From Polyangium sp. 15x6 (GTDB lineage Bacteria; Myxococcota_A; Polyangia; Polyangiales; Polyangiaceae), in NCBI RefSeq assembly GCF_029960785.1, contig NZ_JASBQE010000078.1:1-56039 (forward strand): a DNA stretch of 56,039 nt. The letters run 5' to 3'. Of the stretch, positions 1 through 56,039 are shown one piece after another. A model generated the notes under the pieces. The model ran no database searches. It was given only the letters and a program-made list of their open reading frames with translations, and had not been told where the DNA came from. The first letter of the stretch is position 1. Each line of letters begins with the position of its first letter. The position numbers and the translations under genes are program-made.

Positions 1-2
1 CG

Positions 3-3000
3 GGCAAACCCAAGCCGGTGGTCAACGAGCACCGAGGGCTTTCCGCGCGGGTCGCATTCCTGCGCGAGCAGTTCGTGATTCATCCGAGCGATCGCGTGCT
101 CCAGAGCGCAGCGGTGGCCTTCGACGGGGCGATCATCGACTGGATGATTTCGCTCTGCAACGGCGCCGCGTGCGTGCTACCGAGCAATGCCTACGGCCCG
201 GTCGAGGGCATTGCGGAGTGCCTGGACAACCGGGGGGTCACCGTGTCGTTCATTCCCCCCGCGATGCTGCGGGTCCTGAACTGCCGCGCGCCCCATCTGC
301 GCCATATCACCCTGGCCGGCGACACCACCTCGCCCGCGCTCGTCGCGCAGTGGGCGAAGGGCCGGAGAGTGCTCAACTCCTACGGCCCTACCGAGTTCAG
401 CATCTTCGGCGCGCAAGCCTATTTCGACCCGGAACGCCCGGAGAATTTTTCGATCGGCCGACCGATTCACGGCGTGCACATCTACGTGCTCGATGGCGAA
501 AAGCGGCAGGTCCCCATCGGAATGGCCGGTGAGATCCACCTCGCCGGGGTGGGCCTGGCGCGTGGTTATCTCAATCGTCCGGGCATGACCGCAGAGCGGT
601 TCGTCCCGGATCCCTTCTCGAAGGAGCCCGGCGCCCGAATGTACTGCACCGGGGATCTCGCGCGCTGGAACGAGGACGGCGAGCTTCAGTTCTTGGGTCG
701 CGCCGATCACCAGGTGAAGATTCGAGGCTTCCGCGTCGAGGTGGGTGAAATCGAGGCGGTGCTCTCCTCACACTCCGCCGTGGGGTCGTGCGTCGTCGTG
801 GCGCGTGAAGACGCGCCGGGAGACAAACGCCTCGTCGCATACGTGGTGGCGAAGGACGGCGCTTGCACGGCAGGCGATCTGCGAGAGTGGATCCGCGCGA
901 GATTGCCGGAATACATGACGCCGTCGGCGTTCGTGTTCCTCGACAAACTGCCGCTCTCCACGAACGGCAAGGTAGACCGCACGGCGCTGCCATCGCCCGA
1001 GGCGACGCGCGACGCGGCGGAAACCTCGTACGTGGCGCCGCGGACCGAGACGGAGCGCGCGCTCGTGACCATCTGGGAAGAGCTGCTCGAGGTGCGGCCC
1101 ATCGGCGCGCACGACGACTTCTTCCTGCTCGGCGGCCACTCACTTTTGGCAGTGCGCCTCGTGTCCGCGGTGAAGGCGCGGCTCGGGCTCGGACTGAGCG
1201 TGGCCACGCTGTTTCAGCAATCGACGGTGGCCGCCCTGGCGGCGTCGCTGGACGGGATGGAGAAACAACCGGCGCCCGTGGCCGCGGTCTCCCCTTTGCC
1301 GCGCGGCACCGCCGATCCCGCGTACGCCGGCCTCTCGGGGACCGAGCGGCGAATGTGGTTCTTCGACAAACTATCCCCCGAGGCGCTGTCGTACCAGGTC
1401 CCGCAGACGTTCGTCATTCGAGGCGCGCTCTCGGAGCCGGCACTGCGCCAGAGCGTGACGTTGCTCGCGGAGCGCCACGAAATCCTGCGCACGACCTATC
1501 CCGAGGTCGACGGCCTGCCGAGACGCGTCGTGGCAAAGGGCGTATCGATTCCGGTGCGCGTGGATGACGTCTCGGCGCTGCCCCAAGCGGCGCGGGAAGC
1601 CGCCTTGCGCGCGCTCCTGGAAGCCGAGATCGGCGTTCGTTTCGACCTCGGTGCCGGGCCGCTGACACGCGTGCTCGTCGTGACCATGGCCGCCGAGCAC
1701 CATGTCGTGCTCGTCCTCCAGCACCACATCATCACCGACGAATGGTCCAGCGGCGTCCTGCTCTCCGAACTCTCGCGCTTGTACGAGGCGTGCTGCCGCG
1801 GCGGGCCTGCGAATCTGCCGGCGCTTTCGTACCAGTTCGCCGACTATGCACGAGCCGAGCAGGATGCGCTCACAGGAGGCGGTTTCGAGACCTCACGAGC
1901 GTACTGGAAGGACAAACTTGCCGGCGTGCCGCGGCTCCAGCTGCCCATTCTCCGCCCTGCCTCGGAGGGCGGCCCTGGCCCTGAAGCGAGCGTGACGCTC
2001 TGCATTCCTCAGCATGCGAGCAGCGCGCTACAGGCGCTCGCACGTGACCATGGCTGCACGCCGTTCATGGCGTGGTATGCCGTCCTCACGGCGGTCCTTT
2101 CGCGCTACAGCGGCCAGAAGGACTTCGGGCTCGGCGCGGTGATCGCGAATCGCGAGGTGCCGGGCACGGCAAACCTCCTCGGCTTCTTCACGAACACGGT
2201 CGTGCTGCGGACCGACCTTTCGGGGAACCCGACGTTTGGCGAGCTGCTCTCGACTGCGAGGCGCACGTCCGTGGAGGTCCACGAGCATCAGGCATTGCCG
2301 TTCGACGTGGTGGTGCAGGACCAGGGGTTGTCCAGGCACGGCGATGAGAACCCGCTGTATGACGTGCTTCTCTTCGATGTGTCGGCGCCGCATACCGGGA
2401 TCGCGGCGGGGTGGTCACCGCTCCTCGAAGCGATGTCCTCCAGTGTGACAACCGCGAAAAACGCGCTGGTGTTCGCCGTGGTCCGTGACGCGGAAGGGAC
2501 CAGCGTCCACCTGGCCTATGACACGACACGCGTGGACGATGCTGCGGCAAAGCGGCTGGGCGAGCACCTCCGCACCCTGCTCCTCGACGTCGTGGCGCAC
2601 CCTGACAAACCCCTGTCCGAGCTTGCCTTCCTGACCGAGGCGGAGCACGAGCAGCTCGCTGCCTGGAACGATACGGCGGCCGCGTATCCCGAGGGCAAGT
2701 GCATTCACGACCTCTTCGAGGAGCAGGCCGCACGAGCCCCCGACGCGGTGGCATTGGTATTCGCCGAGCAAGAGCTCACCTACCGGGAGCTCGACCAGCG
2801 CTCGAATCAGCTGGCCCACCACCTGCGCGCGCTCGGCGTGGGCTCGGAGGTGCTGGTGGGGCTATGCGTCGAGCGTTCGCTGGAGATGGTGGTGGGGCTG
2901 CTCGGCATCCTCAAGGCGGGCGGCGCGTACGTGCCGCTCGACCCCGGCTATCCGCGAGAGCGGCTGGCCTACATGCTGACGGACGCGCGGCCCGCGGTGC

Positions 3001-5783
3001 TGCTCACCCAGGGACGCCTCGAGGGCAAGCTTCCCGCGCACGCGTTTGTCACGGTACACCTCGATGCGAGCGCGCCCCCTTGGCAGGGTCAGCCGCTCAC
3101 GGCTCCCGGCGCCCAGGTAGGGCCGGAGAACGCGGCTTACGTCATCTACACGTCGGGCTCGACGGGGAGGCCCAAAGGCGTCCAGGTTCTGCACGGCGCG
3201 CTGACGAACCTGCTCCACGATTTCGCCGAAAAGATGGAGGTCGGGCCCCGGGACGTGATGCTGGCCGTCACGTCGCTGTCCTTCGATATCGCCGGGCTGG
3301 AGCTGTTCATGCCCTTGCTCCGGGGAGCCTCGGTCCACCTCGCGTCGCAAGAAGACGCGAGCAATGGGGAAGCGCTGGTGAGAGCCCTGGAGCGCGCGAC
3401 GATGATGCAGGCGACGCCTGCGACATGGCGCATGGTCATCGACGCAGGCTGGAAGGGCGGAAGGCCCCTGCAGGTGTTGTGCGGTGGAGAAGCGATGACG
3501 CCGGATCTCGCGGCCAAGCTCGCACGCCGGGCATCCTCGGTCAGAAACGTGTATGGGCCGACGGAGACCACGATCTGGTCTGCTCATCATCGCATCGACG
3601 CCGAGCAGAGCTACGTCCGGATCGGCCGAGGTATCGCCAATACGCAGCTCCACGTGGTCGACCGAAACCTGATGCAGGTCCCGGTGGGCATTCCTGGGGA
3701 GCTGTACATCGCGGGCGACGGGCTCGCGCGCGGCTATCTGGGGCGCCCCGGACTGACAGCGGAGCGGTTCGTCCCTGACCCGTTCTCGAATGTGCCCGGG
3801 GCGCGGATGTACCGCACGGGTGACCTCGCCCGATGGGACGCGAACGGAGAGCTGGAGTTCCTCGGGCGAATCGATCATCAGGTGAAGATCCGGGGTTTCC
3901 GCATCGAGCTCGGCGAAATCGAGGCGGTGCTGTCGTCCCATTCGGCGGTGCGAGCGTGCGCCGTGGTCGCATGGGAGTCCACGCCTGGCGACAAACGGCT
4001 GGTCGCGTACGTGGTGGCCGGAGAAGACGAATGCACGGAGAGCACGCTGCGCGAGCACCTTCAGGCCTCGCTGCCCGCATACATGGTCCCCTCTGTATTC
4101 GTGCGGCTGACGGCGCTGCCGCTGAATCCCAGCGGCAAGGTGGACCGCAAGGCGCTACCGGCACCGGAGATGACGCGTAGCGCGGCGGAGACCTCGTACG
4201 TGGCGCCGCGGACCGAGACGGAGCGCACGCTCGCCGAGCTATGGTCGCAGGTGCTGCAAGTCTCACCCGTCGGGATCCACGATAACTTCTTCCATCTCGG
4301 AGGGGACTCGATCCTCGCGATCCACGTGATAGGTCGCGCCAAACGAGCCGGCCTCCACGTGACCGTGCGCGACCTGTTCGCGCACCAGACGGTGGCGCAG
4401 TTCGCGCAGGCGGCGCGCAAAGAAAGCGCGGTCCTCGCGGAGCAGGGTGCCGTGACCGGGTCGGTCCCGCTGACGCCGATCCAGCATTGGTTCCTGGATG
4501 GAGATCCCGAGGATGCCCAGCATTTCAGTCCGGCAATGGTGTGGACGCCGCCGCCCGCGCTATTGCCGGAGATCGCCGCAGAGGCGCTGCGGATCCTCGC
4601 GGAGCAGCACGACGCATTGCGGCTCCGATATCGTCGTACCGACGCCGGGTGGGTGCAGGAGCACGAAGAGGGGGCGACCCTCGTGCTCGAGCGGGTGGAT
4701 CTGTCGTCGCTCCGGCCCTCGGCCCGTGATGCCGCCGTGAAGAAGGCAGCGGAGGTCCTGCAACGGGGCATGAACCTGGCCAGCGGCCCGATCTTCCGCG
4801 CTGCGTGGCTGGATATGGGCGAAGGCGGGGCGCGGCTGCTCCTCGCCATGCACCACCTCGTCACGGACATCGTGTCATGGCGCATCGTGTGCGAGGACGT
4901 GGAGCGCACCTGCGACGCATTGATCGCTGGGCGGACGCCGGATCTCGGACCCAAGACGACATCCCTTCGCCAATGGTCCGAGCGATTGCACGCGTTTGTC
5001 GGGGGCGGCGGTCTGTCGGAGGAGCTCGGGTACTGGCAGGCGCAATGCGCCGGCGGCGTGACGCCGGGCGCGCGGGACCGCGACGGCGCGGTGGGGACCT
5101 TCGGCGATAGCCGCACCCTGGAGGTGGAGCTGTCAGCGGCAGAGACCCGTGCGCTCCTCCACGACGTGGGTTCGGCGGGTAAAACGGAGATCCATGCGGT
5201 CCTTTTGTCGGCGTTCGCAGAGGGATTGAGCGCGTCCTCCGGGACGGATACGGTCTGCGTGGCACTGCAGCATCATGGTCGCGAGCCCGTGGTGGAGGAC
5301 GTCGACGTGTCCCGCACCGTGGGGTGGTTCTCGTCGCTGTTCCCGCTCTCGCTGCGCGTCCCTCCGGGGGAAGATCCCGCTCTGCTGCTGAATGGCGTGA
5401 AGGAGCAGCTCCGGTCGGTGCCAGGGCGGGGCGTGGGATACGGCTGGCTGCGGTATGCGCACCCGGACGAGGCCGTGCGCGCGTCGCTCACCGTGCCAAT
5501 GCCGGTGCTGTTCAACTATCTCGGGCAGCATGAGGCAGGCTCGACCTGGGAATTCGCGGGGACGGAGCACACGAGCGCGAGCCCGAACATGGCCTTGTTT
5601 CATGAGCTCGCATTGAGTGGCATCGTGATGCACGGGCGACTGCGGCTCACGTGGGGCTACAGCCTCGCGATGTACGAAAAATCGACGATAGAGAGGATCG
5701 CGGAAAAGGTCCTCTCTTCGCTGCGACGCCTCATCGCGCACTGCACCTCACGCTCGATCGCGGGGCAGCAATGTACGTCCTAG
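3..5783 (+). CDS. Non-ribosomal peptide synthetase, C-terminal part (A-PCP-C-A-PCP-E), 5' end outside window
   Basis: Large multidomain enzyme that builds a peptide on carrier domains. The window opens inside the first adenylation domain at its A3 loop (GKPKPV at nt 3-20). Domain order seen: A domain (YGPTE near nt 382, NGKVDR near 965), carrier domain with GGHSLL (Ser near 1140), condensation domain with HHIITDEW (near 1721-1745), second A domain (TSGSTGRPKG near 3151, YGPTETTIW near 3553), second carrier with GGDSIL (near 4302), and an epimerization domain with HHLVTDIVSW (near 4853) and FNYLGQ (near 5512). The GGDS form of the second carrier is typical before an E domain. Aligned by eye to the GrsA pocket, the second A domain reads D-I-L-Q-L-G-V-I-W(-K), close to the glycine code as I recall it; the first reads D-G-I-F-T-A-S-I-F(-K), which I do not recognise. 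The protein ends in the E domain with no thioesterase. The exporter genes follow directly. Confidence 0.96.
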   Translation, partial: GKPKPVVNEHRGLSARVAFLREQFVIHPSDRVLQSAAVAFDGAIIDWMISLCNGAACVLPSNAYGPVEGIAECLDNRGVTVSFIPPAMLRVLNCRAPHLRHITLAGDTTSPALVAQWAKGRRVLNSYGPTEFSIFGAQAYFDPERPENFSIGRPIHGVHIYVLDGEKRQVPIGMAGEIHLAGVGLARGYLNRPGMTAERFVPDPFSKEPGARMYCTGDLARWNEDGELQFLGRADHQVKIRGFRVEVGEIEAVLSSHSAVGSCVVVAREDAPGDKRLVAYVVAKDGACTAGDLREWIRARLPEYMTPSAFVFLDKLPLSTNGKVDRTALPSPEATRDAAETSYVAPRTETERALVTIWEELLEVRPIGAHDDFFLLGGHSLLAVRLVSAVKARLGLGLSVATLFQQSTVAALAASLDGMEKQPAPVAAVSPLPRGTADPAYAGLSGTERRMWFFDKLSPEALSYQVPQTFVIRGALSEPALRQSVTLLAERHEILRTTYPEVDGLPRRVVAKGVSIPVRVDDVSALPQAAREAALRALLEAEIGVRFDLGAGPLTRVLVVTMAAEHHVVLVLQHHIITDEWSSGVLLSELSRLYEACCRGGPANLPALSYQFADYARAEQDALTGGGFETSRAYWKDKLAGVPRLQLPILRPASEGGPGPEASVTLCIPQHASSALQALARDHGCTPFMAWYAVLTAVLSRYSGQKDFGLGAVIANREVPGTANLLGFFTNTVVLRTDLSGNPTFGELLSTARRTSVEVHEHQALPFDVVVQDQGLSRHGDENPLYDVLLFDVSAPHTGIAAGWSPLLEAMSSSVTTAKNALVFAVVRDAEGTSVHLAYDTTRVDDAAAKRLGEHLRTLLLDVVAHPDKPLSELAFLTEAEHEQLAAWNDTAAAYPEGKCIHDLFEEQAARAPDAVALVFAEQELTYRELDQRSNQLAHHLRALGVGSEVLVGLCVERSLEMVVGLLGILKAGGAYVPLDPGYPRERLAYMLTDARPAVLLTQGRLEGKLPAHAFVTVHLDASAPPWQGQPLTAPGAQVGPENAAYVIYTSGSTGRPKGVQVLHGALTNLLHDFAEKMEVGPRDVMLAVTSLSFDIAGLELFMPLLRGASVHLASQEDASNGEALVRALERATMMQATPATWRMVIDAGWKGGRPLQVLCGGEAMTPDLAAKLARRASSVRNVYGPTETTIWSAHHRIDAEQSYVRIGRGIANTQLHVVDRNLMQVPVGIPGELYIAGDGLARGYLGRPGLTAERFVPDPFSNVPGARMYRTGDLARWDANGELEFLGRIDHQVKIRGFRIELGEIEAVLSSHSAVRACAVVAWESTPGDKRLVAYVVAGEDECTESTLREHLQASLPAYMVPSVFVRLTALPLNPSGKVDRKALPAPEMTRSAAETSYVAPRTETERTLAELWSQVLQVSPVGIHDNFFHLGGDSILAIHVIGRAKRAGLHVTVRDLFAHQTVAQFAQAARKESAVLAEQGAVTGSVPLTPIQHWFLDGDPEDAQHFSPAMVWTPPPALLPEIAAEALRILAEQHDALRLRYRRTDAGWVQEHEEGATLVLERVDLSSLRPSARDAAVKKAAEVLQRGMNLASGPIFRAAWLDMGEGGARLLLAMHHLVTDIVSWRIVCEDVERTCDALIAGRTPDLGPKTTSLRQWSERLHAFVGGGGLSEELGYWQAQCAGGVTPGARDRDGAVGTFGDSRTLEVELSAAETRALLHDVGSAGKTEIHAVLLSAFAEGLSASSGTDTVCVALQHHGREPVVEDVDVSRTVGWFSSLFPLSLRVPPGEDPALLLNGVKEQLRSVPGRGVGYGWLRYAHPDEAVRASLTVPMPVLFNYLGQHEAGSTWEFAGTEHTSASPNMALFHELALSGIVMHGRLRLTWGYSLAMYEKSTIERIAEKVLSSLRRLIAHCTSRSIAGQQCTS

Positions 5784-7402
5784 AGCTTCTCCTCGAGGAG
5801 GCGAAGGGGGAGCGGGCTGCCATCCTGGCCGTCGCAACGATGGGGGGTATCGCGAACGCGCTCCTCCTCGTCGGCGCCAATGTCCTCGCCGGGTCCCCGG
5901 AGCAGGCGGACCTGCGGGCGCTTTTCCTGTTCGGGTCGACGATGGCCCTCTATATCCTCGGCGCTCGAGCGACGTACCACCGGACGACGTCCCTCGTCGA
6001 GGCTGTGCTCCACCGCATCAGGACGAGAATCGTCTCGAAAATCGAGCGAACCGAGCTCGAGGGGCTCGAGCGCATCGGGACCGCAGAGATCTTCGATCGC
6101 GTCACGGAGAACATGTCCGTCGTGTCGGAGCAAGGGTGGGTGCTCGGGAGCTTCCTGCAGGCGCTCTTCGTCCTCGTGTTCGGGCTCGTTTACATTGCGT
6201 GGATCTCGCCGCCCGCCTTCGCGCTGATCGCGCTCATGTTGGTGTTCGGGTTCTTCATCGTTCAATACAGATTCGAAGAGGTCGTCGATGTGCTGCGCCA
6301 GATGGGGCAGCTACGGCTCGAGCTCTTCGATAGGGTCATGGATCTGCTGAAGGGCTTCAAAGAAGCCAAGTTCAGCCGCCGGCGCGGGCGTGAGATCCAC
6401 GACGATATCGTGGGGATGGCCGAGTCCCTCCGCACCGGCGCCGTGAGGACGGCCGAGGGGCTCAGCGGCGTCTTGGTCATGCCCAACTGCGTCCTGTACA
6501 TCCTGCTGGGGGCGGTCATCTTCACCATGCCCAGGTACGTCGACGTGGATACCGAGACCATGGCCAGCCTGGTCACGTGCACCGCGTTCGTGTGGGGCCC
6601 CTTCACCAGCGTGGCCGGAGGACTCAACGCAGTGTTTCGCTCCAGCGTCGCATTCGAACAGATCCGGGCGCTGGAGGAGAAGCTCGATGAGGCCGTTCAG
6701 CGAGCGGCCGTCCAGAAGACCGAGGATCCGTGGAACGGTCGCATCGGCACCCTCTCGACGCGCGATATCGTGTACGAGTATCCCGCAGGCAACGGAGACA
6801 GGAGCTTCCGCGTCGGCCCCCTGAGCCTCGACATCGAGCCGGGCGAGGTCGTTTTCCTCGTCGGTGGGAACGGGAGCGGCAAATCGACGCTGCTCAAGGT
6901 GCTCACGGGGCTCTACCCGCGGAGCGGCGGAGAGCTGCGCGTCGGCGGTGTCCTCGTCCAGCCGGAGAACGTGGCCGCGTACCGAGAGATGATTTCGGCA
7001 ATCTATTCGGACTTCCACCTCTTCTCCAAGCTCTATGGCATGCTCGACGCGGAGCCGGAGGCGGTGCGCGCGCTGCTCGCGCAGATGGGCCTCGAGGGGA
7101 AGACCTCTTTCGAGAAGCAGCAATTTACCCGGCGCAATCTGTCGACCGGCCAGCGCAGGCGCATGGCCACGATCATGACACTCCTCGAAGATCGCCCCGT
7201 TTACGTATTCGACGAGTGGGCCGCCGATCAGGACCCTGGATTCCGCAGGTACTTCTACGAGGAGCTCGTGCCCGCGCTGAAGGGCCGGGGCAAGACGGTC
7301 ATCGCCGTCACCCACGATGATCGCTACTTTCATTGCGCGGACCGCGTCATCAAGCTGAGCTACGGGAAGGTCCAGGCGACCCCCCGAATGGATGCGCCTT
7401 GA
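5771..7402 (+). CDS. Cyclic peptide export ABC transporter (SyrD/PvdE-like), copy 1
   Basis: Fused membrane plus ATPase half-transporter of 543 residues, the usual size for the cyclic-peptide/siderophore exporter family. Roughly the first 300 residues are hydrophobic with several membrane spans. The C-terminal nucleotide-binding domain has Walker A GGNGSGKST (about residue 365), signature LSTGQ (about 456), Walker B VYVFDEW (about 476) and an H-loop VTHDD (about 513). The ATG at 5771 lies 13 nt inside the end of the synthetase gene, and the next gene aligns with it from this point (LELLLEEAKGER against VDLITQEAGGER), which supports this start. Its likely role is secretion of the peptide made by the upstream synthetase across the inner membrane; this follows from family and position, the substrate is not known. 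Confidence 0.93.
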   Translation: MYVLELLLEEAKGERAAILAVATMGGIANALLLVGANVLAGSPEQADLRALFLFGSTMALYILGARATYHRTTSLVEAVLHRIRTRIVSKIERTELEGLERIGTAEIFDRVTENMSVVSEQGWVLGSFLQALFVLVFGLVYIAWISPPAFALIALMLVFGFFIVQYRFEEVVDVLRQMGQLRLELFDRVMDLLKGFKEAKFSRRRGREIHDDIVGMAESLRTGAVRTAEGLSGVLVMPNCVLYILLGAVIFTMPRYVDVDTETMASLVTCTAFVWGPFTSVAGGLNAVFRSSVAFEQIRALEEKLDEAVQRAAVQKTEDPWNGRIGTLSTRDIVYEYPAGNGDRSFRVGPLSLDIEPGEVVFLVGGNGSGKSTLLKVLTGLYPRSGGELRVGGVLVQPENVAAYREMISAIYSDFHLFSKLYGMLDAEPEAVRALLAQMGLEGKTSFEKQQFTRRNLSTGQRRRMATIMTLLEDRPVYVFDEWAADQDPGFRRYFYEELVPALKGRGKTVIAVTHDDRYFHCADRVIKLSYGKVQATPRMDAP

Positions 7403-9024
7403 CGATCGTCGATCTCATCACCCAGGAGGCGGGTGGCGAGCGCCGTCGCATTCTCATGGCGGCGTGCGTGGCGGGCGCCACGAGCATGTTCGTGCTCATC
7501 GGGGCGAACGTCGTCGCCGGCGCGCCGGAGCTTTCGGGGCTGCCTGCGGCCGGCCTCTTCGCGCTCGTCGTCGCCGGCCATTATCTCAGCGCCAAGTACG
7601 TGTACTACCGGACGGCCACGGTCGTGGAATCGGCGCTGCACCGGATCAAGATCAGGATCGTCGACAAGCTCGAAAAGGCGGACATCCAGGGCGTCGAGCG
7701 CATCGGCACCGCAGAGATCCACGACGGGATCACCGAAAACCTGAGCGTCGTGTCCAACTACGGGCCGCTGATATCGGCCTTCTTGCAAGCGGCCCTCATC
7801 CTTGCATTCGCGGTGCTGTACGTCGCCTGGCTCTCCTTGCCGACCTTCATCGCCATCACGTTCTTGCTCACCATCGGCTACTCGACGTACCGAGACAGGG
7901 CCAAGGAGCTCGAGCGCTATCTGCAGCGCCTCGGGGACGCACGCGTCGCGTTCTTCGATCGGCTCACGGACCTCTTGAAGGGCTTCAAGGAGGTCAAGCT
8001 CAGCCGCCGGCGCGGCCGCGACATCCGCACCGACATCGAGCGGTCATCGGAGGCGTTGCAGGGCTTCAACCTGAAGTCCGGCGAGATGAACGGCGACAAT
8101 TTCATCTTCGCCAGCAGCAACCTCTATGCGCTGCTCGGCGTCATCGTCATCGTCATTCCGCAGCACATCGACGTGGACTCCTCGACGCTGATCGGTATCG
8201 TCGCGGCCATCCTGTTCCTCTGGGGGCCCATGACCGTGCTGATCACGGGGGCGCCCGCATACATCCGCTCGAATGTGGCGCTGGACAGGGCGCGGACGCT
8301 GGAGGAAAAGCTCGACAAGGCCATCCAGGAGACACGAATCGCGCTGGACGTCGAGGACGCGTGGCAAGGCGGATTCGGCGCGATCGCTGGGCGCGGCATC
8401 GAATTCGAATACGTCTCCGATGACAGCGACGGCGCGTTCCGCATCGGCCCCCTCGACGTCGACATCGCGGAAGGCGAGATCGTGTTCATCGTCGGCGGAA
8501 ACGGGAGCGGCAAGTCGACGGCCCTCAAGGTGCTCACGGGGCTGTATCCGCCGACGGGCGGTGAGCTCCTGGTCGGCGGGATACGTGTCGATTCCGGCAA
8601 CGTGGCCGCATATCGCGAGAAAATCTCGGCCATCTACTCGGACTTCCACCTGTTCGCCAAGCTCTATGGGCTGCTCGACGTCGACCCGGCGGCCGTGCAT
8701 CGGCTCATCGCGCAGATGGATCTCAAGCAGAAGACGTCGTTCGAGAACCAGGGTTTCACGAACCGCAATCTCTCCACCGGACAGCGCAAACGCCTGGCCA
8801 TGATCGTGGCGCTCCTCGAGGACCGGCCCATCTGTGTGTTCGACGAATGGGCCGCAGATCAGGACCCCGAGTTCCGCGCCTACTTCTACGAAGAGCTTTT
8901 GCCGGCAATGAAGCAGCGAGGGAAGACGGTCATTGCAGTCACCCACGACGACCGATTCTTCCACTGTGCGGATCGAGTGATCACCATGGAGTATGGCCGT
9001 ATTCGGTCTGTGGAACGCGCATGA
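7399..9024 (+). CDS. Cyclic peptide export ABC transporter (SyrD/PvdE-like), copy 2
   Basis: Tandem paralogue of the preceding exporter, 541 residues, with the same order of membrane domain then ATPase: Walker A GGNGSGKST (about residue 364), LSTGQ (about 457), VFDEWAADQDP and VTHDD. Homology to copy 1 starts at a TTG codon overlapping the previous stop (TTGA, 7399-7402), so translation is probably coupled and starts at TTG. An upstream in-frame ATG at 7333 lies inside the previous gene and would add unrelated residues. The ATPase halves of the two copies are much alike and the membrane halves diverge more, which fits either a heterodimeric exporter or two homodimers of different specificity. 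Confidence 0.92.
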   Translation: MTIVDLITQEAGGERRRILMAACVAGATSMFVLIGANVVAGAPELSGLPAAGLFALVVAGHYLSAKYVYYRTATVVESALHRIKIRIVDKLEKADIQGVERIGTAEIHDGITENLSVVSNYGPLISAFLQAALILAFAVLYVAWLSLPTFIAITFLLTIGYSTYRDRAKELERYLQRLGDARVAFFDRLTDLLKGFKEVKLSRRRGRDIRTDIERSSEALQGFNLKSGEMNGDNFIFASSNLYALLGVIVIVIPQHIDVDSSTLIGIVAAILFLWGPMTVLITGAPAYIRSNVALDRARTLEEKLDKAIQETRIALDVEDAWQGGFGAIAGRGIEFEYVSDDSDGAFRIGPLDVDIAEGEIVFIVGGNGSGKSTALKVLTGLYPPTGGELLVGGIRVDSGNVAAYREKISAIYSDFHLFAKLYGLLDVDPAAVHRLIAQMDLKQKTSFENQGFTNRNLSTGQRKRLAMIVALLEDRPICVFDEWAADQDPEFRAYFYEELLPAMKQRGKTVIAVTHDDRFFHCADRVITMEYGRIRSVERA

Positions 9025-9746
9025 ACCCGAGCATCGAGACATTGGCCCATGAGCCTGTATTGATCAGCGCAAACCAGCTCGTCGAGCAGAGCGCCGGTCT
9101 GCCGGCGGCTGCCCGCGCGCAGCTGCTCGAGGTGCTGGCCTGGCTCCAGACCTCCATCGCCAAACCGGATCCGCAGATCGGTCGCAAGGGCCACGTGTGT
9201 CCCTTCGTCGGGCCTGCCCTGACCCGCTTTCGGTCCATCCGTTTTCATGTGTACCAGGGCGAGCTCCGCCCGGCCGCCGTGGAGCCGGTGCTGCGCGCGC
9301 TTGCGGCGCGCTTTCCGACGCTGCCGCCCGCCACCGAGGTCGGCCGCGAGTTCCGCGCCATCCTGACCTTGTTTCCGGGCCTGCCCCACGACGGGGGGCC
9401 GCTGCTGATCGACCCCGTGCACGAGGCGCTGAAGCCCGAGATCACGGCCCAGGGGTTGATGATAGGCCAATTCTACCCCGGCTGCCTCGAGCCCGGCTTG
9501 CACAATCCCGATTACCGCCCCCTCGAGGCACCGCACCCGATGCTGGTGATTCGCTCGATGCAGCTCACCGATCTGATGTTCTTGTTCTCGCGCCCGGAGT
9601 GCCTGCGCGCGTACGTCCGGAAGTTCGGCGTCTCCTCCCGCGACGAGCTCATGGCGCGCGTCGCAGCCGCCGACATCCCCAAGATGCCGACGCTCTGGGA
9701 AGCGGTCGTGGACGCCGCGTTTCCACCCGAGGCGAACGTCGATTGA
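9021..9746 (+). CDS. Conserved hypothetical protein of the peptide cluster (possibly DUF6875-like)
   Basis: A 241-residue protein with no obvious signal peptide or membrane span. It starts at the ATG of an ATGA overlap with the exporter stop, so it belongs to the same transcript. Visible features are a GHVCPFVGPALTR segment near residue 58, a GQFYPGC motif near residue 152 and a PHPMLVIRSM strand. I recall a CPF-containing family, DUF6875, occurring near peptide synthetases, but I am not certain of the assignment. It is probably a cytoplasmic enzyme or accessory protein of the peptide pathway; the catalytic role is unknown. Confidence 0.85.
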   Translation: MNPSIETLAHEPVLISANQLVEQSAGLPAAARAQLLEVLAWLQTSIAKPDPQIGRKGHVCPFVGPALTRFRSIRFHVYQGELRPAAVEPVLRALAARFPTLPPATEVGREFRAILTLFPGLPHDGGPLLIDPVHEALKPEITAQGLMIGQFYPGCLEPGLHNPDYRPLEAPHPMLVIRSMQLTDLMFLFSRPECLRAYVRKFGVSSRDELMARVAAADIPKMPTLWEAVVDAAFPPEANVD

Positions 9747-11299
9747 TGGAGGACCTCGTGGCCCCGACGCGAAAACAAGACGAACCTCGCTCGAAAAAAA
9801 CGACACTCGGGCTCACCATTCGCGACATCGTGATCTCCTCGGGGCTGTTCGCCCTCTTCGCAACATTCTTCGCGCGAGGTGGCAGGCTCGTGCCCGACCT
9901 TCCAAAGCCCTCACGGCTCGTGGACATGAAGATCGTGACCGAGGCCTCGAGCGAGACTTGTGGCTCGGCGCCGCACGACGGACACCCCGTCATCGTCGAG
10001 ATGCTGTACAGCAGTGACAAACAGGCGTGGATCGACGAGGCAGCGACTCGGTTCGCGAAGATATGTCCGAAAATCCAGATCAAGGCGATTGCGGCGGGCG
10101 GTATCGAGGGAGCCGACTCCATCCTGAAGGGGGAGGTAAAACCGACGCTCTGGTCGCCCGCGGACGATCTCGTCCTTCGTTACCTCGATGGGCGCTGGAA
10201 GGAGAGCCGCGGCCGATCACCGTTCGACATCACGAAGCAGGTTTCTCTCGCCCGATCCCCGCTCGTGATCTTGATATGGGAAGATCGGCTCGAGGTCCTC
10301 GAAGCCATCCTCGAGAAAAGCAAGAGTGGCGAGGGGCTGTGGGTGGACGCGATGTGCCCGGGGGTGCCGCGGGACCCGCAGGATCTCGAGGAGATGGCCC
10401 TCGAGCACATGGTGCCAGGGACGTGGAGCGATTGGTACGGCTCGGTCGTCCCGGCCGCGCTCCCGCCACAGCCGGCGCCCGCGGCTCGGCGGGTCGACAA
10501 GAAACCCCAACGAGCCTATATCGCGCCGTTTCCGACGGCGGACGAAATGAAGCGGTGGGGAAGGGCGAAGTTCGAGCACCCGTCGCCGACGCGCTCGGCG
10601 GAGGGGCTCGCGGCGCTTTACCTCATGGCCTACGATTACGCATTGCCTCCGAACGACAGGCCGACCGCGCTCAAGGAGCGGATCAAGGAGGCGCTCGGAC
10701 AACCCGCCAAAGAGGGCGTGGTCGTGCGTGGCGACCTTGCCGAGCCGGATTTCGCTCGCTCGTTCCAGGAGCGGCGGGAGGCTTTCGAGCGCTGGCTCAA
10801 GCGATGCGAAGCGGGCGCGCCGGCCCCCACCCCGTCGGCGCCCCTCTTGACCGACGCCATCTTCGACCTCGGCGCGAGCCGATATGACGCCGTGGTGACG
10901 CAGGAGCAGCTCGTTTTCACGATTCTTCAGCAATTCGACAACCATGCGGACGTGATGGCAGAGCTGCGCGTCGTGTACCCGCAGCCGACGCTCGTGAACG
11001 AACATCCCGTGGTCATCTTCGACGACGGGACGCTCACCGCCGAGCAACGCACGGCTGCCGAGAAGTGGATCGGCTTCCTTCGTGGCCCGGAGATGCAGAA
11101 GCTGGCCGTCAAGCGGGGTCTTCGGCCGGCGACCCCCGAGTTGAAGCTCCGGAGCATCGAGGACTCCGAGAATCCTTTCTTCAGATTCCGACGTTATGGC
11201 GTGGAGATCGACGCGCCGTTCGTCGAAGCGCCGCGCCTCGACGGCAAATTCGTGAACGAGCTCGTTCGCGCCTGGCGGGACGCGACGGGGAGACACTGA
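9746..11299 (+). CDS. Membrane-anchored extracellular binding-protein-like protein
   Basis: A 517-residue protein. After a charged N terminus there is one hydrophobic stretch (about residues 28-42) followed by a large polar domain, so it is probably anchored in the inner membrane with a periplasmic body. Several segments resemble type 2 periplasmic binding folds: the opening strand VIVEMLYSSDKQAWIDEAA, LWSPADDLVLRYL, and SPLVILIWEDRLEV. Late segments such as YPQPTLVNEHPVVIFDD and GFLRGPEMQKLAVKRG match the end of solute-binding proteins. A Pro/Ala-rich linker sits near residue 240. The start is the ATG overlapping the previous stop (TGATG). No permease gene follows, so ordinary import is unlikely; a sensing or accessory role is my inference. 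Confidence 0.8.
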   Translation: MEDLVAPTRKQDEPRSKKTTLGLTIRDIVISSGLFALFATFFARGGRLVPDLPKPSRLVDMKIVTEASSETCGSAPHDGHPVIVEMLYSSDKQAWIDEAATRFAKICPKIQIKAIAAGGIEGADSILKGEVKPTLWSPADDLVLRYLDGRWKESRGRSPFDITKQVSLARSPLVILIWEDRLEVLEAILEKSKSGEGLWVDAMCPGVPRDPQDLEEMALEHMVPGTWSDWYGSVVPAALPPQPAPAARRVDKKPQRAYIAPFPTADEMKRWGRAKFEHPSPTRSAEGLAALYLMAYDYALPPNDRPTALKERIKEALGQPAKEGVVVRGDLAEPDFARSFQERREAFERWLKRCEAGAPAPTPSAPLLTDAIFDLGASRYDAVVTQEQLVFTILQQFDNHADVMAELRVVYPQPTLVNEHPVVIFDDGTLTAEQRTAAEKWIGFLRGPEMQKLAVKRGLRPATPELKLRSIEDSENPFFRFRRYGVEIDAPFVEAPRLDGKFVNELVRAWRDATGRH

Positions 11300-11336
11300 C
11301 CCGCCCATCGTTGCAGCTTGCGAACGGAGGAGAATC

Positions 11337-12017
11337 ATGGCGACTGAAACCACGCAATCCAATCAGCCGACGGAGAAGAAGACGGACGAGCCTCGAATCG
11401 AGGTGAAAGAGGAGGCGACGAGCGCCCCCGAGGTCGAGCCGAAGGCAGAAGCCAAGGCCGGGCCGAGCGCCGCGCCGAAGACCGAGGAGAAGGCCCGGAG
11501 CAACGCCGCGCCGAAGTCCCCGGAGCCCGTTTCGCGCGTGGGCCGCGCGGATGCCGTCATTCGGCGAAACGTGCTTTGGGTGCTCGGCGCCGGGCTCGTT
11601 CCCGTGCCTATCGTCGACATCGTCGCGGTCACGGGCATCCAGGTGAAAATGCTCGCCGAGCTCTCGGAGCTTTATGAGCTCAGTTTCCGGGAGGACATCG
11701 CCAAGAAGCTCATCGGCTCGCTCTTCTCGGGAGTCCTCGGCGTCGGCGCCGGCGCCGTGCTCGGTGCCAGCCTGGGGAAGCTCATTCCGTTCGTGGGCAC
11801 CGCGTTCGGCTTCGTGACGGTCCCCGTCATCTCGGCCGCGTTCACCCGGGCGCTGGGCAAGGTCTTCGTCATGCATTTCGAGACAGGCGGTACGCTGCTC
11901 GATTTCGACCCGCACAAGGTGCGCAGCTACTTCAAGCAGGAGTTCGAGAACGCCAAGGAGTACGTCGCGGACGTGCAGAAGTCCCAAGAGGACGCCAAGA
12001 CGACCAAGCCGTCCTGA
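11337..12017 (+). CDS. DUF697-like (YcjF-type) membrane protein
   Basis: A 226-residue protein. The first 65 or so residues are Lys/Glu/Pro/Ala-rich and probably disordered. The core has VRRNVLWVLGAGLVPVPIVD-like sequence (here IRRNVLWVLGAGLVPVPIV), then VKMLAELSELYEL, and a glycine-rich hydrophobic hairpin GVLGVGAGAVLGASLG near residues 138-153, all typical of DUF697 proteins. A good GGAGG site lies 5-10 nt before the ATG. It sits 37 nt after the binding-protein-like gene and 23 nt before the SPFH gene, so the three probably form one membrane-associated unit. DUF697 proteins are often linked to membrane GTPases or stress functions; the exact role here is unknown. Confidence 0.82.
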   Translation: MATETTQSNQPTEKKTDEPRIEVKEEATSAPEVEPKAEAKAGPSAAPKTEEKARSNAAPKSPEPVSRVGRADAVIRRNVLWVLGAGLVPVPIVDIVAVTGIQVKMLAELSELYELSFREDIAKKLIGSLFSGVLGVGAGAVLGASLGKLIPFVGTAFGFVTVPVISAAFTRALGKVFVMHFETGGTLLDFDPHKVRSYFKQEFENAKEYVADVQKSQEDAKTTKPS

Positions 12018-12040
12018 CCAGCCCTTGATGAGAGCCGCCA

Positions 12041-13120
12041 ATGAGCAAACCGGAAGCGGATGAAGAGATGCAAAATGGATCTTCGAGTGGCGACGCGAAG
12101 AAGCCACCCTTCCGGGAGCGGCTCGCGAAGTGGCTCCGGAAGGCACGATTCACCCTCTATACGACGCTGGTCGTCCTCCTGTTCGTGGTCGGCTTCCTCT
12201 GGCCGCGGATCTTCATCCGCGTGCCGGCGGGGAGCAGCGCCGTCATGTATCGTTTTTTCCTCGGTGGGACGGTGACGAATCGTTTCTGGGGCGAGGGGCT
12301 CAACGTGATCCCCCCCTGGGACGAGCTCACCGTCTACGAGACGCGAATGCAGCAGCAAAAGCTGAAATTCGACGTGCTCAGCGAGGAGGGGCTCAACCTC
12401 CCGGTGGAGGTCTCCGTACGATACCAACCGAACATGGAGATGCTCGGTTATCTACACCAGGACATCGGCGTCGATTACTTCGAGCGCTTGATCCGACCCG
12501 AGGTCGAGTCCCACGTCCGGCGCACCTTCGGCAGCCGGACGGCGCACGAGATCTACACGAGCGTGCGTGACCTCCTCCAGGAGGTCGGCAAGGTATCGGC
12601 GCTCGGGCGCCTCGATGAAAGTGGTAATGCGCGTCCCTACGTGCAGCTCTACGAGCTCAAGCTCATCGATATCGAGCTGCCCGAGATCGTCCAGAGCGCG
12701 ATCGCGGACAAGTACAAGCAAGAGCAGCTCATGCTCGAGTATCGCTTCAGGCTGGAGAAGGAAGAGAAAGAGGCCGAGCGGAGGCGCACGGAGGCGGCAG
12801 GGATCCGCGATTACAACCTCATCGCGACCAAGGTTTCTCCGGACATCCTCAAGTGGCGCAGCATCGAGGCGTCGCTGGAGCTCGCGAAGTCGCAGATCGA
12901 GCTCGCGAAATCGCAGAACTCGAAGGTGGTCGTGCTCGGCGGCGGGCCGGGCACGCAGATGCTCATGAATGTCGATGGGGCCACGGTCGCTCCCCCGGCG
13001 GCGGCCGCGGTCGAAAAAAGCACGGAGGTAAAGAAGGATCAGGGAACCGGTACGTCCGCGGCCGATGCGGCATCTGCGCAGGCTTCGAGCCAGCAGGGGG
13101 CACAGGGGAACGGGCAGTGA
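12041..13120 (+). CDS. SPFH/band 7 (stomatin/prohibitin-like) membrane protein
   Basis: A 359-residue protein with one N-terminal membrane span (about residues 41-58, LYTTLVVLLFVVGFLWP) followed directly by an SPFH domain: RVPAGSSAVMYRFF, the GLNVIPPWDELTVYETR segment, and VSVRYQPN. A charged helical region near residues 235-265 (EYRFRLEKEEKEAERRR) is probably a coiled coil for oligomer assembly. The last 55 residues are Ala/Gln/Gly-rich and look disordered. Members of this family form large rings or membrane microdomain scaffolds. As last gene of the run it may organise the upstream membrane proteins; that is inference from order only. Confidence 0.92.
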   Translation: MSKPEADEEMQNGSSSGDAKKPPFRERLAKWLRKARFTLYTTLVVLLFVVGFLWPRIFIRVPAGSSAVMYRFFLGGTVTNRFWGEGLNVIPPWDELTVYETRMQQQKLKFDVLSEEGLNLPVEVSVRYQPNMEMLGYLHQDIGVDYFERLIRPEVESHVRRTFGSRTAHEIYTSVRDLLQEVGKVSALGRLDESGNARPYVQLYELKLIDIELPEIVQSAIADKYKQEQLMLEYRFRLEKEEKEAERRRTEAAGIRDYNLIATKVSPDILKWRSIEASLELAKSQIELAKSQNSKVVVLGGGPGTQMLMNVDGATVAPPAAAAVEKSTEVKKDQGTGTSAADAASAQASSQQGAQGNGQ

Positions 13121-13299
13121 CGACGTGGGACGCGCTCCCGCCGCTGCTCCCCGCGTACAGTTCCGGGCGGAACGTGGCCGTTTTTTGGTCCGCATTGGCC
13201 TGACGGCCCATTCCGAAGGAGCCCGACTCTCGTGCGACGCAGCGTATGGCGTAGCCTTGCCATTCGAGGTTCACCATGCGGCCGAGGGAGGGGATGACG

Positions 13300-14316
13300 A
13301 TGCGTGCAGGGAGCGCGGCCCGCGTGCTCGTGGCCATGTTTCCGCTGATATTCTTGTCCGCGTGCCAGGCGGGGCGGGTCTCCCCCGCGAAGGACGCGCA
13401 AACGCCGCCGCCCACGGAACATGTCCGTAGCGCGCGGCCATGCCCGCTCCCCTCCGGCGACCCGCTCTGCCCCCTGAACAGCGCCTTCCGCGACGCTTAC
13501 ACCGAGCGCCGCGCCGCCATGCTCGCGGCCTCCGGACCAGTGCTCGTGCAATACGGCGATACGCTCGTCCTCCTGCATCGTGGCGAGCGGCTCGAGCGGC
13601 CGGCCACGAATGAGCGTTATCACGAGCTCAAGACCCTCGCGCACGTTCCCTTTGCCCTCTATTTGCTGCTTTCTGGAGCTGATGGCCCGATCGACGAGGC
13701 GCAGCTCGGCAAGCTCGTCTCCTACGAAGCCCTCCTCAGGGCGGCGCTCTCCACGATCGACGCGAGGTTTTCCGACGTGGCCCAGCGCGAGCGCCAGCGG
13801 CGCATCCTGACCCGCTCGCTCTCGCTCATCGATCAAACCACCCGCGAGAAGCGCCTGACGCCGAGCACGCTCGGCGCGTTCGTTCGCTCGCAGCGCGCCG
13901 ACGTCCTGGAGAACATAAGGGAGGCCGCCTACCAGAATGTAATGACCCTCCACGCGCAGGTGACGGCGTGGGCCGTGCGCATGACGCCCGAGGAGCGCGC
14001 GCGGCTGCGGGTGGTGATCGGGACGGCGCACATGGCACGCCCCGGCAATCTGTCGATCCAATATTTCGCGGCATGGCTCGGTGAGCCCGTCGCCGGTCGC
14101 GCCGCCGACGAGCGCATCGTCGACGGGGCGCGTATCATCGTGGCCGAGAACATTTTCGATACGGACCGCTCGATCGCGCTCGTCGGGACGCACATCGTCG
14201 ATCGAACCGCCGCCGCGGCATTCTTCGACGACCCCTTGCGCCTCGATAGGGACGTCCTATCGGATGCGGCCGAGGAGGCCATTCGCGCGCTCTTCGGCGG
14301 CTCACCTACGAAGTGA
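13300..14316 (+). CDS. Predicted lipoprotein of unknown function
   Basis: A secreted protein of about 338 residues with a lipobox (LIFLSAC) after a hydrophobic signal segment, so probably lipid-anchored. I chose the ATG at 13300 because GAGGGAGGGG ends 6 nt upstream; in-frame ATGs at 13276 and 13294 are alternatives. The mature part has an early Cys-containing segment (RPCPLPSGDPLCPL) and then a mostly helical body without recognised motifs. It does not look coupled to the SPFH gene (179 nt gap) and converges with the next gene, overlapping its end by 11 nt. Confidence 0.8.
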   Translation: MRAGSAARVLVAMFPLIFLSACQAGRVSPAKDAQTPPPTEHVRSARPCPLPSGDPLCPLNSAFRDAYTERRAAMLAASGPVLVQYGDTLVLLHRGERLERPATNERYHELKTLAHVPFALYLLLSGADGPIDEAQLGKLVSYEALLRAALSTIDARFSDVAQRERQRRILTRSLSLIDQTTREKRLTPSTLGAFVRSQRADVLENIREAAYQNVMTLHAQVTAWAVRMTPEERARLRVVIGTAHMARPGNLSIQYFAAWLGEPVAGRAADERIVDGARIIVAENIFDTDRSIALVGTHIVDRTAAAAFFDDPLRLDRDVLSDAAEEAIRALFGGSPTK

Positions 14317-15127
14317 ACGCGGATGCGTGTTCCGCCGCCCACTGCGCGAACGTCCGCGCCGGTCGCCCGGTCACCTGCTCGACCGTGGGCGTGACCGTGT
14401 ATCCGATTTCCGGCGTATTACCATAAATGTACACGAAAAACTCGATGGCCTCGGGCGAAAACCCCATCCCCTGCCACCGCTCGCGTGCTTGCTGCTCCGT
14501 CAACGCGACGAGCTTGATCTCGCGCTTGGCTGCAGCGGCGAGGATATCGACCATCTGACGCAGGCTGAGCACTTCCGGCCCCGTGATGGTGTACGTCTTG
14601 CCTGCGTGGCCATCCTGCGTCAATGCTGCCACGGCGACGGCCGCGATATCGGCCTCATGGACGACCGCGCTCAGCCGGTCGGGAAACGGCTCGCGCACGA
14701 GCCCCTCGCTGCGAATCGACGCCGCCCATTCGAGGTGGTTCGACATGAACTCCACCGGCTGCAGAAAGGTCCAATCGACGCTCCCGGCGGCGACCGCCTC
14801 ATCGAGCGGCGCGGGCGCGCCGCCGAGCAGCACCGAGATCCGTCGCACCCCGGCCCGTTCGGCGAGCGCGACGAGCCGTGCCCCGGTCTCGAGCGGCGCG
14901 GAATCGTCGCCGCCGAAGTTGATCAAGTGCACGGCCTCGATGCCCTCGAAGGCTTCCGCGAATGTGTCCGGCGCGGTCAGGTCGCCGGCCACGGCGTGGA
15001 CGCCGGCGGGGAAATGGGCTCGCGCGGGATTGCGGGACAGCGCGCGGACGTGGTGACCGCCCTCGACGAGCTGCTTGACGATCTCGCGGCCGACGGTGCC
15101 GGTCGCGCCTGTGACCAAGATTTTCAT
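14306..15127 (-). CDS. NmrA-like NAD(P)-binding oxidoreductase (azoreductase/atypical SDR type)
   Basis: A 273-residue Rossmann protein that opens with the dinucleotide-binding motif VTGATGTVG near residue 5 and continues with an NmrA-like pattern (RALSRNPAR, AVAGDLTAPDTF, VHLINFGG). It ends with the C-terminal layout of NAD(P)H-azoreductase-like SDRs (PTVEQVTGRPARTFAQW). It lacks a classical YxxxK pair, as expected for the atypical group. The start is the ATG at 15127, preceded by GAGGAATCA. A palindrome at 15203-15219 lies upstream, and the WYL regulator is encoded just behind on the same strand, which suggests local control. Confidence 0.9.
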   Translation of the reverse strand: MKILVTGATGTVGREIVKQLVEGGHHVRALSRNPARAHFPAGVHAVAGDLTAPDTFAEAFEGIEAVHLINFGGDDSAPLETGARLVALAERAGVRRISVLLGGAPAPLDEAVAAGSVDWTFLQPVEFMSNHLEWAASIRSEGLVREPFPDRLSAVVHEADIAAVAVAALTQDGHAGKTYTITGPEVLSLRQMVDILAAAAKREIKLVALTEQQARERWQGMGFSPEAIEFFVYIYGNTPEIGYTVTPTVEQVTGRPARTFAQWAAEHASAFTS

Positions 15128-15202
15128 TGATTCCTCAAATGGGGGTGAAGGGCGCCTCGTGGGCGCCTTGGGGTTGACACCGAAGAACCTGCACCACCCC
15201 TG

Positions 15203-15219
15203 CTGACAACGGATGGCAG
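15203..15219. promoter_or_regulatory. Putative WYL-regulator operator upstream of the NmrA-like gene
   Basis: CTGACA-N5-TGGCAG, an imperfect 6-5-6 inverted repeat (one mismatch). It lies 76 nt upstream of the NmrA-like start and 47 nt downstream of the WYL regulator stop. It has the same layout as the perfect repeat at 24293-24309 next to the second WYL regulator. Function is inferred from this recurrence. Confidence 0.5.
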
Positions 15220-15265
15220 GAGCAAACCACACGCGAGCGCATTTCCCTCGATGGGGCGGCGCAGG

Positions 15266-15958
15266 CTAGCCGCGCTCGCGCTCCCAGGCCTGGAACCATT
15301 CGAGGGCCAGCACGCGGCGTGCCTTGCCGTAGGGTCGCTCGGTGAGGGCGAGGCTCACGATCCGATCGGTGCGGAAATGCCGGAACGACGCGCGCAAGCA
15401 GCACCATGCCCCGACGATCTGCTTGCCCTCGTAGTACGCGAGCTGCACCGGCCAGATCTCGCGCTCGGTGATGCGATTGGACTCGTCCTCATAGCGTAGC
15501 GCGAGCGCACGCTCCTTCCGCATTGCCTGCCGTACGAGGCCGAGCGCGGGCACCGGGACCGCATTGGCCCCGTCGAGCACGACCGGCCAAAGTCTCGTGT
15601 CGTCCATGTTCTCGCGTAGCTCCCGGGGCGAGACGGTCGCAATCTTGGCGAGCGCGTTCTTCGCGGCGCAGGCAAGACTCTCGTCGACCTGCGCGCCGAC
15701 CCAGCGCGCGCCGAGGACGAGCGCCTCGAGCTCCTCCGCGGTGAACATCAGCGGCGGCAGGAAGAAGCCGGGCCGCAGCACGTAGCCGACGCCCGCTTCG
15801 CCTTCGATCGGCGCGCCAAGTCCGATCAGCGTCTGCACGTCCCGATAAAGGGTGCGTACAGAGACCCCCTGCTCGGCCGCGAGCTCGGCCGCGGTGACCG
15901 GGCGTCGATGGCGTCGGAGCGCGTCGATGATTGCGAAGAGGCGTTCGGTCCTACCCAT
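15266..15958 (-). CDS. HTH/WYL-domain transcriptional regulator (YafY/DeoR-like)
   Basis: A 230-residue regulator. The N terminus is a winged helix (RTERLFAIIDALRRHRRPVT, then VSVRTLYRDVQTL as recognition helix), followed by a linker with RPGFFLPPLMFTAEELEAL and a C-terminal WYL-type sensor domain, here with REIWPVQLAYYEGKQIVGAW in place of the canonical WYL strand and ASFRHFRTDRI. The ATG at 15958 is chosen because homology begins there. It is transcribed divergently from the VOC gene (157 nt between the starts) and lies upstream of the NmrA-like gene, so it may control either or both. Confidence 0.9.
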   Translation of the reverse strand: MGRTERLFAIIDALRRHRRPVTAAELAAEQGVSVRTLYRDVQTLIGLGAPIEGEAGVGYVLRPGFFLPPLMFTAEELEALVLGARWVGAQVDESLACAAKNALAKIATVSPRELRENMDDTRLWPVVLDGANAVPVPALGLVRQAMRKERALALRYEDESNRITEREIWPVQLAYYEGKQIVGAWCCLRASFRHFRTDRIVSLALTERPYGKARRVLALEWFQAWERERG

Positions 15959-16115
15959 CGACCACGACGATCGCAGGACGAACGGCCGGCGTCGAGCCCG
16001 TTGTGTACCGGCGGCGCGGACCGTGGCCATTGCCCGCTCGCCCTGTCTCGTTGTACCGTCCGGATCAGCGCGCCGGCAGGACGACCCTCCTCGTCACCAC
16101 AGAAAGCAAAACCGC

Positions 16116-16484
16116 ATGATTACCCAGGTGAAGTTCGTCAGCATCCCGGTGAAGGATCAGCAGCGGGCGCTCGAGTTTTACACGCAGAAGCTCGGCTTCC
16201 AGGTGAAGACCGACCAGCCCATGGGCCCGGGGCAGCGGTGGATCGAGCTGTCCATCCCGGGGGCGCAGACCGGCGTGGTGCTCTTCACGCCGCCGGGACA
16301 GGAGTCGCGGATCGGCACCTTCTTCAATGGCTCGTTCGCCACCGCCGACGTGGAAAAGACCTACGAGGAGCTGAAGGCGCGCGGGGTGGAGTTCGTCCAG
16401 CCGCCAAAGAAGGAGTCGTGGGGCACGAGCGCGATCTTCAAGGACCCGGACGGCAACCAGTTCGTCCTCTCGTCTTTGGGCTGA
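16116..16484 (+). CDS. VOC family (glyoxalase/bleomycin-resistance fold) protein
   Basis: A 122-residue single-domain protein with two beta-alpha-beta-beta-beta motifs. It opens with VKFVSIPVKDQQRALEFY, has FNGSFATADVEKTYEELKARG in the middle and ends with IFKDPDGNQFVLSS, the standard VOC signature. Such proteins act as lyases, dioxygenases or drug-binding proteins; the substrate cannot be told. The ATG at 16116 is the homology start. It is divergent from the WYL regulator, a common arrangement for a regulator and its target. Confidence 0.92.
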   Translation: MITQVKFVSIPVKDQQRALEFYTQKLGFQVKTDQPMGPGQRWIELSIPGAQTGVVLFTPPGQESRIGTFFNGSFATADVEKTYEELKARGVEFVQPPKKESWGTSAIFKDPDGNQFVLSSLG

Positions 16485-16583
16485 CGCACGAGCCGGGCGA
16501 GCCAGGCACGGCGCTCCGGCGCGGGCCGGATGGCACTCGCGGGATGAAATGGCGGGCCGTAGGTTCCGCCTCGGGGTTTCGGC

Positions 16584-18179
16584 ATGTCGCGAAAGCCCGT
16601 GCTCATCCACGATGGCCTCGTTCGAGCGCCAAACCTCGCAGCGCTCGGGTGGCTCGCGCGCTTGCCCATCCTTCGTTCAGTCGCTGCATGGGTCGAGAGG
16701 CGTATCACACGCCGTCCTTCCGCTTCACAGCCCCGGAGCCGCGTCGTTCGATGGCTGTTTCTGCGCTCGCTCGGCGCGGTCCATTACCTCGCGTTCGCCT
16801 CGCTCGGTTCGCAGGTGCTCGGCCTTCATGGCCGCCGCGGCATCCTCCCCATTCGAGAGCGGCTCGAGCGTGCCCGGTACGTCTTCGGACCGAAGCGCTA
16901 CCAGGCCGTGCCGTCGATTTTCTGGGTGGATGCGTCCGATGCCACGCTCGTTCGCGCCTGCCGCGCAGGAAAGCTCCTCGCGGCGCTGCTCGTGCTCGGT
17001 GTCGCTCCTCGGCCCGTGCTTTTGCTGCTCTGGGCGCTCTACCTCTCGTTCGTCTCGGCCAGCGGCACGTTCCTGTCGTTTCAATGGGACGCGCTCCTCC
17101 TCGAGAGCAGCCTGCACGCGCTCCTGATCGCACCACGCGGCCTGCGTCCGGGCCTCGGCCGCGAGGACCCTCCGTGGCAAGCGGTGCTGCTCCTGCGATG
17201 GCACGTCTTCCGGCTCTACTATGAATCGGGCCTCGCGAAGCTCCAGTCCGGCGACGTCACGTGGAAGAACCGCACCGCGCTCGGCTACCATTACGAGACG
17301 CAGCCGCTCCCGACCCCGCTCGGGTGGTATGCGCATCAGCTCCCCCGCCCCGTCCAGCGGCTGTCGACCAGGCTCGCGCTTCTTTGCGAGTGTATCGTGC
17401 CGTTTCTCGTGTTCGCTCCCCGGCGCCTCCGGCGGTTTTCCTTCTGGCCCCTCGCCGGACTACAGGCGGGCATCGCCGCCACCGGCAATTATGGATTTTT
17501 CAATTTGCTCACGGTCGTACTCGGGTCATGGCTCCTGGACGACGAGCCGCTGCTCGGGAAAACCCTCTTTCGGGCCACGGGGCCCGCGCGGCCGATGCGG
17601 GGCGTCCGGCGCTTCGTGATCGGAGCGGCTGCGGGCCTTCTCTTCACGCTCACCCTCGGCGCACATCTCGAACGCTACGGCCCTCGCAGCCCGCCGGGCA
17701 TTCTCTCGCGCATGCTGAACGCGCTCGTGCCCATCCATTCGGTCAACACGTACGGGCTCTTCAGCGTCATGACGGTACGTCGACCCGAGATCGTGATCGA
17801 AGGCTCCGACGACGGAGACCGCTGGCTCGAGTACGAATTCCGGTACAAGCCCACCGATCCGCGCCGGCCCCCGCCCTGGGTCGCGCCGCATCAACCACGG
17901 CTCGACTGGCAGATGTGGTTTGCCGCGCTCGGGCCGCCGCCACGCTGGTTCGTCGCGTTCCTGGCACGTCTGCTGGAGGGATCGCCCGAGGTGCTCGCGT
18001 TGCTCCAGCGCTGTCCGTTTCCGGATCGGCCACCGCGTTACGTGCGCGCCGTTCTTTACGAGTACCGCATGACGGACATCGAGACGCGGCGCCGCACGGG
18101 CATGTGGTGGGAGCGGGAGCAGCTCGGGCTGTATTTCCCCGCGATTACGATCACGAAAACCGACTCCGCGCCGGTGTAG
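16584..18179 (+). CDS. Lipase maturation factor-like membrane protein (LMF1/LMF2 family)
   Basis: A 531-residue polytopic membrane protein. Family-typical segments are WLFLRSLGAVHYLAFASLGS (first span), PSIFWVDASDATL, FLSFQWDALLLESS, WHVFRLYYESGLAKLQSGD, TWKNRTALGYHYETQPLPTP, and the late soluble part with RWLEYEFRYKPTDPRRPPPW. In animals LMF1 helps fold lipases in the ER; bacterial homologues are common in myxobacteria but have no established role. About six to eight hydrophobic spans fall in residues 55-370, followed by a soluble C-terminal domain. It stands alone and converges with the next gene, 24 nt apart. Confidence 0.9.
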   Translation: MSRKPVLIHDGLVRAPNLAALGWLARLPILRSVAAWVERRITRRPSASQPRSRVVRWLFLRSLGAVHYLAFASLGSQVLGLHGRRGILPIRERLERARYVFGPKRYQAVPSIFWVDASDATLVRACRAGKLLAALLVLGVAPRPVLLLLWALYLSFVSASGTFLSFQWDALLLESSLHALLIAPRGLRPGLGREDPPWQAVLLLRWHVFRLYYESGLAKLQSGDVTWKNRTALGYHYETQPLPTPLGWYAHQLPRPVQRLSTRLALLCECIVPFLVFAPRRLRRFSFWPLAGLQAGIAATGNYGFFNLLTVVLGSWLLDDEPLLGKTLFRATGPARPMRGVRRFVIGAAAGLLFTLTLGAHLERYGPRSPPGILSRMLNALVPIHSVNTYGLFSVMTVRRPEIVIEGSDDGDRWLEYEFRYKPTDPRRPPPWVAPHQPRLDWQMWFAALGPPPRWFVAFLARLLEGSPEVLALLQRCPFPDRPPRYVRAVLYEYRMTDIETRRRTGMWWEREQLGLYFPAITITKTDSAPV

Positions 18180-18203
18180 GAGCCTCGGCGTGCCGCGGCC
18201 CGA

Positions 18204-20165
18204 TCAAGCGCTGAATCGTGGATCGATCACGTCGTGCAGGAAGGCCCGCCATATCCGGCGATCGCGCTCGCCAATCCGCGCGCGTTCGTCGCCGTTCATG
18301 CCGTAGATGCCGCCGAAGCACTCGACGATGCTGGGACCCGCGAACGCGATGTGCCACTGGTGTCGCCAATCGACGAGAAAGCGATCGCCCACATCAGGCA
18401 GGCCGAAGCGCAGCCATTCCGAAAGCATCAGGCTCGCCGGCGCCGCGGGCTCCGCCGCGTCGTCATCCTCGTTCTCATCCTCGTTCTCATCCTCGTCCGC
18501 GTCCTCGTCCGCGTCGTCCTCGCCATGATACGTGATCTGGGCATCGAGCCCGCTGCGGACGAGCGCTTCGCGCAGCCACTCGCATAGCCGCCGGAACGCG
18601 AAGGCGTCGCCGTCGACAATCGCCCGGCTCGACGGGTTCCAGGCATCGACCCGCAGGATCTCGCAGATCCCGTCCACCCCGGGCGCGAGCAGGCCGACGA
18701 ACGCGCCGGCAAATGGGAAAGCGCGCCGGAGATCGTCCGCCAGCACGATTGCATAGGGGCCGACCTCGAACACGCCGAGCAGCCGCTCCGGGCCGATCCC
18801 ATCGCGGGCGCGCGCGAACGTCTCGGGGGCAGGCGCGCGCACGAGCGCCGCGGCTCGCGCGAGCGCATCGGAATCGAAGGGCGGCACGGGCAAAGGCGGC
18901 GGCGCCCCGTGCTCCACGCGCGCGGCGAACAGGTCGACCAGCGGGAAGTAGCCCGCCATTGCATACAGAAAGTCGTCCACGAGCTCGAAGGGTTCACGCC
19001 GGAGGTGCTCGACGACATGCACGTCGAGCCAAGCGCGCCATGTTGCCGCCATCGCCGCGAGATCCCGCTCGGTCGTCGCATCAGGGCCCGGTCGTGTCAG
19101 CGCCGCGCATTCGAGGCCGCCGAGCGGGAGGCCCGCGTGTGCCGCGTCGCCGGTGCTGCGATCGGTGAGCGTGAGCCCGACGCTGCTGCTGCCAAAGCCA
19201 CGCAAGCTGCGGTCCACCGCGAAGACGGTGGTGATCGCGAGCTCGAGGTCGCGGCCGGCGAGCGAGAACGCGTGGCGGTGCCCGCCGAGCAGCGCGGGAA
19301 GATGCTCCTCGCACCACGCCCAGAGCGAGCCTGGTCGCGGCGGCAGGATCGCCGCGGTGATGAGGTGCTCACAGGCCGTATACTCCGACAAACTCTCGAT
19401 ACCCTTCGCGTCGACCTCGGCGCAAAGCGTCGCAAACACGCGGGCGAAGCCTTCCCGAGCATCCGGCCCCGTCGGCACGTCGAGATACCGCCGCGCGAGC
19501 GAGTCGTTGCCGGAGCACGGCAAGCGCCAGCGATGGGTGCCGCCGTCGCGCTCGACCACGACGGTGAGCCCGGCGTCGACCCACCCGTGATGTGGGGTCA
19601 AGCGAATGAACCTGAGCCACGCGTCTTCGAACCGGAGCGTGGTGCCACCCTCACGCGCCGCGTGTCCCACGAGCCAGCCGCCGCCCTCGCAGAGCAGCGT
19701 CCACAGCGTGCCCTTCGGAAGCACCGGCCCCGGGAAATGGCGCAGCCAGTAGTCATTGAGCGCCTCGCCGAGCGCCTCCCACAGACCCTCGGCCCACAGG
19801 GGTAGCGGCAGTTTGTCCGCGAGCGCGCTGAGCTTCTCCCGGCGCTCGGCGTCGCGTGGATCTCGGGTGTAGTCGATCGTGATCGAGAGCCCGTCGGAAG
19901 CCTCCAGGTCAGGCGCGATCAGGTGCGCGTCGGCAAGCGCGAGCTCCCGAGCCGCGTCGCTCACGACGTCGACGACCGTGAGCACCTGCCATACCTGCAC
20001 CTGGTCGGATTCGGAGAGCTCGACCGAGATCGGCGTCCGCGTGCCGAGGACGCGGATCGCCGCGTCGCGGGCGATGGCGACGATCTCGTCGACGACCACC
20101 TCGCGCGTGAGCCCGCGGGTGCGCACGAGCTCGTCGATGAATGCTTGATGGGACGTGGGGTACAT
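18204..20165 (-). CDS. Hypothetical protein with NusA-N-terminal-domain-like start
   Basis: A 653-residue protein without signal peptide or membrane span. By eye the first 115 residues follow the NusA N-terminal domain: a helix like LVRTRGLTREVVVDEIVAIA, then ISVELSESDQVQVWQVLTVV, then ELALADAHLIAPDLEASDGL. In NusA the matching parts carry the V-E-I-D / R-TVVEEVED / I-LEEARKIDPDAEVGD pattern. The remaining 540 residues are not recognised. Near residues 552-568 there is an acidic run (DEDADEDENEDENEDDD) encoded by a 12-bp tandem repeat. None of the S1 or KH domains of NusA are apparent. It stands alone, divergent from the N-acetyltransferase gene. The function is unknown and the NusA-like reading needs a profile search. 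Confidence 0.8.
   Translation of the reverse strand: MYPTSHQAFIDELVRTRGLTREVVVDEIVAIARDAAIRVLGTRTPISVELSESDQVQVWQVLTVVDVVSDAARELALADAHLIAPDLEASDGLSITIDYTRDPRDAERREKLSALADKLPLPLWAEGLWEALGEALNDYWLRHFPGPVLPKGTLWTLLCEGGGWLVGHAAREGGTTLRFEDAWLRFIRLTPHHGWVDAGLTVVVERDGGTHRWRLPCSGNDSLARRYLDVPTGPDAREGFARVFATLCAEVDAKGIESLSEYTACEHLITAAILPPRPGSLWAWCEEHLPALLGGHRHAFSLAGRDLELAITTVFAVDRSLRGFGSSSVGLTLTDRSTGDAAHAGLPLGGLECAALTRPGPDATTERDLAAMAATWRAWLDVHVVEHLRREPFELVDDFLYAMAGYFPLVDLFAARVEHGAPPPLPVPPFDSDALARAAALVRAPAPETFARARDGIGPERLLGVFEVGPYAIVLADDLRRAFPFAGAFVGLLAPGVDGICEILRVDAWNPSSRAIVDGDAFAFRRLCEWLREALVRSGLDAQITYHGEDDADEDADEDENEDENEDDDAAEPAAPASLMLSEWLRFGLPDVGDRFLVDWRHQWHIAFAGPSIVECFGGIYGMNGDERARIGERDRRIWRAFLHDVIDPRFSA
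18463..18510. repeat. 12-bp tandem repeat coding for an acidic linker
   Basis: Four imperfect copies of a 12-mer (TCATCCTCGTTC type) in the minus-strand gene at 18204-20165. They encode repeating Glu/Asp/Asn residues. The length is a multiple of three, so copy-number change would lengthen or shorten the acidic linker without breaking the frame. Confidence 0.75.
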
Positions 20166-20271
20166 CGAGGGGCGATGCTACCGCCGGCGGCAGATGAGGT
20201 CCAGGTAGGCGCGCCGTCGATACGACTGGCCAGACCCTTCGAGGCCAATCACATTCCCCCGAGGAGACGAG

Positions 20272-21078
20272 ATGACCATCGACCTCGACGCGTACCTTCG
20301 ACGTATCGGCTTCGCGGGGCCGCGGGCGGCGACGCTCGACGCCCTGCGCGAGCTCATCCTCCGCCACACCGAAACCATCCCGTTCGAGAACCTGAACCCG
20401 CTCTTGGGGTGGCCGGTGCCGCTCGACCTTCCGGCGCTCGAGCAAAAGCTCGTCGAGGGGCGGCGAGGCGGCTATTGCTTCGAGCAGAACCGCCTCTTTC
20501 AGGCTGCGCTCGAGGCGCTCGGCTTTCGTGTCACGGCCCTCGCCGCGCGCGTGCTCTGGAATGCCACCGAGGACGCGATCACGCCGCGCAGCCACATGCT
20601 TCTGCGCGTCGACCTCGGCGACGAGCCGTACATCGTCGACGTCGGTTTCGGGGGACAAGTCCTCACAGGACCGCTACGTCTCGAGCTCGGCACGGAACAG
20701 CCGACTCCCCACGAACCCTTCCGGTTGCTCCAGAGGGAGGACGACATCCTGATGCAGTCGAGGATCGGCGAGAGCTGGAAGACGACCTATCGCTTTGACC
20801 TGAAACCACAGTACCCGGTCGACTTCGAGGTCTACAACTACTACCTGTCGACGCATCCGCGCTCGCATTTCCGCACCGGACTGATGGTGGCCCGGTCCGT
20901 CCCCGGTCGCCGCTACACGCTTCGAAACCGGCAATTCGCGGTTCACCGCCTCGGCGGCCCCACCGAGCGCCATACCCTGGAGAATGCCCAGGGCCTGAGG
21001 CGGACCCTGGAGCGCGATTTTTTGCTCGCCGTGCCCGACACGCCCGAGCTCGAAGCTGCCTTCGAGCGCCTGACGTAA
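20272..21078 (+). CDS. nat: Arylamine N-acetyltransferase
   Basis: A 268-residue acetyl-CoA-dependent N-acetyltransferase. The complete Cys-His-Asp triad is visible: Cys69 in RGGYCFEQN, His108 in SHMLLRV and Asp123 in IVDVGFGG. The family opening (DLDAYLRRIGF) and the PFENLNPLLG segment are present, and the length is normal. It transfers acetyl groups to arylamines or hydrazines, or acylates amines in natural-product pathways. GAGGAGACG just precedes the ATG. It stands alone between divergent and convergent neighbours, so its native substrate cannot be inferred. Confidence 0.96.
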   Translation: MTIDLDAYLRRIGFAGPRAATLDALRELILRHTETIPFENLNPLLGWPVPLDLPALEQKLVEGRRGGYCFEQNRLFQAALEALGFRVTALAARVLWNATEDAITPRSHMLLRVDLGDEPYIVDVGFGGQVLTGPLRLELGTEQPTPHEPFRLLQREDDILMQSRIGESWKTTYRFDLKPQYPVDFEVYNYYLSTHPRSHFRTGLMVARSVPGRRYTLRNRQFAVHRLGGPTERHTLENAQGLRRTLERDFLLAVPDTPELEAAFERLT

Positions 21079-21123
21079 TGGGCGTCGCGCGCGCTCCATC
21101 CCTGGGCAAACCGCTCCCGCGGC

Positions 21124-22620
21124 TCAGCCCATGGGATCCAGGAATCGTATCCGCATCTCGTCCTGCAGGACGTCCCGCGTCCGCCGGCCTGCGCCGCCCG
21201 TGCGCAGCGCCTCGACGCGTGGCCAGGCGAAAAGCCCCGCGACGGAATCCGCGTAGAACATCCCTCGCGGCGTGAGGTGCAGCGCGTCTGCGTCGAGCTT
21301 CGCGAGGCCGGCGGCCTCGATCGCCTCGATCTGCGCGCCGAAATGCTCGGCGAGGTCCACGCCGAAGAGGTCGCGGTACGTGGGGCGCGGAATGCGGAGC
21401 CGCGCGAGGCTACGCGTCGTGAAGAGCAGGCGGAGGTCCTCCTCGCCGTACGGAAAGTACAGATCGTGTGCTCCCCAGAAGGCCCCCTCCAAGGTCTTGC
21501 CACGCGCGAACTTCACGGCGCGCCGCTGCCCGAGATTCGTGAACGTCGAAATCGACAGCGGCCCGAAACCAATCGCGTCGTACCGTTCGGGGGTGAAGCT
21601 GTGCTCCTCGTAGACGAAGCGACGATCGGTCGCGTGGACATCGGCCCGCTCGAAATTGGTCAGCGTCGTCTGCACGTACCCGCGCTCGCGCAGCGCCTCG
21701 CGCACGGCGAGCCAGTTGTCGCAGGCCTGCTCGAGGGAAGGGAGCTCGGCGCGGACGGCCGGGTCCTCGGCCCAGGGGGTGCCCTGGCCCTCGGCGAGCA
21801 CCAGATGATAGACGCATATCTGATCGAATCCGAGCGCCGCGGCCTCGTCCACATCGGCCAGCATTTGCGTCAGGGGCTCGGACGGCAGGTTGATGAGGAA
21901 ATCGCCCGACACGGTGAGGCCGTCCCGGTGCGCCTTCTCGACGACGCGCCGGATGTCGCGCCGGCCGCCGAAATGGCGTCTCCCCATTCGATCGAGCATC
22001 GCCTCGTCGAACGTCTGCACGCCCATGCTGATGCGACGGTGCCGGGCCGGCATGTCGCGCAGCACCTCGAAGGGGCCCGGCAGGAGCGAGCGAAACAGGC
22101 TCGGGACACCCTCCAGGGTCACCTCGGCGCCGCGGAGATCGAGGTGGCGCCCGAGCGCCTCGACGATGTTCGCGAGATCGGTCTTCGGCGTGAGGTTCGC
22201 CGTCGCGCCGCCGAAATAAACGGCGTCGACGCGGCGCTCCGCGAGCTCTTTGTGTTCCAGGAAAAACGAGTCGATCCGGTCGGCCACCGCCTTTGCGGTC
22301 CGGCGGAGCAGGCCCTTGTCGTAACGATCGTGCGGGAACGTGCAGAATCCGCAGCCCTCGACCTGCGGATTGCATTGCGCGTGCGGCAGCACGCCGACGA
22401 GGATCGGGCGTGTGGGATCGAGCTCCACCCAAGGGGGCTCGATCTCCACAAAACCCGTCGTCAAGACCTCACCGTTCGCGCAGCGTTCGGCCCTCTCCCG
22501 CCTGCTTGGATGCGGCTCCACAGCAGGGCGCATGAGCGGCAGCATCGGATACCCCTGCAGCAGCCGGTGCCGCTGCGGCCCCGACATCCGTCGAGCGAGC
22601 TCGTCGTGCCACGATGTCAT
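21124..22620 (-). CDS. HemW/HemN-like radical SAM protein with CX6CX2C cluster motif
   Basis: A 498-residue radical SAM protein of the coproporphyrinogen III oxidase-like group. The cluster motif CNPQVEGCGFC is spaced CX6CX2C rather than the canonical CX3CX2C. Downstream follow VDAVYFGGATANL (the GGGTP-like strand), ISMGVQTFDEAMLDRMGR (family-typical SxGvQsf), SGDFLINLPSE, ICVYHLVLAEGQGTPW and ERYDAIGFGPLSIS. A C-terminal HemN_C-like winged region is present (LTPRGMFYADSVAGLF). The ATG at 22620 overlaps the stop of the PaiB-like gene (ATGA) and is preferred over the in-frame ATG at 22632. True coproporphyrinogen oxidase activity is doubtful; haem trafficking or methyltransfer is possible. Confidence 0.88.
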   Translation of the reverse strand: MTSWHDELARRMSGPQRHRLLQGYPMLPLMRPAVEPHPSRRERAERCANGEVLTTGFVEIEPPWVELDPTRPILVGVLPHAQCNPQVEGCGFCTFPHDRYDKGLLRRTAKAVADRIDSFFLEHKELAERRVDAVYFGGATANLTPKTDLANIVEALGRHLDLRGAEVTLEGVPSLFRSLLPGPFEVLRDMPARHRRISMGVQTFDEAMLDRMGRRHFGGRRDIRRVVEKAHRDGLTVSGDFLINLPSEPLTQMLADVDEAAALGFDQICVYHLVLAEGQGTPWAEDPAVRAELPSLEQACDNWLAVREALRERGYVQTTLTNFERADVHATDRRFVYEEHSFTPERYDAIGFGPLSISTFTNLGQRRAVKFARGKTLEGAFWGAHDLYFPYGEEDLRLLFTTRSLARLRIPRPTYRDLFGVDLAEHFGAQIEAIEAAGLAKLDADALHLTPRGMFYADSVAGLFAWPRVEALRTGGAGRRTRDVLQDEMRIRFLDPMG

Positions 22621-23231
22621 CGTTCCATCCATTCGAGCATCGCGAGATCGTCAGGGCCGCCGCGCTCCCGGAGTGCCCGGATCACCCGCGCACGGTCTTC
22701 CGGAGATCGATTCTGGCTCAATTTGAACTTGGCTTCCAGGCGCTCGATGGGGAGCGTGAGGCCGACGATCGCGTCGAGCAGGTCCTCGCGGACGTCGCTT
22801 TCGAGGGTTTCCATGCGCCATGGCTCGCTCGCGCCTCGCTCGTGGAAGGAGGAAAGATCGTCGAGCAAAGACGCGAGGCTCGCTCGATCCATGGGGGCTT
22901 CGAGGCGTCCCTGGGCGTGCACGACCATGTAGTTCCAGGTCGGGACCTGCTCGCGCGGGTGCTCGTACCAGCGGGCGGACACGTAGCCGTGGGGGCCGGA
23001 GAAAACGACCGTCGCAGGGCGGCCCGCGAGTTTCCAGATGGGGTTCGCTCGGGCGACATGGGCGCGCAAGCTGCCGTGCGGGCCCGCGTTGCGATCGAGG
23101 AGGAAGGGCAGATGCGCGATCTCCAGGGAGCCATCGCCGTGCGGGACGATGAGGGCGCCGAACGAGTGGGCCTCGATGAAGCCGTGGATCTCCGCGGGAC
23201 TGGTCGCTTGAAACGTTCTGGGGAGGTACAC
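22617..23231 (-). CDS. PaiB-like FMN-binding negative transcriptional regulator
   Basis: A 204-residue protein of the PAI2/PaiB family, a split-barrel flavin-binding fold related to pyridoxamine oxidases. Family marks are the start MYLPRTFQ, LPFLLDRNAGPHGSLRAHVARANP, VVFSGPHGYVSARWYEHP, VPTWNYMVVHAQG and KFKLSQNRSPEDRARV. In Bacillus the homologue reduces expression of sporulation and protease genes; in most bacteria the role is unknown. It is transcribed first and coupled by an ATGA overlap to the radical SAM gene, so the two probably work together. Confidence 0.93.
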   Translation of the reverse strand: MYLPRTFQATSPAEIHGFIEAHSFGALIVPHGDGSLEIAHLPFLLDRNAGPHGSLRAHVARANPIWKLAGRPATVVFSGPHGYVSARWYEHPREQVPTWNYMVVHAQGRLEAPMDRASLASLLDDLSSFHERGASEPWRMETLESDVREDLLDAIVGLTLPIERLEAKFKLSQNRSPEDRARVIRALRERGGPDDLAMLEWMER

Positions 23232-23273
23232 GCGGACGCAGGATAGCGGACGGCGCGGCGCGTGGTCGAGAGA

Positions 23274-24269
23274 TCACGCGGGTTCGGAGTCGAGCCCCCT
23301 GCACGCATCTGGACCATTCCGCAGCGCCATCCGCATGCCCACGCGATAGAGACGCTCTCGCAATGCGGCCGGCGCCAGCACCTCGACGCCGTCGCCCAGG
23401 CCCGTGAGCTGGTGCGTGGCCACGTCCTCGCTCTCCAGCAGGAGATCCACCGTCCGAAAGCCCTCCGCGTCCGGCGGCCCCGCGTCCTCCAGCATCCGGC
23501 GCACGGCGTCGTGCGGGACCACGTGCGGCAGGCCCTTCTGCGCGCCGGGCGACAGACGAACACGGCACGGGTAGGTCAAGAGCGATCGGTCGAACGCCGA
23601 CGACGATTCGGCCCACCACGCGGCAAGGTCGAAATCATCCGGCCGGACAAACGCATCCGCCCTCGCTTCGGCCTTGTGGATCCGGCTGATCCGGTAGGTC
23701 TTGATCGCCCGCCGATGCCGCGCGACCAGGTACCACGTGCCCGCCTTGAGGACGAGCCCGAGCGGGTCCACGCGACGACGGGCCGACCTCTCCCCGTGGC
23801 GCAGGTCGAGCCGACGACCTTCCCAGACGGCCTCGGCGACGGCTGGCAGCGCGTCGAGTTTTTCCCGGCGCGAAAACCACCCCGGCGCATCGAGCAGGAA
23901 TCGCTCCCGGATCCGGCCGGCACGGCCGCGCAGCTCCGCCGGCAGGGTCGCGTCGACCTTGGCCCGCGCCGTCGCGGCGACCGTGGCCAATCCGAGGTCG
24001 GCGACCGCCTGCGGCGCGCCGGACAAAAACAGAGCGCTCGCTTCCTCGGCGGTCAGGCCATCGAGGTGCGTACGCCAGCCCGGGGCCAGGCGAATCCCGC
24101 CGCCCGGGCCCGACTCGGTCCAGAGTGGAACCCCGGCCGCCAAAAGTGCCGTGATGTCCCGGTAGAGCGTGCGGACCGAGACCGAGAGCTCGTCCGCGAG
24201 CGCGGTCGCCGTGGCGTGCTTGCGTCGCTGGAGGATGAGGAGAAGCGCGAGAAGCCGGCTGGATCGCAC
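23274..24269 (-). CDS. HTH/WYL-domain transcriptional regulator, second copy
   Basis: A 331-residue regulator with an N-terminal winged helix (RLLALLLILQRRKHATATAL, then VSVRTLYRDITALLAAGVP), the GGGIRLAPGWRT wing segment and a WYL sensor domain (DPLGLVLKAGTWYLVARHR, YRISRIHKAEARADAF). The C-terminal extension carries the usual DLLLESEDVATHQLTGLGD region. It starts at GTG 24269; nearby ATGs are out of frame. The divergent DHFR-like gene begins 63 nt away with a perfect palindrome between them, so mutual control is likely. Confidence 0.93.
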   Translation of the reverse strand: MRSSRLLALLLILQRRKHATATALADELSVSVRTLYRDITALLAAGVPLWTESGPGGGIRLAPGWRTHLDGLTAEEASALFLSGAPQAVADLGLATVAATARAKVDATLPAELRGRAGRIRERFLLDAPGWFSRREKLDALPAVAEAVWEGRRLDLRHGERSARRRVDPLGLVLKAGTWYLVARHRRAIKTYRISRIHKAEARADAFVRPDDFDLAAWWAESSSAFDRSLLTYPCRVRLSPGAQKGLPHVVPHDAVRRMLEDAGPPDAEGFRTVDLLLESEDVATHQLTGLGDGVEVLAPAALRERLYRVGMRMALRNGPDACRGLDSEPA

Positions 24270-24292
24270 ACTCGCATCATGCCAGAAAAACG

Positions 24293-24309
24293 CTGACAGA
24301 AGGTGTCAG
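24293..24309. promoter_or_regulatory. Palindromic operator between WYL regulator and DHFR-like gene
   Basis: CTGACAGAAGGTGTCAG, a perfect 6-bp inverted repeat around a 5-bp spacer. It sits in the 63-nt divergent intergenic region, 23 nt before the DHFR-like start and 23 nt before the regulator's GTG. Repeats of this TGACA-N-TGTCA form are commonly found next to YafY-type regulators and serve as their operators. Confidence 0.7.
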
Positions 24310-24332
24310 GGATGTGCGGGTATCTTCCGCTC

Positions 24333-24875
24333 ATGACACGAACTCAATACTACGTGGCGGCCAGCATCGACGGGTACATCGCCGACGCCGAGGGGCGTCT
24401 CGGCTGGCTGTTTCAATTCAACGACGTCGAGGGCGTGGACCCGCATTACAAGGCCTTCCTCGCCGGGATCGGCGCGCTGGCGATGGGCGCCGCGACCTAC
24501 GAGTTCATCCTCGCCGAAGGCCTGAAAGCGTGGCCGTACGCCGGTCTACCGACCTGGGTGTTCACGCATCGCGCGCTGCCGGCCTTCGAGGGCGCGGACA
24601 TCCGGTTCACCTCCGAGGACGTGGGCATCGTGCACGAGCAGATGGCGCGCGCGGCCGAGGGGAAACACATCTGGCTCGTGGGCGGCGGCAACGTCGTCGC
24701 GCAGTTCGCGCGGCGAGGGCTCCTGGACGAGATTCTGCTCGGCGTCGCGCCCGTGGTGCTCGGCAGCGGGGCGCCGCTCCTGCCCGCCTCGATTCCAGGC
24801 CCGCTCGAGCTCCAGGGCATCACCCGCTTCGACCGCGGGTTCGTCGAGCTGCGATACACGATCCCACGCGTATAG
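24333..24875 (+). CDS. Dihydrofolate reductase family protein (RibD C-terminal-like)
   Basis: A 180-residue reductase-fold protein. Typical segments are YYVAASIDGYIAD at the N terminus, ALAMGAATYEFI, PTWVFTHRALP, HIWLVGGGNVVAQFARRGLLDEI with the NADPH-binding VGGG loop, and PVVLGSGAPLLP. These match the YwjB/YyaP group related to the RibD C-terminal domain rather than folate-pathway DHFR. The ATG at 24333 is the homology start. It is divergent from the WYL regulator and probably its target. Confidence 0.93.
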   Translation: MTRTQYYVAASIDGYIADAEGRLGWLFQFNDVEGVDPHYKAFLAGIGALAMGAATYEFILAEGLKAWPYAGLPTWVFTHRALPAFEGADIRFTSEDVGIVHEQMARAAEGKHIWLVGGGNVVAQFARRGLLDEILLGVAPVVLGSGAPLLPASIPGPLELQGITRFDRGFVELRYTIPRV

Positions 24876-24968
24876 TGCAGGGGGCGCCCCTCGGGCGGGT
24901 GGTACGGCGCGTTCCCAGTTCCGCCGTCTGTTTGCCCCCTCCCCGGGCAGGACGGTAGGTTCTCGGCC

Positions 24969-25628
24969 GTGCTCGCCCCCGAGCTGACCATCGCGCTGGT
25001 AGCGAAAGCCCTCGTGGGGGAGCGGCAGGCCGTGCGCGCGCTCGTGGACAGGCTCACGCCCGTGGTCCAGATGCGCGTCGCCAGGGCGCTCCGGCGGCGC
25101 CGGGGGGCGGCGCTCGGGCGGGATGTCCGGCAGGAGGTCGAGGACCTCACGCAGTCGGTGTTCCTCGCCATCTTCGCGAACGGCGGGCAGGCCCTGCGCA
25201 AGTGGGACCCCGCCCGCGGCTCTTCGCTCGAAGGCTTCGTCGGGCTGCTCGCCGATCACGAGATCGCCGCCATCCTGCGCAGCCGGCGGCGCAGCCCCTG
25301 GACCGAGGATCCGACCGCGGATGAGGATCTCGCCGAAGACGCGCCCCCGGGCGACGTCGGGCCCGAGCTCGAGACGCTCACCCGCGAGGCCTTGCGGACG
25401 GTCGTCGACCGCCTGCGCGAGCGCCTGAGCGACCGAGGCCTCGAGCTCTTTTTCCTGCTCTTCGTCGAGGAGCGGTCGACCGAGGAGGTCTGCGCGGACA
25501 CCGGCCTCACACCGGACGCGGTCTACGCGTGGCGCAGCCGGATCGGGAAGCTCGTCCGGCAGATCGCCGCCGAGATCGTGTCAGAAAACGAGGATCCGGA
25601 TCGTAGATCTCTGCGGAGGCCCCCCTGA
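24969..25628 (+). CDS. RNA polymerase sigma factor (sigma-70, ECF-like)
   Basis: A 219-residue sigma factor. Region 2 is recognisable in DLTQSVFLAIFANGGQALRKWDPARGSSLEGFVGLLADHEI and the following Arg-rich RSRRRSPW; region 4 lies in LELFFLLFVEERSTEEVCADTGLTPDAVYAWRSRIGKLV, with a helix-turn-helix. The linker is acidic (DPTADEDLAEDAPPGD). It starts at GTG 24969. Its stop overlaps the ATG of the anti-sigma-like gene (TGATG at 25626-25630), so the two are translated together. It is the obvious candidate to read the two-block motif found before the three downstream lipoprotein genes. Confidence 0.9.
   Translation: MLAPELTIALVAKALVGERQAVRALVDRLTPVVQMRVARALRRRRGAALGRDVRQEVEDLTQSVFLAIFANGGQALRKWDPARGSSLEGFVGLLADHEIAAILRSRRRSPWTEDPTADEDLAEDAPPGDVGPELETLTREALRTVVDRLRERLSDRGLELFFLLFVEERSTEEVCADTGLTPDAVYAWRSRIGKLVRQIAAEIVSENEDPDRRSLRRPP
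25577..25606 (+). promoter_or_regulatory. Possible internal promoter before the anti-sigma-like gene
   Basis: CGTGTCAGA-N13-GATCGTAG inside the last codons of the sigma gene, 22 nt before the next ATG. It keeps the TGTCAGA block, the exact 13-nt spacing and the TCGTA core of the motif at 29264, 29756 and 30398, but only 5 of 8 bases of the second block. It could give feedback expression of the anti-sigma and CHAT genes; chance similarity cannot be excluded. Confidence 0.35.
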
Positions 25629-26449
25629 TGACCACGGATGAGCTGCTGAAAGCCGTGGCGCAGGCTGCGCGCGAGGACGAGATCGACGACGATCCGCGCT
25701 GGTCCGCCCTGGCCGAGGGGAGCCTGCCCGAGCAAGATCGCGCGGCGCTCGAAGAGATCGCGCGGAGGTCGCCGCGGCACGAGGAGGCCTGGCACATGCT
25801 CAGGCCGCTCGATGAGAAGGCGCGCGCGCGGTTCACGGACGGGATCCTCGCGCAGATGGCAAAGGAGAAGGCCGCCGCCGAGGAGAGCCCCGCCCCGGCT
25901 CCACCGCCCCGCGAAGGCGCCCAGGTGATCCCGCTCCCGAAGAAACGCACGTGGGTGCCCGCGGTCGCCGCGCTGGCCGCCGCCGCGGCCGTCGCATTGC
26001 TCGTCGGGCTGCCCGCTCGCGGGCCCTCGAACGGGGACCCGCTTCCCGCCTACGAGGTCAGCCTTCTCGGCGGTGAGCACAGCACCCGCGCGGAGCCCGC
26101 GCCGACCGATCCGCGCCCGCCGCTCCGCCTCGGCCCGGGTTCGTCCCTGGAGATCGTGCTCCGCCCGGCCACGCCGGACCGGAAGCCGATCGCCGCGGGC
26201 GGCTTCTTGATCCAGGATGGACGCGCGCGTGTGTGGCCGATCCAGCCTGAAATCTCGCCCGATGGAGCCATCCGCGTCGCAGGGGAGCGGGAAACTTTGT
26301 TCCCCAACCTTTCCGCGGGTTCGTACGAGATCGTGATCGCCGTCGGCCGCGTCGGAGCGCTGCCCGAGGCCGACGCAGTGGTCCGCGGCGCGGAGGCGGA
26401 CGCGCGCGTGCGGCTGTTTCGCCAGGCGATCGTGCTCGTGGATCCATGA
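25628..26449 (+). CDS. Membrane-anchored anti-sigma-like protein
   Basis: A 273-residue single-span protein. The cytoplasmic part (about residues 1-105) is charged and helical (DPRWSALAEGSLPEQDRAAL, HEEAWHMLRPLDEKARARF) and lacks a zinc-binding HxxxCxxC motif. A hydrophobic span follows at about residues 108-128, then a beta-rich periplasmic domain (SLEIVLRPATP, FLIQDGRARVWPIQPE, LSAGSYEIVIAVGR). Position directly after a sigma gene, coupled by overlap, with this topology, is the standard mark of an anti-sigma factor. Its own stop overlaps the CHAT gene start (ATGA). The inhibitory role is inferred, not visible from a known anti-sigma motif. Confidence 0.8.
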   Translation: MTTDELLKAVAQAAREDEIDDDPRWSALAEGSLPEQDRAALEEIARRSPRHEEAWHMLRPLDEKARARFTDGILAQMAKEKAAAEESPAPAPPPREGAQVIPLPKKRTWVPAVAALAAAAAVALLVGLPARGPSNGDPLPAYEVSLLGGEHSTRAEPAPTDPRPPLRLGPGSSLEIVLRPATPDRKPIAAGGFLIQDGRARVWPIQPEISPDGAIRVAGERETLFPNLSAGSYEIVIAVGRVGALPEADAVVRGAEADARVRLFRQAIVLVDP

Positions 26450-29235
26450 CGCCGGCGCCAGCGCGAGCGTCCTCGCTCGTTCCCGCCCTGCTCTTCGCGC
26501 TCGCGCTCGTCACGCGCGGCGATACGCGCCTCGAAGCAACCCCCTCCCCGCCCCCGCCGCCCCTGCCGCTCGAAGTCGAGGTCGCGGGCTGCGGCGCCGT
26601 GCTCGCCGAACCCGCCTGCGAGTTGCCCGAGGATCGAACCCTGCGCGTCTGGGTGAAGGCGCCGCCGGGAGCCCGGATCGAAGCGGCCCTCGACGCCCGC
26701 GCCGCCCCGCTCGAAGGCGCCGCGATCCAGGGCGGCACGCTCGGCCGGATCGAGGTCCCCGCCCCCACGCGCGAGCTCTCCGTCACGGCCACGCTCGGCG
26801 ATCGGCGCGCGGCCTTCCGGCTGCCGCTGCGCCCGCCGAGCCCCGATCCCGCCTTGAAGGAGGCCGAAACCCTGCGGCAAACGGGCAAACTCGACGAGGC
26901 CGCGAAGCAGCTCTCCGCGATGACCTCCGATCCCGATCCGGCGCGCCGGGCGCGGGCGCTCGGCAAGCTCGCCCGGATCGACAGGGCCCAGGGCCGGATC
27001 GAGGCGGCGATCGGGCGCTTCGAGGAGAGCATGCGGGCCCACCGCGCGCTCGGCCGGATCTCCGACGAGTTCCTCGATGGGTTCGCGCTCTATTACACGC
27101 TGACGTACCACGGGCGCAGGCTCGCGGAGGCGCGGCGCGTGCTCGAACGCCTCGAGCCGCTCGCGGATCGGCACCCGGAGGGGCGCGTGCTCCTGTCCTA
27201 TTACGCCGGGCTCCTCTCGTCGGAGACCGGCGATCTGCGCACCACGCTGCGGCTCCTCGGCGCCTCGGCCGAGGGCGCCGAGCGGCTCGGGCTCGCCCTG
27301 CACCGCCTCGACGTGCTGCAGCTCGAGGCCGACATGCTGCAGATCCTCGGGCGAGGCGCGGAGGGCGAAGCGCTGCTCGCCGAGGTGCGCGCGTCGTTCC
27401 CCGAAGACGCGAGCCCATGCCGAAAGGCCTCGATGCACACGAGCGTCGGCTGGTTCGCCTTGCAAGCCATCGCGCGGGGCGATCGATCGGAGCTCCGCAT
27501 CGAGGACGCGATCGCCGCCTTCTCGCGAGCGCTCTCCCTTCACCGGGGCGCGTGCCCGGACGGCGAAAAACTCGCCAATGCGCTCACGAACCTCGCGCTC
27601 GGCGAGCTGTTCGGCGGAGACGCCGCGCGGGCGGCGGAGTACCTCGCCCTCGCGCGCCGCGAGCGGCCCGATCCGGACGCGCGTCTCGCGGTGTGGCTGC
27701 TCGACATCGAAGGTCGCATCACCCTCGGGCGCGGCGCGCCGGCGCGCGCGCTGCGAATCTACGAACGAATGGCGGAGATCGCGGCCGCGGGCGTGCTGCC
27801 GGCGAGCCGGTTTCGCGCGGCGCTCGGGCGAGCGGAGGCGTTCGAGGCGCTCGGGCGCGTGGCGGCCGCGAAGGAAGCGTACGCCGAGGCGGAGGCGCTG
27901 CTCGACGACCACAGCTTGCTCGTCCCGCTCGGGCAGGGGCGCGAGACGTTCCTCGGTCGGTTCGACGAGGGCGCCCGCCGGCGGGTCGATTTCCTCCTGC
28001 GCCACGATCCGGCCGAGGCCGCCCGGGCCGCGCGTCGTTCGCGGGCGCGCTCGCTCGCGGCCCTGCGGTGGCAGGGCCGTATCGCGGCACTCGGCCCCGA
28101 GGAGCGGGCTCGCTGGGAGGGCGCCATTCTGGACTATCGACGCGAGCGGGATGCGCTCGATCACGAGGCCCGGGGCGACTGGAAGCTCGCGGCCGACGCG
28201 CTCGCGCGGGCCCGCGCGGCGAGGAGCGCGCGCGAGGCGAAGCTCGTGGCCGCGCTCGATCAAGCGCTCGCGGTGCTCGGGCGCGCCGAGGTCGACGGAG
28301 GCGCGGCGCTGCCCCCCGTGCAGCCGGGCGAGCTGCTCCTCGTGTACCACCCGATTCGCGCAGGCTGGGCGGGGTTTGCCCTCACCCGCGAGGGCGTCAC
28401 GGCGCGCAGGTTGCCCGCGCCGAGCGCGACGCCGACGCCGGAAGAGCTCTCGCGCGTGCTGCTCGAGCCTTTCGGGGACGTGATCACGGCGGCCCGGCGG
28501 ATCCGGCTCGCGCCTTATGGCGAGCTCGATCGGATCGATTTTCAGGCCCTGCCCTTTCGTGGCGCGCCGCTGCTCGCGCGGGCGCCGGTGGCCTACGCGG
28601 TGGACCTGCCCGGGCGCGGAGAGAGCGCCGAGGCGCCGGCCGCGGAGGGATCGGCGTGGGCCGTGGTGGTGGCCGATCCACGTCGCGACTTGCCGGCGGC
28701 GCGGCGCGAGGCCGAGATCGTCGCCGGGGCGCTCGAAGAACGGGGGGGCTTTCGGGTGCGGCGGCTCTGGACCCGGGAGGCCACGCTGGGCGCGGTGCGC
28801 GAGGGGCTCGAAACGCCCGGGGCCATGCTCTTCCATTATGCGGGGCATGGCTTTTTCGGCGGGCGCGATGGCTGGGAGAGCGGCTTGCCGCTCGCGGAGG
28901 GCGGCTTCCTGAGCGTGCGGGACGTCCTTTCCTTGCCGCGGGTGCCGGCGCACGTCGTCTTGTCCGGGTGCGACACGGCACGGACGGCGACCGAGGCGCG
29001 GGCCGAGGGGCTCGGGCTCGCCCAGGCGTTCGTCGTGGCCGGCGCTCGGTCGGTGATCGCGGCGACGCGTCCGATCGACGATCGCATGGCCCAGCGCATG
29101 ATGGCGGCGCTCTATGGATCGCCGTCCGCGCGTGGCCCGATCGACGCGGCCGCCGCCCTGCGCGACGCGGCGCTCGCGGTCCGGGGCGAGGATGCCGCGT
29201 CCGACTGGGCGAGCCTGCGCGTGCTCGTGCCCTGA
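26446..29235 (+). CDS. TPR-CHAT protease-like protein with N-terminal signal segment
   Basis: A 929-residue protein. It begins with a hydrophobic segment (SLVPALLFALALVTRG) that looks like a signal peptide or anchor, then a beta-rich domain to about residue 125, then many helical TPR-like repeats (about 140-530). The C terminus is a CHAT domain, a caspase-like fold: catalytic His801 in HYAGHG and Cys842 in LSGCDTA, followed by LGLAQAFVVAGARSVIAATRPIDD. Both catalytic residues are intact, so it is probably an active cysteine protease. TPR-CHAT proteins cleave partner proteins on activation. Coupling to the anti-sigma-like gene by an ATGA overlap suggests that this protein is its substrate, perhaps on the periplasmic side; that is inference. 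Confidence 0.93.
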   Translation: MTPAPARASSLVPALLFALALVTRGDTRLEATPSPPPPPLPLEVEVAGCGAVLAEPACELPEDRTLRVWVKAPPGARIEAALDARAAPLEGAAIQGGTLGRIEVPAPTRELSVTATLGDRRAAFRLPLRPPSPDPALKEAETLRQTGKLDEAAKQLSAMTSDPDPARRARALGKLARIDRAQGRIEAAIGRFEESMRAHRALGRISDEFLDGFALYYTLTYHGRRLAEARRVLERLEPLADRHPEGRVLLSYYAGLLSSETGDLRTTLRLLGASAEGAERLGLALHRLDVLQLEADMLQILGRGAEGEALLAEVRASFPEDASPCRKASMHTSVGWFALQAIARGDRSELRIEDAIAAFSRALSLHRGACPDGEKLANALTNLALGELFGGDAARAAEYLALARRERPDPDARLAVWLLDIEGRITLGRGAPARALRIYERMAEIAAAGVLPASRFRAALGRAEAFEALGRVAAAKEAYAEAEALLDDHSLLVPLGQGRETFLGRFDEGARRRVDFLLRHDPAEAARAARRSRARSLAALRWQGRIAALGPEERARWEGAILDYRRERDALDHEARGDWKLAADALARARAARSAREAKLVAALDQALAVLGRAEVDGGAALPPVQPGELLLVYHPIRAGWAGFALTREGVTARRLPAPSATPTPEELSRVLLEPFGDVITAARRIRLAPYGELDRIDFQALPFRGAPLLARAPVAYAVDLPGRGESAEAPAAEGSAWAVVVADPRRDLPAARREAEIVAGALEERGGFRVRRLWTREATLGAVREGLETPGAMLFHYAGHGFFGGRDGWESGLPLAEGGFLSVRDVLSLPRVPAHVVLSGCDTARTATEARAEGLGLAQAFVVAGARSVIAATRPIDDRMAQRMMAALYGSPSARGPIDAAAALRDAALAVRGEDAASDWASLRVLVP

Positions 29236-29263
29236 TCGCGCGCTGTCAGAAAAATGTGGTGGG

Positions 29264-29293
29264 GTTGTCAGACTCCGAAACGCGGCGTCGTAA
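29264..29293 (+). promoter_or_regulatory. Shared two-block promoter, copy 1
   Basis: GTTGTCAGA (29264-29272), 13 nt, then CGTCGTAA (29286-29293), ending 21 nt before the lipoprotein ATG at 29315. The blocks and spacing recur exactly before the next two lipoprotein genes, so they probably form the -35 and -10 elements for an ECF-type sigma factor. Confidence 0.75.
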
Positions 29294-29314
29294 AGGACAG
29301 GCGTGGAGGACGTC

Positions 29315-29731
29315 ATGCATTATCGAATCGCGCTTGGTTTGTGCCTTTTGGTCATGGGTTGTGCCTCGGGCAGCGCGCCCGACACCAAGGAGAGCGTGCC
29401 GGTCGTCATGGCCCGCACGTGGCCGGATCCTACCGATCCGCAATGCGGCGCGTGTTCGTATGTGCTGGCGGAGCGTACCGTGTACGCTTCGCTGGACAGC
29501 ATGGACGAGATGCCTCCGATGGATCTCGTCCTTTACTCGCCGTCCAAGCAGGTCCTCCAGAGACACTTCGGCCTCGCGCCCCGAACGTACGCACCGGGCA
29601 AGGCAACGTATCCGGTCCCGGACGGCGCGACGCAGGACGTCGGTTATGGCGTGCTCGGTTGGCAGGGCCGTTCGGGTTACCAAACCAAAACGATCCCGGT
29701 CGCGTACAGGTCCGGATTCCTCACGGAATGA
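29315..29731 (+). CDS. Small lipoprotein, tandem paralogue 1
   Basis: A 138-residue secreted lipoprotein. A short signal (YRIALGLCLLVMGC) ends in a lipobox at VMGC. The mature part has DPTDPQCGACSYV with a Cys-x2-Cys pair, YASLDSMDEMPPMDLVLYSP, GLAPRTYAPGKATY and VGYGVLGWQGRSGY. The ATG at 29315 is preferred over GTG 29303 because GTGGAGG lies just upstream. The next gene is a close paralogue with the same upstream region, so the pair arose by tandem duplication. No known family is recognised; a surface beta-fold is likely from the alternating pattern. Confidence 0.87.
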   Translation: MHYRIALGLCLLVMGCASGSAPDTKESVPVVMARTWPDPTDPQCGACSYVLAERTVYASLDSMDEMPPMDLVLYSPSKQVLQRHFGLAPRTYAPGKATYPVPDGATQDVGYGVLGWQGRSGYQTKTIPVAYRSGFLTE

Positions 29732-29755
29732 CCAGCGCGCTCTGCCTGCGGTGGG

Positions 29756-29785
29756 GTTGTCAGACCGGGCGGGGCGTCGTCGTAA
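29756..29785 (+). promoter_or_regulatory. Shared two-block promoter, copy 2
   Basis: GTTGTCAGA (29756-29764), 13 nt, then CGTCGTAA (29778-29785), ending 22 nt before the ATG at 29808. The flanks (TGGGG before, GGGACAGGCG after) are also similar to copy 1, in keeping with gene duplication including the promoter. Confidence 0.75.
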
Positions 29786-29807
29786 GGGACAGGCGCGGAG
29801 GGATACG

Positions 29808-30233
29808 ATGCGAAATCAAATTGTGTTCGGATTGTGCATTCTGGTCATGGGCTGCGCCTCGAGCAGCGCGCCCGAGGCGGTGGAGAGCAAAGCGGCCGTC
29901 ATGGCGCTTCGAGCTCCGCTGCCGCGACCGACCGATCCGCAGTGTGGCGCGTGCAGGTACGTGATCAACGAAACGCTGGTGTATGCGTCGCTGGACGGCG
30001 TGGACCAGATGCCCCCGATGGATCTCGTCCTCTACTCGTCCACGGGGCAGGTCCTCGGCAAATATTATGGGCTCGCGCCCCGGACGTACGAGCCGGGCAA
30101 GGCGACGTACTGGGTCTCGGAGGGCGCGCAGAGGAACGTCGGTTATGGTCTGCTCGGTTGGCAGGGGAGGACGGGCTACCACACGGAAAAGATTCCGGTG
30201 AACGACTCGGAAATCCTCCTCCCCGTGGAATGA
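29808..30233 (+). CDS. Small lipoprotein, tandem paralogue 2
   Basis: A 141-residue lipoprotein paralogous to the previous gene. The signal segment IVFGLCILVMGC ends in the same lipobox; the mature part keeps DPQCGACRYV, YASLDGVDQMPPMDLVLYSS, GLAPRTYEPGKATY and VGYGLLGWQGRTGYHT. Only the linker after the lipobox and the last ten residues differ much. The ATG at 29808 is preceded by GGAGGG. It carries its own copy of the shared promoter, so expression does not rely on read-through from copy 1. Confidence 0.88.
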   Translation: MRNQIVFGLCILVMGCASSSAPEAVESKAAVMALRAPLPRPTDPQCGACRYVINETLVYASLDGVDQMPPMDLVLYSSTGQVLGKYYGLAPRTYEPGKATYWVSEGAQRNVGYGLLGWQGRTGYHTEKIPVNDSEILLPVE

Positions 30234-30316
30234 CCCGCGCGCTGCCCCTGCGCGCCTCCCCTCCTGCCGCCCACCCGGCCCCCTGCTCCCCCGTATCACC
30301 TCTGCCGCCGCGCCAC

Positions 30317-30335
30317 GCATCACCCCGCGTGATGC
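30317..30335. other. Perfect hairpin in the 30234-30601 intergenic region
   Basis: GCATCAC-N5-GTGATGC, a 7-bp perfect inverted repeat, 84 nt after the stop of lipoprotein 2. No T-tract follows, so it is not a classic intrinsic terminator; it may be a terminator variant or protein-binding site. The rest of this 368-nt gap holds an 11-A tract (30379-30389), the third promoter copy (30398-30427) and a long leader; no gene is seen. Confidence 0.5.
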
Positions 30336-30397
30336 ACCCATGCGTCCGCAGTGAGGATCCGGTGACGTAGCCGGCGCGAAAAAAAAAAACGGCGAGG

Positions 30398-30427
30398 GTC
30401 GTCAGAAATCGGGAGCCCTCGTCGTAA
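30398..30427 (+). promoter_or_regulatory. Shared two-block promoter, copy 3 (LamG gene)
   Basis: GTCGTCAGA (30398-30406), 13 nt, then CGTCGTAA (30420-30427). It matches copies 1 and 2 at all but one position of the two blocks, though the flanks are unrelated, which argues for conserved function rather than duplication. An 11-A tract lies 8 nt upstream and may act as an UP-like element. The next ATG is 174 nt downstream, giving a long leader. Confidence 0.7.
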
Positions 30428-30601
30428 GAACCATCGAGGCGAGCGCGAGGACACGAAAGAGCGCTGCCCGAGAACATTCACGCGGGGAGGCGAGGCACGG
30501 GCGCCGCGAAGGCCCCCTGCCCTCGTCTGCCCCGAGAGCCATCGCCCCTGCGGGGGCACCAGACGAAGACCATTCGAAAACCAGAGGAAGAGAGACACAC
30601 C

Positions 30602-31375
30602 ATGAAGACGAACTCGATTTTCACGGCATTGCTCATCGGCACCGGCCTCGTCGCGACGGCTTGCATTGCGGACCCCGGCGGCGCGGACGACGTCGTCGAG
30701 GAGTACGGTGTCGAGGAGGAGCGCGTCGGCGAGGCCGAGGAGGCGCTGCAGATCGCATGGCCCGCCGCGGCGTGGCATTTCGACGTCAATTGCAGCGGCG
30801 CCGCCGCGTTCGATTCATCGGGCAACGATCTTCACGGCGTCCGGTCGGGCGGCGTGAGTTGCGCCGCGGGCGCGAAAGGCGGCAAGAGCCTCGAGTTCAA
30901 CGGGACGAACGGCAAGGTCGAGATCCCGGACCACGCGGCGCTCGATTTCACGACCGCCATGACCGTTTCGGCTTGCGTGCGGCCTCAGTCCCTCGCGTCG
31001 GGCACCATCCTGAGCAAATGGTACGCCCTCGATTCCTACCAGCTCGGCGTGTCCTCGGGGAACGTCCTTTTCTCGGTGGCATTCCCGGGCGGCCAATGGG
31101 GCGTCACGAAGGACGTGGCGGCGCCGGCGGCGACGGGCGTGTGGCAACACGTGGCCGGCGTTTACGACGGGGCGAACCTGCTCCTTTACCGGAATGGCGC
31201 CCTCGTGGCGTCGACGCCGGCGAGCGGGACGCTGCAGCAATCGAGCCGCCCGGTGGTGATCGGCAATCACCCGTCGTGGAGCGCGTTCAATGGCAACATC
31301 GACCACGTCTACCTGTACAACCGAGCGCTCACGGCCGCGGAGATCGGGACGTTGAAGGCCGAGTGCCTGAACTGA
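30602..31375 (+). CDS. LamG/concanavalin A-like domain lipoprotein
   Basis: A 257-residue secreted protein. The signal (NSIFTALLIGTGLVATAC) ends in a lipobox-like VATAC. An acidic linker (DDVVEEYGVEEERVGEAEEA) leads to a LamG-type jelly-roll domain: WHFDVNCSGAAAFDSSGND, KSLEFNGTNGKVEIPDH, AMTVSACVRPQ, GVWQHVAGVYDGANLLLYRNG, and NIDHVYLYNRALTAAEI at the end. Such domains bind carbohydrates or surface ligands. Four cysteines in the domain suggest disulfides. It carries the third copy of the shared promoter and is probably co-regulated with the two small lipoproteins. Confidence 0.93.
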   Translation: MKTNSIFTALLIGTGLVATACIADPGGADDVVEEYGVEEERVGEAEEALQIAWPAAAWHFDVNCSGAAAFDSSGNDLHGVRSGGVSCAAGAKGGKSLEFNGTNGKVEIPDHAALDFTTAMTVSACVRPQSLASGTILSKWYALDSYQLGVSSGNVLFSVAFPGGQWGVTKDVAAPAATGVWQHVAGVYDGANLLLYRNGALVASTPASGTLQQSSRPVVIGNHPSWSAFNGNIDHVYLYNRALTAAEIGTLKAECLN

Positions 31376-31438
31376 AATGGCGGAACGTGGCAGGCGCCTC
31401 GGTGACGGGGCGCGGCCCGTCGGCGCATCGTCCGCCGA

Positions 31439-33246
31439 TCACGTCGCCGGAGGGGTCCGGGGCTTGCGCGGCTTGGGCGCTCTCGCCTTCTTCGCTCCCA
31501 CCCCGCCTTCGAGCACGACGCGCGCGTCCTCGAAGGCCTCGCTGAAGAGCGCCGGCGTCGGCGGCGCCCAGATCGGCAGCCGGACCGGCTCGATGCCCTG
31601 GAGGCCGCATTTCTTCTGACCCCGCTCCCGGACCCAGATCGCGTCGTGCCGCGCCATCAGGACCCAGCCGTCCGCGAGCGGACGTCTCGAGTCGGTCACG
31701 ACACCGTGCTCGACCTCGCCTCGATGGTAGCCGCGCTGCCGCAAAAGGCCCTCGAAGGCCACGAGCGGACGCGGCTCGGTCGCGGCGATCAGCGCGGAGA
31801 GCTGGGCCTCGGCGTCGCGGGTGAAGGGGCGTTCGAGCTGCGCAAAAGGCTGCACGAGCGCGAGCGCCGCGAGCTGCCTGCGCAGCGCCACGAGCGCGGC
31901 CTCGTCGATCTCGATCATCGCCGCTTCGAGCCTTCGCCGCAGCGTCGCGCGCGTCTTCTCGGGATCGTGCGGCGCGTGCGGGGTCGTGTGGTCGAAAAGT
32001 CGATCGCGGTCGACACCCCGCTCCTCACACGCACGGCGGAGCGCTTCCCCCGCGACCCTCGCGAGCGCCGGCTCGCCGTGCTCTGCGAGGTGATCGAGCC
32101 ATTCGAACGCGATGCCGCGGCCACTCCGGCAGAGCGCCTCGATCTCGAGCGGCGTCCGGGCCCCGGCGCCGAGCGCGTCGAGCTGCGCGTCGCTGCCGAG
32201 CGTGCCGATCGCGAGCACGCGCCACGGCTTGTGCCCGAGCATCTCGCGCTGCATCGCCGCGAGGAGCTCGGCCGCATCGCCGTCGTCGATCTCGCGGCGG
32301 ACCGCGGCGAGGCCGCCGAAGGGCACGCTCGCATCATCCGCGGCGAGCGCGGCGAGGAGCCCACGGCGCGCGTCTGTGGAGAGCTCCACGCCGTCGCGGA
32401 AGCGAATCGCCGGCATCCCGCGCCCCGCGCTCTCGCGCGCTCGGCGAGGTACACGTCGAGCGTGGCGTGATCGGACGCGAGCGCGCTCGTGCGGCACGAC
32501 TCGAGTGCGAGCGTCAGCGCCGCGAGCCGCTCGCCGGTCGCACCCGCGAGCGCTTTTTCGAGCGCAGGAGCCACCTCCGGAGACGGCAGCGCGCAGAGCA
32601 CGCGCGCCGCCGAGACGACGCTCTCATCGTCATCCCACAACACGTCGCGCGTGTTCGGCGACGGGAGCGTGCGACGGAGCGCGGCGAGCGCGGCGGGCAC
32701 GTCGGTCGCGAGGAGCGCCGCGCGCATGGCGTCGGGCATCGGTCGCGTCGCGTTCAGGGAGCTGCCCCATGCATCGCCGCGCGGGCAGCGCTCCTCGTGC
32801 GTGGGCACGCCGTTCGTGAAAATCGTCCAGTAGCCCTCGAACACCTGCTCGCCCTTGGCGTTTCGCGAGCGTTTGCCTTTCCGAACGGGTTTGTCGTCCT
32901 CGAACACCGTCACGTGCCAGACGCCGTCACCTCCTGCGACCTCCTCGAACATCAGCGAGCCGTCCTGGCGGAACGTGTGCCAGGTCCCGATCGGCTCGCC
33001 GATCGAGACGCCGGCCTGCCAAAGCGCGCCGTTCGGGTGGTACCAGCGCACCGGGCCGTCGTTCGTCCCGTCGCTCTTGCGCGTGACCCATTGGGCTTTG
33101 CGCTCGGTCTCGGCTGCGTCGTGAAAGGACGTGTGGAGCGTGTGGGTCTCCTCTTGCTCGGGCGAGAGGACGATCGGCTCGTAGGCTGTCGGGTCCACGG
33201 GCGAGACGATACGCGCGGGCGCCTCGGTTTCCATCACGCACGTCAT
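31439..33246 (-). pseudogene. Frameshifted MORN-like/YwqK-type repeat protein
   Basis: One gene split over two frames. The N-terminal part (start 33246, GGAGG 6 nt upstream) reads well to about 32450: GPVRWYHPNGALWQAGVSIG, GTWHTFRQDGSLMFEEVAG and GYWTIFTNGVPTHEERC are MORN/YwqK-type repeats, followed by Ala/Leu-rich helical repeats ending DHATLDVYLAERAR. After this the frame turns into Ser/Arg-rich nonsense, while the frame shifted by one base carries on with GMPAIRFRDGVELSTDARRG and stays coding to the stop at 31439. The break lies in a GCGCGGGGCGCGGG run near 32425-32450, so either a real one-base indel or a sequencing error. Without it the protein would be about 600 residues. The C-terminal half is not recognised. 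Confidence 0.75.
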
Positions 33247-33453
33247 GGCGACCTCCGGGGATTCGGCATCGCCCTACGCCACGGGCACCGGGACGGGGAA
33301 ACGACAGCCGTCGTTATCGTCGCGTGATCCGAAGGCACCGGAACGTCCCCATCGAATCGAGCACAACGGATGGGAGCTCGTTCCGTGCGCAAGTTTCCAG
33401 CATTCGTCCTGATGGACGTGCGTTCTTTTCCATGAGACGTTGGCAAAACACGT

Positions 33454-34740
33454 ATGGACGCGACCTTGTCAAAGAACCGACGCATCCTGGTCGTGGACGA
33501 CAGCGACTCCATTCACCGCGACTTTCAGGAGATACTGAAATGTCGTATGGACACATACGACCTCGATGCGATGGAGGCATCGATCTTCGGGGCGCACGTC
33601 GCCGCGTCGCCCGTTTTGGGTTTCGAGCTCAGCTTCGCCTCGCAAGGCGCCGAGGCGCTGGAGAAGGTGCGGCAAGCTCGCGACGTCGCCGCGCCCTATG
33701 CGCTCGCCTTCGTCGATATGCGTATGCCCCCGGGGTGGGACGGGCTGGAGACGCTGACGCACCTCTGGGCCGAGGATCCGACGTTGCAAGCCGTCATTTG
33801 CTCGGCTTATTCGGACCATTCCTGGGCCGAGATCACCTCGAAGCTCGGGGTGACCGATCGCTTCTTGATCCTGAAGAAGCCCTTCGATCCGGTGGAGGTC
33901 CGCCAGATCGCCTGCGCGCTCACCGAGAAATGGAACCAGGCTGATCGCTCGGCCCACGCCGAGGCCGATCTCCGGCGGAGCGAGGCGAAAAACCGAGGGA
34001 TCCTCACGGCACTGCCCGACGCGTTGCTCGTCGTCGGGCGGGACGGAACGTGCCGCGATTTCAAGCCCGCGCGCGGTGCCGTCGCGTCCACGCTCGTGTT
34101 CCGTCCGAGCGAGCCCATTTCCGCCGTGCTCGGGGAGGAGCTCGGCGCGCAGATGGCCGAGCACGTGGGGCTCGCCATCGACACCGGCAGCGCGCGGCTC
34201 TTCGAGCTCCGGCGCGAGCAGGACGGCGGCGCGCGCCATTTCGAGGTGCGCGTCGCGGGCATCGACGCCGAGGACGCACTCGTGCTCCTGCGCGACATCA
34301 CCGAGGAGCGGCAACGTGACGAGGCGATCAAGCAGCAGCGGGCGCGGGAGGACGCCTTGCGCGCGCAGGCCGAGACGCTGCTCTCGATCACCACGCCGCT
34401 CATCCCCATCACCGACGATATCGTGGTGATGCCCCTCGTGGGCGAGCTCGAGCCCTTGCGGATGCGGCACGCGCAGGAGACGCTCCTGCAGGGCATCATG
34501 ACGCGCAGGGCGCGCACGGCCATCCTCGACTTGACCGGCGTGCCCCGCGTCACGCCGGTGACCGCCGACGAGATCGTGCGTATCGCGCAGAGCGCGCGCT
34601 TGCTCGGCGCGGAGGTCATGCTCACGGGGATCCGGCCCGAGGTGGCGCAGACCTTGGTGGCCCTGGGTGAGGTTTTTTCCGGGTTATCGACCCAGCGGAC
34701 GCTGCAGAGCGGCATCGCATTCGCGATGGGGCGCCGCTAG
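33454..34740 (+). CDS. Response regulator with PAS-like and STAS (RsbR-type) domains
   Basis: A 428-residue signalling protein. Residues 8-160 are a receiver domain: acidic pair DD near 16, phosphoacceptor Asp88 in FVDMRMPP, Lys142 in ILKKPF; it is longer than usual because of an insert (CRMDTYDLDAMEASIFG). A PAS-like segment follows (GILTALPDALLVVGRDGTC, ALVLLRDITEERQRDEAI). The C terminus is a STAS domain of RsbR/co-antagonist type (TARTAILDLTGVP pattern, LLGAEVMLTGIRPEVAQTLV). The usual VDT phosphosite is replaced by VTP, so the normal phosphothreonine is missing. It heads a set with a binding protein and a histidine kinase, 51 nt before the next gene. Confidence 0.9.
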   Translation: MDATLSKNRRILVVDDSDSIHRDFQEILKCRMDTYDLDAMEASIFGAHVAASPVLGFELSFASQGAEALEKVRQARDVAAPYALAFVDMRMPPGWDGLETLTHLWAEDPTLQAVICSAYSDHSWAEITSKLGVTDRFLILKKPFDPVEVRQIACALTEKWNQADRSAHAEADLRRSEAKNRGILTALPDALLVVGRDGTCRDFKPARGAVASTLVFRPSEPISAVLGEELGAQMAEHVGLAIDTGSARLFELRREQDGGARHFEVRVAGIDAEDALVLLRDITEERQRDEAIKQQRAREDALRAQAETLLSITTPLIPITDDIVVMPLVGELEPLRMRHAQETLLQGIMTRRARTAILDLTGVPRVTPVTADEIVRIAQSARLLGAEVMLTGIRPEVAQTLVALGEVFSGLSTQRTLQSGIAFAMGRR

Positions 34741-34791
34741 CAGGCGGAGGAGAGACGCATCGACAGTCTGTCAGCGGGGGAGGAGCGTGGT

Positions 34792-35760
34792 ATGCGTGGG
34801 GGGCTGAAATCACTGGGGATGTGGAGCTTTTTGGGAGGCGTCGTCCCGGTCACGGCGCTCTCCGTCGTCTTGACGGGGCCCATGGAGGAGCCCGTATCCG
34901 AGCGCCCCGATGTCGTGGTGGGAGCAGGGCTCTCGGCGGCCGCGCGCCCCGTGCGCATGGTGATGAGCGGGGCGTTCGTGTCGGAGTCCGGCATCAATCT
35001 CTACGAGAGCATCGCGCATCACCTGGCCCGGAGAACCGGGATCACGATCGAGGTCACGACGGGCCTCGCCTACAGCACCATCAACAGCATGCTGCAGACG
35101 GGCTCGGTGGAGCTCGGCTTCATCTGCGGATTGCCCTATACCGTGCTGCGCGACGAACCCACCCCGCGCGCCGAGCTCCTCGGCGGGCCCATCATGAAGT
35201 ACCCTCGTTATGGGGGCCAGCCCGTGTACTTCGCGGATCTCGTGGTGCGGAGCAATGGCCCGTACCATTCGCTGGAGGATCTCCGGGGCCGCACCCTCGT
35301 GTACAATGACGAGCGGTCGCACACCGGGTACAACGCGCCCCGCCACCACCTGATGGAGCGCGGCTTCGCGCGCGGCTTCTTCGGCAAGGTCGTGCGCTCC
35401 GGCTCGCACGAGGAGTCGATCCGCATGGTGGCCGCGGGCGAGGCGGACGCGAGCTGGGTCGACAGCCTGGTGCTCGATTACGATCGCGAAAAGCGCCTCG
35501 GCCGCGCGGCCGATGTGCGGGTCCTCGAGAGCATCGGTCCCATGACCGTGAGCCCGGTCGTGGCCTCGCCCGATTTACCGGCAGAGCTCCGCGCCGCGCT
35601 CCGGCGGACGCTCCTCGGCATGCACGAGGATCCGGAGGGGAAGCGGCTGCTCGACGCGGCGCTCATCGAGCGGTTCGCCCCGATCGAGGACGCCCAATAC
35701 GATGCGCACCGCGCCATGAAGACCGCCGCCGAAAAGGCGGGGATCGTCGCGCTCCGATGA
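34792..35760 (+). CDS. PhnD-like phosphate/phosphonate-type periplasmic binding protein
   Basis: A 322-residue exported binding protein. A signal-anchor-like segment (LGMWSFLGGVVPVTALSVVL) is followed by the PhnD fold: RMVMSGAFVSESGINLYESI, TGITIEVTTGLAYSTINSML, VELGFICGLPYTVLRD, YFADLVVRSNGPYHSLEDLRG, VRSGSHEESIRMVAAGEADA and SPVVASPDLPAELRAALRR. No ABC permease or ATPase gene is near. Its stop overlaps the start of the histidine kinase (ATGA), so it probably serves as the ligand-binding sensor of that kinase. GGAGGAG lies before the ATG. Confidence 0.92.
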   Translation: MRGGLKSLGMWSFLGGVVPVTALSVVLTGPMEEPVSERPDVVVGAGLSAAARPVRMVMSGAFVSESGINLYESIAHHLARRTGITIEVTTGLAYSTINSMLQTGSVELGFICGLPYTVLRDEPTPRAELLGGPIMKYPRYGGQPVYFADLVVRSNGPYHSLEDLRGRTLVYNDERSHTGYNAPRHHLMERGFARGFFGKVVRSGSHEESIRMVAAGEADASWVDSLVLDYDREKRLGRAADVRVLESIGPMTVSPVVASPDLPAELRAALRRTLLGMHEDPEGKRLLDAALIERFAPIEDAQYDAHRAMKTAAEKAGIVALR

Positions 35761-37568
35761 GCGCGCCGCCACCTCCACCTCGCGCGGGCATGCGCGGCCT
35801 CGTCCAGCCCTTCGTGGTGCTCCTCGCCGCGAGCGTGGCCCTGCAGCTCGCCTCGCTCTTGGCGGTGCGCGAGATCGGCCTCCGCACCGAGCAACGCCGC
35901 CTCTTGCTCTCGGCCTCCGATGCCACGCGTGAGCTCTTGGATCGGTACGAGAGCAATATGTACCTCGCCGTCGTGGGGCTCTCCACCTCCGATTGGGACC
36001 TCTTGCTCCGGCAGCGAAAGCTGGCAAAAGCCCTCGAAGCGCAGGTCACGCAGAACCTCACGGCGCTGCAGCGCGGAGGAACGGCGCACCTCGTCGGCGC
36101 GGAGGTCTCGCTCCTCGCCGACGACGATCCTGCGACGAAGGAGCGGCTCGCGGCCGCGGAGCCGCTCTGGGCCGAGGTGCGGACGAGCGCCGTGCGCGTG
36201 CTCCGCTCGGACAACCAATCGCTCCGGAACAACCCCGACATCGAGCGATTCCAGGCAGCGTCGCGGCGGCTCGACGAAGCGCTCGACGCGCTCGACGCGG
36301 ACCTTGGCCGACGCGCCGGGTCCGATCTGCTCTGGCTCGGGCGGGCGCAACGGGCGCTGCCAGTGGGGAGCGTGGCCCTGATGCTCCTGCTTGCCGTCTT
36401 CGTCTTCCGGCGCATCCTCCTGCCCTTCGACGCATCCATGAAGGACCTCGCGCGGAGCGAGGGCGCATTACGCGTGGCGCGCGACGAGCTCGAACGGCGG
36501 GTGGAGGAGCGCACGGCGGAGCTCTCGACCGCGAACACCGAGCTCGTGGCGGAGCGCGAAAAGCTCGCTCGTGCGAACCAGGAGCTCGAGGCGCAACGCG
36601 AGAAGCTCCTCCGGGCCAACACCGAGCTCGAGCGGCAGGAAGAGGCGCTCCGGCGTTCCAACGAGGAGCTCGAGCGGCGGGTGGAGGAGCGCACCGCGGA
36701 GCTCCGGGAGGCGCAGCAGCGCTCGCTCGAGCTGGCGCGGCAGGCAGGCATGACGGAGATCGCCTCCAACGTGCTGCACAACGTGGGCAACGTGCTGAAC
36801 CACGTGAACACCGGAAGCGCGATGCTCGCGGAGCGGCTGCGAGCGCTCCGCGTCGAGCCCATCCTCAAGGCGGCCGAGCTCCTGGAGGCGCAAAAGGCGA
36901 ACCTGGCCAGGTTTTTCTCGACAGACGAGCGCGGACGCAGGCTGCCGGAGTATTTCGGCAAGCTCGGCCAGAGCCTCGCCGCCGAGCGGGCGGAGCTCGT
37001 CGCCCTGGTGGGCGGGCTCGAGGAGCACGTGGCGCACATCCGCGCGGTCGTCGATTTCCAGCAGAGTTATGCCACCGTGACGAACCTCGACGAGCCGGTG
37101 GATCTCGCGGTGATCCTCGACGACGCGCTCCGCATCTCCATGGCGAACGTCCGCCGGGGCGGGGTGGTCGTCGAGCGCGCGCTATCGCCTCTGCCGCGGG
37201 TGCTCTGCGACAAGCACAAGGTGCTGCAGATCGTCCTGAACCTCCTCGCCAATGCGAAATGGGCGCTCGACGAGCGGGAGGGAGACGGCAAGCGCCTTTC
37301 GGTCCGGCTCGCGCGACCGGCGGAGGACCGGGTGCGCATTCAGGTCATCGACAATGGCGTGGGGATCGACGCGGCGCTGCTCACGAAGATTTTCCAGCAC
37401 GGATTCACGACGCGGAAAGGCGGCCACGGCTTCGGGCTGCATTCCTCGGCGCTCGTGGCCCGCGCGATGGGCGGGACCCTCGCCGCGGAGAGCGAGGGCC
37501 CGGGTCGCGGGGCGACGTTCACGCTGGAGTTCCCGTTCCGACCCGCGGGGGGTGAGGCGTCAGCCTGA
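35757..37568 (+). CDS. Membrane sensor histidine kinase
   Basis: A 603-residue kinase. Membrane spans at about residues 16-37 and 202-220 enclose a periplasmic helical domain. Then comes a long coiled coil (about 235-325) with the segment ELERRVEERTAEL repeated twice. The phosphoacceptor is His341 in SNVLHNVGNVLNHV, a non-classical H-box seen in this subgroup. The ATP-binding domain has LLANAKWAL (N box), VIDNGVGID (G1), FTTRKGGHGFGLH (G2) and RGATFTLEFP. Coupled by overlap to the PhnD-like protein, it likely senses the bound ligand and passes phosphate to the REC-STAS protein encoded first in the set. Confidence 0.94.
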   Translation: MSAPPPPPRAGMRGLVQPFVVLLAASVALQLASLLAVREIGLRTEQRRLLLSASDATRELLDRYESNMYLAVVGLSTSDWDLLLRQRKLAKALEAQVTQNLTALQRGGTAHLVGAEVSLLADDDPATKERLAAAEPLWAEVRTSAVRVLRSDNQSLRNNPDIERFQAASRRLDEALDALDADLGRRAGSDLLWLGRAQRALPVGSVALMLLLAVFVFRRILLPFDASMKDLARSEGALRVARDELERRVEERTAELSTANTELVAEREKLARANQELEAQREKLLRANTELERQEEALRRSNEELERRVEERTAELREAQQRSLELARQAGMTEIASNVLHNVGNVLNHVNTGSAMLAERLRALRVEPILKAAELLEAQKANLARFFSTDERGRRLPEYFGKLGQSLAAERAELVALVGGLEEHVAHIRAVVDFQQSYATVTNLDEPVDLAVILDDALRISMANVRRGGVVVERALSPLPRVLCDKHKVLQIVLNLLANAKWALDEREGDGKRLSVRLARPAEDRVRIQVIDNGVGIDAALLTKIFQHGFTTRKGGHGFGLHSSALVARAMGGTLAAESEGPGRGATFTLEFPFRPAGGEASA

Positions 37569-38429
37569 GGCGGATTCCGCGGCCGTTCCCGCGGCTGTTT
37601 CCTCGGCGGGTCGTCCCGTGAGCCGGGTGCCGCAGAGGACGTCCCACAGGTAGAGCGCCTCGCCGAAATGCGTGTTCGCACGGGCGTGGTGCACGTTGTG
37701 GAAGGCCGAGGTGTTGAGAAAGACACGCGGCAACGTCTTCTCGACCCACGACAGGGTCACGCCGCAGTGGAGATAGAAGTTGAGGTTCACGAATCCCACG
37801 ACCAGCGCGAAATAGAGCGGCGCCCAGTGCAGCGCCTCGGGGATGCACAGAAAAAGAATCGGCCAGAAGGTGAGCAGCGCCTCGACCGGGGCCACCGCGA
37901 AGCCGGCGAAGGCGGTGGGATCACGGAAGACGTGGTGGGATTTGTGGAATCCGAACAAGAGCCGCGTGTGCAAGAGCCGGTGTTTCCAGTAGAGCCACGC
38001 GTCGATCACGACGACGCCGAGGAAGGTCTGCACGAGGACCCGCGTCACGCTCACGCCGTGAGCCTCGAGGTCCCAGACGAGCCCCGTCGGATGCCCCAGT
38101 CGCCACGCCGTGAGGGGCCAGGCCATGAGGCAGGCGGCGACGTACATGGCGCGCGCCGTCTCGAAGGCTTCGCGCGCCATGGGCGCCGGCTTGAGCCGTG
38201 GCCCCTGAATTCGCGCCCCGAGGCGGCGCGAGAGCCATGTCACGATCGCCGCGCCCGACAGCACGGGCACCACGAGGGCGGCAACGGAAAAGGCGAGGCT
38301 CGAAAACCAGGTCCCCGGGGCCTCGGGGTGAAGAAATCCAGCAGCCGTCAGCGCGACGAGGACGGCGGCGTCGATGATCTCGTGGATGGTCCAGCGCCGA
38401 GCATTCTGCGCTGGAGGCGGAGCTCGCAT
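37560..38429 (-). CDS. Sterol desaturase/fatty acid hydroxylase family membrane protein
   Basis: A 289-residue integral membrane di-iron enzyme. The histidine clusters are all present: HRLLH, HKSHH and HNVHH. Around them lie membrane spans (AAVLVALTAAGFLHP, WFSSLAFSVAALVVPVLSG, LFLCIPEALHWAPLYFALVVG). Family members hydroxylate or desaturate sterols, fatty acids or carotenoids; the closest type is the sterol desaturase-like group, and the substrate cannot be read. It converges with the histidine kinase, overlapping by 9 nt. Confidence 0.94.
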   Translation of the reverse strand: MRAPPPAQNARRWTIHEIIDAAVLVALTAAGFLHPEAPGTWFSSLAFSVAALVVPVLSGAAIVTWLSRRLGARIQGPRLKPAPMAREAFETARAMYVAACLMAWPLTAWRLGHPTGLVWDLEAHGVSVTRVLVQTFLGVVVIDAWLYWKHRLLHTRLLFGFHKSHHVFRDPTAFAGFAVAPVEALLTFWPILFLCIPEALHWAPLYFALVVGFVNLNFYLHCGVTLSWVEKTLPRVFLNTSAFHNVHHARANTHFGEALYLWDVLCGTRLTGRPAEETAAGTAAESASG

Positions 38430-38577
38430 GGCATACCTCCGATCGGATGCCTTCGAGCGTGTATCACAGCCTGCATCGGTTCATCAATTCCCAGCAGCGA
38501 AGCGTCGGACGCGACGACATTGCGGCTGGGACAGGATTTTCCAGGCAGACCGTGCGGGCATGTCGAATACCCGATCC

Positions 38578-38701
38578 AGCAGGCTGTTGAGAAGCGCCGC
38601 GAGCGCCCTGGAGCTAGGGAGGAGGACGCAGGAATACGAGAGTATTCCGAGGACGACGACCGACGATCCAGGGCGCGCAGCAAGCTTCTCAGCAGCCTGC
38701 T
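38578..38701. mobile_element. MITE-like palindromic element, 124 bp
   Basis: Terminal inverted repeats AGCAGGCTGTTGAGAAG (38578-38594) and CTTCTCAGCAGCCTGCT (38685-38701), 17 bp with one mismatch. Nested inside are a second pair, GCGCCCTGGA (38603-38612) and TCCAGGGCGC (38667-38676), and a central hairpin GGAATAC-GAGA-GTATTCC (38631-38648). The whole unit can fold as a long hairpin and has no coding capacity, as in miniature inverted-repeat elements. Its right end supplies the first bases of the stop codon of the BNR lipoprotein gene. No target duplication is obvious. Confidence 0.7.
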
Positions 38702-39899
38702 AGGGGCCGCCGCCGTTCTCGACCGTCAGCCCTAGATAAAGCAGCTTCGGGTCCGCGGGCGAGGCGACGATGGCCGATACATCGTCGTTCGCGTTGTGCG
38801 TCTTCGTGACCTTGCCGGTGCCGTGATCGTAACGGAAAAGGTCTGTCCCGTAGTCGTTGTACTCCATGCCGAACACGAAGTAGAGCACGTTCACGTCGGC
38901 CGCGTGCGGCGCGAGCAAGTTGCCATTGATGAGGGCGACGTCCGCCGACTCGGTGACGACCACGTCGAAGGTCTTGCCACCATCGCTCGATCGATAGATG
39001 TGGCGGATATCCGGGCCCATCTCCAGCCCCTCGGCCCAGACCACGTCCCCGTCCACGGGCGATACGGCGAGGGAAAACACGTTTGCGCCATTCGCGCCGA
39101 GGCCCTCGCTCTTGAACCACGTCGCTCCGCCGTCGAACGTGACGGAGCCGCCGTCCACGGACTGGCCCCAGAGCACGTGGTCGAGGTTCTTGGGATCGAA
39201 GGCGAACCGATACCCGAGGATGTTGCCCGAGGCCGGCGGGGTGCCCAGCTTCGACCACGTCTCGCCGCCGTCGTGTGATTCGTGCAGGCTGCCGCTCGCG
39301 TCGCCCACGCGCAGGTGTTTGCCGTCGCCGGGATCGACGCCCAGGCCGACGATGTTCGGCGCGGGCGTCGAAAAGGCATGAGGACCACTTTCATCGATTC
39401 GATAGAACCCGGCCCCATTTTCGGCCCACGCGTACGCGCGCCCTCCCGCCGCGGCCGTGAGCCTGAAATTGCTGCCCGAGAGCGTTCCCACCTCGCTCCA
39501 GGTGCAGCCGGCGTCCTCGGAGCGCAAAACCTTGCCCTTGTGCTCGGCGAGCAGCGTGTTCGGCGTATCGAGCGCCGCGAGCCCGTAGGTGTATCCGATT
39601 CCTTGGAGCTGCCCCGGCGTCTTCGCGAGGGTCGCTCCTTCATCGAACGTGAAGGTCACGGCGGACGTCCCGCTCACCGATTCGCACGCAGGTAGCGCCC
39701 AGCCGGGCGTGGAGCCGCCCGTTCCCCCTGTGCCACCTGTGCCACCCGCGCCACCGGCGCCACCCGCTCCGCCGCTGCCGCCTCCGCCGTTACCACCGGT
39801 GCCGTCGATTCGAGGGGTGCCGTCGCTTCCGCAGCCGAGCAAGAGCGCGCCCGCCGTGGCAAAGGCGCAGAGAAGAAAAAGGTTCGTCTTTGCAAGCAT
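38700..39899 (-). CDS. BNR/Asp-box repeat lipoprotein, 3' end at a palindromic element
   Basis: A secreted lipoprotein of 399 residues. Signal KTNLFLLCAFATAGALLLGC ends in a lipobox, followed by a Gly-rich linker of GGAGGA/GGTGGT repeats. The body is a beta-propeller-like domain with Asp-box motifs: SEDAGCTWSEVG, SHDGGETWSKLG, TFDGGATWFK and SSDGGKTF, as in sialidases and Vps10-type propellers but without catalytic sialidase motifs. ATG 39899 has GAGGG 5 nt upstream; ATG 39911 is an alternative. It ends YLGLTVENGGGP at a stop formed partly by the palindromic element, so the native C terminus may be cut off. Confidence 0.87.
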   Translation of the reverse strand: MLAKTNLFLLCAFATAGALLLGCGSDGTPRIDGTGGNGGGGSGGAGGAGGAGGTGGTGGTGGSTPGWALPACESVSGTSAVTFTFDEGATLAKTPGQLQGIGYTYGLAALDTPNTLLAEHKGKVLRSEDAGCTWSEVGTLSGSNFRLTAAAGGRAYAWAENGAGFYRIDESGPHAFSTPAPNIVGLGVDPGDGKHLRVGDASGSLHESHDGGETWSKLGTPPASGNILGYRFAFDPKNLDHVLWGQSVDGGSVTFDGGATWFKSEGLGANGANVFSLAVSPVDGDVVWAEGLEMGPDIRHIYRSSDGGKTFDVVVTESADVALINGNLLAPHAADVNVLYFVFGMEYNDYGTDLFRYDHGTGKVTKTHNANDDVSAIVASPADPKLLYLGLTVENGGGP

Positions 39900-39960
39900 G
39901 ATGTCCCTCATGGGTGGAGCACACCCAATGCAACCGGCATGCCTTCGCTTCCCGCTCGTC

Positions 39961-42900
39961 TTACCCCTCGCCTCGCCCGGTGGCGACGGGGGGCCCGGCA
40001 ACAGGTAACTCGACGATGAACGTCGCGCCGGCGGAAGGCGCGCTCTGGACACGGATCGAACCGCCGTGCGCCTCGGCGAGCTTGCGGCTGAGGTAAAGAC
40101 CAAGCCCGAGCCCGCCGTAATACTTGCTGGGCACGGCGCGCACGAAGCGCTCGAAGATGCGGCCCTGCTGCTCCGGTGCGATGCCGATTCCGTGATCTTT
40201 GATCGCGAGGTGCGCGATCCCGTCCTCCTGGTCGATGAAGATCTCGATGGGTTTGCCGGCTCCGAATTTGGCGGCGTTCGAGAGCAGATTGACGACGATC
40301 TGCTCGATCCGGGCGGGATCCCAGTTTCCCACGACCGGGACGTGGTCCCGGATCGAGGTCGAGCACCGGGCCTGCGAGAGCTGCAGTTTGAATTGCTCGA
40401 CCACGTCCCGGACGAGGGCCCTGAGGTCGACGGCGGCGAGCTCGAGCGGGAGCTGACCCGTGTGGACCCGCGCGACGCTCAAGAGATCATCATTGAGCCG
40501 GCGCAGGCGCGCGCCTTGCCGCAAGGCACGCTCGGCCAGCTTGGTCATGCTCTGCGGGTCGCTGGAGGAGCCCGACAGACTGGCTCGGCCCATCGATTGC
40601 AGCGAGAGCATCAGCGACGTGAGCGGCGTGTTGAGCTCGTGCGACGCCATGGACAGGAACTCGTCGCGCGCGTGAATGGCCTCCTGGGTCGCCCGATAGA
40701 GCCGCGCATTGTCGATCGAGGTCGCGGCCCGGCGCGCCACTTCTTTCGCCAGCTCGAGGTCGGCGCCCCCATAGGTGCGTCCCGACGCACCCGAGACGAG
40801 GGAGAGCACGCCCAGCGTTTGTCCGCGCGAAAGGAGAGGCACGGCGAGCATCGATCGGGCCCCGAGGGCGCGGATGATCCTCGCGTGCCCTTCGTCCTCG
40901 GTGCTGCTCTGGAGGCGAGCATCCGAGAGCTCGGGGATCAGGACCGGCTCCCCCGTGGCGAGGGCCCTGGCGGCCGGATGGGCCGACCCCTCGTGGGGCG
41001 GATATCGCCGCCGGAGCTCCTCGAGCAGCGGCGCATTCGCGGGGTCCTTGTGAACCCCCGCGATGCGCCGGATCTCCTGCCCCTCCACGGTATCGATCAC
41101 GCACCAGTCGGCCATGGATCGCACGCACAGCTCCCCGAGGCGCGCGAGTGTGTCCTCGTAATCGAGCGACCCCGAGAGCAGCTCCCCGGCCTCGGCCAGG
41201 AGCGCCGAGCGCCGCTCCGCCTCCTCGGCCGCGCCCCGCGCCGCCTGCGCGTCGGACAAGAGCCGCGCATTTTGCAGGGAAATGGCCGCCTGGACCGCGA
41301 GGAGCGAGAGCGCGACGAGCCGATCGGGCGTGAACGCGCCGATGAGCAGGTTGTTCTCGAGATAGAGCAGCCCGACCACGTTGGCCTGCCGCAAAATGGG
41401 CATGCACAGGACCGACTTGGGCCGCTCGCGGGTGACGTACGGGTCCGAGGCGAACTTGCTCGCCGTCGCGTCGTCGAGGAGCACCCGCTCGTTCGTCCGC
41501 TGAGCATATCTCACGATCATGGCCGGCACGAGGGAGGACGACGAGACCGGCAGGGATGGGAGCAGGCGCGTCACCGCCCCTTTCTCTTCGAGGCGTGCTT
41601 CGGCCTCGATCGAGAGGTCGCCATTTCGCAAGAGGAGCAGGTAGCTCTTCTGGGCGCCGCCCTCTTCGAGGACGACCCGGAGGAGGGTGCGGACCAGCTC
41701 GTCGAGGAGGATCTCGCTCGAAATGGTCTGGGAGGCCTTGACGACGGAGAGCAGATCGAGCTGCTCGGTGCGCAGCGCGAAGGTGGCGGTCGGCGTGAGC
41801 GGCCTGTGCTCCGGGAGGCGTGGATTCTGCTCGTCGATCTGCCTCACCTTGCCATCGGCGCCCCAGCGCGCATAACAGGCGCGGGCGTCGCGGAGGTAGG
41901 TCTCGGCAACCTGCTCGAAGCCCCGCGCCCGGTAAAACCTCGACGAGAGCTCGTACGCGAGCCCTTCGTTGTGGACGAAGCCATTTTCACGCGCGGACCG
42001 GATGGCCTGCTCGTAGAGGCGCATGGCGTCGAGGTCGCGCCCCTCGACGCGAGCGATCTCGGCCGAGACCAGAGCGTATCGATTGAAATAATTCTCGGGG
42101 CAGTTCTCCGCCCAGAGCGCGAGCTTCTGCTGCACGTCACCGATGCGCCGAGCGAACTCGCCCCGCTCGCCGGCGGGAGCATCCGGGAGGAGCTGCACCA
42201 TCGTGAGCGCGTGGAAGAAATGGTGGGTGGCTTCGATCGGCATGGCCATCGCGGCGCCGAGGTTCGTCGCCGCGCGTGCTGCGAACGAGAGTGACTCGGC
42301 GTGACGCCCGTAAAGGAACGCCGTGATCTGCTTCATGATGTCGTGGAAGACGATGCCGCAGCCGAACGTCGCCCGGGAGATCGCCGCGAGGCACGCGGCC
42401 TCGTGGAACGCAGCATCGTCGAAGCTCGACGGTCCCTGCGTCGCGCCCTTCAGGCAAGCCACGAACTGCCGCTCGAGCCGGATGGTTTCGTAGACCGGAA
42501 CGTTATGGCTCTGCCTGGCGAACGCGGCATATTTCTTCGATACCTGGAGCACCTCGTCGAGCGGATCGCCCTTCTCCACGACCTGCCACACGGTCTCGAA
42601 GGCGAGGAAGCCGGCATAAACGAGATCGCCCACCTCCAGGCACGCCTGAAAGGCCTGCTCGAGGATGGGGATACCGGTGGCGAAGGGCCTCCGCCAGAAA
42701 TTGATGTGGTCGCCGTGGAGGTGAAGGAGCGTCCCCTTCAATCGAGGGTCGTGAAACTTCTCGTTCAGCCGCAGCGACATCTCGGAGAATGCGGAGCCAA
42801 GAGGGATATCGCCGAAGGTCGACACCAGCATCATGCCATAGATGCTGTACGCGAAGCAGGACGGCTGGGTGTTGCCGTACTGCAAAGACAAACTCACCGC

Positions 42901-45648
42901 CTTGAGGGCGAGCAGGGGAAAGAGCTTCGGCCGCGCGATGTACGCGCAGGGCGCCGCCTCGACGAGCAGGCCGATGGTCGTCCGCGCGTCGGGATCGGTG
43001 GCCACGGGCGCGTCGAGGATGTCGGCGACGCGACGACCACGCAGGTGCGTCCGGATCACCTCGACCTCGGCCTCCGTCGCGGCTTTCAGCGACTCGTCCG
43101 AATCAGGGAGCGTCACCTCGAAGAGGCGCAGCGCTTCGAGCGCGACGGTCAACCCATCGTGGTATCTCCCGGAAACCTGGTACAGCCGCATCCGCAAGCC
43201 ATAGACCGCGGCGCGATCGAGGTTGGAGCGGGCATGCGCGAGGATCAGGTTGAACAGCTCGTCCGCCGATTCGAAGTTGCCGACGAGGTACTCGCATTCG
43301 GACCGCTCCAGATAGAGCGCGAGCGCCTCGTCGTAGAGCGCGCTCCAGGCGTCCCTGGGCAGGAGCGCCGTCGCGTGGGCCAGGTAGTTGCGCGCCGACG
43401 CATGGGCGACCGTGGCCTTCGCCTTCGTTCCCGCCAGGAAATTGAGCCGCCGGAGCGATTCCTTCTCGCGCGCGTCGGTGATGAGCTCCGCCCCGCGGTT
43501 CAGCTGGCTCACGACATCGAAGATATGCTCCTCGATGGCCTCTTCGGGCATGTTGGCCAGAAAGAGCCGGCCGATCCGCAGATGCATCTCCGCGCGGAGT
43601 TCCGCCGAGACGAGCGAATAGGCCGCCTCCTGGATGCGATCGTGGACGAAACGGTAGGAATCGCCCAGGCGGAGGATGAGCCCTACGCGGACGGCCTCCC
43701 AGAGCGCCGCGTGCACCTCGTCCTCGGAATCGCCCCGAATCATCGCGAGCGTGGCGGCGTCCGCGCGGTTGCCGAGGCACGAGACGTGGGTCAGCACGTC
43801 CTGGGTCTCGGCAGGGAGCCGCTTCAGCTTGTCGACCATCAGGTCGATCACGTTGTCGGTGAAGGTCTTCTCGCGGATCCTGGCGACGTCCCACCGAAAG
43901 GCCACCGCGTCCTCGTCGAATTCGATGAGGCGCTCCTCGTACAGCGCGGTGAGGAACTGGATGACGAAGAATGGATTGCCGGCCGTCTTCTCGTGCACGA
44001 GCTCCGACAGCGGCTCGGCTTCCTCCACGGAGCAGCGGAGGGTGTCGCTGAGGAACGCCGCGAGCTGACCTTTTTGAAGCGGGCCGAGCACGATGTCGGA
44101 GACACGCACGGCCGACTTCCGCACCTCGTTCATCGCCAGCATCATCGGATGGGTGAGAGGCACCTCGCTATTGCGGTATGAGCCGACGACGAGGAGGCTG
44201 TGCACCTCGGGATCGGTCAGGAGGTCCTGGAGGAGCGCGAGGCTGGCCGAATCGGCCCATTGCATGTCGTCGACGAAGAGCACGAGTGGGTGCTCTCTCT
44301 GCGCGAAGACCCCGATGAATTGCCGGAACACGATGTGGAATCGATTCCGCGCCTCGCCCGGCGGCAGCGCAGGGACCGAGGGTTGCCCGCCGAGGACGTG
44401 CTCGATCGGCGGGATCACGTCGACGATGAGCTTCCCATTGACCCCGAGGGCCGCCGCGAGCCGATGCTTCCATGCCGCGATCCGCTCCTCGCTCTCGGCC
44501 AGGATCTCGAGCACGAGCTCCTGGAAGGCCTGGACGATCGTCGAATAGGGGATGTCGCTCTTGATCAGATCGAACTTGCCCGAAACGAAGAACGCCCGCT
44601 CCCGGACGACGGGCTCGTGGAGCTTGTGGACGAGCGCGGATTTCCCGACCCCCGGCTCGCCGGCGACGAGCACGAGCTCCGGCATCCCCGTGGTCACCAC
44701 GCGCTCGAAGGCATCGCAGAGGAGGGCGATCTCCGCCTCCCTCCCGTGAAGCTTCTGCGATATCTGGAGGCGGTCCGGCACGTCCAGCGCTCCCGGGGGG
44801 AACGGCTCGATGCGACCGCTCTCGATCCATTGCGCGAGGCACTTTTCCAGGTCGCGGAGCACGCCTCGAGCGCTCTGGTACCGGTCGCAGGCCATCTTGG
44901 CCAGAAGATGCATCACGATGCGCGCAATGGCTTCGGGCACCTCGGGGACGATCTCCGAGGGGGACGGCGCGACACGCGCCAGGTGAAAATGAATCCATTC
45001 GAGCGGATCTCGCGCCTCGAACGGGACCCTACCGGTGAGCATTTCGTAGAACGTGACGCCGAGCGAGTAGAGGTCGGTGCGGGAATCGACCGCCCGGTTC
45101 ATTCGCCCCGTCTGCTCCGGCGACATGTACGGCAGTGAGCCCTCGATTTGCTCCGGGTTCTGCGGCGACATGTGCTCGCGGGGAAGTCGGGACGCGATCC
45201 CGAAATCCGTGAGCTTCGCCTCGCTCGTCGCAGGCTGGACGATGATGTTCTGGGGCTTGATGTCCTTGTGGACGACGCCGTGCCGATGAATGTCCGCGAC
45301 CGCGGTCGTGATGCGAATCGCGAGTCGCAGAAAGCACTCCGTCTCCATCGGCGCCCCGAGCAGGCGGTCGAGCGGCGTGCCCGCCGTGTCCTCGAGAACG
45401 AGCGCCGGCTGCCCGTGATACGTGTCGAGGGCGAGCGGCCTGATGACGGTCGGGAGGTCCAGCGCCTCGCCGAGCGCTTGCTCGTGTTTCAATCGTTCGA
45501 TGTCCTGCGGGCGGCTGCGCTTCGGATCGAGCGCCTTGAGGATCACCCGGCGCCCATCACTTTCTCGGATGGCACGGAGCACGAGGGTCCCCCGACCCTC
45601 GAAAAGGGTCTCGGTGATCGTGTACGGGGACGGACTCTGCATGTCCAT
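39961..45648 (-). CDS. Ser/Thr kinase-AAA ATPase-GAF-histidine kinase fusion protein
   Basis: A 1,895-residue multidomain signalling protein. Residues 1-270 form a Ser/Thr kinase (VILKALD lysine, HKDIKPQN catalytic loop, LTDFGIASRL, YMSPEQTGRMN). Next comes an AAA/NACHT-like ATPase with Walker A GEPGVGKSA (about 331) and LVLFVDDMQWAD, a long helical TPR-like region to about 1280, two GAF domains (about 1310-1450 with SVLCMPIL and GLLYLENN; about 1470-1630 with MLAVPLLSRGQTLGVLSL), then a histidine kinase with His near 1666 in ASHELNTPL and ATP-binding motifs NLLSNAAKF, DHGIGI and GLGLGLYLS. This is the known trifunctional kinase family common in myxobacteria and cyanobacteria. ATG 45648 is chosen because kinase homology starts there; upstream in-frame sequence is noise. 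Confidence 0.94.
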   Translation of the reverse strand: MDMQSPSPYTITETLFEGRGTLVLRAIRESDGRRVILKALDPKRSRPQDIERLKHEQALGEALDLPTVIRPLALDTYHGQPALVLEDTAGTPLDRLLGAPMETECFLRLAIRITTAVADIHRHGVVHKDIKPQNIIVQPATSEAKLTDFGIASRLPREHMSPQNPEQIEGSLPYMSPEQTGRMNRAVDSRTDLYSLGVTFYEMLTGRVPFEARDPLEWIHFHLARVAPSPSEIVPEVPEAIARIVMHLLAKMACDRYQSARGVLRDLEKCLAQWIESGRIEPFPPGALDVPDRLQISQKLHGREAEIALLCDAFERVVTTGMPELVLVAGEPGVGKSALVHKLHEPVVRERAFFVSGKFDLIKSDIPYSTIVQAFQELVLEILAESEERIAAWKHRLAAALGVNGKLIVDVIPPIEHVLGGQPSVPALPPGEARNRFHIVFRQFIGVFAQREHPLVLFVDDMQWADSASLALLQDLLTDPEVHSLLVVGSYRNSEVPLTHPMMLAMNEVRKSAVRVSDIVLGPLQKGQLAAFLSDTLRCSVEEAEPLSELVHEKTAGNPFFVIQFLTALYEERLIEFDEDAVAFRWDVARIREKTFTDNVIDLMVDKLKRLPAETQDVLTHVSCLGNRADAATLAMIRGDSEDEVHAALWEAVRVGLILRLGDSYRFVHDRIQEAAYSLVSAELRAEMHLRIGRLFLANMPEEAIEEHIFDVVSQLNRGAELITDAREKESLRRLNFLAGTKAKATVAHASARNYLAHATALLPRDAWSALYDEALALYLERSECEYLVGNFESADELFNLILAHARSNLDRAAVYGLRMRLYQVSGRYHDGLTVALEALRLFEVTLPDSDESLKAATEAEVEVIRTHLRGRRVADILDAPVATDPDARTTIGLLVEAAPCAYIARPKLFPLLALKAVSLSLQYGNTQPSCFAYSIYGMMLVSTFGDIPLGSAFSEMSLRLNEKFHDPRLKGTLLHLHGDHINFWRRPFATGIPILEQAFQACLEVGDLVYAGFLAFETVWQVVEKGDPLDEVLQVSKKYAAFARQSHNVPVYETIRLERQFVACLKGATQGPSSFDDAAFHEAACLAAISRATFGCGIVFHDIMKQITAFLYGRHAESLSFAARAATNLGAAMAMPIEATHHFFHALTMVQLLPDAPAGERGEFARRIGDVQQKLALWAENCPENYFNRYALVSAEIARVEGRDLDAMRLYEQAIRSARENGFVHNEGLAYELSSRFYRARGFEQVAETYLRDARACYARWGADGKVRQIDEQNPRLPEHRPLTPTATFALRTEQLDLLSVVKASQTISSEILLDELVRTLLRVVLEEGGAQKSYLLLLRNGDLSIEAEARLEEKGAVTRLLPSLPVSSSSLVPAMIVRYAQRTNERVLLDDATASKFASDPYVTRERPKSVLCMPILRQANVVGLLYLENNLLIGAFTPDRLVALSLLAVQAAISLQNARLLSDAQAARGAAEEAERRSALLAEAGELLSGSLDYEDTLARLGELCVRSMADWCVIDTVEGQEIRRIAGVHKDPANAPLLEELRRRYPPHEGSAHPAARALATGEPVLIPELSDARLQSSTEDEGHARIIRALGARSMLAVPLLSRGQTLGVLSLVSGASGRTYGGADLELAKEVARRAATSIDNARLYRATQEAIHARDEFLSMASHELNTPLTSLMLSLQSMGRASLSGSSSDPQSMTKLAERALRQGARLRRLNDDLLSVARVHTGQLPLELAAVDLRALVRDVVEQFKLQLSQARCSTSIRDHVPVVGNWDPARIEQIVVNLLSNAAKFGAGKPIEIFIDQEDGIAHLAIKDHGIGIAPEQQGRIFERFVRAVPSKYYGGLGLGLYLSRKLAEAHGGSIRVQSAPSAGATFIVELPVAGPPVATGRGEG

Positions 45649-45794
45649 GAAATGTGCTGCGACGAGCGGGCGGTCGGCGGCGGCGTTGGGTGCGGCTGAG
45701 GGCTGCACTTGTTTGTAAGCACAAGTCGCACCACGCCATCCGGAGACGTCTTGCAGCGCTGCGGCGGCGACGCGCCGCCCGGGCAGCCACGACC

Positions 45795-46496
45795 TCAGGA
45801 GGGAATGACCTTTTGGAGGGAGCGACGGGTGAAACGCCAGAAGAGGACGAGGACGGTGATCGATACGGCGCCCAGGCCGATCCACACCCAGGGCGGCGCG
45901 TCGCGCATCGCGTCGAAGACCTTCTCGCCGAAATAGGCGGTCAAAAGGAGGGGCAGGAAGTACCCGGCCAGCGAGCCCCAGAAATGCGTCTGGAAGCGCA
46001 CCCGGGAGATGCCGAAGAACACGTGGAGCATGGGCGGCATCCAGAAGATGAAGCGGAGCATGAACACGGTGAAGAACGCCCGCTTCTCGAGGGCCTCTTC
46101 GTAGGCGCGAAAGCGCGCGGGTACGAGCTTCGAGACCCAATCGCGCGCGACGAAGCGCGCGAACGAAAAGCCCACCACGCTCGCCGCCATGGTGCCGGCC
46201 ATGGAGAGCGCGAATGCCACCGGCCACGGCCAGATGAGCGGCGCCGCGAGGATGAAGATCGTGCCCGGCACGCCGAACGGCTGGAGCGCGGCGTACGCCG
46301 CCACGAACGCGACATACCCTCCCGGCCCGAGCTCCACGAGCGCCTGCTTGATGCGCGCAGGCTCGCTGAAGACCTCGAACAGGCCCAGGCGCTGCGCCAC
46401 GACCAGCCCGACGGCCACCGCGGCCACGGCGGCGATCCTCATGTTGCGGAGCGAGCGGCTCGCCGCGGGGTCCGGCGGGGGATCGGACGATCGCAC
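45795..46496 (-). CDS. TVP38/TMEM64 (VTT/DedA-like) membrane protein
   Basis: A 233-residue integral membrane protein of the VTT family. Family marks are LVELGPGGYVAFVAAYAALQPFGVP, FALSMAGTMAASVVGFSFARFVARD, FFTVFMLRFIFWMPPMLHVFFG and a final span VWIGLGAVSITVLVLFW. These proteins are thought to act as lipid scramblases or membrane-maintenance factors. It starts at GTG 46496 and is divergent from the TetR regulator. The intervening palindromes could control both. Confidence 0.9.
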   Translation of the reverse strand: MRSSDPPPDPAASRSLRNMRIAAVAAVAVGLVVAQRLGLFEVFSEPARIKQALVELGPGGYVAFVAAYAALQPFGVPGTIFILAAPLIWPWPVAFALSMAGTMAASVVGFSFARFVARDWVSKLVPARFRAYEEALEKRAFFTVFMLRFIFWMPPMLHVFFGISRVRFQTHFWGSLAGYFLPLLLTAYFGEKVFDAMRDAPPWVWIGLGAVSITVLVLFWRFTRRSLQKVIPS

Positions 46497-46525
46497 GCGA
46501 CGATGTTTACAGCCCGCGTCGTTCC

Positions 46526-46564
46526 TGTCAAGTCAGGTTGACAAAGTTATCAAGAGTTGTCAAC
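46526..46564. promoter_or_regulatory. Overlapping palindromic operator sites of the TetR/VTT divergent promoter
   Basis: Two inverted repeats share a half-site: TGTCAA-N6-TTGACA (46526-46543) and GTTGACAA-N12-TTGTCAAC (46537-46564). TTGACA also reads as a -35 element in both directions. They lie in the 78-nt gap between the VTT gene and the TetR regulator and are likely binding sites of that regulator. Confidence 0.6.
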
Positions 46565-46574
46565 ATTGACGGAC

Positions 46575-47225
46575 GTGAACGAGACGAGCCCCCGCGACAG
46601 GTACGTGGAGGACCCGCGCCGCCGCAAGCTGATGGACGCGGCGCTCACGGTGTTCACGCGATTCGGTTTCCGGAAGGCGTCGATGGACGAGGTGGCGCGC
46701 GCCGCGGGCATCTCGCGGCAGGGGCTCTACCTGCATTTCGCCACCAAGGAAGATCTGTTCCGCGCATCGGTGGAATACCTCCTCGTCACCGCGCTCGCCG
46801 GCTCGACGGCGGTCCTCGCGAACGCGGAGATGCCGCTGGAAAAGAGGCTTCTGGCGGCGTTCGACGTATGGGTCGGCCGGTTCGTCGGCGCGCTCGGGCC
46901 CGACGCGACGGACCTCGCAGCGGCCGCGAAGGAGCTCGTCGGGCCCATGGTCGGCGAACACGAAGAGCAGTTCGTCGAGGCCGTGGCCAAGGCTCTGCGC
47001 GCCGCAGGGCTCTTGGCCGTTTACAAGCCTGCGGGGATCACCGGGCCGAAGCTCGCGGAGACGCTGTATGCCACGGCGCGTGGCCTGAAGCACGGCTCCG
47101 CGACGCGCGAGGCGTTCATCGAGAGCATGGACATCGCAGTGCGCGTGATGTGCATGCCGCTTCTGGAGGCCGGCAAGAAGACACGGGCGATCCGGCCGCG
47201 CAAGCCGCGTGGCAAGACGCGATGA
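46575..47225 (+). CDS. TetR/AcrR family transcriptional regulator
   Basis: A regulator of about 216 residues. The N-terminal HTH is typical: RRKLMDAALTVFTRFGFRKA, SMDEVARAAGISRQGLYLHFATKEDLF. The C-terminal ligand domain is helical and not diagnostic. The start is uncertain: in-frame candidates are TTG 46557, TTG 46566 and GTG 46575; I prefer GTG because 46557 lies within the palindrome. Its end is 16 nt before the Rossmann protein gene, which it probably co-transcribes with, and it is divergent from the VTT gene. Confidence 0.9.
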   Translation: MNETSPRDRYVEDPRRRKLMDAALTVFTRFGFRKASMDEVARAAGISRQGLYLHFATKEDLFRASVEYLLVTALAGSTAVLANAEMPLEKRLLAAFDVWVGRFVGALGPDATDLAAAAKELVGPMVGEHEEQFVEAVAKALRAAGLLAVYKPAGITGPKLAETLYATARGLKHGSATREAFIESMDIAVRVMCMPLLEAGKKTRAIRPRKPRGKTR

Positions 47226-47241
47226 TTCGAGGGCAAGAGAT

Positions 47242-47931
47242 ATGAAAGTCCTTCTCTTCGGTGCGACGGGGATGGTCGGGCTGGGTGTGCTGCGTGAGTG
47301 CCTGCTCGACCCCGGGGTGGAGAGCGTGCTCGCAGTGGTGCGCAGCACGACGGAGCAGCGGCACGAAAAACTGCGCGAGATCATCCATGACGATTTCACG
47401 GATTTTTCCGCCATCGAGAACCAGCTCGCCGGATACGACGCGTGCTTCTTTTGCCTGGGGGTCTCCGCGTCGGGCATGAAGGAGGCCGACTATCACCACA
47501 TCACCTACGATTTCACCATGGCGGCGGCGGAGACGCTCGTCCGGAAGAACCCCGGGATGACGTTCATCTATGTCTCCGGCGCGGGCACCGACGGCACCGA
47601 GCGTGGCCCTTGGATGTGGGCCCGGGTGAAGGGCAAGACCGAGAATGCGCTTTTGCGATTGCCCTTCAAGGCGAGCTACATGTTCCGGCCAGGCTACATC
47701 CAGCCGCGGCACGGCATCGTCTCCAAGACGAGGCTTTATCGCGTCGGGTACGCCATCATGGGGCCACTTTTCCCCGTCTTTCGCCTCATGGCCCCGAAGT
47801 ACGTGATCACCACCGAGGACGTGGGGCGGGCGATGCTCCAGGTGGCACGGCACGGCGCGGACGGGCGCGTGCTGGAAAATCACGATCTCAACGCGCTCTC
47901 GCAGGCGTATTCGCGAGAAGCCGCTCGCTGA
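47242..47931 (+). CDS. NAD(P)-binding Rossmann protein (NmrA/epimerase-like)
   Basis: A 229-residue atypical SDR. It opens with KVLLFGATGMVGLGVLRECL (GATGxxG nucleotide loop), then DACFFCLGVSASGM, FIYVSGAGTDGTERGPWMW and MFRPGYIQPRHG, a pattern seen in small putative epimerases. The substrate is unknown. The ATG at 47242 is the homology start with GAGGGCAAGAG upstream. It follows the TetR regulator closely and likely belongs to the same operon. Confidence 0.9.
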   Translation: MKVLLFGATGMVGLGVLRECLLDPGVESVLAVVRSTTEQRHEKLREIIHDDFTDFSAIENQLAGYDACFFCLGVSASGMKEADYHHITYDFTMAAAETLVRKNPGMTFIYVSGAGTDGTERGPWMWARVKGKTENALLRLPFKASYMFRPGYIQPRHGIVSKTRLYRVGYAIMGPLFPVFRLMAPKYVITTEDVGRAMLQVARHGADGRVLENHDLNALSQAYSREAAR

Positions 47932-47949
47932 TGCAATGCGGAGGGCTTT

Positions 47950-48714
47950 CTACTCCCGTTTCCGAGGCGGATACCGGATGATCACCACGTGCATGTGGGC
48001 ATCCTCTTCCAGCCTGGAGGTCTGGATCGAGATGGCGCCGTCCTTTTTCAGCTTTTGAAAATCCGCCGCGGTCAGGGTCAATTTGTGCGCGTGCCCGGCG
48101 AGACCTTGAACATCGTAGGTCCTATCCGTACCCGCGGCCATGTCGGCGGCGGTGATCACGACCTCGTGCTCGTCTTTCCCGCTGAACTCGGCCGAGCAGG
48201 CGGTCACCCATTCCGGCGGATCCTCCGCGGGCGCGCACCGCACGTGCACGCGGTGCGTATGCGTGAGGCCCTGGGTGCTCTTGGCGCGCAGAAGCTCCCC
48301 ACGCAAAAGGGTCTTCATATCCTCCGCGGTGAGCGTCACCTCGTGCGGATGCTTCGCCGTCCCCGCGATTTGATAGGTCTTTTCCGCGCCGGCAAGGACG
48401 TCGGCCAGCGTCACCACGAAGACGTGACCATGATTCTTCCCCACCCTGCAGATCACCCTCGCAAACGATGGCTCGGGCGGCTTCGCCGCGGGCTCCGGGG
48501 GCGTATTCGTGGCGGGCTCCGGGGGCGCTTCGATGGACGCCGCGGTCGCGCTCGGCTGCGCGGTCGGCTCGGGGGTAGGCGCGGCACTCGTACCGGGGGC
48601 CGCTGCCGGGGAGCTCGTTTGCCCCGTCCCGGGGTTCGGAGAACTGCCACCACACCCCGTCCACGGGAACGACGCTGCGGCTGCTGCGATCTGGAGAGCT
48701 TGTCGCCTGCGCAT
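47950..48714 (-). CDS. Exported protein with duplicated His-rich domain
   Basis: A 254-residue protein. The N terminus RRRQALQIAAAAASFPWTGC has a twin-Arg start and a Cys that could be a lipobox, so export is likely. A Pro/Ala/Thr-rich linker (residues 24-82) precedes two copies of a domain. Copy one: HGHVFVVTLADVLAGAEKTY, KHPHEVTLTAEDMKTLLRGE, THTHRVHVRC. Copy two: DEHEVVITAADMAAGTDRTY, GHAHKLTLTAADFQKLKKDG, DAHMHVVIIRY. The H-x-H pairs at matching places suggest metal binding. Whether the Tat-like start is used is uncertain. Confidence 0.87.
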   Translation of the reverse strand: MRRRQALQIAAAAASFPWTGCGGSSPNPGTGQTSSPAAAPGTSAAPTPEPTAQPSATAASIEAPPEPATNTPPEPAAKPPEPSFARVICRVGKNHGHVFVVTLADVLAGAEKTYQIAGTAKHPHEVTLTAEDMKTLLRGELLRAKSTQGLTHTHRVHVRCAPAEDPPEWVTACSAEFSGKDEHEVVITAADMAAGTDRTYDVQGLAGHAHKLTLTAADFQKLKKDGAISIQTSRLEEDAHMHVVIIRYPPRKRE

Positions 48715-48875
48715 GAGTGCCTCGAACGAGCCTCTGGGGCCCGCGCCTAGCCAAAGGACAGAAACGCAGGCTCCGCTCCGATTGTCAAGAGACCCACGGG
48801 GCTATGAAGGGGGCGTGGGGCACCTTCGGTTCTCGGACCACGACAGTGCGAAGCTGGGACGACGCCACGGACGGA

Positions 48876-49904
48876 CTATCGTGTGTACTGTGGCACCGCC
48901 ATCGCGCGGCCCGTGTTCGCGGCTTGCACGGCGATGATGCAGGCAGCTGCGCTGTTGGCCCCATCCACGGCCTCGCAGACGGTCGCGACGCCCTCGAGAA
49001 TGGAGGTCACGAAGTGCTCGACTTCGAGCTCATAGGAGTACCCTGTCCTGGTCAGGTCCTTGAGCGAGGTGTGTACCGCATCGGCTCCTTCGCCCAGCCA
49101 CATGTCCGTGCTCCGGATCGTTCCGCGCGTACCATAGACGCTAAGGTGGCTCACGGGAGGTCGAGGACCGATCGGCCCATACGCGCTCGCCACTTTGCAC
49201 ATGGCTCCATCCGCCATCCGCGCGAGGAACACCTGGCAGTCCGCATTGCGCATCTGCGGCACCGCTAGCCTGTTCTCGTAGCTCATGACTTCGACGGCGT
49301 TGCTGCGGCTGAGCCAGCGGCATAGATCGAACGCGTGGACCCCGCCTCCGATGGCAGGTTGCTCGTACTCGCGATGCCAGTTCGCGCCCAATGCAGCGTT
49401 GAATTGCTCGTGGGAGGTGTCCTTGGCCAGGTAGTGGATATAGTCCGCCTCCAGGTAGAAGGTCCGCCCCAGCGTACCATCGGAGCAGAGCCTGTGGACC
49501 TCGCGAAAAAAGGGGTGGAACCGGAGGATTTGCCCCACGAGCGTCCTCTGCGCAGGTCGCGCCAGCGCGGCCTCGACCATGGCGTCCAGATCCTCGAGAC
49601 GGTCTGCCAGCGGCTTTTCCACGAACACATGGCAGCCCGCCGAGAGGGCAGCGAGAAACGGGGCTGCATGACGCGCATCATCGGTGTTCACGGAAACGAT
49701 GTCGAGAGACGCACGTGCGAGCATGTCCTCGATTCGCGCATACCCCGCGGGCTCGTGCCCCAGCCGGGCGAGCGCTTCCTCGCGGTGGGCCTCGTTCGTG
49801 TCGCAGACCGCCGCGAGCACGGTTCGGTCATCACGACGGTAGCACTCGGCATGCGCGAGACCGTTTCGCCCGCACCCAACGATACCAACGCGCAACGGAC
49901 GCAT
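48876..49904 (-). CDS. Gfo/Idh/MocA family NAD(P)-dependent oxidoreductase
   Basis: A 342-residue sugar-type dehydrogenase. The nucleotide fold shows in LRVGIVGCGRNGLAHAECY, the family motif in HVFVEKPLADRLEDLDAMV (EKP), and the substrate domain in GGGVHAFDLCRWL (His/Asp region). Such enzymes oxidise or reduce sugars, inositols or dipeptide-like compounds. The ATG at 49904 is the homology start. It follows the methyltransferase by 13 nt and probably shares its transcript, suggesting a small two-enzyme modification module. Confidence 0.94.
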   Translation of the reverse strand: MRPLRVGIVGCGRNGLAHAECYRRDDRTVLAAVCDTNEAHREEALARLGHEPAGYARIEDMLARASLDIVSVNTDDARHAAPFLAALSAGCHVFVEKPLADRLEDLDAMVEAALARPAQRTLVGQILRFHPFFREVHRLCSDGTLGRTFYLEADYIHYLAKDTSHEQFNAALGANWHREYEQPAIGGGVHAFDLCRWLSRSNAVEVMSYENRLAVPQMRNADCQVFLARMADGAMCKVASAYGPIGPRPPVSHLSVYGTRGTIRSTDMWLGEGADAVHTSLKDLTRTGYSYELEVEHFVTSILEGVATVCEAVDGANSAAACIIAVQAANTGRAMAVPQYTR

Positions 49905-49917
49905 TCCTGGTCTCCCT

Positions 49918-50619
49918 TCATCCGCGTTTCCGGTACGAGAGCAGCTCACGCTCCCGGATGACCATGTCGGTACCGTGCACCGTGCACCGGATTGCTTCTC
50001 CGTATTCACGGTGTAGCACGCGATCGAGACCGCACCGGTTGACGACGCGATCGATTTCCGCAGCCCCCAGGTAAGCGACCACGGTATCGTCACCGCCGCG
50101 CGTCTCCAGATGACCGTAAGCGTTGAGCGTACGGATGATTTTCACGAAAGCAGGGTTCGGGTTTGCGATGAGGAGGTGCCCGCCGGGTTCCAGGAGCACA
50201 TTCAGGTTTTCGATGGCCCTCTCGAGATCGACGAGGTGGTTGATCGCGTGAACCATCGTCAAGAGATCGTAGCGCCGTTGCCAAGAAAAATCGACGCTAC
50301 AGACGTCGGCGACCCAGCACCCCTCACCGTCGAAGTCGAAACGGTCGATGCCCTCGACGCGACACGCAGGGTGGCGCTTCCTCGCCTCGCGCACCATGAA
50401 GCCGGTCCCGCATCCGACGTCCAGAATGGCCGTGAAGCTCATCTCGCGCACGACGCTGAACAACGCGTCGAGGTCCATCCGATAATTGTGCGAATGGTTG
50501 AACGCGTCGAGCTTGCGCCGATAGGCTGCAACGTCGAACGCGCGCTCATGCCCCTGGGGCGGCGCGCCATGAGAGGGAGCGACCGTTTCCACGGCGCTCG
50601 TGGGGGGAGAAAAGTGCAT
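49918..50619 (-). CDS. Class I SAM-dependent methyltransferase
   Basis: A 233-residue methyltransferase. Motif I is AILDVGCGTGFMVREA, then VEGIDRFD, the acidic WVADVCSVDF, LTMVHAINHLVDLERAIENL and LEPGGHLLIANPNP (post-motif). The ATG at 50619 is preferred because AGGAAACG precedes it. It is followed closely by the Gfo/Idh/MocA gene. The substrate is unknown. Confidence 0.92.
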   Translation of the reverse strand: MHFSPPTSAVETVAPSHGAPPQGHERAFDVAAYRRKLDAFNHSHNYRMDLDALFSVVREMSFTAILDVGCGTGFMVREARKRHPACRVEGIDRFDFDGEGCWVADVCSVDFSWQRRYDLLTMVHAINHLVDLERAIENLNVLLEPGGHLLIANPNPAFVKIIRTLNAYGHLETRGGDDTVVAYLGAAEIDRVVNRCGLDRVLHREYGEAIRCTVHGTDMVIRERELLSYRKRG

Positions 50620-50788
50620 CGTTTCCTGCTTTCTCCCCCTGAGCCACATTAGCACGAACGGGTGCCACCGCACAAGCGCGCCGTGGAGCGGCGGTCGCTT
50701 CTGTTCATTCCAATGGAAGCAATGAAATGCGGCTTCACTGGCTCCGCGGGGGCCGGCGCGAGGACGCGGGAGCGTGGTACCAGGCGTA

Positions 50789-50978
50789 GAAACACTGCGG
50801 GGCCGGCGTGCGTGTGGCTCCGCCGCACGGTGGTGTTGCCCGGGGAGAGAATGCCGCCGTAGATCTCGCAATCCTCGATCATGAGCCCCGAGGCGGTCTC
50901 GGTCGCGCAGACGACGTTGTACTCGTCACCCACGAGGAGCGACCGCTCGATGATGATGTTCTTGTGATCGACCGTGGA
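50789..50978 (-). pseudogene. Remnant of a right-handed beta-helix (pectate lyase-like) gene
   Basis: Between the serine hydrolase and the methyltransferase a short stretch translates to STVDHKNIIIERSLLV, then GDEYNVVCATETASGLMIED and CEIYGGILSPGNTTVRRSH. The spaced NIIIE / GLMIEDCEI / NTTVRRSH strands are typical of parallel beta-helix repeats. There is no start, the 5' side runs into the hydrolase gene in another frame, and after AGPAVF the frame loses similarity, so only about 60 codons survive. The rest of this 366-nt gap shows no gene. Confidence 0.5.
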
Positions 50979-50985
50979 GCTCTCG

Positions 50986-53073
50986 TCAGTCGCTCTCCGT
51001 GAACACGTACTCGTGTTGCGCGTCGCGAATCATCAGGGTTCTACGCCCCGCCTGCGCGGAGGCGACGAACTCGGGCGACCAGCCCGGCGCTGTCGCGACG
51101 AACGTGATCGTCCCGTCGGGGTTTTTGCGCGATGCAATTGGCGCCTTCCACGTGCCGAAATCGAACGTCGCGCCGTCGCTCGTCTTGATCACCCGGATCT
51201 CGCCGAGCACATCATTGCGGTAGCGCGACGCGAGCTTTGCGACCTCGCCCGGATCCGGCGGGATGGTCAGGAGCTTGCGCGAGGATGCGATCCACTCCTG
51301 CCACGCCTTCGCGGAGGCCGCGACTGCGTCGTCCGCCTCGGGCCTGCCATCGAACAGCACTTCGAGCAGCTTGCGCGGGAACGCGTCCATCAGCACATTG
51401 CCGGAGTCCGCGTTGGTGAGGATCACCGCCCCGACCCCGTGCTCCGGCAGCCATACCATGTTGCTCCGGTAGCCGCGCATCCGGCCGCCATGGAACACCA
51501 TCGGGGTTCCGGACGTGGTGTCGACGTCCAGCCCCATTCCGTACCACGAGTCCTTGCCGGTCTTGACCTGCGGAGCCTGCCGCGCGGCCAGGATCGCCTC
51601 GGAGACGTAGCGCTTGCCGCCGGGCAGCGCGCCCTTGGCGAGCTCCATTTGCACGTATTTGAGGAGGTCCCGGACGGTGCTCCACGCGCCGCCGGCCGGA
51701 CGCACCGCTCGAATCGGAGTGTTTTGCGCCATCGCGACCGGCGCGATCTTGCCGTCGACGTCGAACGCATACGGCCGCGCATAGTTGTCGCGCATCGCGC
51801 GCGTGAAATCGAACGTCGTCCGCGTCATTCCGAGCGGCCCGAATACGCGTGTCGCCATCACCTGGTCGTAGGCGGCGCCGAGCTCGAGATCGGGAAAGGC
51901 CACGTGGCCACCGACCAGCCCCGCCGCCGCGGCAATGGGGTTCGAGTACTGGTACATCTCGCCAAACTTGCTCGTCGGCTGCATTCTGCCGAGGATCGTG
52001 AGCGCGAGCGCCGGCGTCGCGCCCGCGGGCCCGAGCAACCACTCGAGATCATGACGCGGTAGTCCCGTACACGCGCACAAGAGGTGCTTGACCTGGACCT
52101 TGCTCGTGGTGTCCGGGTCGCCGAGCTTGAACGCCGGCAATAACGTGGTGACCGGGGTATCCCAGCTCAGTTTGCCCTCGTCGACCAGCTTCCCGAGCAT
52201 CAGCGTGGTGAGCGACTTGGTGTTCGACGCGATGAGGTACGTCGTGTCCGCGTCGACCAAGGCCTGCTTGCCGATCTCGCGGACGCCGAACCCGCCGGCG
52301 AACACGACCTCGCCGTCTTGCACCACGCCGATCGAAATGCCGGGGACGGAGAGCGCCTGCTGCGCACGGGTGATGAACACCTCGAGCTCGGCGATCCGCG
52401 CGGCGTCGAGCTTCCGCGCTTTGCGCCCCGCGAAGGTCTCGCGCACGTAGCCTTTTGGCAAGAGTTGGTCGAGCACCAGCGCGATCTGGGCCTCGCGTTT
52501 CCCGGCGACCGCGTTCGCCACGTCGGAAATCCGCACGGTCCACCGATCGCCGTGCCGCATCGTCCGCGCGGTGACCGTACGAAGCTCGTTCGGCGAGGTC
52601 TGATAGGTGTACGTGCGCTGGTCCTGCCAGCCATCTTTGTTCGGCGCGGGCGTGGTCGACCTGAGCGGCCATTTCGCGTCCGGCCGATACGCCGCCCACG
52701 CCTCGGCGAGCGCGGCCTCCGCGTCCTTCGCCTGTGCGTCGACCAGGGCAATCCACGAGCCGCCCTCGGGGGCTTCGAGGATCACCGCATTGCCATTCTC
52801 CCGCAACGACCAGCCCGCCGGCGCGATGAAAGAATGGCCTGCGGCCGTCTTGCTCGGCGTATCTGCGGAAAGCCTTTGCGCCGCGACCGGTTGCGCCGCC
52901 GCCGGTTGCGCCGCGACCGGCGCGGGTTGCCTCGCCATGGGAGCCTTCGGCGAAAGGTCCGGCGAGTTACAGCCGATGGCAGCGACGAGGACTGTTACAA
53001 GGAGGGATCGCACGGGCGCCGAGCGTAGCACCGACCTCCCCAGATTGCAGAGGGGCGGAATGCTGCTCGCCAT
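50986..53073 (-). CDS. Serine hydrolase (class C beta-lactamase/penicillin-binding protein-like), lipoprotein
   Basis: A secreted hydrolase of 695 residues. Signal RSLLVTVLVAAIGC ends in a lipobox, followed by Pro/Ala/Gln repeats. An N-terminal domain (about 75-215) precedes the beta-lactamase fold: nucleophile Ser near 281 in ASNTKS (SxxK), YSN in MYQYSNPI, and HGG in VFHGGRMRGY in place of KTG. A C-terminal beta domain (GEIRVIKTSDGATFDFGTWK) ends the protein. Such proteins are esterases, D-amino acid peptidases or unassigned. I use the ATG at 53073; TTG 53094 and GTG 53031 are in-frame alternatives. Confidence 0.93.
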   Translation of the reverse strand: MASSIPPLCNLGRSVLRSAPVRSLLVTVLVAAIGCNSPDLSPKAPMARQPAPVAAQPAAAQPVAAQRLSADTPSKTAAGHSFIAPAGWSLRENGNAVILEAPEGGSWIALVDAQAKDAEAALAEAWAAYRPDAKWPLRSTTPAPNKDGWQDQRTYTYQTSPNELRTVTARTMRHGDRWTVRISDVANAVAGKREAQIALVLDQLLPKGYVRETFAGRKARKLDAARIAELEVFITRAQQALSVPGISIGVVQDGEVVFAGGFGVREIGKQALVDADTTYLIASNTKSLTTLMLGKLVDEGKLSWDTPVTTLLPAFKLGDPDTTSKVQVKHLLCACTGLPRHDLEWLLGPAGATPALALTILGRMQPTSKFGEMYQYSNPIAAAAGLVGGHVAFPDLELGAAYDQVMATRVFGPLGMTRTTFDFTRAMRDNYARPYAFDVDGKIAPVAMAQNTPIRAVRPAGGAWSTVRDLLKYVQMELAKGALPGGKRYVSEAILAARQAPQVKTGKDSWYGMGLDVDTTSGTPMVFHGGRMRGYRSNMVWLPEHGVGAVILTNADSGNVLMDAFPRKLLEVLFDGRPEADDAVAASAKAWQEWIASSRKLLTIPPDPGEVAKLASRYRNDVLGEIRVIKTSDGATFDFGTWKAPIASRKNPDGTITFVATAPGWSPEFVASAQAGRRTLMIRDAQHEYVFTESD

Positions 53074-53118
53074 CGCCGCGCTCGGCGTCGACAATCACCC
53101 ATAACGATCAGGAGCGCG

Positions 53119-54222
53119 TCAGCGGTCGGCGCCGTAGACGCCCGGCAGGGGCCGGTAGTCCACGTCGTAACCGAACGCCCGAGGGCCGACGAAGCGCAGG
53201 GCCTCGGGCGTGCGCAGGAGGCGGGGCGCAGGGATCCCGAGCACCGAGACGCGCAATCCATAACGCGCGATCTCGGTTGTCACAGGCTCCGCGGTGAGGC
53301 GGTCCACGAGGCAGAGGAGGTCGGGCACCGAGGCGACGACCTCGCCGCCGCGCCGGGCGATCAGGTACTCGTTCTGCAGCTCGATTTCGAGGCGTTCGTC
53401 CCGGCCCTCCTCGAGGCCCTCCAGGGTGAGCCGCCCGCGCGCGAAACCACCCTCGAAACGGCGCTCCACGTCGTGCAACTTGCCATGGAAGAGCGCCTGG
53501 CCGCCGGTGACGTGGAGCAGCGCGGCGATGGGGTCGGCGTGGCGCCGGCGCGCCTCGCGCACGGCCGCCCCGACGGCGGCTGCCAGGCTCAAGGTGCCGC
53601 GCACCGCGGTCCGCTTCATGTCGGCGCCACGCATCACCGGGAAGGCGAACCCCGCAGCGCCACCCATCTGCACGGTGAGCGCACGCGCGAGGCGCTCGAG
53701 CGAGACGGGGTCGTCGACGCGCGTGAAGAGGGCGGTGTGGTGCCTGATGTCCACGAGGGCTGCAGGCGTGCAGGGCACGCCGTAGATGGTGAACGTGCAA
53801 TGCTGGAGCTCGGGGAAAGCTCGGCCCATGCCGTCGGCGTCGATCACGGGCAGGCGGGCCTGGGCGGCCGTGACGAACGGCGCGACGGCATTGCCCCCGC
53901 CAATCTCGGCCGGGATCAGGTAGTCCACGGCGCGACCGAGGTGCGCCTCGAGGGTCCGCAGGGCGACGAGCTCCTCGTCGCCGCGCGGCAGCCGCTCCAG
54001 CCCGATGGTCGGCGCGCCCATGCCGCCGACCGAGGCGACCAGCGCGTCGTCCGGCACCTCCTCGGGCGCGACCACGGGCGGGCAGCAGCCCGCGCGCAGG
54101 TAGGGCAGGAGGCGGAGGCGGCCATGGTAGGGATTGCCGCCGCCGCCCGCGCCGAGCACGCCCGCGCCGAGGACGAGATCCTCGAGGCGCTCCTCGTCGA
54201 GCCCGCGAAGCGCGTCGGTCAC
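53119..54222 (-). CDS. DUF917 family protein
   Basis: A 367-residue protein of the DUF917 family, whose members lie next to hydantoinase/oxoprolinase genes. Family-like segments are VLGAGVLGAGGGGNPYHGRL, ALVASVGGMGAPTIGLERL, YLIPAEIGGGNAVAPFVTA, PVIDADGMGRAFPELQ and PVMRGADMKRTAVRG. It starts at GTG 54222, overlapping the hydantoinase stop (GTGA), which fixes the start. The function is unknown; it may be a second subunit or chaperone of the hydantoinase-like enzyme. Confidence 0.92.
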   Translation of the reverse strand: MTDALRGLDEERLEDLVLGAGVLGAGGGGNPYHGRLRLLPYLRAGCCPPVVAPEEVPDDALVASVGGMGAPTIGLERLPRGDEELVALRTLEAHLGRAVDYLIPAEIGGGNAVAPFVTAAQARLPVIDADGMGRAFPELQHCTFTIYGVPCTPAALVDIRHHTALFTRVDDPVSLERLARALTVQMGGAAGFAFPVMRGADMKRTAVRGTLSLAAAVGAAVREARRRHADPIAALLHVTGGQALFHGKLHDVERRFEGGFARGRLTLEGLEEGRDERLEIELQNEYLIARRGGEVVASVPDLLCLVDRLTAEPVTTEIARYGLRVSVLGIPAPRLLRTPEALRFVGPRAFGYDVDYRPLPGVYGADR

Positions 54223-55793
54223 CCGGCCACCTCCGCCAGATCGCCGGCGGCCTTCACCCGCACCCGCACGGCATTGCCAGGCAGGTAGGTGAGCGGCACC
54301 TCGTCCACCTCGACGATCTCGATGGAGTCGGGGCGCGCGCCGGCCACGCGGGCGCGCTCGATCGCCTCGGCGCGGGCTCGCGAAAGGGTCTCGTCCCTGC
54401 TCCGGCGCTCGAGGGGAAAGATGCGGTCGACCTCGCCCGAGGCCTGCGCGATGGCGGCCCCGATGGCGTTGGCCACGCCGCCGGCCGCCGGCCGCAGCAC
54501 CGACGACGTGCCCGCGAGCGCGTCGGGCACGAGGCCAGCCGCGCCGCCCACCACGATGACGGGCACCGGCTCCGGGCTGGTCCTGCACGCGTCCACGGCC
54601 TGCTCGAGGAGGGCGCGCACGCGCGCGGCGACCGCGGCGAGGAGGTCGCGCGGGAGGCCGGCGACGCGCTCGAGGCGGGGCCCGCCGTGCGCGAAATCGG
54701 CAGGGCGGAAGAGCCCGGCGGCGAGGGCGATGTCGGTGAGGGTCAAGGTGTCGCCGCCGAAGGCGAGGGCGCGCGTTTCGAGCGCATGGCCGACGCTGCG
54801 GGGGCCGATGCGGAGATCGCCGGCGCGCGCCTCCACCACGCTGCCGCCGCCGAGGGCGAGCGACGCGAGGTCCGGCATCCGGAAGTTGACGCGCACGCCA
54901 CCGAGCCGCGCCCCGGCCGGCGCCTCGCGAGGGAAGCCGTGGACCAGCATGCCGACGTCGGTCGAGGTGCCGCCCACGTCGATGACCAGGGCGTCGGCCA
55001 CGTTCGCCAGGAAGGCCGCGCCCCGCATGGAGTTCACCGGGCCCGAGGCGAAGGTGCGCACGGGGTGGCGCCGCGAAAGCTCGGCGCGGAGGAGCGTGCC
55101 GTCGTTCTGGGCCAGATAGATGCGCGCGGCGAGCCCGTGCGCGGCGACGGCGCGCTCGAGGCTGCCCACGACGCGGTCCGCGAGCGGGCGGAGGCAGGCA
55201 TTGAGCAGCGCGGCGTTCTCGCGATCGAGCAGGCCTATCGGGCCGATCTCGTGGGAGAGGCTGACCGCGACGTGAGGCAGCGCCGCGCGCACGCGCTCCG
55301 CGACGGCCTCCTCGTGCGCGGGGTTGGCCGGGGAGAAGATGCCCACGAGGGCGACAGCCTCGACTTCCGCGGCGGCGAGGCGCGCGATCGTCTCGTCCAC
55401 CTCGTGGTCGTCGAGCGGGGCGATCTCCCGGCCGTCGTACTCGTGGCCGCCCGCGAGCAGGTGCGCGCCGCCCGAGACCACGTCCCGCAGGTCGTCAGGC
55501 CAGTCGGCGAATGGGAGAATGGATTGCCCGGCCGGCAGGCAAAGGCGCACGGCGGCGGTGCGGGCCAGGCCGCGGCGCTCGATCACTGCATTGGTGAGCT
55601 GGGTCGTGCCGAGCATGACGGCGCCGATGGCGCCTCGGTCGGCGCGGGTCTCGGCGAGGAGGGCGGCGAGCGCGTCCTCGACGCCCGAGGCGACGTCCGC
55701 GCTCGTCGGCCGCTTGACCCAGCCGAGCACGTCGCGCTCGCGCATGAGCACGGCGTCGGTATGGGTGCCGCCTACGTCGATGCCGACGCGCAT
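54219..55793 (-). CDS. Hydantoinase/oxoprolinase family protein (HyuA-like)
   Basis: A 524-residue protein of the N-methylhydantoinase A/acetone carboxylase beta type, an actin-like ATPase fold. Marks are RVGIDVGGTHTDAVLM (phosphate 1), VMLGTTQLTNAVIERRG, SHEIGPIGLLDRENAALLNA, ADALVIDVGGTSTDVGMLV (phosphate 2) and VIVVGGAAGLVPDAL (adenosine). It hydrolyses ATP to open hydantoin-like or 5-oxoproline-like rings; the actual substrate is unknown. The ATG at 55793 is the homology start; GTG 55811 is in frame. It is coupled by overlap to the DUF917 gene. Confidence 0.94.
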   Translation of the reverse strand: MRVGIDVGGTHTDAVLMRERDVLGWVKRPTSADVASGVEDALAALLAETRADRGAIGAVMLGTTQLTNAVIERRGLARTAAVRLCLPAGQSILPFADWPDDLRDVVSGGAHLLAGGHEYDGREIAPLDDHEVDETIARLAAAEVEAVALVGIFSPANPAHEEAVAERVRAALPHVAVSLSHEIGPIGLLDRENAALLNACLRPLADRVVGSLERAVAAHGLAARIYLAQNDGTLLRAELSRRHPVRTFASGPVNSMRGAAFLANVADALVIDVGGTSTDVGMLVHGFPREAPAGARLGGVRVNFRMPDLASLALGGGSVVEARAGDLRIGPRSVGHALETRALAFGGDTLTLTDIALAAGLFRPADFAHGGPRLERVAGLPRDLLAAVAARVRALLEQAVDACRTSPEPVPVIVVGGAAGLVPDALAGTSSVLRPAAGGVANAIGAAIAQASGEVDRIFPLERRSRDETLSRARAEAIERARVAGARPDSIEIVEVDEVPLTYLPGNAVRVRVKAAGDLAEVAG

Positions 55794-55978
55794 GCGGTCA
55801 AGATAACCCACCGGGAGCGGTTCGCCCCGATGCGCGGGGCGCTCGAGGCGGCCGACGGCGCCGTCGGTCTGCTCGTCGCAGACGGCGCGCCATCGAGCGC
55901 TCCAGGAGCTATCAGCCCGTGGACTTATCCCGAAGGAGGATCGACAAGAACTGGCGACGATGGTAGTTTGTCCGCGTC

Positions 55979-56039
55979 ATGTCGATGGGGCGAACACGTG
56001 AGAAGCAGGCGTCGCTCTGGGTGGCGGCTCCTTCGCTGC
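55979..56039 (+). mobile_element. Transposase start, cut by the window edge
   Basis: The last 61 nt encode SMGRTREKQASLWVAAPSL after an ATG, matching the start of transposases with a TREKQASLW-type opening (IS1182/IS5-like as I recall). Only about 20 codons are in view. The 185 nt between the hydantoinase gene and this ATG probably hold the left end of the insertion sequence; no clear inverted repeat can be confirmed without the other end. Confidence 0.6.

Follow-up and report, generated by a model that had tools for sequence, protein, structure and literature searches.

Our analysis suggests that soil myxobacteria carry an inherited three-gene unit in which a protease located outside the inner membrane would switch on gene expression. 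In the window, by which we mean the whole stretch of 56,039 nucleotides of Polyangium sp. 15x6 that was analysed, this unit comprises an ECF-type sigma factor, a TPR-CHAT protein and, between them, a membrane protein (the middle protein) that occupies the anti-sigma position (Table 1). The sequences themselves give the linkage of the genes, the topology predicted from charge, the likely export signals, the catalytic residues, a gene fusion of single origin and a further, apparently exported component. Judged on these features, the unit is a real and new variant of protease-controlled ECF signalling, while its mechanism is put forward as a proposal: in the reading that we favour, with somewhat less than even confidence, it is an extracytoplasmic unit in which an exported CHAT protease would cut the outer part of a membrane anti-sigma protein and so free the sigma factor.

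Table 1. Features of the sigma/middle/CHAT region (positions are those of the window).
Feature	Position	Strand	Remarks
Promoter-like element TTGC-N18-GGTA (tentative)	24932..24957	+	upstream of sigma gene
ECF-type sigma factor, regions 2 and 4	24969..25628	+	GTG start, 219 aa; profile match 9isn_F
Membrane protein, anti-sigma position	25628..26449	+	ATG start, 273 aa; predicted cytosolic N-terminus, one membrane helix, outer domain
TPR-CHAT protein, probably exported	26446..29235	+	ATG start, 929 aa; N-terminal hydrophobic stretch, Cys-pair domain, TPR array, C-terminal CHAT
Small lipoprotein-like gene with DPQCGAC (CxxC) segment, copy 1	29315..29731	+	ATG 29315 by alignment with copy 2; ORF opens at GTG 29303
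Small lipoprotein-like gene with DPQCGAC segment, copy 2	29808..30233	+	tandem duplication of copy 1

The three open reading frames are placed exactly as listed, and they are coupled by the TGATG and ATGA overlaps that the earlier note had reported: at the sigma/middle junction (ccTGATGacc) the TGA at 25626-25628 overlaps the ATG at 25628-25630, and at the middle/CHAT junction (ccATGAcg) the ATG at 26446-26448 overlaps the TGA at 26447-26449. Co-occurrence of the three genes in other genomes, proposed in that note as a check, was also observed. A search for CHAT relatives gave 93 places at E≤1e-50, of which 78 were taken in and 15 left out; both partners are present at 60 of the 78, and the 50 loci with more than 4 kb on each side provide the main count. 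The sigma and middle genes lie nearby at 46 of these 50 (34 of 38 among the loci outside profile building), and by genome the genes co-occur in at least 55 of 57, the by-genome counts being lower bounds, as the class searches scored 9 and 3 candidates per genome. For eight of the 15 places left out, a middle-protein match lies no more than 3 kb away on that contig, and all three genes are found in 10 of 14 loci from other classes of the phylum, which had been chosen by their middle protein. Linkage by chance was rejected: with 82 sigma-70 region 2 matches across 13.38 Mb, any sigma gene would be expected up to 7 kb from a 3-kb gene in about 10% of cases, against the 46 of 50 seen.

Across the 60 linked loci the CHAT tree requires at least 9 changes of gene arrangement, the distances of the linked genes co-vary (r 0.80, 0.84 and 0.70, with 0 of 1000 permutations as high), and the sigma and CHAT genes have the same nearest neighbour in 28 cases, which is far above chance though not always so. 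These results support the sigma, middle and CHAT genes being one conserved unit. Incomplete sets do occur, the CHAT gene being alone at L103 and L152, and the sigma and middle genes being without a nearby CHAT gene at L086, L155, L157 and L166. A pattern scan of genome contigs for close relatives returned one locus, L098.

The sigma factor of the window is weak when taken as a single sequence, being under the Pfam cut-offs for both Sigma70_r2 and r4_2 and scoring 38.9 against TIGR02937 (cut-off 42.9). A profile built from its relatives hits 9isn_F, an ECF sigma factor of solved structure (E 1.8e-12), and its first description as ECF-like was right. Within the family, the Pfam models of region 2 and region 4 are matched (E≤0.01) by 15 and 9 of 22 members, respectively, and the protein consists of regions 2 and 4 only. 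In the 13.4-Mb genome it is the sole match of the sigma profile at E≤1e-5, with 150 of 302 first-look candidates scored.

The middle protein contains a 19-residue hydrophobic segment from residue 110, corresponding to a predicted membrane helix at about residues 108-128. A membrane-like segment is present in 68 of 71 homologues (one region, L084 and L153, being included twice), and in 67 of these 68 lysine and arginine are more abundant on the N side, which by charge indicates an N-in topology. The protein is therefore an adjacent, translationally overlapping, single-span partner whose N-terminus would lie in the cytosol. This N-terminus is matched in 74 of 79 sigma-linked homologues versus 3 of 12 sigma-less ones, a comparison from which L084 was left out, as the same region as L153, and in which L162 and L176 were counted as sigma-less despite a nearby weak sigma match (E 2e-4). 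At L153, L160 and L163 the N-terminus is kept without a nearby sigma gene. These features support the middle protein being built, as far as sequence can indicate, like a membrane anti-sigma factor. The anti-sigma assignment made in the earlier note thus stands in respect to position and membrane segment, but not to family: no Pfam anti-sigma family is among the matches of 23 members, and the zinc motif HxxxCxxC is found in only 1 of 71 homologues, so that no recognisable anti-sigma domain is present. Many anti-sigma domains have no zinc, and the absent motif therefore lowers, without excluding, membership of that class. A match to EncB (24.5 bits against a cut-off of 210) was discarded as compositional, and against the PDB the middle-protein profile finds, up to E 1, only designed 'Cake' proteins (E 0.0016-0.38). 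AlphaFold runs on two-row alignments (window and L098) gave pLDDT values of 47.9 and 43.1, too poor to use; a helical N-terminus and a beta-rich outer part are predicted with low confidence.

As to the third protein, its CHAT domain is assigned to PF12770 (E 6e-35, 121.5 bits against a cut-off of 24), which identifies it as a CHAT protease. The residues His801 and Cys842, previously noted as intact, are both in place (FHYAGHGFF and VVLSGCDTA), and the pair is found in 77 of the 77 aligned rows that cover the site (5 of 82 do not), including relatives down to 27% identity. The protease looks competent, and this conservation implies that catalysis is under selection, not necessarily on the anti-sigma protein. 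The signal-like segment is likewise present, as a hydrophobic stretch at residues 4-22, and it precedes a small N-terminal domain with a cysteine pair (C49 and C58). Applying crude rules to the homologous ORFs, we observed a hydrophobic N-terminal stretch in 67 of 79 and a lipobox pattern in 38 of 79; no lipobox was found in the CHAT protein of the window itself. At five loci the middle protein and the CHAT protein form one ORF, with one origin (support 100), and here the CHAT part sits behind the membrane helix of the middle protein, which places it outside; the small Cys-pair domain is lost in four of the five fused proteins. The CHAT protein thus looks exported, beyond the inner membrane, and in many homologues it looks like a lipoprotein. 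The earlier suggestion of action on the periplasmic side gains support from the export signals and from the fusion, cleavage itself being a presumed step. In the fused clade, where protease and supposed substrate share one chain, cutting would have to occur in cis or regulation would have to differ, which speaks against the mechanism proposed below.

Behind the CHAT gene lies the tandem pair of small CxxC genes, with 492-502 bp between matching blocks. Relatives are found behind the CHAT gene at L060, L061 and L062, and a similar pair at L099. At related loci the exported CxxC-segment protein is often fused to a subtilase, and a subtilase lies within 7 kb at 29 of the 50 full-flank CHAT loci (L107 by a weak match only); the window itself contains none. 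These subtilases have a lipoprotein-like start and look exported, with the catalytic triad intact where covered. Profile comparison of the CxxC lipoprotein with the subtilase C-terminus gave 95.1% with the CxxC motif and 25.6% with the motif masked, the rows having been chosen by that very motif; in view of this drop, common descent of the two is proposed only tentatively. An exported CxxC protein occurs within 2 kb at 45 of 60 linked loci, a count that includes unrelated CxxCH-type proteins, and when subtilases are excluded the excess is modest (30 of 142 near versus 9 of 96 far). The earlier note had overlooked this exported CxxC/subtilase component, as well as the published precedent of ECF54.

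According to the mechanism that we propose, the short cytosolic N-terminus of the middle protein would hold the sigma factor, while its single helix would cross the inner membrane and leave the outer domain facing the periplasm, where the exported TPR-CHAT protein would work beside it. Once licensed, either by the CxxC/subtilase lipoprotein encoded nearby or by a ligand of the TPR array, the protease would cleave the anti-sigma protein in its outer part; ordinary proteolysis within the membrane and in the cytosol may then release the sigma factor. A fuller version, in which a CHAT lipoprotein and a subtilase/CxxC lipoprotein form a periplasmic two-protease cascade that cuts the anti-sigma protein, and the single chain of one clade cuts itself to release the sigma factor, is in our estimate rather unlikely.

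The same genes may be read as output instead of input, the middle protein being the sensor and the exported CHAT and CxxC/subtilase lipoproteins being effectors whose genes are turned on by the sigma factor, a reading that is unlikely but deserves weight. It is consistent with CHAT and subtilase pairs that have no nearby sigma and middle gene (L128 and L140), with the subtilase being also exported and having its triad intact, and with 18 of 60 loci at which the CHAT gene does not follow the sigma gene in the same direction (the two genes being divergent at 10 and convergent at 2, and sigma lying behind CHAT at 6), where it often likely has its own transcript. However, a mere target gene would hardly be expected to fuse with the gene of the middle protein, as CHAT has done, and neither k-mer enrichment nor pattern search found a shared promoter element beyond the genus of the window. 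Of 68 sigma upstream regions, 8 contain the pattern TTGC-N15-19-GG[TC]A, where 200 background draws gave 0.9 on average and never more than 5, and all 8 belong to that genus; a scan upstream of the sigma gene found no sigma-70 consensus site. Binding in place of cutting is a decidedly less probable option, in which TPR-CHAT, acting as a ligand sensor or co-inhibitor on the outer side, would hold or release the anti-sigma protein through contact, with its proteolytic activity directed at some other target, for instance the CxxC lipoprotein or the subtilase. The fused clade, where sensor and anti-sigma are one chain, would fit this, as would the loss of the Cys-pair domain in four of five fused proteins, as if it were a docking part only; the invariant His and Cys argue against it.

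Published systems bear on two further readings. According to the review PMC8999054, the conserved neighbourhood of ECF54 sigma factors includes CHAT and subtilase genes and no anti-sigma factor; control by proteolysis was proposed there, with a model protein from Geodermatophilus. The CHAT and subtilase neighbourhood is common to both. Compared by description only, the unit analysed here differs in having a membrane protein coupled to the sigma factor (linked at 46 of 50 full-flank loci), in proteases that look exported and in its host phylum, which is that of Polyangium. That proteases act directly on the sigma factor, as this likeness might suggest, and that the middle protein is no anti-sigma factor, is highly improbable, given that the mostly export-like CHAT N-termini and the lipoprotein-like subtilases would lie across the membrane from the sigma factor and that the unit has a membrane protein of its own, whose cytosolic part is linked to sigma.

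The second concerns type III-E CRISPR, of which the earlier note had seen a CRISPR-free version in this operon. In that system, the protease and Csx30 function together with an RNA-guided complex: target RNA bound to Cas7-11 switches the protease on, Csx30 binds and blocks CASP-sigma, and cutting this partner is considered to lift the inhibition (PMC10028731). The three roles of Csx29, Csx30 and CASP-sigma, i.e. a TPR-CHAT protease, a partner protein and an ECF sigma factor, recur here, but the CHAT protein carries an export signal that would place it beyond a membrane-spanning partner, and no Cas/Csx part was found. As kinship, the claim was not supported: the three operon proteins and 21 CHAT relatives gave no match to Cas/Csx proteins, nor, with the ten neighbouring ORFs added, any match over chance to a Cas effector, and the window has no CRISPR-like array, its only close-spaced direct repeat of at least 23 nt being one pair at 48475-48522. 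The unit resembles type III-E in its logic and in a single domain. That it is a CASP relic or relative with a role in phage defence is accordingly the least credible reading, although, besides the shared roles, the PADLOC model BovA is matched by 9 of 21 CHAT members (best 6.3e-08) and a WYL-type regulator 0.7 kb upstream is the sole one of the ten neighbouring ORFs that matches CRISPR-associated PADLOC models, with a weak Cas3c match as well (E 1.7e-4). WYL regulators are a broad class, common outside CRISPR, and a relative of this one stands beside L060 only, among 29 loci with clustered neighbours. Also, neither the sigma factor nor the CHAT protein has a match in 72,556 plasmids.

The closest parallel in logic to the mechanism that we favour is the regulated proteolysis of a membrane anti-sigma factor, RseA, cut by DegS and then by RseP and ClpXP (PMC10028731). 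Common to both are an ECF sigma factor, an inner-membrane anti-sigma protein and an envelope-sensing protease; here, unlike there, the first protease would be a caspase-like CHAT cysteine protease from the same operon, which one clade fuses to the putative anti-sigma protein. In EACC2-caspase systems, too, caspase-like protease genes adjoin an ECF sigma gene, together with a DUF1822 protein, and a role in sensing and transcription was proposed; EACC2 and DUF1822 have no Pfam match in the three operon proteins, and the excerpted description mentions neither a membrane anti-sigma nor a lipoprotein protease (PMC8195603).

If the proposal is true, a caspase-like CHAT protease would trigger gene expression from outside the inner membrane, in the place of a DegS-type serine protease, which would account for the presence of this unit across several classes of the phylum. 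The sigma switch of type III-E CRISPR would then fall within a wider set of CHAT-controlled sigma factors, and a natural single-chain protease/anti-sigma sensor would be available for study. Clear and cheap tests are made possible by the fusion clade and the sigma-less homologues. In the host genome there are 12 CHAT matches in total. Apart from the operon described here, a sigma gene is found within 4 kb of two of the remaining 11 (C144 and C228), where the called genes show no sigma/middle/CHAT operon, and by our own arithmetic sigma density would predict about 0.6 of 11.

The three genes of the unit, which encode a sigma factor, a middle protein in the anti-sigma position and a TPR-CHAT protein, are coupled in the window by the TGATG and ATGA overlaps that the earlier note had described, and His801 and Cys842 of the CHAT protein, which it had claimed to be intact, were both found. 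A sigma-relative profile gave a single match at E≤1e-5 in the host genome of 13.4 Mb (150 of 302 candidates scored), the same genome holding at least 82 matches to sigma-70 region 2.

Features of the window and their coordinates
Feature	Coordinates	Basis or remark
Sigma factor gene	24969-25628	ORF
Middle-protein gene	25628-26449	ORF
TPR-CHAT gene	26446-29235	ORF
Tandem duplication of small lipoprotein-like CxxC gene with upstream region	29255-30252	Block spacing 492-502 bp; similarity 76-80%
Partial third copy of one duplication block	near 30396	
WYL-type regulator gene	23274-24269	Upstream of the unit
NRPS-type protein	18-5783	Left end of window; two condensation, two AMP-binding and two carrier domains
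Lipase maturation factor (LMF1)-like gene	16584-18179	
Long ORF (742 aa)	40066-42294	No Pfam match at 1e-5
Adjacent long ORF (626 aa)	42301-44181	No Pfam match at 1e-5
Open frame of 2088 aa	39961-46227	Other strand, opposite the 742-aa and 626-aa ORFs

The co-occurrence of the three genes across genomes, proposed earlier as a check, was analyzed by searches covering 59 relatives and, on a wider scale, 289 genomes from the class and 377 from the phylum, after which loci were fetched and the partners of each CHAT locus (E<1e-50) were sought by six-frame profile search within 7 kb. Among 78 fetched CHAT loci the sigma gene is near in 62, the middle gene in 62 and both in 60. Where more than 4 kb is available on both sides of CHAT (full-flank loci), both partners are present in 46 of 50, the exceptions being L103, L128, L140 and L152, and the linkage exceeds chance; 12 of these 50 loci had helped to build the profiles, and for the independent ones the fraction is 34/38. 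Counted by genome over the 289 searched in the class, CHAT (E≤1e-50) is accompanied by the middle protein (E≤1e-10) in 55 of 57 cases, the CHAT match lying close to a contig end in the two others (G056, G108); seven genomes have the middle protein without CHAT and 225 have neither. Fourteen loci from outside the class, selected by the middle protein, were also fetched, and sigma, middle and CHAT genes (E<1e-50) are found together in ten (L165, L168, L169, L171-L175, L177, L178); the sigma and CHAT matches of L176 are weak, and a CHAT match is absent from L166, L167 and L170, the latter two being short contigs and L166 not short. In three related genomes of genus code g13 (G017, G182, G276; loci L086, L157, L158) the sigma and middle genes stand on a contig separate from the CHAT match, and the unit seems to be split. 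At locus L081 a 227-aa lipoprotein-like protein (2451-3134) matches the CHAT profile over its N-terminal part and adjoins sigma, middle and CxxC genes.

On the CHAT tree of the 60 loci in which both partners are linked, the sigma gene lies upstream in the same direction in 42, divergent in 10, downstream in 6 and convergent in 2, requiring at least nine changes of arrangement. The pairwise distances of the proteins co-vary (n=60; CHAT/sigma 0.80, CHAT/middle 0.84, sigma/middle 0.70, with 0/1000 permutations as high), species descent contributing to this co-variation, and the nearest neighbour of sigma coincides with that of CHAT in 28/60 loci.

The middle protein matched no family over the cut-off, and a zinc motif is present in 1 of its 71 homologues (one region being counted twice among the 71). 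A membrane-like segment is evident in 68/71, and in 67 of these 68 an excess of Lys and Arg is located on its N side, from which the N-terminus should be cytosolic. The conserved N-terminal part is matched in 74 of 79 homologues with a sigma gene within 4 kb versus 3 of 12 without (Fisher 4.7e-7), an association as expected if the N-terminus binds sigma. Among the 12, L114, L133 and L162 are near contig ends, and L162 and L176 have a weak sigma match nearby; opposite to the trend, L153, L160 and L163 keep the N-terminal part though no sigma gene is near. Some gene calls of sigma-less homologues (L159, L164) start nearly at the membrane segment. Relatives of the outer domain at L159, L161, L164 and L085, with a short or unmatched cytosolic part and no sigma gene nearby, appear to be an unnamed membrane-anchored domain family.

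In respect to the CHAT protein, the earlier note had taken its signal-like segment to suggest cleavage on the periplasmic side, and an outer location of the protein is now backed by further sequence features. Many homologues carry lipoprotein-like signals (LLLAAC in L072, FVLAAC in L076, LAPGC in L062); by crude rules, applied to 79 ORFs that include fragments and five fused proteins, a lipobox is present in 38 and a hydrophobic stretch in 67, the protein of the window having the latter without the former. More tellingly, at five loci of the genus (L067-L071) middle protein and TPR-CHAT form one open frame, which has a single origin (tree support 100) and whose called start overlaps the sigma gene by four bases; as the fused middle part would cross the membrane N-in, the CHAT part would be outside, and CHAT thus probably lies outside the inner membrane. 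Its small N-terminal domain, missing from 4/5 fused proteins, has a cysteine pair (C49 in 69/82 and C58 in 65/82 aligned rows, with 7 and 8 rows lacking a residue there) that would fit a disulphide. His801 and Cys842 are present in all 77 rows reaching the site (5/82 fall short), from which protease activity is probably retained. The fused gene of L067-L071 is followed by one for a long protein, of 956 aa in L067 and 980 aa in L068, whose end carries a hydrophobic stretch plus a run of Arg; in L067 and L068 we take this tail to resemble a MYXO-CTERM sorting tail, and the L067 protein gave no Pfam match at 0.01.

A further component, absent from the earlier note, is a predicted exported protein that often adjoins the CHAT gene. 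A subtilase (Pfam S8) is near in 29/50 full-flank loci, one of them (L107) by a weak match only, and in 41 aligned rows its catalytic residues are invariant where covered (Asp 38/38, His 38/38, Ser 37/37), as is a C-terminal CxxC (36/36). At other loci, including the window, a similar CxxC segment occurs in small lipoprotein-like proteins, which may tentatively share the C-terminal domain of the subtilase, profile comparison giving 95.1% with the motif and 25.6% with the motif masked. Neither protein is found in 5/60 linked loci (L105, L106, L117, L132, L136), and the subtilase is regarded as an optional part because at least 12 gains or losses are needed on the tree.

The sequence analysis supports the parts list, the predicted membrane sides, the linkage and the conserved residues. 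In the mechanism that we consider most likely, sigma would be kept at the inner membrane by the middle protein. Either the TPR array or the CxxC/subtilase lipoprotein would sense a signal from outside, this would license the CHAT protease to cut the outer domain of the middle protein, and further proteolysis would then release sigma. The main alternative treats CHAT and subtilase as output of the sigma-controlled response rather than its trigger, as suggested by the orientation of CHAT, separate from sigma in many loci, and by CHAT-subtilase pairs found without sigma; the fusion of the middle protein with CHAT, however, argues against it.

Related systems have been described. According to a review, the conserved context of ECF54 sigma factors, which have a model protein from Geodermatophilus, includes carboxypeptidase, subtilase and CHAT proteins, and proteolytic control without an anti-sigma factor has been proposed for them (PMC8999054); Csx30 of type III-E CRISPR inhibits CASP-sigma and is cleaved by Csx29 (PMC10028731), and EACC2-caspase loci with an ECF sigma have been described (PMC8195603). 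In the open-licence full texts searched, no paper was found that combines an exported CHAT protease with an anti-sigma protein of the membrane, and because of this we count the unit as a variant within the known kind of protease-controlled ECF signalling, in which the pairing of a membrane protein in the anti-sigma position with an exported CHAT would be new. The window has no CRISPR array; the WYL-type regulator matches CRISPR-associated PADLOC models (E 2.4e-46), such regulators being common, and a relative of it adjoins the unit in L060.
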